The notes under the pieces are model-generated. The model saw only the letters and a list, made by a program, of their open reading frames with translations, was not told where the DNA came from and made no database searches. DNA of 36,424 nucleotides from a virus. Both the position numbers and the translations under genes were made by a program. The stretch spans positions 1 through 36,424 of the IMG/VR virus record IMGVR_UViG_3300046474_000274; one strand, 5' to 3'. The stretch's first letter is position 1; every line of letters begins with the position of its first letter. Below are positions 1 through 36,424 of the stretch, one piece after another.

Positions 1-2
1 CG

Positions 3-1793
3 TCTGCTCTCGGCAAGTATCAGATCGTCGGTCAGACGCTCCAGGGTCTCATGGAAGAGATGGGCCTGTCGGGCGACGAGATGTTCGATGAGAAGATGCA
101 GGACCAGATGGCGATGCGTCTGCTCAATCGTCGCCTTGGTTCCGGCGAAGGTCTCGGTGGTCTGCGCAAGGAATGGACTTCGCTCAAGGGCGTTCCCGAT
201 GACGTGATCCAGAAGGCGCTCGACGGCGCTTCCAACGGCCCGACGCGCGAAAAGGCCGCTGGCCTTGCCACGACCAGCGCACCGGCGATGGCTGCGAGCC
301 TCAGCCCGCTTCCGGCCTACCAGCCGACCATCATTGACGCCCAGATCGAGAAGACGGCTGACCTGCGCACCGCGCTCGACGAGGCTGACAAGAAGTATCA
401 GGAGCTCGGCAAGCAGACCAACGACGCCGACCTCGCCGACTGGATCAAGCAGACCTCTACCGAGACGAAGGATCTCGGCAAGAATGCTGAAGACACCGGC
501 AAGCGTTACGACGCCCTGGTTAAGGCCATTACGGGCGGCAAGTTCGGCGATAGCGCGGAAGACAAGAACCCGGAGGCAGCGCGCTACAAGGACGCGATCG
601 CTGCGGCAAAGGAATACGACGCCGTTGCCAAGGATGTCGACGAGAAGAAGAAGCTTCGCACCCAGACGGATCGCGAAGCCGAAAAGCTCGAGCAGGACCG
701 CGTCGAGCTTAACCATCGCCTGTCTGAAGCCCAGAAGAAGGCCGCGAACCCGGACTACATCAAGGACTCGTCTGCCCTTGAAGAGCTGACCAGCCGTCTC
801 GACGCTTATATCGCCAAGACCAAGGAGCTCTACGGCGAAGACAGCGATGCGTATCGCCAGGCGCTACAGACCAAGACCAATATGCTGCGCTCGCAGTCCC
901 AGCTCGACAGCGCCGTCACTCAGACGAAGCTCGAGAAGGAACGCCGCGACACCGAGAACTCGCTGCTCACGACCACGCAGATGCGTGAGAAGGAGATGCA
1001 GCGCAAGATCGCACTCATCGACCAGGCCACGCAGGAAGCGATTGCTGCCGGCGAGGATGAGGTCGAGGCGACCAGGCGTGGCGAAGCCCAGAAGGCGGCT
1101 ATCCGTGCACAGTATGTGCAGGAAATGTCGCCCATGCAGAAGCAGTTCCAGGAGTGGGGCGATCTGCAGGCCAATCTCGCCCAGGGATCTGCCCGCTGGA
1201 TGGACTCGCTTGCGGGTGGCATCTCCGACCTCATCACCGGCACCGGCGACCTGCGCCAGACCCTTCAGGGCATCCTGAAGGACATCGTGAACACGGGCGT
1301 CAAGTATATGATGTCCGGCATGTTCGGGAATAAGTCCGGGGCAGGAGCGGCCGGTGGCAAGAAGGCCGGCGCTGCCGCTGCCGGTGGCAGCAAGAAGGGC
1401 CTGGTTCCGACTGCACACACGGGCGGCATCATCGGCTCGAGCGCTCTTTCGCCGAAGATGGCGCACGCTGCCATGTTCGCCGGCGCTGCGAAGTTCCACA
1501 CGGGCGGCATCATCGAAGGTCTGCTGCCTTCCGAGGTGCCGATCATCGCCAAGAAGGGCGAGGGCGTCTTCACGCCTGAGCAGATGGACGCGATGGGCGG
1601 CTTCTCCCAGAACCAGCAGATCGTCATCTCCTCGCCGATCACCGTCCAGGGAAGCGCCGGCTCGCCGGAACAGAACCAGGATCTCGCAAAGAAGATGGCC
1701 CGTGAATACGAGCAGTCGATGCGCGGCGTGGTCGCTGAAGAGATCCGGAAGCAGACGCGTCCCGGCAATTACATGAACCAGAGGAGCCGCTGA
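3..1793 (+). CDS. Tail tape measure protein, C-terminal part (5' end outside window)
   Basis: The frame is open from the first bases of the window, so this is the downstream part of a longer gene. The first in-frame ATG, at 51, is internal. The opening residues (SALGKYQIVGQTL, then GLMEEMGLSG) match the lysozyme/muramidase-like domain often embedded in tape measure proteins, where it helps the tail tip cross peptidoglycan. A long Lys/Glu-rich coiled-coil stretch follows (about 330-1150 nt). Next comes a lambda-type tape-measure C-terminal segment with amphipathic helices and a Gly/Ala/Lys-rich linker. The end carries two HTGGII motifs and KKGEGVFTPEQM, which is typical of the extreme C-terminus of this family. 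Its TGA overlaps the ATG of the next gene by one base, fitting a translationally coupled tail operon. The family call is firm; total length is unknown. Confidence 0.85.
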   Translation, partial: SALGKYQIVGQTLQGLMEEMGLSGDEMFDEKMQDQMAMRLLNRRLGSGEGLGGLRKEWTSLKGVPDDVIQKALDGASNGPTREKAAGLATTSAPAMAASLSPLPAYQPTIIDAQIEKTADLRTALDEADKKYQELGKQTNDADLADWIKQTSTETKDLGKNAEDTGKRYDALVKAITGGKFGDSAEDKNPEAARYKDAIAAAKEYDAVAKDVDEKKKLRTQTDREAEKLEQDRVELNHRLSEAQKKAANPDYIKDSSALEELTSRLDAYIAKTKELYGEDSDAYRQALQTKTNMLRSQSQLDSAVTQTKLEKERRDTENSLLTTTQMREKEMQRKIALIDQATQEAIAAGEDEVEATRRGEAQKAAIRAQYVQEMSPMQKQFQEWGDLQANLAQGSARWMDSLAGGISDLITGTGDLRQTLQGILKDIVNTGVKYMMSGMFGNKSGAGAAGGKKAGAAAAGGSKKGLVPTAHTGGIIGSSALSPKMAHAAMFAGAAKFHTGGIIEGLLPSEVPIIAKKGEGVFTPEQMDAMGGFSQNQQIVISSPITVQGSAGSPEQNQDLAKKMAREYEQSMRGVVAEEIRKQTRPGNYMNQRSR

Positions 1794-2146
1794 TGCCGCT
1801 GCCGACTTTCGTTCCGCCCGTCGGTCCCTCGCCGGGCACCTCTCACAAGCCGACCGTCAACCTTTGGGAGTCGGAGTTCGGCGACGGATACAGCCAGACC
1901 ATGCCGAAGGGCATCAACCACATCAGGAAGACCTCTTCGCTGAAGTGGGAGGCGCTGACCTATGACCAGATGCGCGAGATTGTCGATTTCTTCGAGGACC
2001 AGCAGGGCTCCAAGGCTTTCTGGTTCAAGCCGTTCGGCGAACCGGTTCGCGTGAAGTGGACCTGCAAGGAATGGGATTACGTCACGAACGGGGGCATTTG
2101 GACCGTCTCGGCAAACCTCGTCCAGAGCCATACGACGGAATTGTAA
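1793..2146 (+). CDS. Minor tail protein, lambda gpM-like
   Basis: A 117-residue protein matching lambda gpM in length, position (directly after the tape measure and before an L-like gene) and overall pattern. It has an N-terminal P-rich strand, a WESEFGDGYSQ turn close to the family signature, and a central FFEDQQGSKAFWFKPFG segment typical of gpM-like proteins. In lambda, gpM joins the tail-tip complex that forms the platform on which the tape measure and tail tube assemble. The start overlaps the tape-measure stop as TGATG, so translation is probably coupled. A promoter and operator follow in the 71-bp gap before the next gene. Recognition rests on conserved gene order plus sequence features. 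Confidence 0.8.
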   Translation: MPLPTFVPPVGPSPGTSHKPTVNLWESEFGDGYSQTMPKGINHIRKTSSLKWEALTYDQMREIVDFFEDQQGSKAFWFKPFGEPVRVKWTCKEWDYVTNGGIWTVSANLVQSHTTEL

Positions 2147-2165
2147 GTGTTTCCTTATCTAGGGC

Positions 2166-2194
2166 TTGCAAGTAAGTAAGCACTTACTTACAAT
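2166..2194 (+). promoter_or_regulatory. Promoter with operator filling its spacer
   Basis: TTGCAA (2166-2171), a 17-bp spacer and TACAAT (2189-2194) form a good sigma-70-type promoter reading into the L-like gene. Inverted repeat TAAGTA-N6-TACTTA occupies 2173-2190, almost exactly the spacer. A protein bound there would exclude RNA polymerase. Arms extend to 9 bp (2172-2180 and 2183-2191). Confidence 0.6.
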
Positions 2195-2217
2195 TGGGCT
2201 TCAATTAAGAGGCCCGA

Positions 2218-2925
2218 ATGTCCGTTCAGTCTGAAGCTCAGTCGCTTTCGCCGTCTGCCATCATCTCGCTGTTCACCATCGACGCTTCGCCGATGGGCGG
2301 CCCGCTGATGTATTTCGTGCAGGGCTCCGAGAACGACGGCCCCGTCGTCTTCAACAGCATCAGCTACCAGCCGGTCGACGTTCAGTTCGAGGGCCTCGAA
2401 ACGTCCGGCGCCGGCGCTCTGCCGCAGCCGAAGATCCGCATCTCCAACGTCGACGGCATGGCCCAGGCTCTCGTCTCGACCTATGGCGAACTGCTCGGCT
2501 GCACGCTCTATCGCGTCCGCACCTACAAGCGCTTCCTCGACAACCAGCCCGACGCTGACCCCGAAGCCTTCTACGGCCCCGACATCTTCCGCTTCGAGCG
2601 CAAGACCTCGGAGAACGGCGTCTTCATCGAGTGGGATCTGTCCGCGTCGATCGACCAGGAAGGCAAGACGCTGCCTGGCCGCACGGTCATCCGCAACACC
2701 TGCCTGTGGCGCTACCGCTACTTCAACCTCCAGACCGGCACCTTCGACTACTCGAAGGCGCAGTGCCCTTACACGGGCGGCCGGTATTTCGACATCAACG
2801 ATGCAGAAGTCAGCGACCCGTCCAAGGACATGCCGTCGCGCCGGCTGAACTGCTGCCGCACCCGCTTCGGTCGCGGCAATCCGCTGCCCTTCGGCGGCTT
2901 CCCTGGCGTCCAGAGGATCTCCTGA
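2218..2925 (+). CDS. Minor tail protein, lambda gpL-like
   Basis: A 235-residue homologue of the lambda gpL family, with an N-terminal domain similar to other tail-hub proteins and a Cys-rich C-terminal domain. Cysteines lie at 95, 162, 183, 212 and 213. CLWRYR, CPYTGGRYF and CCRTRFG..NPLPFGGFPG match the family C-terminal signature. In lambda gpL four C-terminal cysteines bind an iron-sulfur cluster. Here C162, C183 and C212/C213 are the likely equivalents, though the usual separate third Cys is not obvious. The start is supported by the SD-like AAGAGG at 2208-2213. Unlike its neighbours, the gene is preceded by its own promoter/operator, so the tail operon seems to have an internal control point here. 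Confidence 0.8.
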   Translation: MSVQSEAQSLSPSAIISLFTIDASPMGGPLMYFVQGSENDGPVVFNSISYQPVDVQFEGLETSGAGALPQPKIRISNVDGMAQALVSTYGELLGCTLYRVRTYKRFLDNQPDADPEAFYGPDIFRFERKTSENGVFIEWDLSASIDQEGKTLPGRTVIRNTCLWRYRYFNLQTGTFDYSKAQCPYTGGRYFDINDAEVSDPSKDMPSRRLNCCRTRFGRGNPLPFGGFPGVQRIS

Positions 2926-2926
2926 C

Positions 2927-3709
2927 ATGATGAAGTTTGCACTCGCTTTCGAGGATGCGAAGGCGCACGCGCGTCGGGTCTATCCCGAGGAAAGCTGCGG
3001 CCTGATCGTCGCCGGCAAGTATATCGCCTGCGAGAACTTCGCCGACGATCCGGCCACCCACGTCGACGATCCGAATTGCTCCTGCCGGAAGTGCTCGTTC
3101 GAAATCTCGCCTGCTGTCTACGTCAGCCATGGCGATGACATCGATATGGTTGTGCATTCGCATCCGGACGGCCCCTTCTACCCGTCGAAGGCCGACATGG
3201 AATGCCAGGTCCAGACCGGCAAGCCCTGGGCAATCATCACCCTCGACGAGGAACGCGCCGCTGAAAAGCCGGTAATCTGGGGCGGTGACATTCCGGAGCT
3301 GCTCGGCCGTCAGTTCATGCACGGCGTCACCGACTGCTATGCGGTGATCAAGGATGCCTATGCGCTCGGCAAGGTCGAGCTCGAAAAGCAGGGCATTCCC
3401 GGCTGGCCTTACGACCCGATCACGCTGCCTGAATTCCCGCGCAGCGATGCCTGGTGGGAAGGCGCCGAGGATCTCTACATCGATAACTTCGCCAAGGCCG
3501 GCTTCGTGGAGACCACGGACGCGCCGAAGCCCGGCGATGTCTTCCTGATGAAGATCCGCTCCTCGAAGGAGAACCACGGCGGGATCCTCGTCGGTAACGA
3601 CCTCATCGTCCATCACCTGCCGTCGCGCATGTCGCGCCGCGAACCTGCTGGGCTCTGGGGCCGGCAGTCAACGCGCTGGCTTCGCTACAAGGGGAACGCC
3701 GATGCGTAA
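2927..3709 (+). CDS. Tail assembly protein, lambda gpK-like (JAMM plus NlpC/P60)
   Basis: A 260-residue two-domain protein. Residues about 1-110 form a JAMM/Mov34 metallopeptidase fold, with E22 in PEESCGL and the HSHP motif (H77, H79) followed by S87 and D90, all zinc-site residues. Residues about 125-255 form an NlpC/P60 cysteine peptidase domain, with C137 in TDCYAVIKD and H217 in ENHGGILVG. In lambda-like phages this protein sits at the tail tip; its NlpC/P60 domain is thought to open peptidoglycan, while the JAMM domain may process a tail component. Both active sites look intact. A tandem ATGATG leaves two adjacent start choices (2927 or 2930). The last 8 bases overlap the next gene. Confidence 0.88.
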   Translation: MMKFALAFEDAKAHARRVYPEESCGLIVAGKYIACENFADDPATHVDDPNCSCRKCSFEISPAVYVSHGDDIDMVVHSHPDGPFYPSKADMECQVQTGKPWAIITLDEERAAEKPVIWGGDIPELLGRQFMHGVTDCYAVIKDAYALGKVELEKQGIPGWPYDPITLPEFPRSDAWWEGAEDLYIDNFAKAGFVETTDAPKPGDVFLMKIRSSKENHGGILVGNDLIVHHLPSRMSRREPAGLWGRQSTRWLRYKGNADA

Positions 3710-4358
3710 GGTCATCCTGCACGGCTCGCTCGGCGACAAGTATGGCAAGGAATTTAGCCTCGACGTTCGCACGGCCGGCGAGGCTGTCCGCGCACTCGCT
3801 GCCAACTTCCCGATGTTCATGAAGGATCTGCGTGAAGGCGCCTGGCATGTCGTCCGCGGCAAGAAGGTCGATAGCGGTCTCGCGCTCGATGAAAACCAGA
3901 TCAGCGGTTTGCGCCTGGGCAAGGGTGACCTGCATATCGCGCCCTTTATTGCCGGCTCCAAGCGCGGCGGGCTGCTCAAGGTCGTTCTCGGCGTCGTGCT
4001 CATCGGCGCAGCCTTCGCGTTCACGGGCGGCGCGCTGGCGGGCGCGATCGGCGCCGGCACTGCAATGGGCTCTCTCGGCATCACCGGCACCCAGGTCGCG
4101 CTCTTTGGCGCAGCCGTGGCCCTTGCCGGCGTCTCCTCGCTGCTGGCGCCCGAAGAGAAGGCCAAGGAAGAGGACGGCTCGCAGTCGTTCACCATGACCG
4201 GGCCTGGGAACACCTCCGACCAGGGCGCTCCGGTCCCTCTCGTCTACGGCGAGGTCATCACGGGCGGCGTGCTCATTTCGGGCGGCATCGACATCGAGCA
4301 GATCGCGGTCACCGGCGACGGTGGTGGATCTGTCGGTGGTGGAGGGAGCAAGAAGTGA
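3702..4358 (+). CDS. Tail assembly protein, lambda gpI-like
   Basis: A 218-residue gpI-like protein lying between the K-like and J-like genes, as in lambda. It has a ubiquitin-like N-terminal half (residues 1-85, starting MRKVILHGSLGDKYG), a long Gly/Ala-rich hydrophobic segment (about 90-147), then the family-typical GPVPLVYGEV-like stretch (APVPLVYGEVITGG) and a Gly/Lys-rich tail. gpI is needed to assemble the tail tip and, in lambda, is not found in the finished virion. The start lies inside the K-like gene, and its TGA overlaps the GTG start of the J-like gene as GTGA, indicating coupling. The tandem GGTGG/GGAGG stretch near its end doubles as ribosome binding sequence for the next gene. 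Confidence 0.8.
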   Translation: MRKVILHGSLGDKYGKEFSLDVRTAGEAVRALAANFPMFMKDLREGAWHVVRGKKVDSGLALDENQISGLRLGKGDLHIAPFIAGSKRGGLLKVVLGVVLIGAAFAFTGGALAGAIGAGTAMGSLGITGTQVALFGAAVALAGVSSLLAPEEKAKEEDGSQSFTMTGPGNTSDQGAPVPLVYGEVITGGVLISGGIDIEQIAVTGDGGGSVGGGGSKK

Positions 4359-7300
4359 TCCAGTTCCGCTCCCACGGCGACACCGCGCTCGCGACCCATG
4401 AAATCGTCAATGCCCAGCCGGCCCGCGTTCGCGGCTTCAAGGGCAGCAGCAAGGGCGGCTCGAGCGGCGCAGTGTCGAACGACGGCAATACGCTGCGTTC
4501 TCGCGCCAACTTCCGGCTTGTCGAAGCCGTCTCCGAAGGCCCGATCTGGGGTCTCGTCGATGGCCACAAGTCGATCTACTTCGACCAGACGCCGCTCCTC
4601 AACGACGACGGCACCTATAACTTCAAGAACCTCTCGATCATCGCGCACAAGGGGCTGCCTGACGAAGGCTACTTCAACGGTCACACGGCCGTCGAGACCC
4701 CGGTCAATGTCGAAGTCCAGGTCAAGAATTCGCTCGGCCCGACGGTGCGCACCATTGTCGATGAGAACGTCGACGCCGTGCGCGTCATCATGCGCATTCC
4801 TTCCCTCGTTCACCAGGACGACAAGGGCGGCCTGAAGAAGACCTCGGTCGCCTACGCGATCGATGTGCGCGCCAATAATGGTGGATGGCAGCAGGTCATC
4901 GTCAACGACCTCGCCAACCAGAAGACTCTCTCGCCGGTCCAGATCGATCATCGCGTTCCCCTGCCGCTGAATGGCGCGCCCTGGGACGTGCGCGTGCGCC
5001 GTCTGACGGCCGACTCCACCGACGACAAGCTTCAGAACGATACCTATTGGGAGGGCTACGTCGAGCTGGTCGAAGGCAAGTTCATCTATCCGAACACGGC
5101 TGCCTTCGCGATCTCCGGCACGGCCGAGCAGATGGGGTCGAACATCCCTCCGCGGTCCTATCATGTCCGCGGCCTGCTGGTGAACGTTCCGTCGAACTAC
5201 GATCCTTTCACGCGCCAGTATACCGGCATCTGGGACGGCACTTTCAAGATTGCCTGGACGAACAATCCGGCCTGGGTCTTCTACGATCTGCTGGTCAATG
5301 ACCGCTACGGCCTCGGCGAGTTCATCAAGCCTGATATCGTAGACAAGTGGTCGCTCTACACCATCGCGCAGTATTGCGATCAGCTCGTCAAGTCCGGCTT
5401 CAAGAACGGCGATACGGGCGCTGATCTCTACGAGCCCCGCTACACCTTCAACGGCGTCATCAATACCAAGGATGAAGCCTTCTTCGTGCTGCAGTCGATC
5501 ACGAAGGCATGGCGCGGCATGGGCTATTGGGCATTGGGCCAGGTCTTTGCGACCGCGGACATGCCGCAGGATCCTGTGCGCCTGGTCACGCCGGCAAACG
5601 TCATCGGCGGGGACTTCGAATACGGCGGGACGGCGCTCAAGGCCCGGCACTCCGTCATCATGGTCAAGTGGAACAATCCGGACGACTTCTATCGCCCGGA
5701 CACCGAAGTCGTCATCGATAGCGAGCTCCTGCACAAGTATGACTGGCGTGACAAGACGCTCCAGCTCACCGGCTGCACCTCGCGCGGCCTCGCGCACCGC
5801 TATGGCAAGTGGGTTATCGACACCGAGCAGCATGAGACTGACACGCTCACCTATCAGGCGAGCTGGGATCATGCCGAGCTGCGGCCTGGCGAAATCATCG
5901 CTGTCTCTAACCCTCGCAAGGCGCTGATCCGCGCGGGCGGCCGCGTTGTCGAGCACAATGGCCTGACGGTCACCCTGGACGATGACTTCGAATACACCGA
6001 GGGCGAAACCTATCAGCTCATGCTGACGCTGCCTTCGGGCCAGGTTGAGACCAAGCCGATCCTGGCGTTCCTGGATGCCCGCACCATTCGTCTCTCCTCG
6101 GCTTTTTCCGCCGAAGCCGAGCCGGACGCGATGTGGACGATCAAGGGCACCGACATCACGCCGCGCCTCTACCGCGTCATCTCGGTCGATGAAACCGACA
6201 CCAACATCTTCAAGATCACGGCCCTGTTCCACGATCCGCAGAAGTATGCGCGCATCGAAAAGGACATCGTGTTCGAACCGTTGCCGTATGACCGGCCGGA
6301 CAAGAAGGCAGTTCCGCCGACGAACCTGCTCGTGCGCGAGACCGGCTACGTTACGGGCGGCCAGACTTTCCATTCGCTGACGGTCTCCTGGAGCCCGCCT
6401 CCGAATACGCTGTTGCGTGGCTTCATCGTCGCCGTCGACGCGCCGGATGGTGAAAGCTTCGTCATTGGCTCGACCAACGAAACCTTCATGGAGCTGCTCA
6501 CCACGAAGGGCGGCACCTACAAGTTCTACGTCCAGACGATCACCTATACCGGCCTGACTTCGGAACCGGCGACCATCGAATTCGAGGCTGCCGGTCCGGA
6601 AGGCTATCCTGTTCCGACCGTGACGGATCTCGAGTTGGTCGATGATCCGACGACCGCGAACTTCACCGGCACGGATCTCAGGGTTCGCTGGAAGAACAAC
6701 TTCGCCCTGTCGGCTGCTGGCGCCCTCGAGCACGTCGCATCGCCGCACTACAGCCACAACACGGTCAATGTCTATCACAATGGCACCGGCGCGCTGCTGC
6801 GCACCGAGCGCGTCACCGCGGAGAGCTATACCTACGACCTGGCGTCGAACCGCGCCGATTGCGTCAAGCTGGGCTACGCTACCCCGACCCGCGCCATCCG
6901 CATCGAGGTCACTGTAACCGATGTGTTCGCCCGCACCTCGCATGAGGTCGACCGGGTGTTCACCAACCCGGTCCCGCAGGCGCTCGCTCCGAGCTACACC
7001 GTCACGGCGTCCACGATCTATCTCGGCTTCAGCCAGCCGACCGATCCCGACTATGCCGGTTACGTGCTTCTGCGCTCCGAGGTTGCCGGCATCGATCTGA
7101 CCGACGATCCCTATTACGACGGCCAGGCCAACCCGCTGACCATTCCCGGCGAGCCGAACACGACCTATTACTTCCGCATTGCCGCCTACGACGCCTTCGG
7201 CAGGACGGGCCTGAACTGGTCGACCGAGTTCGAAATCAGCACCCATTCCGATAGCGTCGACTTCGAGCCGCCTGCAGTTCCGACGGGCCTTGCTGCCACT

Positions 7301-10300
7301 TCGGTCATTCGCGGCGACGGAATGGTCGATGTGACCTACACCTGGGACGCCAACACCGAAGGCGACCTGATGGGCTACGTCGTCCAGATCAAGGAAGGCA
7401 TGGGCAACTATGTCGGCTTCTCGGCGCCGTCGCCGGCCCTCAAGGTCACGGTGCTGCCGAGCACGCTGCTGACCGCCCAGGTGCTTGCCTACGACACCAG
7501 CGGCAATAGGTCGAACTTCAGCGATCCTCCGCTCGTCTACACGGCAAGCCGGGACGAGCTGCCGCCCGCTGTGCCTTCGAACTGGACCGCAAAGGGCGGC
7601 TTCGGTCTCGTCGTGCTGTCTGGCGATCCGAATACCGAACTGGATTTCTCCCATTACGAGATCTACCAGAGCACGACTGACACCACGCCTGACGCCTCAG
7701 AGCCCGCTACGCTCGTCGCCAGCAGCAACCAGTTCTTCGTCACCGACCTCGATGACGAGCTGACGCTCTATTTCTGGCTGCGTTCCGTCGATGGCAGCGG
7801 CAACAAGTCGGACTGGTCCGATAGCCTGGTCGCAACCACGGTCTCCTCCAACGTCCTGCTTACCACCGAGGCTCTCGAGGGTCTGATCGACCGGACGAGC
7901 TTTGCGACCTCGATCGAGCCGCCTGGCATTGGCAACACCCTGCCGGCGCTTCCCTTCACCTCGGCTACGCCCAAGCAGTTCTTCCTCACGACCGACGGGA
8001 AGATGTATATCCAGAAGGTCGACGGTTCCGGCTGGGTGCTGACCACCTCGACCACGATCCTCGACGGCAAGATTGTCACCGGTCAGATTGCGGCCGGCGC
8101 GATCGGCGCGGATCAGATCGCCGCGGGCGCCATCACCACCAAGAACCTGTCCGTTCGCGATTTCACGATCCTTGCGGACAATGCAGACATGCAGCTCGGC
8201 GCTGCAGTCGGCTGGGCGGGTGGCGCAAGCCGCATCATCCAGGACGCTACGAATGCCTATCCGGGCCAGACCTGGGTCGCGGCACTGACCGGCACTGGCA
8301 CCTTCGTCGTGACCAACGTGCTCGAGGTGCCGTGCGTCGCTGGCGAACGCTTCTATCTCTCCGCGGCCGTCAAGACCGTCGGCGATGCCGGCTCCGGCCG
8401 CAAGGGTGTCCGCGCTCAGTTCATCGACAAGGACGGCAATCTGCTGACGCCCGGCACGGCCGACACCACTGGCAATCCCACGGCCTGGACTGCTGTTGCG
8501 GGCTTTGCGACCGCGCCCGCCGACACGGCCAAGGTTCGCCTCGAGCTTATCAACTACAACAACGTCGGCGGAACCACCTATGTCGCGAACCCGCGCCTGA
8601 TGCGCGCGGCCGCGGTTCTGATTGAGCCGAACGGCATCACGGCCGACAAGCTGACCACGGGCGAACTGATCACGCTGTCTGCGCAGATCAAGGATGCCAT
8701 CATCACGAGTGCCAAGGTGCTCGATCTTGATGCTGCCAAGATCAGGGCTGGCACCATCATGGCCGGGACCATCACGGTCAACGGTTCGCAGCTCGGCATC
8801 ATCAAGAACAATGCGGAGCTCGGCGCGTCCGACCCCGCAACCCGTATCAACACGGGCACGACGACGATCAACGGCGGAAAGGTCACGATCTCCAACACCG
8901 GCGTCCTGAGCAATTGGGCAATGGGTGGCGACTCGACCGAGATCAACGGTGGCGCCGTCGCGGCAAACACCCTGACGGCCAACAAGCTGACGATCGGCCA
9001 GCGCGGCATCAACCTGGAGAACGTCCAGTTCTCTTATGACAAGGCGACGAACATCGTCTCGTGGACGGCCGGCGTGTTGCGCTACACCCGCACCAACGCG
9101 ACGACGCTCCAGCCGGAAGTCGGCTTCGTCAACATCCTGGCCGGCAACGCTACGTGGACCACGGGCCGCCTCTACGTCTATTGGGATAAGGGCGCGACCG
9201 ACCCTGCCAACGGCGCCAGCGTCACGCTGCTTGCCAGCAACGTCGTCGCAACGGCCAACGGCGACAACAAGCTCGTGCTCGCGACCTATGGTGGTGGCAC
9301 GATGTTTGTCGCCAACTATGGTCAGACGATCATCGACGGTGGCACCATCCGCACGCAGTCGATCGACACCCAGCAGCTCAAGGCGAACGCTATCACGGCC
9401 TCGCTGATTGCTTCCGATGCGATCGACACGCGTCACCTGAAGTCGCAGATCATCACCGCAAAGCAGATGGTCATGTATGACGCCCAGAATTGGGTCGCAA
9501 ATGGCGAGTTCGAGGAGAGCGACACCGAGGCGACGTGGACGTTTGGCGGCAGCAACATTTCGCCTCTGTTCGGCGGCCTTGATACGAACAGCATGTTCTA
9601 CCTGTCGACGGAAGGCTCGCAGACCGGCCGCTACGTTTTGGCGCTCGATCGCAAGAGCGCCTCGTATGGCACGAACCTCAACGTCAACATGAAGAACAAG
9701 TTTCAGGTGACCTCGGGATCGACCCTGACGGTCAGCGTTGCCTTTGGCTCGCTGAACGCAGCAAGCAGCGCGGGCTTCTACATCACGCTCTACTGGTATG
9801 ACTCCGACGGCGTGCAGACGACCAGCACGTTCCTCTGGAACAACAGCTCCATCCCGGCCACGATCGCCGAGCAGACGAAGAAGGTCGTCGTGCCGGCTGG
9901 CGCCACTTATTGCCATCTGCGCATCACCCACGGCGCGGGCTCGACCGAACCGGTCATTTACGTCGACCGCGTTTCGGTTCGTAAGGCCAACGCTGCCAGC
10001 CTTATCGTGGACGGCGGCATCAAGGCCAACCACATCGATGTCGACGACCTGAGCGCCTTGAACATCAAGGTGCACAACATCGACATTGACGAAGGCACGA
10101 TCGGCGGGGAGAAGCTCACCAACGGTGCGATCTCCGAGGTCTATGTCGATAGCTCTGGATCGTCGATCTACCTTAACGGCTCATCGAACATCCTCGTTCG
10201 CAACATCGCCGTTAAGGCGACTGAGCGGCTCCTGTTCACCGGTTTCTGGAACATCCGGAGCTTCATCAACTACGACAGCGAAATCACCTGGTTTGGCTAT

Positions 10301-10558
10301 GCTCAGCTCGTGGTCAACAGCACCGTGATCGCCCAGACTATGATCGTCGGGCCTGCCGTTGACGGATATACGTGCAGCAACCAGTCGATCTCCGGCGCTT
10401 GCATTATCGGTTCGGACCAGACGGTCACTTGCTATTTCCGCTTCGTTATCGGCTCTGGCGGCACTCCTCGTTCCGGCAGTTATAACGCTGGCGCGCTAGC
10501 GCAAAACCCGATGTCTAACGACAGCGTTTCGTGGTCCATCATGAGGGCAAAGAAGTGA
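4355..10558 (+). CDS. Host-specificity / central tail fibre protein, lambda gpJ-like
   Basis: A 2067-residue protein, nearly twice the length of lambda gpJ. Its first ~640 residues are the conserved J hub (SRANFRLVEAVSEGPIWGLVDG near the start). Beta-sandwich modules resembling fibronectin III follow, from about residues 650, 970 and 1070. A C-terminal region then has several isoleucine/alanine-rich central-fibre repeats (TGQIAAGAIGADQIAAGAIT around 1240, similar runs near 1675 and 1890). These are separated by two jelly-roll-like carbohydrate-binding-type segments (about 1280-1400 and 1710-1870). The last ~130 residues look unique and are the best candidate for receptor contact. The GTG start is chosen because it overlaps the previous stop, has GGAGG at 4341-4345, and no in-frame ATG occurs for about 150 codons. 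Confidence 0.85.
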   Translation: MIQFRSHGDTALATHEIVNAQPARVRGFKGSSKGGSSGAVSNDGNTLRSRANFRLVEAVSEGPIWGLVDGHKSIYFDQTPLLNDDGTYNFKNLSIIAHKGLPDEGYFNGHTAVETPVNVEVQVKNSLGPTVRTIVDENVDAVRVIMRIPSLVHQDDKGGLKKTSVAYAIDVRANNGGWQQVIVNDLANQKTLSPVQIDHRVPLPLNGAPWDVRVRRLTADSTDDKLQNDTYWEGYVELVEGKFIYPNTAAFAISGTAEQMGSNIPPRSYHVRGLLVNVPSNYDPFTRQYTGIWDGTFKIAWTNNPAWVFYDLLVNDRYGLGEFIKPDIVDKWSLYTIAQYCDQLVKSGFKNGDTGADLYEPRYTFNGVINTKDEAFFVLQSITKAWRGMGYWALGQVFATADMPQDPVRLVTPANVIGGDFEYGGTALKARHSVIMVKWNNPDDFYRPDTEVVIDSELLHKYDWRDKTLQLTGCTSRGLAHRYGKWVIDTEQHETDTLTYQASWDHAELRPGEIIAVSNPRKALIRAGGRVVEHNGLTVTLDDDFEYTEGETYQLMLTLPSGQVETKPILAFLDARTIRLSSAFSAEAEPDAMWTIKGTDITPRLYRVISVDETDTNIFKITALFHDPQKYARIEKDIVFEPLPYDRPDKKAVPPTNLLVRETGYVTGGQTFHSLTVSWSPPPNTLLRGFIVAVDAPDGESFVIGSTNETFMELLTTKGGTYKFYVQTITYTGLTSEPATIEFEAAGPEGYPVPTVTDLELVDDPTTANFTGTDLRVRWKNNFALSAAGALEHVASPHYSHNTVNVYHNGTGALLRTERVTAESYTYDLASNRADCVKLGYATPTRAIRIEVTVTDVFARTSHEVDRVFTNPVPQALAPSYTVTASTIYLGFSQPTDPDYAGYVLLRSEVAGIDLTDDPYYDGQANPLTIPGEPNTTYYFRIAAYDAFGRTGLNWSTEFEISTHSDSVDFEPPAVPTGLAATSVIRGDGMVDVTYTWDANTEGDLMGYVVQIKEGMGNYVGFSAPSPALKVTVLPSTLLTAQVLAYDTSGNRSNFSDPPLVYTASRDELPPAVPSNWTAKGGFGLVVLSGDPNTELDFSHYEIYQSTTDTTPDASEPATLVASSNQFFVTDLDDELTLYFWLRSVDGSGNKSDWSDSLVATTVSSNVLLTTEALEGLIDRTSFATSIEPPGIGNTLPALPFTSATPKQFFLTTDGKMYIQKVDGSGWVLTTSTTILDGKIVTGQIAAGAIGADQIAAGAITTKNLSVRDFTILADNADMQLGAAVGWAGGASRIIQDATNAYPGQTWVAALTGTGTFVVTNVLEVPCVAGERFYLSAAVKTVGDAGSGRKGVRAQFIDKDGNLLTPGTADTTGNPTAWTAVAGFATAPADTAKVRLELINYNNVGGTTYVANPRLMRAAAVLIEPNGITADKLTTGELITLSAQIKDAIITSAKVLDLDAAKIRAGTIMAGTITVNGSQLGIIKNNAELGASDPATRINTGTTTINGGKVTISNTGVLSNWAMGGDSTEINGGAVAANTLTANKLTIGQRGINLENVQFSYDKATNIVSWTAGVLRYTRTNATTLQPEVGFVNILAGNATWTTGRLYVYWDKGATDPANGASVTLLASNVVATANGDNKLVLATYGGGTMFVANYGQTIIDGGTIRTQSIDTQQLKANAITASLIASDAIDTRHLKSQIITAKQMVMYDAQNWVANGEFEESDTEATWTFGGSNISPLFGGLDTNSMFYLSTEGSQTGRYVLALDRKSASYGTNLNVNMKNKFQVTSGSTLTVSVAFGSLNAASSAGFYITLYWYDSDGVQTTSTFLWNNSSIPATIAEQTKKVVVPAGATYCHLRITHGAGSTEPVIYVDRVSVRKANAASLIVDGGIKANHIDVDDLSALNIKVHNIDIDEGTIGGEKLTNGAISEVYVDSSGSSIYLNGSSNILVRNIAVKATERLLFTGFWNIRSFINYDSEITWFGYAQLVVNSTVIAQTMIVGPAVDGYTCSNQSISGACIIGSDQTVTCYFRFVIGSGGTPRSGSYNAGALAQNPMSNDSVSWSIMRAKK

Positions 10559-10950
10559 TTTGGTTCGTATTGTATAAGCCTGATGGCTCGATTGCCCAGC
10601 ATGGCAACGCGATCTCTGAAGAGGAGGCGGAAGAGCAGGCTGATCTGCTCGGCCTCTCCATTCTTCCCGTGGAATCTCAGCTTGGAGATGTGCGCGACTG
10701 GTATGTTTCGGCAGGTGTGCTCACGCCTAAGCGGGAAATCGATGCCGAGGACGAATACACGATCGCCGCTGACGGGGCGGCCGAGGTCTCCTTTCCCGTG
10801 CCGGACGGAACCCCGATCATCTTCCAGAAGGCATGGCACCTGTCGGATGGCTCGTTTGAGTTCGCCACGGACACGCCGGGGACTTACGAGGTCAAGATCG
10901 AGACCGGGGCTACGACTTTGAGCAAGAGGGTAATTATCCATGCGGTTTGA
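10555..10950 (+). CDS. Small protein downstream of the central fibre, unknown
   Basis: A 131-residue protein starting with GTG inside the J-like stop codon (GTGA overlap), with a purine-rich SD-like AGGGCAAAGAA upstream. An upstream in-frame GTG at 10531 is less likely because it lacks an SD sequence. The protein is acidic, with a predicted N-terminal beta segment (WFVLYKPDGSIAQHG) and a beta-rich second half (DGTPIIFQKAWHL, TYEVKIETG). I do not recognise a family. Position and tight coupling to the fibre gene suggest a fibre-tip accessory or assembly protein; this is inferred from context only. Confidence 0.55.
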   Translation: MIWFVLYKPDGSIAQHGNAISEEEAEEQADLLGLSILPVESQLGDVRDWYVSAGVLTPKREIDAEDEYTIAADGAAEVSFPVPDGTPIIFQKAWHLSDGSFEFATDTPGTYEVKIETGATTLSKRVIIHAV

Positions 10951-11353
10951 TTTCAAGATGGGGCTCACGGCCATCAAGGCGGAGCTGAAGGCCAAGATCG
11001 ACCTGCAGGCGGGGCAGCTTCGCTCTCTCTACATCACGACCGTTCCAGGCCAGGACATGGTCTACATGGAGAAGCGTATTGAGGCCGAGCTTGTCGTTGC
11101 CGATCCTCAGCTCGGGGACGGGCTCAGCTCCTCCGAGATTCCCCACATCGTCAAGGAAGCCGACACGTCTGGGGTTAGCCGCTACGAGAAGGCGGTGGAG
11201 ATCCTCACCATGGCTAATATTTGGAAGCAGATTTCCCCGATGATCGAGGATCGCCGGCTGTCGGTGAAGAGCGCCATCGATGCCGCTACGACCGTAGCCG
11301 AAGCACGGGCTGTCGCCGACGTGAACTGGCGTGAACTGGCGTTGACGCCCTAA
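10940..11353 (+). CDS. Hypothetical tail-region protein
   Basis: A 137-residue protein overlapping the preceding gene by 11 bases, with GAGGG about 12 bases before the ATG. The sequence is mixed alpha/beta, with a C-terminal helix rich in Ala and Val (IDAATTVAEARAVADVNW) that resembles the short C-terminal helices of some fibre-associated proteins. No catalytic motif, signal peptide or membrane segment is visible. It is the last gene of the tail operon: an operator and the lysis cassette follow after about 100 bp. Function unknown; a role in fibre assembly is a guess from location. Confidence 0.55.
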   Translation: MRFDFKMGLTAIKAELKAKIDLQAGQLRSLYITTVPGQDMVYMEKRIEAELVVADPQLGDGLSSSEIPHIVKEADTSGVSRYEKAVEILTMANIWKQISPMIEDRRLSVKSAIDAATTVAEARAVADVNWRELALTP

Positions 11354-11417
11354 ACGACGAATCTGCCGGCTAGGCTCGGCCGATCTTGAGTTTTGGTTGC
11401 CCTTTCCTCCCACATGT

Positions 11418-11439
11418 AGTAAGTAAGAGCTTACTTACT
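11418..11439. promoter_or_regulatory. Operator site before lysis cassette
   Basis: Perfect 10-bp inverted repeat arms separated by AG; the 18-bp core TAAGTA-AGAGCT-TACTTA spans 11420-11437. It lies 20 bp upstream of the first lysis gene. The spacer AGAGCT is shared with the copy before the CobS-like gene. No convincing -35/-10 pair could be fixed around it. Confidence 0.65.
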
Positions 11440-11458
11440 TATTCGCCGGAGACGTGTC

Positions 11459-11815
11459 ATGGCAGCCATGCCTTCCATTCAGCTCAATAAGGAGACGCTC
11501 GGTCTTGTGATCGCATGTTTCTCGGTCGCAGGCAGCATTTTCGCCGCCTACAACTGGCTGCTGGCCGGCCGGGCGGAAAACGCCCCGATCGTTCGCCAGC
11601 TCGTGCTGAAGGACCAGGTGCAGGACAAGCGCCTCGATCGCACCGACGAGGATCGCGCCATCACCAAGGAGCTCAGCCAGAAGACCGGTGAGCTCAAGGA
11701 AGCCGTCGTCAAGCTGACCACGGTGATCGAGGAGAACGGCAAGCTCCCCAAGAAGGCCGAATATACCCCTATTCCGGCACCCACGCGCCAGGCGATCAAT
11801 CTCGAGGTTCAGTGA
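11459..11815 (+). CDS. Single-TM coiled-coil protein of the lysis cassette
   Basis: A 118-residue protein with one strongly hydrophobic N-terminal segment (about residues 13-34, LGLVIACFSVAGSIFAAYNW), then a charged coiled-coil-like stretch (about 45-98, rich in K, D, E) and a Pro-containing tail. This suggests a small inner-membrane protein with a soluble helical domain. GGAG at 11447-11450 supports the start at 11459, with a second possible start at 11468. The stop overlaps the holin start as TGATG. It may be a holin partner or a class III-type holin; sequence alone cannot separate these. It is the first gene after the operator, so its control may govern the whole lysis block. Confidence 0.55.
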   Translation: MAAMPSIQLNKETLGLVIACFSVAGSIFAAYNWLLAGRAENAPIVRQLVLKDQVQDKRLDRTDEDRAITKELSQKTGELKEAVVKLTTVIEENGKLPKKAEYTPIPAPTRQAINLEVQ

Positions 11816-12033
11816 TGCTGCACCCCGACTGGAAGAAGATCCTGACAAAGGCATGGTCGCAGCGCCTGAACGCGCTCGCCTTCGTGCTCACGGTCCTCGA
11901 GGTGATCTTCGCGGTCTATGGCGCACCCGCATTCATCCCGCTCGGCACGTTCGCGGTCCTGTCCGGCCTGACCACGGCCGGCGCATTCGTGGCTCGCCTC
12001 TACGCCCAGAAGGAATTCAAGGATGCCGATTAA
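11815..12033 (+). CDS. Holin
   Basis: A 72-residue protein with two hydrophobic segments (about residues 18-37 and 41-62), separated by a short Pro/Gly turn and flanked by charged ends (HPDWKKILTKAWSQR at the start, RLYAQKEFKD at the end). This is the size and layout of a two-TM holin found next to endolysins in alphaproteobacterial phages. It would oligomerise in the inner membrane and time lysis. The ATG at 11815 overlaps the previous TGA; a GTG three bases upstream is also possible. Its 3' end overlaps the endolysin start by 11 bases. The holin call rests on topology and position. Confidence 0.7.
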   Translation: MLHPDWKKILTKAWSQRLNALAFVLTVLEVIFAVYGAPAFIPLGTFAVLSGLTTAGAFVARLYAQKEFKDAD

Positions 12034-12625
12034 CACGATCGTCGCCACGAAGCGCGGCAAGGCCGCAATCGCTGCGGCCATCATCGCAGCGACCGCAGGT
12101 GGCTGGCATTCCCAGATCGACACCTCGCAGACGGTTCTTCCTCCGGCCGTCATCCTTGCGACCGATGAGCTGATCCTGCCCTGGGAGGGCATGGTCCTGA
12201 AGGCGCATTGGGATCGGTTCGCCAAGATCTACGACATCTGCGCCGGCATCACGCGCATCAACGGCAAGCCCGTCACGGCGAACATGTCGTTTACCAGGTC
12301 GCAGTGCGAAGCCATGACCCGTGAGCAGATCTTCAACGACTACTATCTCCCGCTGGTCAAGCAGGTTCCGGGTTTCGTCAACTTCCCGGTCGGCGTCCAG
12401 GCAGCCATGCTTTCGGGCGCCTATAACTTCGGCGTCTACGGCATGGTTCATTCGAATGCGACCGCGTTCCATCTCAAGGGTGAATACCGCAAGGGCTGCG
12501 AAGCCCAGACCGCCTGGAATAAGGCGGGCGGCGTCAGGGTTCCTGGTCTCGTGAAGCGCCGCGAAATGGGTGATGACCAGCGCAAGGGCGAGGCCGAAAT
12601 CTGCGTGTCGGGGCTGCCCTCCTAA
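12023..12625 (+). CDS. Endolysin, GH24-type lysozyme with N-terminal signal-anchor
   Basis: A 200-residue phage lysozyme that cleaves the glycan strands of peptidoglycan. The catalytic Glu is E55 in PWEGMVLKAHWD, with D64 nine residues later, as in T4/P22-type enzymes. AAMLSGAYNFGV (128-139) is the conserved structural motif of the family. Residues about 12-27 form a weakly hydrophobic Ala/Gly-rich segment typical of SAR (signal-arrest-release) endolysins, so export may use the host Sec system, with release when the membrane depolarises. Odd point: where many relatives have a third catalytic Thr (E-D-T), the aligned position appears to be D71 in YDICAGIT, with one extra residue in the loop. 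The start lies inside the holin gene. Confidence 0.82.
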   Translation: MPINTIVATKRGKAAIAAAIIAATAGGWHSQIDTSQTVLPPAVILATDELILPWEGMVLKAHWDRFAKIYDICAGITRINGKPVTANMSFTRSQCEAMTREQIFNDYYLPLVKQVPGFVNFPVGVQAAMLSGAYNFGVYGMVHSNATAFHLKGEYRKGCEAQTAWNKAGGVRVPGLVKRREMGDDQRKGEAEICVSGLPS

Positions 12626-12969
12626 TGCTGAAGGCTCTCATCGCACCCTATCTCGGCTGGGTCTACGGCGCGCTCGCAGTCGCGATCGTGGGTGCCGGCA
12701 TCTACGCCTACAACACCATCTACGACCGCGGCTATTCGGCCGCTGCAGTCGTCTACGAAAAGCAGGCTGAGGATCAATTGAAGGCGAACAATTTCGCCAT
12801 TGCCTCTGCCGAAAAGGGCCTGCGCGAAGACGTGGCCGCCCTTATCCTCGACAAGGAGAAGCTGGAAGATGAAGTCGCTCGCCTTAACAGCGAAGCCGGG
12901 GCGGATCCTAGCGCTCATGCTGGTGGCATCAAGCGCAGCAGCGTGCAGCGCGTTAACTCCATCCGCTAG
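12625..12969 (+). CDS. Rz: Rz-like inner-membrane spanin
   Basis: A 114-residue protein with one N-terminal membrane segment (about residues 10-29, LGWVYGALAVAIVGAGIYAY) and a periplasmic coiled-coil region (about 40-90). This is the layout of an i-spanin, which fuses inner and outer membranes together with an outer-membrane lipoprotein in the last step of lysis. It follows the endolysin with a one-base overlap (stop TAATG). The lipoprotein partner begins inside this gene in another frame, as in many phages, which strongly supports the assignment. Sequence similarity of spanins is low, so the call rests on topology and gene arrangement. Confidence 0.72.
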   Translation: MLKALIAPYLGWVYGALAVAIVGAGIYAYNTIYDRGYSAAAVVYEKQAEDQLKANNFAIASAEKGLREDVAALILDKEKLEDEVARLNSEAGADPSAHAGGIKRSSVQRVNSIR

Positions 12970-13207
12970 GGCGCCAATCGCCCTTCCGGTCCTGCCTGTG
13001 GAGCTCGCGTGCAAGATCGGCCAGGAGAACTGCAAGCCGGCCTGCGCCTATGGCGTGCTGGTCCCGGATCGCGATCTCGACCAGGCCGAGACGGAAACCT
13101 ATTGGATCAAGGACCGGGCGAGCCTGCGCAATTGCCGGAACAGCTTCACTGCTCTCCAGAACTACTATGACGCCCTGCGGACCTATCTTTCCACACCGGA
13201 AGATTGA
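12869..13207 (+). CDS. Rz1: Rz1-like outer-membrane lipoprotein spanin, overlapping Rz
   Basis: A 112-residue protein encoded out of frame with Rz and starting about two thirds of the way through it. The ATG at 12869 has AAGGAG at 12853-12858. The N-terminus is a lipoprotein signal (KPGRILALMLVASSAAAC) with a lipobox ending at Cys26, so the mature protein would be lipidated and sorted to the outer membrane. A Pro-containing stretch (PIALPVLPVELA) follows, then a Cys-containing domain longer than classic Rz1 (six further Cys/Trp-rich positions). The reading frame is open further upstream to 12800, but that extension has no SD and would bury the signal peptide. The pair forms the spanin complex. 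Confidence 0.72.
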   Translation: MKSLALTAKPGRILALMLVASSAAACSALTPSARAPIALPVLPVELACKIGQENCKPACAYGVLVPDRDLDQAETETYWIKDRASLRNCRNSFTALQNYYDALRTYLSTPED

Positions 13208-13239
13208 TCCGTCGTTCGTCTATTATTGTTAACTTAGAA

Positions 13240-13254
13240 GTAAGTATATCTTAC
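13240..13254. promoter_or_regulatory. Degenerate operator-like inverted repeat
   Basis: GTAAG-N5-CTTAC lies just upstream of the A1-like gene. It resembles the phage operator family but has different spacing, so it may be a decayed or low-affinity member. Confidence 0.3.
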
Positions 13255-13273
13255 GATGAATGGACGGGAATAC

Positions 13274-15112
13274 ATGTCGGCTATTGTGCCTGAAGATCGT
13301 TTCGTCGCAGCCTACAACGACAAGGAAACCTACCCCAATCTCACCGATGTAGCCGTAGCTCTCGGTCTTTCGTATCAGACGGTGCGCAATCGCTCCTCGG
13401 TCCTTCGTGCTCGCAAGCGTGCAGGCGAGGATGTTCCGGCTCTTATCAATCGCGTCATCCAGGCGACCGAGAAGGATCCGGAAGCACCGAAGAACCACGC
13501 CAACGCACGCGCGGATCTGCTGCGTTATGAAATCGACAAGCTGCTGACCAGCTCCCGCTATCCGGTCACCAATCCGGAGGCTGTCGTGGTCGATCCCTAT
13601 ATCACCACCAAGTATGATCGCCGGGCCGGCAAGAAGCAGAACGTCGAGGGCACGCCGCGCACCTGGCTCACCGACACGCTGCTCGCTGAAGGCGTCGAGG
13701 ATCCTCGTGGGCGTGTGTTCATCTTCACGGGAGCCCAGAACGACGCCGAGGTCGATCTGCCCTTTTGGGAGAACCTGCAGGCATATGCGACCTTCCGCGA
13801 AGCCGATATCATCGTGGGTCCGGGCACCTATGAAACGCAGTGGTGGTCGGAGAATAACGCGGCCGTCCGCTCCTATGCCGAGGAGATCGAGGAATACCTC
13901 TGCTTCGGCCAGATGAAGATCGGCGAGAACTTCGTCTTCTGCGGCGAGATGAACATGCTGCCGACGGCCAACCGGCCGATCAGCGATCTCACCACCTACA
14001 CGCAGGGCCGCTGGGGCGTTTTCCCGCATTCGAAGATCCAGCTCAAGTCGGTCCCGTCGCTCGATCCCGCGCGCCAGGCGCACCAGGTCATGACGACCGG
14101 GCTCGTCACCAAGCCGAAGATCATCCCGCGCAAGGCAGGCATCAAGTCGATCTTCCACCATCAGCTCGCCGCTGTCCTCGTCGAGTTCGACCATGACGGC
14201 GATCTCTTCTGCCGGCATCTCGTCGCCGACAAGGACGGCTCCTTCTCGGACCTCGAATTCTTCGTCAAGGATGGCGAGGTCTCGGTTGATGACGAGCAGG
14301 TGGAGCTGGTCGTCATGTTCGACATGCACACCGACAAGGAAGACCGCAAGAATACCGATGCGTTGTTCCGGGCCAAGAACTCGGTCTTCAAGACGCTGAA
14401 GGTCCGGCGCGCGATCGCCCACGACATCTTCGACAATTACCGGCGCAATCATCACAACGTCCACGACAACGCCCATTCCTACGAGGTGGCAGTGCGCGGC
14501 CGCGAGAGCGTCTTCGAGGAGGTTCGTGGCGTCGTCAATATCCTCAAGGAGCTGCAGGCGTCGGTCGCAGTCACGGTCGTCGAGTCCAATCACGATATCG
14601 CCCTGGAACGCTATGTGAAGGAAGGCCGCTACCGCAACGACGGCATCAATATTCGGCTCGGTCTCCAGCTCGAAGACGCCTATCTCGCCTGGCGTGAGGA
14701 GGTGGCTGAATGTCTGGACGCCAACCGGCCGGCGCCATCCTTCTCGCTGCTCGAATATGCCGTCAACATGGCAGCCGACAAGGACGGTGTAGATCTCACC
14801 GATGTCGAGTGGGTTCATGACGGCTATTCCTACGTGATTAACGGCGTAGAGTGCGGCAATCACGGCTTCCGCGGCGCCAATGGTGCACGCGGCACGGTAT
14901 CGGGTTTCGCAGCCCTCGGCCGCAAGATGAACATCGGCGACAAGCATTCGCCCGAGATCATGGATGGCGTCTACGTCTCCGGCGTGGTGAGCCTGCGGCA
15001 GGGCTACAACAAGGGTCCGTCCGGCTGGGCGGTCACTTGCACCTTCCAGTATAACAATGGCAAGCGGACTCTGGTGACGTTCCAGAACGGGAAGTGGCGC
15101 GCGTTTATTTAG
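13274..15112 (+). CDS. Metallophosphoesterase-like protein, possibly T5 A1-type
   Basis: A 612-residue protein. Residues about 18-50 look like a helix-turn-helix (NLTDVAVALGLSYQTVRNR). The C-terminal half carries metal-binding motifs in calcineurin-phosphoesterase order: D350-x-H352 (FDMHTD), N439-H440-D441 (ESNHD), G528-N529-H530 (CGNHGFRG) and GDKHSP around D556/H558. This suggests a two-metal hydrolase acting on nucleic acid or phosphoesters. Layout and length recall T5 A1, needed for pre-early DNA transfer and host DNA breakdown, but this link is from memory of the family and is not certain. The ATG at 13274 is preferred over 13256 because GGGA lies 5-8 bases upstream, whereas 13256 has no SD. 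It stands between the lysis and replication blocks, preceded by a weak operator-like repeat. Confidence 0.5.
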   Translation: MSAIVPEDRFVAAYNDKETYPNLTDVAVALGLSYQTVRNRSSVLRARKRAGEDVPALINRVIQATEKDPEAPKNHANARADLLRYEIDKLLTSSRYPVTNPEAVVVDPYITTKYDRRAGKKQNVEGTPRTWLTDTLLAEGVEDPRGRVFIFTGAQNDAEVDLPFWENLQAYATFREADIIVGPGTYETQWWSENNAAVRSYAEEIEEYLCFGQMKIGENFVFCGEMNMLPTANRPISDLTTYTQGRWGVFPHSKIQLKSVPSLDPARQAHQVMTTGLVTKPKIIPRKAGIKSIFHHQLAAVLVEFDHDGDLFCRHLVADKDGSFSDLEFFVKDGEVSVDDEQVELVVMFDMHTDKEDRKNTDALFRAKNSVFKTLKVRRAIAHDIFDNYRRNHHNVHDNAHSYEVAVRGRESVFEEVRGVVNILKELQASVAVTVVESNHDIALERYVKEGRYRNDGINIRLGLQLEDAYLAWREEVAECLDANRPAPSFSLLEYAVNMAADKDGVDLTDVEWVHDGYSYVINGVECGNHGFRGANGARGTVSGFAALGRKMNIGDKHSPEIMDGVYVSGVVSLRQGYNKGPSGWAVTCTFQYNNGKRTLVTFQNGKWRAFI

Positions 15113-15121
15113 CCCTCAACA

Positions 15122-15139
15122 TAAGTAAGCACTTACTTA
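15122..15139. promoter_or_regulatory. Operator site before phoH
   Basis: Perfect TAAGTA-AGCACT-TACTTA, 62 bp upstream of the PhoH-like start. The spacer AGCACT also occurs in the copies at 2173, 16852 and 34595. Confidence 0.65.
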
Positions 15140-15201
15140 GCCTGACCTTTTCAGCTACATTGGGCCGGTAAGAGATACCTCCCCATTGGAGTCCCCCTGA
15201 A

Positions 15202-15954
15202 ATGTCTAAGCCTCGCAAGTCCGTCGCCCGCCAGACCCGCCGCGACGACCGCGCACGTATGCGCAATGACTCCAAGCTGATCGGTTCCGTCGATCGTTCC
15301 CTTCCTGTCCAGCCGACGGCTGCCCGCAAGGAGCCCGTCCTCGCACTCACGAACGGCCAGAAGCGCTACGATGCCGGCTTCAAGTCCTCCGACATCATCT
15401 TCGGCCTTGGACCTGCCGGCACGGGTAAGACCTGGTTCGCCATTCAGCGCGCAGCAGAGGCTCTCAAGCGCGGCGAGATCAAGAAGATCTACGTCACCCG
15501 GCCCGCAGTCGAGGTAGGCGAGGGCATGGGCTTCCTGCCTGGCGAGCTGGAAGAGAAGTTCGCACCCTATCTGATCCCGGTGAAGGAAGCCTTCGTCGAA
15601 GCGCTGGGCTCCGGCTACTACGAATATTGTCTCAAGGCAGGCATCATCGAGCCGATCCCGCTGGCCTTCATCCGCGGCCGCACGCTGAAGGATGCTTGGG
15701 TGATCTTCGACGAGGCACAGAACGCGACCAAGGCCGAGTTCAAGGCGTTCCTGACCCGTATCGGCGAGAATGCCAAGTTCGTCATCAATGGCGACGCAAC
15801 CCAGACCGACGAGAAGATCGGCTCAAAGTCCGGCCTGGAGGATGCAGTCCGCCGTATCGGCAATCACAGCCAGGTTACGGTCGTCCAGTTCCTTCGCTCC
15901 GAGATCGTTCGCTCAGGTCTCTGCCAGGATATCGTCGAAGCCTACGAGTTCTGA
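15202..15954 (+). CDS. phoH: PhoH-like ATPase
   Basis: A 250-residue PhoH-family P-loop ATPase. The basic N-terminal ~45 residues look disordered. The Walker A motif GPAGTGKT spans residues 70-77, the conserved YVTRPAVEVGEGMGFLPG follows (Arg-Pro and GFLPG are family hallmarks), and Walker B is VIFDEAQN, with a GDATQTD sensor motif later. PhoH proteins are common in phages; they are RNA/DNA-associated ATPases, some with helicase-like activity, but their phage role is unsettled. The gene is a single transcription unit: operator upstream, hairpin terminator at 15961-15984 downstream. All key motifs are intact. Confidence 0.92.
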   Translation: MSKPRKSVARQTRRDDRARMRNDSKLIGSVDRSLPVQPTAARKEPVLALTNGQKRYDAGFKSSDIIFGLGPAGTGKTWFAIQRAAEALKRGEIKKIYVTRPAVEVGEGMGFLPGELEEKFAPYLIPVKEAFVEALGSGYYEYCLKAGIIEPIPLAFIRGRTLKDAWVIFDEAQNATKAEFKAFLTRIGENAKFVINGDATQTDEKIGSKSGLEDAVRRIGNHSQVTVVQFLRSEIVRSGLCQDIVEAYEF

Positions 15955-15960
15955 CATCAA

Positions 15961-15984
15961 CGAGCGCGGATAACCCCGCGCTCG
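15961..15984 (+). terminator. Hairpin terminator after phoH
   Basis: A 9-bp GC-rich stem (15961-15969 with 15976-15984) and 6-nt loop start right after the phoH stop, followed by only a short T run (CTTTG). Probably a weak intrinsic terminator. Confidence 0.55.
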
Positions 15985-16010
15985 CTTTGACTGCGTTTCC
16001 GCATGCGTCT

Positions 16011-16018
16011 CGCTATAA
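16011..16018 (+). promoter_or_regulatory. CGCTATAA promoter box
   Basis: A -10-like CGCTATAA lies 28 bp before the gene at 16047. TTGACT occurs at 15987-15992, but 20 bp from CTATAA, longer than the usual 17. One of seven such boxes in the window. Confidence 0.5.
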
Positions 16019-16046
16019 GTCTTCTCAGAACAGCGAAAGACCAGTT

Positions 16047-16799
16047 ATGCCGCATTTGATTACTGCTTATTCAACCGAACTCGAAGCCGAGCGCTGCCCG
16101 ACTTTCGAGAACGACTTCATCATCTCCAACTTCATCTCTACGAAGTTTCAGGGGTTTGATCGGGAAGGCTGGAACAGCAAGTGGTTCGACTACCGGCATA
16201 TGACGCTCCTGCAGGCGACCTGCGCCTACATGGAAGCCTATGGTGACGTTTACCGTCGCATCTATGCCCGCGAGTTCGACCGCGACCGCGCCGAGCATGT
16301 AAAGCCGATGAATATCGATCTGATCCTTGGCGCTCTACGTCCGGGCGGCCAGCAGGATCAGAAGAAGATCACCAAGGCGAAGAAGCAGCTCGTTGGTTGC
16401 TGGCGCGGCCGTCAGATCGCCGACATGATCGGCTGTCCCTATGATGTCTATCTCGATCTCGCCTTCACCTACCGGATGCGCCGCTGGCAGCAGAACAACA
16501 TGCCGCAGCCGACGCACCTTTACGACCTGCGCGTCGTGGAGCAGATCGTCGACCGCTGGGAGGAGCTGCAGGCTTCCCGGCTCTATCTGGCCGAGCACTC
16601 GGCATACCTGGTCGAGAACTACCAGGATCTCCCGCAGCAGAACGCCTATCACGAATGGCTGTTCAAGCAGGCCAAGCTCCGCAGCAATCCGGCCGAGTTC
16701 ATCGCCCGCTTCATCGAGGAGCATTTGCTCCCGGTCGACAAGGTGCAGGCGCGCTCCGATCTCCCGCCCTGGGAAATGATCGAGCGTTACCTGCAGTAG
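16047..16799 (+). CDS. Hypothetical protein in the replication block
   Basis: A 250-residue protein of mixed helical composition, rich in aromatic and charged residues (Tyr, Trp, Arg, Glu). No catalytic motif, membrane segment or known domain is recognised. Segments such as WNSKWFDYRHMTLLQATCAYMEAYG and the helical C-terminus (ERYLQ) suggest a globular soluble protein. The ATG at 16047 is chosen because it follows a CGCTATAA promoter box by a normal leader; the frame is open further upstream to 15627, but that stretch overlaps phoH in another frame. Its position between PhoH and the helicase suggests a role in DNA metabolism, by context only. Confidence 0.6.
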   Translation: MPHLITAYSTELEAERCPTFENDFIISNFISTKFQGFDREGWNSKWFDYRHMTLLQATCAYMEAYGDVYRRIYAREFDRDRAEHVKPMNIDLILGALRPGGQQDQKKITKAKKQLVGCWRGRQIADMIGCPYDVYLDLAFTYRMRRWQQNNMPQPTHLYDLRVVEQIVDRWEELQASRLYLAEHSAYLVENYQDLPQQNAYHEWLFKQAKLRSNPAEFIARFIEEHLLPVDKVQARSDLPPWEMIERYLQ

Positions 16800-16813
16800 T
16801 CCCTTAGCGATTT

Positions 16814-16822
16814 AGCTATAAT
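16814..16822 (+). promoter_or_regulatory. AGCTATAAT promoter box
   Basis: A -10-like AGCTATAAT preceded by GCGAT at 16807-16811, 9 bp before CTATAA. An operator lies 30 bp downstream, in the expected leader, where it could act as a roadblock. Confidence 0.5.
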
Positions 16823-16851
16823 CGAAATACGACGCTTTGCGCGTTAAGACA

Positions 16852-16869
16852 TAAGTAAGCACTTACTTA
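16852..16869. promoter_or_regulatory. Operator site before helicase
   Basis: Perfect TAAGTA-AGCACT-TACTTA ending 16 bp before the helicase ATG. It lies downstream of the promoter box at 16814. Confidence 0.65.
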
Positions 16870-16885
16870 GGAAATGGAGTCTCGA

Positions 16886-18208
16886 ATGTCCGAAGAGACG
16901 GCACAGTTCGAATTCGATCCTTCCTTCCAGACGAAGGTTGCTGCGCTGGTGATGCGCGATAGCAACTTCGCGATGAACACCAAGGATCTGATCAAGCCGG
17001 AGTATTTCACTGAGGACGCAGCAGGCACCCTCGTTCGTATCGTGCATGAGCATGTGAAGACCTATCGGTCCGTGCCCGACATGAAGATCCTGCCGACCAT
17101 CTTGCGCGACGAGATCGCCGCAAAGCGCATCCGCCCCGACATGGTGGATCCCGTCAAGAAGATGGTTCGCGAGATCCTGACCACTGATCTCTCAAACCCG
17201 GCCTTCGTCCAGGACAAGGTTGTCGACTTCGCCAAGCACCAGGCCGTTGAAGGCGCGATCATGCAGATCCTCCCGCTTCTCGAGAAGGGGAAGGATTGGG
17301 ACAAGATCGGCCAGCTCATGAAGGACGCCGTCTCGGTCGGCGCAGTAACCGACGGTGGCGACTACGACTACTTCGGGGAAATCGGCAATCGCACCAAGCA
17401 GCGCCACGACCTGAAGGCAGGCAAGGTGGTGCGTTCCGGCATCACGTCCGGCTATGCCGCGATCGACGCTTATCTCTATCACATGGGCTGGGGCCGCAAG
17501 GAACTGTCCTGCATCATGGGCGCTGCCAAGGCTGGCAAGTCCATGTCGCTCGGCGACTTCGGCAAGAACGCGGCGATGGCCGGCTACAACGTGTTCTACG
17601 ACAGCCTCGAAGTGTCGAAGGACATCATCGCCTCGCGTGTCGATGCTGCGCTTTCCGATACGCTGATGAAGGATCTGCACAAGGATCCTGATGCCGTCGA
17701 AAGGGCAATTGCAGCGATCGCTGCAAAGTCCGGCCGGTTCAAGTTGCGCGACCACGCATCCGGCACCTTAAAGCCCACGCAGCTCTACCGCCTGCTGGAG
17801 CAGTATCGCGCCGAAGGCATCATCTTCGACCTGGTGATCGTGGACTACGCCGACATCATGGCCGCGGAATATCGCTCCGACAGTCTGCAGGAGAACCTGC
17901 GCACGATCTACGTCGACCTTCGCGCCATTGCCTACGAAGCCAACTGTGCGCTGCTGACGGCCACTCAGACGAACCGTGACGGCGCGAAGGCTGCGACTGC
18001 CAAGGCGACCGACGTTGGTGACGACTGGAACAAGGCCAGGACCGTCGACATCATGATCGGCATTAATGCCACCGACGCCGAAAAGGCCGCGAATGAAGCC
18101 CGCCTGACCTGGCTGCTCGCGCGTAACGGCGAAAGCGGCTTCTCGCTGCGCATCAAGCAGGATCGCGCCAAGATGCAGTTCCTGACCAAGGTCATCGGGA
18201 AGGAATAA
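16886..18208 (+). CDS. Replicative DNA helicase, DnaB/gp41-like
   Basis: A 440-residue RecA-fold helicase. An N-terminal helical domain (about 1-160) resembles DnaB-N in layout. The C-terminal motor has Walker A GAAKAGKS (residues 212-219), preceded by the typical WGRKELSCIMG strand, and Walker B DLVIVDYADIM, followed by a Q-containing sensor (LTATQTNRDG). This hexameric type unwinds DNA at the phage fork and pairs with the primase encoded 2 bp downstream. The ATG at 16886 is chosen over 16874 because GGAG (16876-16879) is spaced correctly for it. The upstream region has both a promoter box and a perfect operator, so it is likely the head of the helicase-primase unit. Confidence 0.85.
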   Translation: MSEETAQFEFDPSFQTKVAALVMRDSNFAMNTKDLIKPEYFTEDAAGTLVRIVHEHVKTYRSVPDMKILPTILRDEIAAKRIRPDMVDPVKKMVREILTTDLSNPAFVQDKVVDFAKHQAVEGAIMQILPLLEKGKDWDKIGQLMKDAVSVGAVTDGGDYDYFGEIGNRTKQRHDLKAGKVVRSGITSGYAAIDAYLYHMGWGRKELSCIMGAAKAGKSMSLGDFGKNAAMAGYNVFYDSLEVSKDIIASRVDAALSDTLMKDLHKDPDAVERAIAAIAAKSGRFKLRDHASGTLKPTQLYRLLEQYRAEGIIFDLVIVDYADIMAAEYRSDSLQENLRTIYVDLRAIAYEANCALLTATQTNRDGAKAATAKATDVGDDWNKARTVDIMIGINATDAEKAANEARLTWLLARNGESGFSLRIKQDRAKMQFLTKVIGKE

Positions 18209-18210
18209 GC

Positions 18211-19332
18211 ATGGCTCGCCTGTCATTCGAACAGATCCAGGAAGAACTCGACATGGAGTTTCTCCTGGACCGGGAAAGCGTTTCCTATCGCGAGACGCGC
18301 GGCTCCTCGGGCATTCAGCTCAACATCAAGACCTGCCCGAATCCCGCCTGCCGCGACGAGCGCTGGCGCACCTATTTCGGGATCGATAACGGGCAGGGTA
18401 ACTGCTTCGTCTGTAACACGTCCTTCAACAAGCTCCAGTATGTGAACTATCAGTTCGACCACGGCGCCGACAACTGGCGCGCCACCTTCGCGGCGTGCGA
18501 GGAGATCATGCGCGACCAGGGCTACAAGCCCAAGCGCAAGGCAATGGTCCAGGTTATCCACGGCGAGGTCACCCTTCCGGTCTCCGATCCGCTTCCGCTG
18601 CCCGACGGCTCGAACCTGGCCTATCTCGAGCAGCGCGGCTTCGACGCCGAGATCGCCAAGTATTTCGAGCTCCGCTGGTGCCAGTTCGGCTGGTGGAAGT
18701 TCAAGGATGCCGAGGGCGTGACCCAGACGCAGAACTTCGGAAACAGGATCATCATTCCCGTCTTCGACCTCGACGGCAGCTTGAAGACCTTCCAGGGCCG
18801 CGATCTCACCGGAACCTCGCCCAAGAAGTATCTCTTCCCGATGGAGCTTCCGGGAACGGGGCGCTATTTGCTCAACGGGCACAATGTCGTTGCCTGTGAC
18901 CATGTGGTGATGGGCGAGGGGGCTTTCGACGTGGCCGCGATCAAGGTCGCCTTCGACGCCGATCCCGAGCTCCGCAGCGTCGTCCCGGTCGGCTCCTTCG
19001 GCAAGCATCTGTCTTTTGGTTCGTCCGACGGCGATGACCAGCTCGGCCGCTTCATCCAGTTGAAGGCGAGGGGAGTGACGACCGTCACGATCATGTGGGA
19101 TGGCGAGGTCCCGGCGCTGCTGTCGGCCCTCGACGCAGCCAAGATCCTCACCGGCATTGGCTTTAAGGTGCGCATTGCGCTGCTGCCGTTCGACAAGGAT
19201 CCGAACGAAGTCACCGGCGATGTCGTGCGCAAGGCTTTCTACGCCGCGGCGCTCTGGACGCCGAGCCTCGACATTAGATGGCGCCTCAAGAACCCCTATG
19301 CGGCAGAGGCAAAGAAGAAGAGCGCTGCCTGA
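18211..19332 (+). CDS. DNA primase, zinc-ribbon plus TOPRIM
   Basis: A 373-residue DnaG/T7 gp4-type primase. The N-terminal zinc ribbon has C42, C47, C65 and C68 (CPNPAC then CFVC), used to read the priming site. The catalytic region includes a ring-like segment (GNRIIIPVFDLDGSLKTFQGR), a TOPRIM motif with the conserved Glu (VVMGEGAFDVAA) and an acidic metal motif that reads MWDGE where many relatives have D-x-D. There is no helicase domain; the partner helicase is the preceding gene, two bases away, so the two are co-translated. It makes RNA primers for lagging-strand synthesis. The C-terminus is Lys/Ala-rich. Confidence 0.85.
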   Translation: MARLSFEQIQEELDMEFLLDRESVSYRETRGSSGIQLNIKTCPNPACRDERWRTYFGIDNGQGNCFVCNTSFNKLQYVNYQFDHGADNWRATFAACEEIMRDQGYKPKRKAMVQVIHGEVTLPVSDPLPLPDGSNLAYLEQRGFDAEIAKYFELRWCQFGWWKFKDAEGVTQTQNFGNRIIIPVFDLDGSLKTFQGRDLTGTSPKKYLFPMELPGTGRYLLNGHNVVACDHVVMGEGAFDVAAIKVAFDADPELRSVVPVGSFGKHLSFGSSDGDDQLGRFIQLKARGVTTVTIMWDGEVPALLSALDAAKILTGIGFKVRIALLPFDKDPNEVTGDVVRKAFYAAALWTPSLDIRWRLKNPYAAEAKKKSAA

Positions 19333-19337
19333 CGGGA

Positions 19338-19355
19338 TAAGTAATCGAATACTTA
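19338..19355. promoter_or_regulatory. Operator site before WGR gene
   Basis: Perfect half-sites TAAGTA and TACTTA with a diverged spacer ATCGAA. It lies about 30 bp upstream of the CGCTATAA box at 19383, so it would cover the -35 region. Confidence 0.6.
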
Positions 19356-19382
19356 TTTCCTACCGCTTCCCAAGAGCGATCT

Positions 19383-19390
19383 CGCTATAA
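19383..19390 (+). promoter_or_regulatory. CGCTATAA promoter box
   Basis: CGCTATAA with GCGAT at 19376-19380, 9 bp before CTATAA. Predicted transcription start is near 19397, which argues against translation from the ATG at 19398. Confidence 0.5.
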
Positions 19391-19472
19391 CTGAAACATG
19401 AACGACGACGAAGCGGACGAACGAAAGCGCAAGTTAGGCCGCGCGTTCCTCGCTCGGACGAAGAGGAAAGCC

Positions 19473-19997
19473 ATGCTTGTTTACCCGATTAAGTCCAGGA
19501 CGATCTCCCTCGATCACCAGGCCGGCACCAAGTCCTATCACCTGCACCTGATCGAGGCGGCGAACGGCCACTGCGTCGTTATCAACCGCTGGGGCAAGAC
19601 GGGCGCATTCGGCGAAATGAAGGTCGAGACCTTCGACAGCCCGATCGCGGCGCGAAAGGCAATCGACAAGAAGGAAAACGAAAAGACCCGCAAGGGCTAT
19701 CGCCAGGTGGGCGCGGCGCGCGAGACCTCGGCCGAGGACGTATCCGAGCTCGTCAAGGCGATCGGCATGGCCCCGTTCAACAAGATGGGCGCTACGGCCG
19801 TCGAATGGCTCGACCCTGACTTCGACACGTCCGGCATGCGCGAAGCCGACGGTCCTCAGTATGACGAGGACACCGGCCGCAAGCTCGACACGGCGCGCAA
19901 GGCGAACATCGAAGAGGCGCGCGCCGAAGCGCGCCGGCGTGAAGTCGAGACTGCCCAGCAGGCATATGCCGAAAACGATCTCTATGGAAGGTTTTGA
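19473..19997 (+). CDS. WGR-domain protein
   Basis: A 174-residue protein whose first ~85 residues form a WGR domain: YHLHLIEAANGHCVVINRWGKTGAFG contains the W-G-[RK] signature, followed by the FDSPIAARKAI helix. WGR domains bind DNA ends in PARP-type enzymes and occur as stand-alone phage proteins near ligases. The C-terminal half is charged, with an Ala/Arg/Glu-rich helix. The ATG at 19473 is chosen because GAGGAAAG lies just upstream; the earlier ATG at 19398 would sit at the predicted transcription start. It overlaps the next gene as TGATG and is two genes upstream of the DNA ligase, suggesting a nick- or end-recognition partner (inference). Confidence 0.75.
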   Translation: MLVYPIKSRTISLDHQAGTKSYHLHLIEAANGHCVVINRWGKTGAFGEMKVETFDSPIAARKAIDKKENEKTRKGYRQVGAARETSAEDVSELVKAIGMAPFNKMGATAVEWLDPDFDTSGMREADGPQYDEDTGRKLDTARKANIEEARAEARRREVETAQQAYAENDLYGRF

Positions 19998-20566
19998 TGA
20001 TGCGCCAATACCTGACTCTGGATAACGACAACCAGTTCCAGTTCTCGTGCCCGATCTTCAACGTCACGACCAAGATGAGCCTGTGCATGAAGCTGCGCGA
20101 GCTGGTCTGGATGGGCAAGCGCCCTGACGTTCGCAAGGGCTGCCAGGCGTGTATGTCTGCCGGCAAGTGCCCGGCTGCCGCAATTGTCTCGAAGATCTCC
20201 TATGGTCGCGAGGTGCCGGATGAATACGGATCGAGGACGCCGGTCACGGGCAAGCTGCGCAAGGACATCCTGGAGCGGGTTCATCGCCCTATGGTCCTCG
20301 AAAAGACCCTCAACGATTTCGAGGTGCCGGCTGCAGAACGTGAGCTGATCGCCGGCGCATCCGACCGCATCGGCAAGATGATCGGCGCAGCACCGCTGCC
20401 GTCCACTGACGGCCCGCCGAGCCGTTCTGCTTTTGGCGCCGAGACGGCCACTCCCAAGAGCCCGCGCAAGGCAACGCCGAAGGCCGAGAACACCAACACC
20501 CCGACGAACGCCGTCAACGACGCTGCCGCATCCGGCAACCTCGCAGCGGCCATCAACGCAGCGTAA
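19997..20566 (+). CDS. Cys-cluster protein of unknown function
   Basis: A 189-residue protein starting inside the WGR stop codon, with GGAAGG upstream; a second ATG follows at once. The N-terminal half has five cysteines: C18, C30, and a tight C49-x2-C52-x5-C58 (GCQACMSAGKCP). C30 plus the tight cluster gives C-xn-C-x2-C-x5-C, the arrangement used by WhiB-like iron-sulfur proteins, though the rest of the sequence is not obviously WhiB. It could equally bind zinc. The C-terminal ~60 residues are Ala/Pro/Thr/Lys-rich and probably disordered. The gene lies between WGR and ligase genes, so a DNA-related role is possible. A second gene with the same Cys spacing lies at 29406. Confidence 0.6.
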   Translation: MMRQYLTLDNDNQFQFSCPIFNVTTKMSLCMKLRELVWMGKRPDVRKGCQACMSAGKCPAAAIVSKISYGREVPDEYGSRTPVTGKLRKDILERVHRPMVLEKTLNDFEVPAAERELIAGASDRIGKMIGAAPLPSTDGPPSRSAFGAETATPKSPRKATPKAENTNTPTNAVNDAAASGNLAAAINAA

Positions 20567-20575
20567 GGAAAAATC

Positions 20576-22105
20576 ATGGACGCTTATGCAGTCTCGCGCC
20601 TGATCGAAGACATCGGCGCTACGTCGTCGCGCACGGAGAAGGAGACGCTCGTCGGCCAGCTCGGCGCATCCGATCTCGGCAAGTTCGTGCTCACCTGGGC
20701 CTATAATCCCTTCGTCACCTACGGCATCACGCCGGCAAAGTCGGACAATGCTGGCAGGTTCAAGATGGAGTTCAAGGAGAGCCTGGTCGAGCCGCTGCTC
20801 AAGAAGCTGTCGAGCCGCGAGCTGACCGGCATGGCCGCGGAGCGCGAGATCGGCGAGGTCATGGGCGCGCTCGATGAGGATGGCGCCAATCTGCTCTTCC
20901 TGATCCTGTCGAAGGATCTGAAGTGCGGCATTGCCGCAAACACGATCAACCAGGCGGTGCCCGGCCTGATTCCGGTCTTCTCCGTCCAGCGTGCGCAGGC
21001 TTATGAAGCCAAGCGCATGAAGAAGACCATGAAGGGCGAGTTCAAGCTCGACGGAAACCGCAACACCTTCATGTCGAAGGATGGCAATGGCGGGTTCTTC
21101 TCGCGCACCGGCAACCGTGTCGCGCCGCTCGACTTCCTTGTTCCGCCTGTCATGGTGGCTGCATACTACGCCATGCAGAAGGGCAGTGATGCCTTGAAAA
21201 AGGTGCTGATTGGCGATCGCGAGCCTGGACATGCAAGCCTGAACTTCGTCCTCGACGGCGAAGCCATGATGACGCTGTTCGAGGAGACCGGCGCATTCCG
21301 GCGCAAGGATGAAGACGCGCTTGGCGCTGAGCTGCACCTCTACGACATGATGTCCTACGAGGACTTCGATGCCGTTGGTGCTGTCGGCGAACCGCTGCAC
21401 GTCCGTCGCACCTGGGTCGCCGAGTTCGTCAAGCTCGCCAAGGAAGGACTCAAGCGCACTGATGGGGAGGACGCTATCCAGATCGTCCCGCAGTATTTCG
21501 TCAACGACGATAACGAGGTGCAGGCGCTCTTTGAGCGCGCCCGCTCGATGACGCTCGCCAAGTATCTTGCCCGCGGCGACGCCGAGAAGGAAAAGCTGCT
21601 GCTCACCAAGACGATCGACAAGGCGACCGGCCAGCCCAAGGTGCTCGAAGGCATCGTGGTCAAGGATCCCGACGCCCTCTACGAGAAGAAGAAGTCCCAC
21701 GCCTGGATGAAGCTCAAGGCGGAAGAAACCCTCGATCTGCCGATCATCGGTGTCTTCAACGGCCAGGAACATTCCAAGTATGAGAATATCCTGGGCGGCG
21801 TGATCGTCGATCACAAGGGCGTCGAGGTGCGGGTCGGAGGAGGGATCTCCGATGACGCTCGCACCTATCTCTGGTCCCTCTGGGAGAAGGACGCAAAGAT
21901 CATGGGTGTCGATCCGCATGTCGGCTTCAAGGGCGCAGTCCATGACTACGCTGATCTGAAGTCCCTCGGCGCAACCAATCTCATGACCCGTCTCCTCGAG
22001 ACCGAGTTCATGGAAGTGACGCCGGACGGATCACTCCGGCACCCGCGCGCCATTCGCTTCCGTGACGACAAGGACGGAGAAGTCGAAAGCAAGGAGGCCG
22101 CGTAA
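20576..22105 (+). CDS. ATP-dependent DNA ligase
   Basis: A 509-residue nucleotidyltransferase-type ligase. Motif I is GEFKLDGNR with the adenylated lysine K157. Motif III-like NFVLDGEAM and motif IV EGIVVKDPDALY follow, then motif V-like AWMKLKAE. A C-terminal OB-fold region follows, with LGGVIVDHKGVEVRVGGGI and a late RFRDDKDGE stretch. The ~150-residue N-terminal extension before motif I makes it longer than T7 ligase and closer to T4-type ligases. It seals nicks during lagging-strand synthesis and repair. It has an AAGGAA SD and is the last gene of this plus-strand block. A strong bidirectional-looking hairpin follows its stop. Confidence 0.9.
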   Translation: MDAYAVSRLIEDIGATSSRTEKETLVGQLGASDLGKFVLTWAYNPFVTYGITPAKSDNAGRFKMEFKESLVEPLLKKLSSRELTGMAAEREIGEVMGALDEDGANLLFLILSKDLKCGIAANTINQAVPGLIPVFSVQRAQAYEAKRMKKTMKGEFKLDGNRNTFMSKDGNGGFFSRTGNRVAPLDFLVPPVMVAAYYAMQKGSDALKKVLIGDREPGHASLNFVLDGEAMMTLFEETGAFRRKDEDALGAELHLYDMMSYEDFDAVGAVGEPLHVRRTWVAEFVKLAKEGLKRTDGEDAIQIVPQYFVNDDNEVQALFERARSMTLAKYLARGDAEKEKLLLTKTIDKATGQPKVLEGIVVKDPDALYEKKKSHAWMKLKAEETLDLPIIGVFNGQEHSKYENILGGVIVDHKGVEVRVGGGISDDARTYLWSLWEKDAKIMGVDPHVGFKGAVHDYADLKSLGATNLMTRLLETEFMEVTPDGSLRHPRAIRFRDDKDGEVESKEAA

Positions 22106-22109
22106 ACAA

Positions 22110-22137
22110 GCCGCCCGAGCCTAATAGCTCGGGCGGC
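22110..22137. terminator. Bidirectional terminator between ligase and repC blocks
   Basis: An 11-bp, very GC-rich perfect stem (22110-22120 with 22127-22137) and 6-nt loop. Plus-strand reading runs into an AT-rich stretch; minus-strand reading runs into TTGTTTA. It lies exactly between two convergent gene blocks, as expected for a shared terminator. Confidence 0.75.
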
Positions 22138-22140
22138 GTA

Positions 22141-22233
22141 TTATTTAGAGAACAACTCCACTAAAACGATTATAGTTCCAATAATCTGAGCTATATTTGC
22201 CAATATAGCCAGTATTACCAGCATCTTATTCAC
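22141..22233 (-). CDS. 30-residue hydrophobic peptide ORF
   Basis: A short ORF reading leftward downstream of repC. The GTG start at 22233 (or ATG at 22224) has SD-like AAAAGGA at 22244-22250, ten bases upstream. The peptide is almost entirely one membrane helix: MNKM, then runs of Val/Ile/Leu/Ala (LVILAILANIAQIIG), ending with ELFSK. Its stop lies 4 bp before the terminator stem. Single-TM peptides of this size occur as type I toxins, membrane anchors or superinfection-exclusion factors; the sequence does not discriminate between these. The region is AT-rich compared with its surroundings. It could be a chance ORF, but hydrophobicity, SD and placement before the terminator favour a real gene. 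Confidence 0.45.
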   Translation of the reverse strand: MNKMLVILAILANIAQIIGTIIVLVELFSK

Positions 22234-22334
22234 GATTGGTAAATCCTTTTGGTTAGGATCGTTCCCAATCGACGTTCTAGCGGGGCGCCTGAGCTGCGCA
22301 GAACACCACCAACCGATGTAAAGATAGTGAGTAT

Positions 22335-23459
22335 TTAGCGGCGCGCAAGATCTTTCGATAGGCGTTGAATCTCGTTTGCTAAATTCAACTGTCCGGCTTT
22401 GATCAAACGGACCATCGCCCTGAAATAGCCGCCCGCGTTCTTGATCGGATCCGATCCTGGCGCGGGCCGCGTTTGCATCTGCACCACGTAAACCAGCGTG
22501 GCCGACGCGCCGAGCGCCCCGATTTCACGGGTCGCCTCCTCCCAGCCGGACGCGGACACCCCAAAAGCGCCCCGCATGCGCGACACGCCCATAATCAGGT
22601 CGCGGTCGCTGCGCACATCGCCTATAAACTCCATCGCATCAGGGCAAGCTCTCGCCAAATCGCCGGCGTCCAGGCTGATGCTCGGCCGTTCCGGCTCCCT
22701 CACATCATCAGAGCCGTTGTTACAAGACTGGTCAGGGGCATATTTGTTGTTGTCTTTGTGACGGCAAGAATTGCCGGCAGAGGCGGCGTAATATCTACCT
22801 TCTGCTTCTTCCCTGATCGAGCGCCAGGCTTCTCGGGCGTCGTCGGCCGATCCCGCTCCAGACCTGCGTGGCGTGACTCTAGCGAGCTCAAGGGCGCGCG
22901 CCGTCAGTTCGGTGATGTCGATGCTCGGGAAAGTCTCTGCAAGCGCCCTGAGAGCCTCCTGCGCCGATCTGCGATGGATGGTGAGCTCGTCAAAGGCTGC
23001 CGCTCGCTCGCGCTCCATATCTTTGATCGCCTGGAGCTGATCGCGGAGCTCCGGCAGGCGCGCAAGGAGAGGGGAGAGGTCGAAGCCATATGCCTTGACG
23101 ATCTGGCCCCGCAGCGATCGCTGCGCGAACCGTTTGCCGTTCGGGCTGTCCTTGGCGCCGATCACACCATCGGCAAGCAGCCGGGCAAGCGCATAGCGAA
23201 CGGATCGCTCTGGAATGCCGGTGCGCTCGACCAGGAATTCGTTCGACGGCCAGACGAGCATCCGGTTTTCGATCAGCTCCCCACCGTAGACGCCGACGAG
23301 CTGGTCGAGGACGAACCTGCAGCTTGACGGTAGTTTCAGCACGCGGGCAGCCGCCCGCGCCGCCTCGTAGAGGACTTGTTTGTCCGCTGTGTCTGGCTCT
23401 TCGGCCGACGGGAGCGTCGGCTTTAGAGCGCGCCAGCCGGACGACTGTGCGCTTCTCAT
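22335..23459 (-). CDS. repC: Plasmid-type replication initiator RepC
   Basis: A 374-residue protein resembling RepC of repABC plasmids, where RepC is the initiator and the origin lies inside its gene. The N-terminal winged-helix region includes LVWPSNEFLVERTG, RSVRYALARLLADGVI, then the hallmark DSPNGKRFAQR and YGFDLSPLLAR. A helical middle follows (ELRDQLQAIKDMERERAA), then a low-complexity Asn/Asp/Lys insert encoded by AT-rich DNA, and a C-terminal domain ending NAGGYFRAMVRLIKAG, close to the family's GGYLR..T end. The ATG at 23459 is chosen over an upstream ATG at 23501 because AAAGGGA precedes it and because that SD is part of a control hairpin. No repA or repB is nearby. Confidence 0.85.
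   Translation of the reverse strand: MRSAQSSGWRALKPTLPSAEEPDTADKQVLYEAARAAARVLKLPSSCRFVLDQLVGVYGGELIENRMLVWPSNEFLVERTGIPERSVRYALARLLADGVIGAKDSPNGKRFAQRSLRGQIVKAYGFDLSPLLARLPELRDQLQAIKDMERERAAAFDELTIHRRSAQEALRALAETFPSIDITELTARALELARVTPRRSGAGSADDAREAWRSIREEAEGRYYAASAGNSCRHKDNNKYAPDQSCNNGSDDVREPERPSISLDAGDLARACPDAMEFIGDVRSDRDLIMGVSRMRGAFGVSASGWEEATREIGALGASATLVYVVQMQTRPAPGSDPIKNAGGYFRAMVRLIKAGQLNLANEIQRLSKDLARR
22690..22795. other. Candidate origin region inside repC
   Basis: This is the most AT-rich stretch within repC and encodes the low-complexity Asn/Asp/Lys insert. In studied repABC plasmids the origin is an AT-rich region in the middle of repC. By analogy this is the likely origin; no iteron repeats were seen. 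Confidence 0.4.
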
Positions 23460-23539
23460 GGTTATCCCTTTCACAGGGCAACGCTTCGCCGTTCGCCTCA
23501 AATAGGCGTTGACAAATCAGCGGTGATTCGGGATAACCA
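23459..23539 (-). promoter_or_regulatory. repC leader switch: SD-sequestering inverted repeat
   Basis: Two perfect 10-bp complementary arms lie at 23459-23468 and 23530-23539. On the repC mRNA the downstream arm covers the SD (AAAGGGA) and the first base of the start codon; the upstream arm lies just after the antisense RNA target. Pairing would hide the ribosome site. This matches the S-element of repABC plasmids, where antisense RNA binding favours the closed form and lowers RepC synthesis. Confidence 0.7.
23509..23537 (+). promoter_or_regulatory. Promoter of the antisense RNA
   Basis: TTGACA (23509-23514), a 17-bp spacer and GATAAC (23532-23537) read plus-strand, opposite to repC. This is the best -35 in the window. 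Predicted start is near 23544. The -10 overlaps the upstream arm of the repC leader switch. Confidence 0.65.
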
Positions 23540-23543
23540 AAGT

Positions 23544-23624
23544 GCTTGATAGCTCTGGTGTCCCGACGGTCACTATCTAATTTCGAAGGCTCTAGGATTG
23601 GCGTCCTGGAGCCTTCAGCGTTTT
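23544..23624 (+). ncRNA. Candidate ctRNA antisense to the repC leader
   Basis: A ~80-nt RNA predicted on the strand opposite to repC, from the TTGACA promoter to a T run at 23621-23624. It ends with a 13-bp hairpin (arms starting at 23585 and ending at 23616, 6-nt loop TTGGCG, one G-U pair). repABC plasmids carry such an RNA (ctRNA) in the leader just upstream of repC, where it controls copy number and incompatibility. Position, strand, size and terminal hairpin all agree. The spacing between hairpin and T run (AGCG) makes the terminator imperfect. Transcript ends are estimates. Confidence 0.65.
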
Positions 23625-23630
23625 AAGCCC

Positions 23631-23828
23631 TTAGTTTCGTTCCTGAATTAACTTGTTAAGGGCAGCCGCAACGGCTTCAGACCGATTGCGGAACTCACCC
23701 GACTTGACCAGTTCGTCCAAACGTGTCGTCAGACGGTTCTCGATCCACAGAAGAACCTGCTTCTCGCCTCGCGCTTCACGCTTGACGCGATATCTCTCAG
23801 ACGCCGTAATGTCGCTTTGGATGCCCAT
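23631..23828 (-). CDS. Ribbon-helix-helix DNA-binding protein
   Basis: A 65-residue protein with a CopG/Arc-like ribbon-helix-helix fold: a basic N-terminal arm, then a beta-strand (KQVLLWIEN), helix A (LTTRLDELVKSG) and helix B (RNRSEAVAAALNKLI). Such dimers bind short operators through the paired beta-strands and often repress their own promoter or plasmid rep/par genes. The ATG at 23828 is chosen; a TTG six bases upstream is also in frame. The gene is upstream of and codirectional with repC, with the antisense RNA between them, so it occupies the place of repAB in repABC plasmids. An inverted repeat at 23852-23871, upstream of its start, is a candidate operator. Confidence 0.75.
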   Translation of the reverse strand: MGIQSDITASERYRVKREARGEKQVLLWIENRLTTRLDELVKSGEFRNRSEAVAAALNKLIQERN

Positions 23829-23851
23829 GATCAAAAATCCGACTCATTCAA

Positions 23852-23871
23852 ATCACTACATCGCTAGTGAT
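23852..23871. promoter_or_regulatory. Inverted repeat, candidate RHH operator
   Basis: ATCACTA-N6-TAGTGAT, perfect 7-bp arms, starting 24 bp upstream of the RHH start codon. It is unrelated to the TAAGTA operator family. Autoregulation is typical of RHH proteins; binding here is inferred. Confidence 0.45.
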
Positions 23872-24009
23872 CGCCCGATTCTGCTGATTTGTGAAGTCCC
23901 CAATATCCACAACAGCCATAGGTAGACGCCGAGGAACGTTTCTTGCATAAGATGCATTATGGAACAGGCGCGGATTTAAGCGGTTGTGGTCAAGCCCGGT
24001 TCGTCAACA

Positions 24010-24027
24010 TAAGTATGTATTGACTTA
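24010..24027. promoter_or_regulatory. Operator site before Cro/CI-type regulator
   Basis: TAAGTA-TGTATT-GACTTA, one mismatch in the right half-site; flanking A and T extend the symmetry. About 48 bp upstream of the CGCTATAA box of the regulator gene, so the regulator may be a member, or the controller, of the regulon. Confidence 0.55.
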
Positions 24028-24074
24028 TTTTTTCGTTATGGTCTAAGGGCGACGCAGCGATCCCTTTCAAGTCG

Positions 24075-24082
24075 CGCTATAA
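24075..24082 (+). promoter_or_regulatory. CGCTATAA promoter box
   Basis: CGCTATAA with GCGAT at 24057-24061, 20 bp before CTATAA. Predicted start near 24089, leaving a ~57-nt leader to the ATG at 24146 and excluding the upstream ATG at 24086. Confidence 0.5.
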
Positions 24083-24145
24083 GTCATGTTGTCGAAAGCG
24101 ATACGTCCAGGCGCTACGAACCGCATAATCAGGGAACTATTTATT

Positions 24146-24538
24146 ATGGCAACGCAAACAGGAACACCGACGCGGTTTTCCAACTACATATTTAAGAAAC
24201 TCATGGAGTCGCCGAAGTCTCAGAAGGAGATCGCGGACGCCGTGGGCTACAAAAACCAAAACATGATCACCATGCTCAAGCAGGGTCATGTAAAGCTCGC
24301 ACTCGACAGAGTGCCGGCAATGGCTAAGGCTCTCAACATAGATCCGCTCGATCTGTTCAAGATCGCGCTGACCCAATTCTATGACGACGCTGCCTGCCGG
24401 ATGCTGACAGACATCATAGAGGCTGGCAATTCCGCCCAAGAGCGGAAGATACTCCAGATAGTGCGCGACGCTTCCGGCGATGCCACGCCCCTCCTGACAC
24501 CAGAGCGCGAGAAGAAGCTGGCAGAGATATTCGGCTAA
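24146..24538 (+). CDS. Cro/CI (XRE)-type helix-turn-helix regulator
   Basis: A 130-residue protein with a lambda-repressor-like DNA-binding domain in residues about 10-70: SQKEIADAVGY (helix 2), NQNMITMLKQG (recognition helix) and LALDRVPAMAKALNIDPLDL (following helices, with the family's A.AL.I....L pattern). The C-terminal ~55 residues are helical and charged, without a LexA-type protease domain, so it is not a cleavable repressor. The ATG at 24146 has AGGGAAC upstream and lies downstream of the predicted transcription start; an in-frame ATG at 24086 does not. One copy of the 18-bp phage operator lies in its upstream region, making it a candidate for the operator-binding protein. The gene ends at a clear terminator. 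Confidence 0.72.
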   Translation: MATQTGTPTRFSNYIFKKLMESPKSQKEIADAVGYKNQNMITMLKQGHVKLALDRVPAMAKALNIDPLDLFKIALTQFYDDAACRMLTDIIEAGNSAQERKILQIVRDASGDATPLLTPEREKKLAEIFG

Positions 24539-24569
24539 TTCGCTCGCGACCCAATGCGATTCGGCATTG

Positions 24570-24600
24570 AGCCTGCTATATCAGTGGCAGGCTTTTTCTT
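24570..24600 (+). terminator. Intrinsic terminator after the regulator
   Basis: Stem AGCCTGC / GCAGGCT (24570-24576 with 24587-24593), 10-nt loop, then TTTTCTT. A standard rho-independent terminator isolating the regulator gene. Confidence 0.8.
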
Positions 24601-24612
24601 CGACCGCAGAAT

Positions 24613-24630
24613 TAAGTAATTGCATACTTA
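24613..24630. promoter_or_regulatory. Operator site before small acidic protein gene
   Basis: Perfect TAAGTA-ATTGCA-TACTTA, identical over 18 bp to the copy at 24894. TCGACC (24600-24605), 17 bp, CATACT (24623-24628) may be the promoter, with the -10 inside the operator. Confidence 0.65.
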
Positions 24631-24653
24631 CACCAGCTTCCCAGAGGAACATC

Positions 24654-24884
24654 ATGACTGAGACTTCTCCCTTCCTGCGCAATCTGTCGATGTCGAATGA
24701 GGAAGCCTATGAGCTCTCCTTCGAGCTTGAGGATAAGCAGGTAGAAGAACTGAATGGCTGCACGATCTATTCAGGCAAGCATCCCGAGCACGGTAATATT
24801 CATATCGTGATCCCTGCGATGGGCGACAGCGCAAAGGCACTTCTGCCCTTTGATCTGAAGCCTGTCGTTCTCCGTTCATTTTGA
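24654..24884 (+). CDS. Small acidic hypothetical protein
   Basis: A 76-residue, strongly acidic protein (DE-rich around SNEEAYELSFELEDKQVEELNG) with a beta-rich second half (CTIYSGKHPEHGNIHIVIPAMG). There is no membrane segment and no known motif. The ATG at 24654 has AGAGGA upstream; the frame is open to 24567, but that would run through the previous gene's terminator and the operator. The same operator with the same spacer precedes this gene and the next one, so the two may be coregulated. Small acidic early phage proteins sometimes act as inhibitors of host enzymes or as DNA mimics; nothing here proves that. Confidence 0.6.
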   Translation: MTETSPFLRNLSMSNEEAYELSFELEDKQVEELNGCTIYSGKHPEHGNIHIVIPAMGDSAKALLPFDLKPVVLRSF

Positions 24885-24893
24885 GCGTAAGAG

Positions 24894-24911
24894 TAAGTAA
24901 TTGCATACTTA
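24894..24911. promoter_or_regulatory. Operator site before CobT-like gene
   Basis: Perfect TAAGTA-ATTGCA-TACTTA, same as 24613. TTGAGC (24881-24886), 17 bp, CATACT (24904-24909) gives the same promoter geometry as the upstream copy. Confidence 0.65.
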
Positions 24912-24931
24912 ACTCAAGGAGTTAGCGACAA

Positions 24932-27331
24932 ATGAACCGCGATATCATCGAACTGCGCGAGGTCGTTCAGAAGCTCGTGCCTCTGCTCGCCGGCAAGGGT
25001 CTTGTCGTAACGCAGCGCGGATCGCAGGCTTATGTCACGACCAATCCGCGCACGAAGCAGCCGGAGACGGTCAACATTCCAAACATTCCGGACACCGCCA
25101 ATTCCGAGTTCATCGCGGCGATCTCCGGCTTTATCGACCACGAAGTCGCGCACGTCCTGCATACCGATTGGCATTGGTATGGGGGCAAGGGCGGCATGAG
25201 CGAAGCCGATCTTCGCAACCCGAAGCGCCGCGCATTCATGAACACCCACAACATCCTCGAAGACGTGATGATCGAGCGGGAGATGATCAAGACGTTCCCC
25301 GGCTCGGCGCGGAACATCGCGACCACGCGCAAGTGGTTCCTCGAAAAGATCACCGACGAGGCGCTCAAGGGCGTCAAGGATCCCAAGGAGCAGTTTCGCT
25401 ACATCCTGGTTCCGATGATGCGCGCGCTCGGCGGTCACGAGGAAATGCAGGACTGGATGGACAAGCGCGGCTTCTGGAAGCATCCGCTGGTCGACGAGCT
25501 CCTCAAGACGATGAAGCCGGCGACCCTCGAGCTGCTGAAGACCTGCACCACGACGCGCGAGACCTGCACGATCGCCGAGGAGGTTCACGACATTCTGACC
25601 GGCAAGATCCTGCCGCCTCCCCCTCCTGCCCCGCCCGCGCCGCCTGTGGCACCCCCTCCTCCGAAGCAGGAGAAGGGCAAGTCGAAGGACAAGCCCGACC
25701 AGGAAGCCGCTGAGGGTGATGGCGACGGTGAACGCGATCACAAGGACAAGAAGCCTGGCAAGAACGGCAAGGGCGCAAAGTCCGCGGCCGACTATGAAGG
25801 CGAGGCTGAGCCCGATAAGTCCGACAAGTCCGACAAGTCCGATAAATCGGATAAGTCAGACAAGAAGGACAAGAAGGACAAGAAGGACAAGCCTGAGCCG
25901 AAGTCCAAGGATGAAACTGGCGATGAAGACGAGAAGGACGGCGAGAAGGACGAAGAAACTGACGCCGACGGCTCTGGCGCTGATGATGGCCCCGAGGAGG
26001 AGTCCGACGACGATGACACCGGCGATACCGGTGACGGCGATGATAGCGAGAGCAACGACGAGCCGTCGGACAAGCCTGATCGCGGATATGAGGATCAGGA
26101 CGACGAAGGAGACGACGGCTCTGCCGGTGCTTCTGAGGATGATGACGACGCCGGAGGTTCGGCAGGCGGTGAATCGGGCGACGATGGCGATGACGATGAG
26201 GACGAAGGCCGTCGCAATCACGTCTCGGAAGTCACTACGTCCGGCGCTGATGGCGGTGGTGTAGGCGAGGTCGGCGAAGGATCCGACCAGGAAAGCCAGG
26301 GAGGAGGAGGAGGCGTCGGTAACGGTGGCGCCAAGAGCCTCTTCGACTACGACGACGACGCCTTCGAAAAGGTCGACATGTCCTCGCAGATCGCAATCAA
26401 GATCTCCGACGCGGCCGTCGCTGCGATGAACCCTCGCGAGTATCTCGTCTTCAGCCGCGAGCTTGACGAAATCAAGCCGGTGCCGGTGCCTTCCACCATG
26501 GACCCGACCTGGGTTCCGGAGATGGAAGACGAAACGCGCCAGATGACCTCGAAGATGCAGAAGGACATCGAGCGCATGATGGCGTCTCAGTCCCATGTCA
26601 TCCGCACGCCTGGTCATCGTAGCGGCAAGCTGCATGCGCCGTCGCTGTTCCGCGTTCCGCAGGGCGACCCGCGCGTGTTCTCGCAGAAGCAGGAGCATGA
26701 GAGCAAGGACACGGCCGTCTCGGTCGTGATCGACAACTCCGGCTCGATGGGTGGTCCGAAGATGGCGCTCGCCATGACGGCCGGCTATGCGCTCTGCTCC
26801 ACGCTCGATCGCGTCAAGATCGCCAACGAGGTTATCGGCTTCACGACGGGCGGTTGGGGTGGAATGCCCGCCTCGATGCGCGAGGCGATGGCCAACGACG
26901 CAAAGGCCGCGCGCATCAGTTGGGATCGCACGACGCCGCTGGTGCTGCCGATCTACAAGACCTTCGACGAGCGTCTGACCGCAACGGTCAAGGCTCGCTT
27001 CGCCTTCATGAAGAATGCGCAGGCAGGTCTGGCCGGCAACGTCGACGGCGAGTCCCTCGAATACGCAGCCGAACGCCTGCTCAAGCGCAGCGAGAAGCGC
27101 AAGGTCATGCTGGTGTTGTCCGACGGTCAGCCGGCCGGCAGCCACAAGTGCGGCCCTCACCTGACGTATGTCGTCCAGCAGCTCGGGAAGATGGGCATTG
27201 AGTGCGTCGGTATCGGCATCATGGACGACTCCGTGAGCCGGTTCTACCCGAAGTATACGGTCCTCAAGAAGGCCCAGGACTTGCCCACCCAGGTCATGTC
27301 CGAAATCAAGAAGATCCTCACGTCGATCTGA
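24932..27331 (+). CDS. cobT: CobT-like VWA protein with zincin-like N-terminal domain
   Basis: A 799-residue protein in three parts. Residues about 1-230 carry a zinc-metallopeptidase-like motif H70-E71-x2-H74 (IDHEVAHVLH) and a possible third ligand in NILEDVMIERE (about 108-118). Residues about 230-470 are a Pro run followed by an extremely acidic, low-complexity linker with Lys/Ser/Asp repeats. Residues about 590-799 are a von Willebrand A domain with the MIDAS motif D601-N-S-G-S605 and a later SDGQP. This architecture matches the CobT subunit of aerobic cobalt chelatase and its phage relatives, which pair with a CobS AAA+ ATPase; that gene follows. No CobN is visible, so B12 synthesis is unlikely here. 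The role is unknown, perhaps chaperone-like remodelling. Confidence 0.72.
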   Translation: MNRDIIELREVVQKLVPLLAGKGLVVTQRGSQAYVTTNPRTKQPETVNIPNIPDTANSEFIAAISGFIDHEVAHVLHTDWHWYGGKGGMSEADLRNPKRRAFMNTHNILEDVMIEREMIKTFPGSARNIATTRKWFLEKITDEALKGVKDPKEQFRYILVPMMRALGGHEEMQDWMDKRGFWKHPLVDELLKTMKPATLELLKTCTTTRETCTIAEEVHDILTGKILPPPPPAPPAPPVAPPPPKQEKGKSKDKPDQEAAEGDGDGERDHKDKKPGKNGKGAKSAADYEGEAEPDKSDKSDKSDKSDKSDKKDKKDKKDKPEPKSKDETGDEDEKDGEKDEETDADGSGADDGPEEESDDDDTGDTGDGDDSESNDEPSDKPDRGYEDQDDEGDDGSAGASEDDDDAGGSAGGESGDDGDDDEDEGRRNHVSEVTTSGADGGGVGEVGEGSDQESQGGGGGVGNGGAKSLFDYDDDAFEKVDMSSQIAIKISDAAVAAMNPREYLVFSRELDEIKPVPVPSTMDPTWVPEMEDETRQMTSKMQKDIERMMASQSHVIRTPGHRSGKLHAPSLFRVPQGDPRVFSQKQEHESKDTAVSVVIDNSGSMGGPKMALAMTAGYALCSTLDRVKIANEVIGFTTGGWGGMPASMREAMANDAKAARISWDRTTPLVLPIYKTFDERLTATVKARFAFMKNAQAGLAGNVDGESLEYAAERLLKRSEKRKVMLVLSDGQPAGSHKCGPHLTYVVQQLGKMGIECVGIGIMDDSVSRFYPKYTVLKKAQDLPTQVMSEIKKILTSI
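25814..25891 (+). repeat. 9-bp tandem repeat in the acidic linker
   Basis: About 8.7 units of a 9-bp repeat (GA[CT]AAGTCC changing to GACAAGAAG) encode Asp-Lys-Ser, then Asp-Lys-Lys triplets. In-frame units make length changes by slippage easy and harmless to the frame. Confidence 0.85.
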
Positions 27332-27336
27332 AAAAA

Positions 27337-27354
27337 AAAGTAAGCGGGGACTTA
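27337..27354. promoter_or_regulatory. Degenerate operator-like site
   Basis: AAAGTA-AGCGGG-GACTTA, one mismatch per half-site against the TAAGTA-N6-TACTTA consensus. It overlaps the left arm of a hairpin and lies 28 bp from the perfect operator at 27383. Confidence 0.35.
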
Positions 27355-27365
27355 TTTCCCCGCTT
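27342..27365. terminator. Hairpin between CobT- and CobS-like genes
   Basis: A 9-bp stem (27342-27350 with 27357-27365) and 6-nt loop, preceded by a run of nine A. On the plus strand there is no T run after it; on the minus strand it is followed by nine T, a perfect intrinsic terminator for leftward transcription. Confidence 0.5.
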
Positions 27366-27381
27366 GCGTCCCACGTCAGAA

Positions 27382-27401
27382 ATAAGTAAGAGCTTACTTA
27401 T
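27382..27401. promoter_or_regulatory. Operator site before CobS-like gene
   Basis: Perfect 9-bp arms around AG; core TAAGTA-AGAGCT-TACTTA at 27383-27400. TCAGAA (27376-27381), 17 bp, TATAGC (27399-27404) repeats the geometry of the promoter/operator at 2166. Confidence 0.65.
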
Positions 27402-27440
27402 AGCGCAACGCGAAAGCGCTTCATCACAAGAGGGAATGAC

Positions 27441-28757
27441 ATGAGCCAGGCTATTGAAGCTGGCGCAGCGGCAACTGCGTCGGACGGGAAGATTCTGTGC
27501 CACATCGACAATGTGCGCGTTCATACAATCCAGGGTCACATCAAGAAGACCCATCCCGATTGGACCATCGAGCGGTATCAAGCCGAGTTTCCCGGCGAGC
27601 CGCTTTTCTCTGAGACCGCAAAGGCGTTGATGGCGAAAGCCGAGGCTGAAAAGGCCCAGGCAGCCGCTGTAGCGCCCGGCGCCGATGCCGCTGATATTCA
27701 GGCGCAGATGGTTGCGGCAGCGACCGGTGTCGCCGCGCCGAAGATCACCGTCAAGCAGGCGTTCTTCCACGAGCTGTTCGAACTCGGCAACGCGCCGGCC
27801 GCTCTGTCGGCCAAGGGTCAGCCGATCCCGATCAAGGTTCTCGAAGGCCACGACGCCGGCTCGGCCGACTATCTGCCGGACCTCGATAAGTCCTACGTCT
27901 TCAACATCGACCTGTTGAAGAAGGTCATCATCGGCTTTGAGCTGAACATGCCGACCTATCTCTGGGGCTTTCACGGCACCGGCAAGACGACGGTCCTGCA
28001 GCAGGCGGCAGCCCGCACGCGCCGTCCGTTCATTCGTGTTCAGCATACGATCAACATGCAGGAGTCCGACGTGCTCGGACAGTGGACGGTTCGCTCCAAG
28101 GCTGTCGAAGTCGAGGTGCTCGATCCGACCGGCGCCAAGGTCAAGGTCATTCAGCAGCAGTCCGTCACCGAGTTCCAGCTCGGGCCGCTTCCGATGGCAA
28201 TGATCAACGGCTGGGTCTATTGCGCCGACGAATACGACTTCGCGATGCCCTCCGTCACCGCGGTCTATCAGCCGGTTCTCGAAGGCCAGGCGTTGCTGAT
28301 CAAGGACGCTCCTCCGCACTTCCGCAAGATCGTGCCGCATCCGAACTTCCGCTTCGTCGCGACCGGAAACACCAACGGTGTCGGCGATGAAACCGGCCTC
28401 TACCAGGGCACGCTGGTTCAGAACGCAGCCAACTATTCGCGCTTCGCGATCACCGAAGAAGTCGAATACATGGAAGCGAAGATCGAGACCGCGATCCTGC
28501 AGTCGAAGACCGGCATCGATGCTGCATCGGCTTCCAAGATCGTCAAGATGGCGAACGAAGTCCGCAAGCTGTTCCGTGATGGCAAGATCACCATGACGGT
28601 CTCGCCGCGCGAGCTGATCCGCTGCGCGTCTCTTGGTATCGCCTACGGCGGCAATTGGACGCTCGGCATGGAGCTCGCCTTCGCCAACCGTCTGTCGCGC
28701 GTCGATAAGAAGGTCGTGCAGGAATACATGCAGCGCGTATTCGGAGGCGCAGCATGA
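27441..28757 (+). CDS. cobS: CobS/MoxR-like AAA+ ATPase
   Basis: A 438-residue AAA+ ATPase of the CobS/MoxR type. The N-terminal ~110 residues include a CobS-like small domain (ILCHIDNVRVHTIQGHIKKT). The ATPase core has Walker A GFHGTGKT (residues 176-183), Walker B with D263-E264 (YCADEYDF), a sensor Asn region (FVATGNTNG) and a late arginine-containing SPRELIRCA sensor 2 segment. MoxR-type ATPases work with VWA proteins as metal-insertion or protein-remodelling chaperones, and the VWA partner is the preceding gene. It has its own operator and RBS (AGAGGGA), so the pair can be regulated separately. It overlaps the next gene as ATGA. Function in the phage is unknown. Confidence 0.8.
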   Translation: MSQAIEAGAAATASDGKILCHIDNVRVHTIQGHIKKTHPDWTIERYQAEFPGEPLFSETAKALMAKAEAEKAQAAAVAPGADAADIQAQMVAAATGVAAPKITVKQAFFHELFELGNAPAALSAKGQPIPIKVLEGHDAGSADYLPDLDKSYVFNIDLLKKVIIGFELNMPTYLWGFHGTGKTTVLQQAAARTRRPFIRVQHTINMQESDVLGQWTVRSKAVEVEVLDPTGAKVKVIQQQSVTEFQLGPLPMAMINGWVYCADEYDFAMPSVTAVYQPVLEGQALLIKDAPPHFRKIVPHPNFRFVATGNTNGVGDETGLYQGTLVQNAANYSRFAITEEVEYMEAKIETAILQSKTGIDAASASKIVKMANEVRKLFRDGKITMTVSPRELIRCASLGIAYGGNWTLGMELAFANRLSRVDKKVVQEYMQRVFGGAA

Positions 28758-29398
28758 TCAAGCGCGATCCGAAGCTCGACCGCCCGCAGGTCAAGGCATT
28801 CGCGTATAAGGTTCTCAAGCGCGTTCACGCGCTTGGGGCCAAGTCGCAGACCCTGGATGATATCGAGGGTGAACTGTGGATCGCCTGGTGCCTGGCCTGC
28901 GACCGTTTCGACCCGACGGCCGGCGCCGCCTTCAAGACGTTCCTCTACCGCGGCATGCGCCTGCATATCAACCGCTGGATCGAGAAGACGTTCGAACGGT
29001 TCCATGACGAGACCGTCGCCGCGTCCCTCGAGGCGAGCTACGGCTCTGAGGAAGCATCTGGCGCAAACGGCTCGACGCTCGGCGAAGTCATCGCTGACAC
29101 GGCCGAACGCCAGGACGAGACCTTCCAGAAGGAGAATTGCTTCGCCTACGCCCTCACCCGCGTCTCTGACCGGGCAAAGCTGTTCCTGACGTTCCTGAAG
29201 GACAATCCTCCGGAGCTGATGGTCCGCATGAGGGATCTCGAGGCGAAAGCCGCACACGCCAAGGAGCTCGGCGTTTCCTACGCCATGCCCCACCGTATCA
29301 CCTCGGCCATGATCTTCGACTTCATGGGCGCCTCCCGCGTCGAACGTAAGCAGATTATGGACGAAGTCACCCAGATCGGGCGGCTGATTTCGAACTAG
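28754..29398 (+). CDS. Sigma-70-like factor
   Basis: A 214-residue protein whose residues about 14-78 fit sigma region 2: TLDDIEGELWIAWCLACDRFDPTAGAAFKTFLYRGMR parallels the D[LI].QEG...L..A..RFDP..G..F.TYA pattern used to bind RNA polymerase and the -10 element. The C-terminal third (about 140-210: DRAKLFLTFL, ITSAMIFDFMGASRVERKQIMDEV) has the spacing of a divergent region 4. There is no region 1. It begins inside the CobS stop (ATGA) with GGAGG upstream, so it is coexpressed. A phage sigma factor would explain the recurring [A/C]GCTATAA boxes without good -35 elements. It might instead be a sigma-derived DNA-binding protein. Confidence 0.6.
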   Translation: MIKRDPKLDRPQVKAFAYKVLKRVHALGAKSQTLDDIEGELWIAWCLACDRFDPTAGAAFKTFLYRGMRLHINRWIEKTFERFHDETVAASLEASYGSEEASGANGSTLGEVIADTAERQDETFQKENCFAYALTRVSDRAKLFLTFLKDNPPELMVRMRDLEAKAAHAKELGVSYAMPHRITSAMIFDFMGASRVERKQIMDEVTQIGRLISN

Positions 29399-29405
29399 GA
29401 CGATC

Positions 29406-29954
29406 ATGACGACCATTCCCCATCTGGCGCCGGGCTGCTTTGGTTCAGCCCTCGCATTCAAAAAGGACGACACCGTCTGCCGCGGATGCAAGTTCTTGAG
29501 CTTGTGTGAGCCCGCTCACCTCGAGGCTCAGAAGGTCTTGCGCGAGCGCTACGGCATCAAGACGACCCAGGAAGTGCTTGCCGATCAGAAGCAGGCGCGT
29601 GAAGCCGAAAAGGCCGCCCGTGAGGCGAACCGCAACGAAGCAGTCTTGGTGCTGCCGAAGAAGACCCAGGAACTGATCGATAGGCTCGATCGTGGAAATT
29701 ACGATGTGAAGGGCAAGTTCGCCCGCGGTGAGAACCCGTTCGGACAGTCCATGCGCTTCATGCAGATCGTCGGCCATCTGCTCCTCAATCTCAAGAACGT
29801 CCGGCTCGACCGGGCGCTGATCGCAACCGCCTTCGTCAAGAAGCTCGAATGGCAGCAGGGCACCGCAGACGCGCATGCCCGCATGGCAATTCAGGCGCTC
29901 GAACACGTCGGCGCAATCATCAACAACGACGGCGTTATCGCCCTCAAGGGGTAA
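29406..29954 (+). CDS. Cys-cluster protein with WhiB-like spacing
   Basis: A 182-residue protein. Its N-terminus has four cysteines: C11-x13-C25-x2-C28-x5-C34 (VCRGCKFLSLCEPAH). This is the C-xn-C-x2-C-x5-C layout of WhiB-type [4Fe-4S] proteins, and ...C..A.L right after the last Cys recalls that family, but WhiB proteins are actinobacterial and no G-[VI]-W-G-G motif is seen. Zinc binding is an alternative. A charged linker (about 45-80) leads to a helical C-terminal domain (MRFMQIVGHLLLNLKNVRLDRALIATAF). It lies between the sigma-like gene and the polymerase, 4 bp from the latter, so a role in transcription control or the replisome is plausible. Confidence 0.6.
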   Translation: MTTIPHLAPGCFGSALAFKKDDTVCRGCKFLSLCEPAHLEAQKVLRERYGIKTTQEVLADQKQAREAEKAAREANRNEAVLVLPKKTQELIDRLDRGNYDVKGKFARGENPFGQSMRFMQIVGHLLLNLKNVRLDRALIATAFVKKLEWQQGTADAHARMAIQALEHVGAIINNDGVIALKG

Positions 29955-29958
29955 TTCG

Positions 29959-32900
29959 ATGCACTCGATCCTTGCAGCGCGGACTGATTTCTCAGTCGGC
30001 GAAAGCATCCTCACGACCAAGGTTCTGATCAAGAACGCCGTCGATGCGGGCGCAAAGGCGATCGCCATGACCGACACGATGTCCGTCACCGGTATGATCG
30101 ACTTCACCAACAAGGCCAAGGCCGAAGGCTTGAAGCCGGTCATCGGCTGCCGGCTGCGTCTGTCTGATAATCCGACCTGGCGCCCTGGCGACGGCGAGAA
30201 GAAGAAGGATATGCCGCGTTCCTACTTCCTGACCGTCTACGCGCTCAAGGAAGCCGGCATCAAGGCGATCTTCCGGCTGCTGACGCTGGCGAACTCCGAC
30301 GACCGCTTCTATTACGTGGCCAAGCTCGGCTTCGAGGATCTCTATGCGGAGTTGAAAGGGTTGGCCGGCGACGATCTCGCGATTGTGCTTGGTGATGCCC
30401 ATTCGGTTCTGGAGCATCCGAATGTCGACGATATCGTCCTGGAGCTCAATGACCAGGTTGAAATGATCTATGCGCCGCTGGTCCCGATCGACACGCCCTA
30501 TTACGGGCGCTTGAACGAATTGGCACTGCGGCAGATCAGTCTTGGCGCCGTCAAGCCGATCGTCGTGCGTCCGGCCTTCTACGGCCAGGGTGAAGCCGAC
30601 ACCCAGGAGATCATGACCGCGATCTCCGAGAACCATAAGGTGACCGATCCATGGTTCCGCTCGCGCCACAATCGCGACATGCACGTCATGGGTAACGCCG
30701 AGCTCGTCGGCGAAATGAAGAAGGCTGTCGCCCATCTGGTCAAGCGCGGCAATGATCCGTCGGCTACCGCTTTGAAGTTCAAGGAAGGGCTGTTCAACAC
30801 CGCAATGCTGGTCGCCGCCGTAGAATACGAATGGAAGAAGGCTGCGGTCTCGCTTCCGATCATGGCGCCGGACGAGTTTGCGGCCGTCGTCGAGGAGTGC
30901 AAGAAGGGCTGGAAGCTCCGTTTCGCCGCGCCGATCTTCGGGCATCAGCCGGACGCGAAGGAACTGGTCGAGGTCTATAAGCCGCGCCTCGCCTACGAGC
31001 TCGAAACCCTCAAGCGGTTGAACTTCTCGGGCTACTTCCTGCTCGTGCAGGACGTGGTGCAGTTCGCGAAAAACTCGGGCATCATGGTCGGTCCTGGTCG
31101 TGGTTCCGTGGGCGGATCCCTTGTCGCTTATCTGATGGGCATTACCGAGTGCGATCCGATCCGCTTCGGACTGCTGTTTGAGCGCTTCATCAATCCGGAA
31201 CGTATCGACTTGCCCGACGCCGATCTCGACTTCATGTCCGAGCGCCGGCACGAGATTTTCGAATACCTCACCAAGAAGTATGGCGAGAAGCGGGTAGCTG
31301 GCGTCAACAACTACGGAACGCTCGGCTCCGCATCCGCGATCCGCGATGTCGGCCGCGTGACGCTCATCCCCGAAAAGGACTATTCCGTCTCGAAGTTCGT
31401 GCCGAAGCTGCACGGCCAGAACGTGCCGCTGCCCGAGGCGCGCAAGCAGGTCGCCGATATTGACGACTTCGCCAATCACTATCCGGGCCACTGGCCGATC
31501 ATGGAGCGCCTCGAGGGCACGATCCGCAATTTCAGCCAGCACGCGGGCGGCGTCATCGTCGGCGGGGTCGATATCGTCGACCGTGCGGTCGTTGAGCGGC
31601 GCAAGGACGGCAACGTCGTCTGCTGGGACAAGCGCATCGTTGAAGACCAGGGTCTGGTCAAGATGGACGTTCTCGGGCTCAACACGCTCGACCTGATGAC
31701 CCTGACGCTCGACTATATCCGCGAAAATACCGGCAAGCGTCTCGATCTTAACCGCATCCCTCTCGATGACGAGAAGGTGCTGGCGAACTTCGCCAAGGCG
31801 AACACGACCGCGATCTTTCAGTTTGAGTCCGGAGGCATGCGCCGGCTCTTGAAGGAGCTCGGCTCGACCGGCGTCATCACGTTTGAGGATATCACGGCTG
31901 CAACCGCTCTCTACCGCCCTGGTCCGATGGAGTCGGGGATGATGGACAGCTTCTATCTGCGCAAGCAGGGCCATGAGGAAATCGAATACGACCATCCGCT
32001 GATGGAGCCGGTGCTCGAGGAAACCTTCGGCGTTATCGTCTACCAGGAACAGGTCATGAAGATCTCCCAGGTGATCGCCGGCTACTCCGGCGCGGCCGCT
32101 GACAAGCTCCGCAAGATCATGGGTAAGAAGCTGCCGGAGGAGATGAAGAAGGAGCGGAAGAAGTTCTGCGACGGCTGTGTCGCGACGATCGCCTGCACCG
32201 AGGATTGGGCCGGTGCCCTTTTCGACAAGATCGAAGGCTTCGCCGGCTACGGCTTCAATAAGTCTCACTCGGTCGAATACACCCTGATCTCCTACCAGGC
32301 CATGTATTTGAAGACCTACCATCCGGCCGAGTTCTACGCCGCGGCGTTGACCGTTCAGAAGGAAGAGAAGCTGACGGGTATCATCCGTGATGCGAAGTCG
32401 CTTGGTATCGACGTGTCGATGCCCGACATCAATATATCGACCGATCGCTTCGAAATGGCAACGCCTGTGCGCCTGGTCATGCCGCTGCAGCGCATCAAGG
32501 GTCTGTCCGAAAAGGCGACCACCGCAATTCTCGAGGCCAGGAAGTCGGGACTGTTTGCCGACAAGAACGACTTCCTGGCCCGCGTGGAGAAGCGGGTCTG
32601 TAATAAGCGCGTCCAGGAGGCTCTCGATCTCGTCGGCGCCTTTGCGCGCATCGAGCCTGGTCAGAAGGCCGCAAACGATCCGAGCCGCATCAAGGACCAG
32701 ATCGAGCTGCTGCCGGGCCTGGTCGCTGGCCACGTTCCCATCGAGCACGAGCTGGAGAAGGACAAGGACACGAAGGAAGCGCTCGGCGAGCTCGTGGACG
32801 AATACCGCGCAGCGCATGGCCCCAAGGCAACGATGACTGACGGATATCCGGTCAAGCCGTTCTTTGGCCGCGATGCCGACTTCATGATCATTTCGGACGC

Positions 32901-33324
32901 GCCTGGCAACGAAGAGGACACGGGCGGCGTCATGGGCTTCTCGATGTCGAACAACGCTGTGATCGAGGCTGTGGAAGCGGCATCGCTCGACCGTTCGAAT
33001 ATCTATTGGACGGCCCTGATCAAGCGCCCGAAGCGCGGCAAGCAGGTTACGCCCGACGAGATTGCCACCTATTGGCCGTATCTGGAGCGGGAGATCGAAC
33101 TGCTCAAGCCGCCCGTTATCGTGCTTCTCGGCTCGCAGACGGTTCGCCACTTTATCCCGGACTTCAAGGGCAAGGCATCCGACGCGGCCGGCAAGGTGAT
33201 CTACTCCAAGAAGTATGACGCCAACGTCGTGATCGGCTTTAGCCCCGGTGAGATTTATCACGATCCGGACAAGCAGCAGAACATGAACGAGGTGTTCGCC
33301 TCAGTCGCGGATTGCTTATCATGA
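29959..33324 (+). CDS. dnaE: DNA polymerase III alpha subunit fused to a UDG-fold domain
   Basis: A 1121-residue C-family replicative polymerase. Residues 1-~230 form a PHP domain whose metal ligands are largely lost (ARTDFS instead of HxH, TDT instead of TDH), so PHP nuclease activity is unlikely. The polymerase core has GRGSVGGSLVAYLMGI, catalytic D420 and D422 (PDADLDF) and D570 (KMDVLG), plus the family FNKSHS motif. After the helix-hairpin region the chain continues into about 170 residues resembling family-4 uracil-DNA glycosylases: ISDAPGNEED (978-987), YWTALIKRPKRG and VIVLLGSQTVRHF. The Fe-S cysteines of true family-4 enzymes are absent. The start at 29959 has AAGGGG; the frame is open upstream to 29875 inside the previous gene. 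Confidence 0.88.
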   Translation: MHSILAARTDFSVGESILTTKVLIKNAVDAGAKAIAMTDTMSVTGMIDFTNKAKAEGLKPVIGCRLRLSDNPTWRPGDGEKKKDMPRSYFLTVYALKEAGIKAIFRLLTLANSDDRFYYVAKLGFEDLYAELKGLAGDDLAIVLGDAHSVLEHPNVDDIVLELNDQVEMIYAPLVPIDTPYYGRLNELALRQISLGAVKPIVVRPAFYGQGEADTQEIMTAISENHKVTDPWFRSRHNRDMHVMGNAELVGEMKKAVAHLVKRGNDPSATALKFKEGLFNTAMLVAAVEYEWKKAAVSLPIMAPDEFAAVVEECKKGWKLRFAAPIFGHQPDAKELVEVYKPRLAYELETLKRLNFSGYFLLVQDVVQFAKNSGIMVGPGRGSVGGSLVAYLMGITECDPIRFGLLFERFINPERIDLPDADLDFMSERRHEIFEYLTKKYGEKRVAGVNNYGTLGSASAIRDVGRVTLIPEKDYSVSKFVPKLHGQNVPLPEARKQVADIDDFANHYPGHWPIMERLEGTIRNFSQHAGGVIVGGVDIVDRAVVERRKDGNVVCWDKRIVEDQGLVKMDVLGLNTLDLMTLTLDYIRENTGKRLDLNRIPLDDEKVLANFAKANTTAIFQFESGGMRRLLKELGSTGVITFEDITAATALYRPGPMESGMMDSFYLRKQGHEEIEYDHPLMEPVLEETFGVIVYQEQVMKISQVIAGYSGAAADKLRKIMGKKLPEEMKKERKKFCDGCVATIACTEDWAGALFDKIEGFAGYGFNKSHSVEYTLISYQAMYLKTYHPAEFYAAALTVQKEEKLTGIIRDAKSLGIDVSMPDINISTDRFEMATPVRLVMPLQRIKGLSEKATTAILEARKSGLFADKNDFLARVEKRVCNKRVQEALDLVGAFARIEPGQKAANDPSRIKDQIELLPGLVAGHVPIEHELEKDKDTKEALGELVDEYRAAHGPKATMTDGYPVKPFFGRDADFMIISDAPGNEEDTGGVMGFSMSNNAVIEAVEAASLDRSNIYWTALIKRPKRGKQVTPDEIATYWPYLEREIELLKPPVIVLLGSQTVRHFIPDFKGKASDAAGKVIYSKKYDANVVIGFSPGEIYHDPDKQQNMNEVFASVADCLS

Positions 33325-33932
33325 TGCTCCGGCCGGTATCCGCTATCCGGCTGGTATCAAACGAGCCGGTAAAGAAGACCTTCGGCCAGAGGCTCCGGGA
33401 CTATTTCTTCCCGGAGCAGGCCGAAACTCCCGAAACTGAACCGCCCAAGATGGTTTTGAAACCGACGGCTGATCCCGCGCCATTCGTGCCGTTCCCGACG
33501 ACTTACGGCTCCGTCAGGGTGCCAGGCACGATTACGACCTGGGACGGCGAGATCATGACCTCGACCATGATGAAGCCCGACCAGCCCTGCGCCTGGTGGT
33601 ATTGCGACGATCACCGCGTTCCGAACTGCAACTTCGGACACAAGGTTCTCGACAAGCACGAAGTCACGGATTGGAATGACATGACCGAAGACGAGCGCGA
33701 AGAAGCGATCAATGAGTGGGAGAAGCTCATGGGTTTGAGTTCCATCGGCATCACCCCTCCCACGCCCGAGGGTCCGAATGAGCTCGCGGCTGCGCGTATG
33801 CACCAGCGGGCGGTTGCGAACAATCTCGCCCGCGATATGGAAGCTCACAAGAAGAAGTTGGAACGCGAGCTGGCAGAAGCTGAGGAGCGGGAGAGGCTCT
33901 ACGAAGGCAACAGCACTTTCGGCGCTTTCTAA
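33321..33932 (+). CDS. Hypothetical protein with possible zinc-binding motif
   Basis: A 203-residue protein whose ATG overlaps the polymerase TGA (ATGA), so it is translationally coupled. The N-terminal ~60 residues are basic, then Pro-rich (likely disordered). A central segment has C-x4-C-x2-H and C-x3-H (CAWWYCDDH, NCNFGH), which could bind zinc. An acidic helix follows (MTEDEREEAINEWEKLMG), and the C-terminal third is a long charged helix (HKKKLERELAEAEERERL), probably a coiled coil. No known family is recognised. Position suggests a replisome accessory, but this is context only. It ends about 20 bp before a CGCTATAA promoter box. Confidence 0.6.
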   Translation: MMLRPVSAIRLVSNEPVKKTFGQRLRDYFFPEQAETPETEPPKMVLKPTADPAPFVPFPTTYGSVRVPGTITTWDGEIMTSTMMKPDQPCAWWYCDDHRVPNCNFGHKVLDKHEVTDWNDMTEDEREEAINEWEKLMGLSSIGITPPTPEGPNELAAARMHQRAVANNLARDMEAHKKKLERELAEAEERERLYEGNSTFGAF

Positions 33933-33954
33933 ATGCGCTCTCCGATCGCGAAAT

Positions 33955-33963
33955 CGCTATAAT
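33955..33963 (+). promoter_or_regulatory. CGCTATAAT promoter box
   Basis: CGCTATAAT preceded by GCGA (33948-33951), 9 bp before CTATAA, forming a short inverted repeat GCGA-AA-TCGC. No operator copy is near. Confidence 0.5.
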
Positions 33964-33988
33964 TTCAGTATCAACAAGGAACCACAAC

Positions 33989-34564
33989 ATGACGACTCCC
34001 ACGACGGCCGACGCCGCGAAGGAGCAGACCTCCTATCAGGTCCGCGACTTCATCGATGCTGCACAGTTGAAGCGCGACCTCGCCTTCTCCCCGAACAATC
34101 TGACCGACGCCATGATCTCCCAGGCGTCCATGTTCTCATATTATGGCGTTCTCGCCGCTGACGCCGCAAAGCAGGTCGACGTGGTGAAGATGCTCCTGGA
34201 GAACACCGAGGCTGCTGTCTCGCAGATCGTCCGTAACGAAGCGGCAACGGCCGGCGAGAAGATCACCGAAGGCGCGATCGCGACCCGCATCGCCCGTCAT
34301 CCGCGCGTCGTCGGGATGAAGAAGGCGCTGAACGATGCCAAGCGCGTCGAGGCGATCGGCAAGACCGCTGTTGAGTCCTTCCGGCACCGGCGCGACATGC
34401 TGGTGCAGCTCGGCCTGATCTCCCGCGAGGAGATGAAGGGTGAGTTGTCCATCCGCGAAAAGTCGGCACGCGAAGACGCGGTCGAGCAGTCCAAGCAGAG
34501 CACGCTCGATCGTCTTGCGCGCCGCAATGGCGTTCAGGCAGCGGACGAAAATTCCGTAAATTAA
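33989..34564 (+). CDS. Possible UvsY-like recombination mediator
   Basis: A 191-residue, mostly helical protein. The central part (about 48-150) runs SYYGVLAADAAKQVDVVKMLLE, AATAGEKITEGAIATRI, DAKRVEAIGKTAVESFRHRRDMLVQLG, which I associate with phage UvsY-like or recombination-mediator-like helical proteins that load recombinase onto SSB-coated DNA. The match is from pattern memory, not a search. The C-terminus is charged and probably disordered. It has AAGGA 8 bp before the ATG and sits under its own CGCTATAAT box, two genes upstream of the gp32-like SSB, which is where such a mediator would be expected. No recombinase gene is in this window. Confidence 0.5.
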   Translation: MTTPTTADAAKEQTSYQVRDFIDAAQLKRDLAFSPNNLTDAMISQASMFSYYGVLAADAAKQVDVVKMLLENTEAAVSQIVRNEAATAGEKITEGAIATRIARHPRVVGMKKALNDAKRVEAIGKTAVESFRHRRDMLVQLGLISREEMKGELSIREKSAREDAVEQSKQSTLDRLARRNGVQAADENSVN

Positions 34565-34584
34565 GTGCAATCCCTCGTCATTTA

Positions 34585-34593
34585 CGCTATAAA
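34585..34593 (+). promoter_or_regulatory. CGCTATAAA promoter box
   Basis: A CGCTATAAA box ends directly before the operator at 34595. A weak GTGCAA (34565-34570) lies 16 bp before CTATAA. The operator would cover the transcription start. Confidence 0.5.
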
Positions 34594-34594
34594 G

Positions 34595-34612
34595 TAAGTA
34601 AGCACTTACTTA
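34595..34612. promoter_or_regulatory. Operator site at the promoter of the 87-residue protein
   Basis: Perfect TAAGTA-AGCACT-TACTTA two bp downstream of a CGCTATAA box, so bound protein would block start-site access. Confidence 0.65.
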
Positions 34613-34641
34613 GTGTGACGCCCTTCAAAAGGAAGATCCTC

Positions 34642-34905
34642 ATGGACGCATTCATTGCATATCTCCGTAAGTTCCTTGGCCTGGAACTGACCATCGATCG
34701 TGTCGTCGCCCGTCAGAGCAAGGTCGTTCGCGACCTCGACAAGCTCGAAACGTTGCACGTCACCAAGGCTGAAAAGGCGGAGAGCAAGGCAGCCAAGGCC
34801 GCAGCCAAGGCCGAGGAAGCTCGCCTCGAAGCTGCTGACGCAGCCGAACTGTCGAACAACTGGAAGAATTCTGGCCTGGTCCGTCCGTCCCGCAAGGCGG
34901 CCTGA
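34642..34905 (+). CDS. Small coiled-coil protein
   Basis: An 87-residue protein. A short amphipathic N-terminus (MDAFIAYLRKFLG) is followed by a long Lys/Ala/Glu helix (about 38-72, KAEKAESKAAKAAAKAEEAR), probably coiled coil, and a basic tail (RPSRKAA). The ATG at 34642 has AAAGGAAG upstream; a GTG at 34615 overlaps the operator and is unlikely. No family is recognised. It lies directly upstream of the SSB gene but has its own promoter box and operator. Confidence 0.55.
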   Translation: MDAFIAYLRKFLGLELTIDRVVARQSKVVRDLDKLETLHVTKAEKAESKAAKAAAKAEEARLEAADAAELSNNWKNSGLVRPSRKAA

Positions 34906-34938
34906 CCACTCGGGACTTGAGCGATCCCATCGACACAT

Positions 34939-34961
34939 CGCTATAAGTAAGTAGCTAGATA
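34939..34961 (+). promoter_or_regulatory. SSB promoter box with partial operator
   Basis: CGCTATAA at 34939-34946. TTGAGC (34917-34922) lies 18 bp before CTATAA and GCGAT (34921-34925) 20 bp before it. TAAGTA-N6-TAGATA at 34944-34961 has one perfect and one damaged half-site, so repression of SSB may be weaker. Three TAGCT copies follow to 34973. Confidence 0.5.
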
Positions 34962-35023
34962 GCTGGATAGCTATCAAGGCAAGTCGAAAGCACAAAGCAC
35001 AAAAGCACGAAGGAACTAAGCAT

Positions 35024-36064
35024 ATGGCTCTCAGCCCTGAACTGAAGAAGGCGGTCTCCGGCGCCAAGAACAAGTATTCTGGCGGCTCCAGCAAGACCGT
35101 TAAGCCCAAGGACGGTCGCAATACCTACCGTCTTCTGGCCCCGACCCCTGCCCAGGCTCCCTGGGTTCCGGCTTCCGGCCAGTATTGGGCCGATCTCGGC
35201 GTTCACTGGATCAAGGCAGACAAGAACGGCAAGCCGCTGGCTGTCGTCGGCGACTGCGACACGGTTTACCAGCAGCCGTCCGTCCTGAACACCGCGATCG
35301 AAATGGCGATCAACTCGGCGATGGATGAAGAATCCAAGGAGCTCTACAACGAGTGGAAGGCCAAGAAGTCGGTCCTCCTCAACGTTGTCGATCGCTCCGG
35401 TAACGCCGACGAGGCCGTTCCGCTCGAACTGACCGGCACCACCTTCGGCAAGGTCATGGATCTCGTTGGCGTCTACGACGACGCTGGTCGCGATCTGACC
35501 GACCCGCTGACCGGTGTCGACATCATCATCACCAAGACCGGCAAGGGTCTGAATACCAAGTATGAGGTGATGGTCGATCCGGCTCCGTCCAAGCCCGTCA
35601 GCCCCGAGGTTCTCTCGCGGACGGTCGATCTGCACGCCTTCATCGCGCAGAACTTCTTCCGCGGTGAAGAACAGAAGGCACTGAACTGCATCGCGCAGAT
35701 CGCCGGTGTCGCTGTTCCGGCTCTGACTGGTCCTGCTACTTCGGCCGGCGTTCGCACGCCGACTGCTGCACTGTCCTCGCCCGCCGCTGCTGTTGCAGAC
35801 GCCTCGGTAGCTTCTGCTGCCGCTGCACCTGCCACGACTGCTGCCGCTCCGGCCCCGGCCGCTGCTGCTGCCCCGGTCGAAGATCCGGCTATCGCCGCAC
35901 GTCGCGCCGAAATCCTGCGTCGCCAGCAGGAAGCCGAAGCTGAGCTCGCCGCGCTCTCGCAGCCGACGGCTCCTGCCGAAACCGCAGCTCCCGCGGCCGG
36001 CATCTCCTCGCTGCCTGTTTCCGAACAGGACGCGATCCTCGCGGAACTCGATAACCTCGTGTGA
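35024..36064 (+). CDS. Single-stranded DNA-binding protein, T4 gp32-like
   Basis: A 346-residue protein with the three-part layout of gp32-type SSBs. A basic N-terminal arm (LKKAVSGAKNKYSGGSSKTVKPKDGRN) precedes an OB-like core (NTYRLLAPTP, YWADLGVHWIK, SVLLNVVDR, to about 220), followed by a long Ala/Pro/Thr linker (about 235-310) and an acidic-hydrophobic tail (EQDAILAELDNLV) for partner binding. The core has few cysteines, unlike the zinc-containing T4 protein. It protects fork ssDNA and recruits replication and recombination proteins. AAGGA lies 9 bp before the ATG, after an A-rich repetitive leader. Three hairpins separate it from the next gene, consistent with a highly expressed single-gene unit. 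Confidence 0.68.
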   Translation: MALSPELKKAVSGAKNKYSGGSSKTVKPKDGRNTYRLLAPTPAQAPWVPASGQYWADLGVHWIKADKNGKPLAVVGDCDTVYQQPSVLNTAIEMAINSAMDEESKELYNEWKAKKSVLLNVVDRSGNADEAVPLELTGTTFGKVMDLVGVYDDAGRDLTDPLTGVDIIITKTGKGLNTKYEVMVDPAPSKPVSPEVLSRTVDLHAFIAQNFFRGEEQKALNCIAQIAGVAVPALTGPATSAGVRTPTAALSSPAAAVADASVASAAAAPATTAAAPAPAAAAAPVEDPAIAARRAEILRRQQEAEAELAALSQPTAPAETAAPAAGISSLPVSEQDAILAELDNLV

Positions 36065-36074
36065 CGCTAATGCC

Positions 36075-36163
36075 GAGCGGGATCCCCTCCCCGCTCTGGC
36101 CGCCTCATCGTCGCGGATGAGGCTTTGCGACGGCACCACCGCCCTCCTGGTGCCGTCGCTTTT
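36075..36163 (+). terminator. Three tandem hairpins after SSB
   Basis: Stem 1: 7 bp, 36075-36081 with 36090-36096. Stem 2: 8 bp, 36102-36109 with 36116-36123, then TTT. Stem 3: 11-12 bp, 36127-36137 with 36149-36159, then TTTT. The third is a strong rho-independent terminator; the others may reinforce it or protect the mRNA end. Confidence 0.75.
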
Positions 36164-36179
36164 CTCTTGAGAGGTTTCA

Positions 36180-36424
36180 ATGACCAATTATTCCCTGATC
36201 GACGGCAATTCACTCGGTCACTACTACAACAATGCCAAGCCGCTCTCGATCGGCGAGGTCCAGGTTCAGGCGATCTATTACCTGTTGAGGGGCCTTCGCT
36301 CGCACATTGCGAGCTTCCAGGATTATCAGCCGGTCGTCCTCTGGGATGGCGCGTCGTGGCGCAAGCTCATGTTCGCTGCCTACAAGGACAACCGCGACAA
36401 GAAGGAAACGAAGAACGAGATCCG
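36180..36424 (+). CDS. 5'-3' exonuclease (FEN/PIN-type), N-terminal part
   Basis: The first 81 residues of a gene running off the window. YSLIDGNSLGHYYNNA has the N-terminal metal-binding Asp of FEN-family nucleases. VVLWDGASWRKLMFAAYKDNRDKK matches the family strand with a second conserved Asp and the following Tyr-Lys-x-x-R region (as in T5/T7/T4 RNase H-type enzymes). Such enzymes remove RNA primers and flaps at the fork, fitting with the ligase and primase in the window. GAGAGG lies 6 bp before the ATG. The remaining catalytic residues lie outside the window. Confidence 0.75.
   Translation, partial: MTNYSLIDGNSLGHYYNNAKPLSIGEVQVQAIYYLLRGLRSHIASFQDYQPVVLWDGASWRKLMFAAYKDNRDKKETKNEI

What the first reader, a model, noticed from the sequence alone, without database searches (positions are those of the whole stretch)
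22335..23828. RepC initiator unit in a phage: candidate phage-plasmid
A RepC-like gene on the minus strand sits in an otherwise plus-strand phage genome, with a plus-strand antisense RNA candidate just upstream. RepC is known as the initiator of repABC megaplasmids, with the origin inside its own gene. The phage also carries a full lytic-type replisome, so two replication modes may coexist. No integrase is visible in the window.
Basis: partly seen in the sequence, partly recalled or inferred. Interest (0 to 1): 0.85.

Follow-up and report, generated by a model that had tools for sequence, protein, structure and literature searches.

The report
RepC plasmid replicon inside rhizobial phage
This phage of root-nodule bacteria carries a complete plasmid-type replication unit (a DNA-binding repressor, an antisense RNA and the RepC initiator with its origin inside the gene), so it most likely persists in its host as a circular plasmid; such phage-plasmids were already known, but the layout of this control unit, and its capture by symbiosis plasmids of clover rhizobia, appear not to have been described.

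Summary
Window 22335-23459 (minus) encodes a full-length RepC.

The group is known. RHEph10, RHph_X66, B1VFA and V1VFA-S are phages with this RepC. pLM21S1 and pRlX6 are circular plasmids of the same kind in sequenced rhizobia, published as 'plasmid-like prophages' (2015) and 'phage-plasmid-like' (2025).

New here, all computational:
(1) The ctRNA has a conserved promoter and a covarying terminator hairpin in 22 loci.
(2) Codons ~216-250 of repC, coding a disordered linker, are almost frozen at synonymous sites, at the place of the proven p42d origin.
(3) RHH-ctRNA-repC, without repAB, is shared by a RepC clade separate from repABC RepC.
(4) This cassette sits alone on nif-bearing plasmids of clover rhizobia, nested among the phage sequences, so it was probably captured from a phage.
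(5) Partition is by a small ParA plus RHH protein, with 13 dispersed 8-bp-period TAGCTA arrays as candidate centromeres.

The 120,829-bp genome is circular, without tyrosine integrase or serine recombinase. Replication as a plasmid has not been tested for this phage.

The parts
22335..23459 (-). repC, replication initiator, 374 aa (ATG at 23459)
   Evidence: Pfam RP-C/RP-C_C, NCBIfam RepABC_RepC over cut-off, PHROG 22671; 67-76% identical in 10 Rhizobium phage records
22700..22814 (-). candidate oriV inside repC (codons ~216-253; core 22725-22784)
   Evidence: synonymous identity 0.78-0.95 vs ~0.5 elsewhere; 0 of 2000 permutations; A+T peak at the same place in 24 of 25 repC genes; encodes a low-confidence (disordered) linker 230-261
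23509..23537 (+). ctRNA promoter: -35 TTGACA, 17-nt spacer, -10 GATAAC
   Evidence: near-invariant in the Rhizobium phage/plasmid loci; TTGAC invariant in all 22 loci; exact 29-mer in 7 viral contigs
23545..23624 (+). predicted antisense RNA (ctRNA) to the repC leader; terminator stem 23585-23616
   Evidence: fold z -4.4; 97.9% of cells paired and 31 two-sided changes vs 8.2 in shuffles
23480..23622 (-). repC mRNA leader: long-range helix 23618-23622 with 23480-23484, plus a hairpin just after the ctRNA promoter
   Evidence: 98.9% of cells paired, covariation above 500 of 500 shuffles and all slid controls; hairpin in most of 18 loci; leader fold z -4.7
23515..23528 (.). dyad AATCACCGCTGATT between -35 and -10 of the ctRNA promoter; candidate RHH operator
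   Evidence: conserved as a dyad with changing centre in relatives; only place in the window within 1 mismatch
23631..23828 (-). 65-aa RHH (CopG/ParD/NikR-like) protein, upstream of repC on the same strand
   Evidence: PGAP 'ribbon-helix-helix domain-containing protein' in relatives; weak RHH matches: ParD antitoxins/NikR, CdrS
23852..23871 (.). inverted repeat ATCACTA-N6-TAGTGAT before the RHH gene; candidate RHH autoregulatory operator
   Evidence: present or partly kept in relatives
24009..24028 (.). inverted repeat ATAAGT-N8-ACTTAT before the XRE gene; candidate repressor operator
   Evidence: same 8-nt-spaced repeat in L003, L013, L017, L019, L027, L028
24146..24538 (+). XRE-type HTH regulator, divergent from the RHH-repC unit; candidate lysogeny repressor
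   Evidence: HTH_3 E 1e-4 (just under its cut-off), PHROG transcriptional regulators; start chosen from the 393-nt genes of relatives
34952..34973 (.). array of three TAGCTA units at 8-bp spacing; one of 13 arrays in the genome, candidate centromere sites
   Evidence: 13 arrays vs 0 in Markov controls; 10 outside every ORF of 60 aa or more
16874..22105 (+). phage replication genes: DnaB-like helicase (16874-18208), DnaG-like primase (18211-19332), ATP-dependent ligase (20576-22105)
   Evidence: Pfam/PHROG
29875..33324 (+). DNA polymerase III alpha of the phage
   Evidence: Pfam DNA_pol3_alpha E 4e-72

Best explanation
The element is the replication unit of a phage-plasmid. In the prophage state the circular 120.8-kb genome does not integrate. 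RepC binds the A+T-rich, sequence-frozen stretch inside its own gene (window ~22700-22814) and starts theta-type replication at low copy number. RepC supply is held down twice. The RHH protein, encoded just upstream and probably co-transcribed, represses its own operon and perhaps the ctRNA promoter. The ctRNA, made from the opposite strand between the two genes, pairs with the repC leader; this disrupts the long-range leader helix and lets an attenuating hairpin form. A separate small ParA plus RHH protein, acting on dispersed 8-bp-period TAGCTA arrays, keeps the circle from being lost. In the lytic state the phage uses its own helicase, primase and Pol III alpha. Shown here by sequence: RepC identity, ctRNA promoter and hairpin with covariation, synonymous constraint, circularity, absence of the two integrase families, and plasmid-form relatives. 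Inferred: binding of each factor, direction of regulation, copy number, the attenuation step, partition by the arrays, and the lytic/lysogenic division of labour.
For: RepC families. Relatives as phages and as 115-120 kb circular plasmids with the same gene order. Closed circle. No PF00589/PF00239. ctRNA (56, 59, 60, 103). Leader helix. Origin-like constraint (63, 64, 106) at the place where silent mutations abolish replication in p42d (positions 658-822 of repC, PMC3155836; here codons 216-250 = positions 646-750). RHH gene across nearly the whole RepC clade. ParA + RHH partner and dispersed arrays.
Against: No experiment on this phage. pLM21S1 was not induced by mitomycin C (PMC4447125), so lysis and plasmid state have not been shown in one and the same element. 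The RHH assignment rests on weak profile matches, and the monomer model did not form the strand. RHH operator assignments are from dyads only. The long-range helix has only two pairs with two-sided changes. Only two integrase families were searched.
Confidence: 0.87

Rival explanations
1. RepC is the origin-binding initiator for lytic replication only (like an O-type protein of a lytic phage), and there is no plasmid prophage.
For: The phage has its own replisome; relatives were isolated as plaque formers; RepC has weak matches to O-like replication families.
Against: Same elements occur as 115-120 kb circular plasmids in sequenced bacteria; a dedicated partition module and candidate centromere arrays; ctRNA and RHH control suit low copy number, not lytic bursts; repC is transcribed against the replication genes.
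Confidence: 0.08
2. The RHH-ctRNA-repC cassette is a captured plasmid fragment kept as an incompatibility or exclusion device against competing plasmids and phages, not as the phage's own replicon.
For: The cassette also sits alone on symbiosis plasmids that have further RepC places; in p42d RepC itself excludes the cognate replicon (PMC3155836), and CopG in a recipient blocks establishment of the cognate plasmid pMV158 (PMC5717011).
Against: In the phages it is the only plasmid-type rep found, in elements kept as plasmids; RepC and the internal origin are under strong constraint.
Confidence: 0.05
3. A rival for one part only: the TAGCTA arrays are operators of a repressor that silences phage genes at many places (stoperator-like) rather than centromeres.
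For: Arrays are dispersed and mostly intergenic.
Against: They are densest around the parA operon and flank it on both sides (record 96651-96688 and 95724-95752); 8-bp repeats are the sites of RedRock ParB (PMC7157519) and of pMF1 ParB, whose sites are also dispersed (PMC3235114).
Confidence: 0.25

Closest known systems
RHEph10 / pLM21S1 / B1VFA / V1VFA-S / RHph_X66 phage-plasmid group (PMC4447125, PMC5537653, PMC12509600)
   Same: RepC at the same place between ligase and CobT-like gene, RHH gene, XRE regulator, parA, ~115-122 kb, no integrase reported for pLM21S1
   Different: A separate genome; RepC 67-76% identical to the phage records, 95% to an IMG/VR relative. The published texts read here do not describe the RHH-ctRNA-origin unit, the ParA/RHH type of partition, or the arrays.
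repABC replicons (e.g. p42d)
   Same: RepC, origin inside repC at the same relative position, ctRNA upstream of repC with similar terminator sequence
   Different: No repA/repB next to repC, no 16-bp parS match; RepC falls outside the sampled repABC RepC
repC-family (solo repC) modules of rhizobia (pRmeGR4a, pSmeLPU88b; PMC10194956)
   Same: repC without repAB, with an upstream ctRNA
   Different: Those are said always to ride on plasmids that also carry repABC; here the cassette is the sole RepC replicon found in the phage-plasmid and has an RHH gene in front. Whether pRmeGR4a RepC is in this clade was not tested (the pSmeLPU88b record is not held).
pMV158 copG-RNAII-repB and R1 copB-CopA-repA (PMC5717011, PMC4485353)
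   Same: Same circuit shape: small repressor gene, then antisense RNA, then initiator gene
   Different: Unrelated initiators; pMV158 replicates by rolling circle; the RHH protein is not a Pfam CopG match
Actinophage parABS (RedRock) and pMF1 type Ib partition (PMC7157519, PMC3235114)
   Same: ParA with a small DNA-binding protein and 8-bp repeats, at two parS loci (RedRock) or dispersed (pMF1)
   Different: Different sequences; function of the arrays here not tested

Membership tests
RHEph10/pLM21S1-type phage-plasmid | Phage structural genes and plasmid rep/par genes in one circular ~115-122 kb genome | tested here: met
   Tail, lysozyme, terminase, capsid, repC, parA; closed circle
RHEph10/pLM21S1-type phage-plasmid | Conserved gene order around repC | tested here: met
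RHEph10/pLM21S1-type phage-plasmid | No integrase | tested here: met
   No PF00589 or PF00239 in the whole record; other recombinase types not searched
RHEph10/pLM21S1-type phage-plasmid | Maintained as an autonomous plasmid | not testable with these tools
   Only relatives are seen as plasmids
repABC replicon | RepC initiator | tested here: met
repABC replicon | repA and repB in one operon with repC | tested here: not met
   Neighbours are RHH and ligase genes; ParA lies far away (record 95988-96641) and is not RepA
repABC replicon | ctRNA between the preceding gene and repC | tested here: met
   By covariation and promoter conservation; not shown experimentally
repABC replicon | parS GGTNNGNGCNCNNACC | tested here: not met
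   0 exact matches in the window or any fetched locus; the fetched repABC loci also gave none, so the test is weak
repABC replicon | Origin inside repC | tested here: inconclusive
   Strong computational sign, no replication assay
solo repC family | repC with upstream ctRNA and no repAB | tested here: met
solo repC family | Carried on plasmids that also have repABC (stated as usual in PMC10194956) | tested here: not met
   Only one RepC match in the phage record; repA/repB looked for only beside repC and at parA
pMV158-like copG-antisense-rep control | Small RHH repressor gene, then antisense RNA, then rep gene | tested here: met
   Layout only; repression not tested
pMV158-like copG-antisense-rep control | Rolling-circle Rep initiator | tested here: not met
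   The initiator is RepC
Type Ib partition system | Small ParA without HTH | tested here: met
   217 aa; NF041546 ParA_partition E 2e-22, below its cut-off
Type Ib partition system | Small RHH centromere-binding protein from the next gene | tested here: inconclusive
   82 aa, weak RHH_10 match
Type Ib partition system | Repeat array near the operon | tested here: met
   TAGCTA arrays on both sides; binding untested

The most novel reading that the evidence does not exclude
RHH-ctRNA-RepC is a distinct replicon lineage of alphaproteobacterial phage-plasmids, with dispersed RHH-bound centromeres, and its cassette, captured by conjugative symbiosis plasmids of clover rhizobia, blocks establishment of incoming phage-plasmids by incompatibility (ctRNA, RHH protein and RepC in trans), i.e. 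a plasmid-borne immunity made from the phage's own copy control.
Probability: 0.3. Interest if true: 0.75.

Novelty: new variant of a known kind. Interest (0 to 1): 0.55.

Why it matters
It turns 'phage with a repC gene' into a defined, testable replicon: a mapped origin, a mapped antisense RNA, a candidate repressor and candidate centromeres. It suggests a route by which phage copy-control genes enter symbiosis plasmids, and predicts that such plasmids could decide which phage-plasmids can lysogenise agriculturally important rhizobia. It also offers a small replicon (about 1.5 kb) for vectors in Rhizobium.

Tried and rejected
Rfam gave no match in the window or around repC even at E 1. The consensus promoter/terminator scan missed the ctRNA. 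The genome-contig scan with RepC returned no relative. The RHH monomer model is all-helical at the ribbon, and its fold search is not significant. The RepC fold search was weak; the most plausible partial match was DnaD, whose N-terminal domain aligns. The pSmeLPU88b record is not held. The idea that the published 'parB' genes are the partition partner was set aside: the two ParB_N proteins lie before the terminase gene, away from parA. A rep-region stretch of an Agrobacterium plasmid was fetched as a repABC comparator and not used. Codon-level invariance counts alone (8 codons) were too strict and were replaced by the synonymous-excess test.

Full report
1. What is there. The minus-strand frame 22335-23828 is two genes, not one: repC (22335-23459, 374 aa) and, upstream on the same strand, a 65-aa ribbon-helix-helix (RHH) protein (23631-23828). 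RepC passes the curated cut-offs of Pfam RP-C, RP-C_C and NCBIfam RepABC_RepC. The window is bases 1-36424 of a 120,956-base virus record whose ends share an identical 127-bp direct repeat, so the genome is a closed circle of 120,829 bp. Neither tyrosine integrases nor serine recombinases were found in it.

2. The group is known. The same RepC, in the same gene order, is in Rhizobium phages RHEph10, RHph_X66, B1VFA, V1VFA-S and others and in circular plasmids of 115-120 kb: pLM21S1 of Sinorhizobium, pRlX6 of R. beringeri, and plasmids of Shinella and Pararhizobium. [quoted passage not shown] B1VFA and V1VFA-S were reported as possible prophage-plasmids with parA, parB and repC in 2025 (PMC12509600).

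3. The antisense RNA. On the plus strand between the two genes lies TTGACA-N17-GATAAC (23509-23537), followed by a stem of 14 pairs (23585-23616) and a short T-run. The predicted RNA folds better than all 200 shuffles (z -4.4). Over 22 loci, from Rhizobium phages to Methylobacterium and Microvirga elements, 97.9% of stem cells pair. 31 cells carry two-sided changes against 8.2 in shuffles, and slid structures fall to 23-63% paired. A ctRNA of this kind, with similar GGCCCC..GGGGCC terminator sequence, lies at the same place in true repABC operons and is a known repressor of repC and incompatibility factor there (PMC3155836, PMC10194956). The repC leader also has a conserved long-range helix (98.9% of cells paired; covariation above all 500 shuffles, but only two pairs vary on both sides) and a hairpin of changing sequence just after the ctRNA promoter. 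In p42d, ctRNA pairing lets the repC leader form a terminator (PMC3155836); the same is inferred here.

4. The origin. In 24 of 25 repC genes the A+T peak of the inner gene is at the same place, about codons 209-267. Among family members below 85% amino-acid identity, synonymous identity is 0.78-0.95 at codons ~216-250 but about 0.5 over most of the gene. The best 20-codon window is 226-245 (window 22725-22784), and 0 of 2000 column permutations reach it. The predicted protein is disordered there (residues 230-261), so protein constraint is a poor explanation. In p42d, silent mutations at repC positions 658-822 abolish replication (PMC3155836); here the frozen stretch is 646-750. This is strong but indirect evidence for an origin inside repC.

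5. The control circuit. The RHH gene precedes repC in every member of the clade that was examined except Acuticoccus, where none was evident. A repressor gene followed by an antisense RNA and the initiator gene is the layout of pMV158 (copG-RNAII-repB) and, in outline, of R1 (PMC5717011). It works like these but is not a member: the initiators are unrelated. Candidate operators sharing ATCAC/GTGAT arms lie before the RHH gene (23852-23871) and inside the ctRNA promoter (23515-23528); binding is inferred. A different dyad precedes the divergent XRE regulator (24009-24028).

6. Where this RepC belongs. In a maximum-likelihood tree, the phage, phage-plasmid and Hyphomicrobiales plasmid RepC proteins (25 rows) are separated from the three repABC RepC sampled with support 100/99. 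The sampling is small, and Acuticoccus, which has repA and parB in divergent orientation nearby, falls in the large group. Within it, RepC of the conjugative or symbiosis plasmids pRLb1, pRlX2 and pRL9b2 nests among the phage RepC, next to this window's (100/99). On those plasmids the cassette stands alone: within 12 kb the annotated neighbours are nif, metabolic and mobile-element genes, not phage genes. Ten plasmids of clover rhizobia carry the RHH-ctRNA segment at 84-86% identity. RepC hits at one or more further places in most of these records suggest that they also have another rep system. Capture from a phage is the simplest reading.

7. Partition. The genome has a 217-aa ParA (record 95988-96641, minus) followed by an 82-aa protein with a weak RHH match, as in type Ib systems. 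The two ParB_N proteins annotated as ParB in relatives lie before the terminase gene. Arrays of TAGCTA at 8-bp spacing occur at 13 places, 10 of them outside every ORF of 60 aa or more, with none in Markov controls; among spacings 6-15, nine strict arrays have spacing 8 and two have spacing 12, none any other. They are densest around the parA operon and flank it. Arrays also occur in X66, V1VFA-S and pRlX6. 8-bp repeats are the ParB sites at the two parS loci of phage RedRock (PMC7157519), and pMF1 has dispersed type Ib sites with 8-bp repeat units (PMC3235114). So a dispersed centromere is likely but untested; a silencing role is the rival.

8. Verdict. As a genome this is a new member of a published group. 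The RHH-ctRNA-RepC unit without repAB, with its partition arrays and its captured copies on symbiosis plasmids, differs from repABC and from the described solo-repC modules, and I found no paper describing it in the open-access library searched. Most subscription papers are not in that library, so the novelty of the unit is provisional.

Noticed in passing
G000 90199-97805 and window 34952-34973 (also L002:114, L003:543, L009:6677, L010): Palindromic TAGCTA arrays with 8-bp period at 13 places in the genome, none expected by chance; candidate dispersed centromere sites.
   Followed up: partly
L024:11634-13122, L025:11634-13149, L026:12001-13152 and hits H55-H64: Phage-type RHH-ctRNA-repC cassettes alone on 154-318 kb plasmids of clover rhizobia; the three whose RepC was put in the tree nest among the phage sequences.
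   Followed up: partly
window 29875-33324: Phage DNA polymerase III alpha carries a C-terminal uracil-DNA glycosylase-like domain (PF03167, residues 997-1132, E 1e-12), which looks like an unusual fusion.
   Followed up: no
window 24932-28757: CobT-like VWA protein and CobS/MoxR-like AAA ATPase pair, described in the literature as cobalamin genes; more likely a MoxR-VWA chaperone-type pair (own judgement).
   Followed up: no
window 28754-29398: Phage-encoded sigma-70 region 2 protein, conserved in the group; may direct late transcription.
   Followed up: no
L005:1691-1764 (G000 51691-51764): ARAGORN reports a tRNA with a four-base anticodon (tcag); could be a degenerate or frameshifting tRNA.
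   Followed up: no
L007:9649-11048: Two tandem ParB_N-domain proteins before the terminase, named ParB in relatives but not next to parA.
   Followed up: partly
window 22110-22137: Strong stem usable as terminator from both sides between the convergent ligase and repC genes.
   Followed up: no
window 13256-15112: Open frame of 618 aa in the phage with no Pfam match; no relative has an annotated gene of this size at this place in the stretches read, so it may not be a gene.
   Followed up: no
L009-L011 (pRlX6): Many genes, repC included, are split by frameshifts in this plasmid record, probably assembly errors.
   Followed up: no
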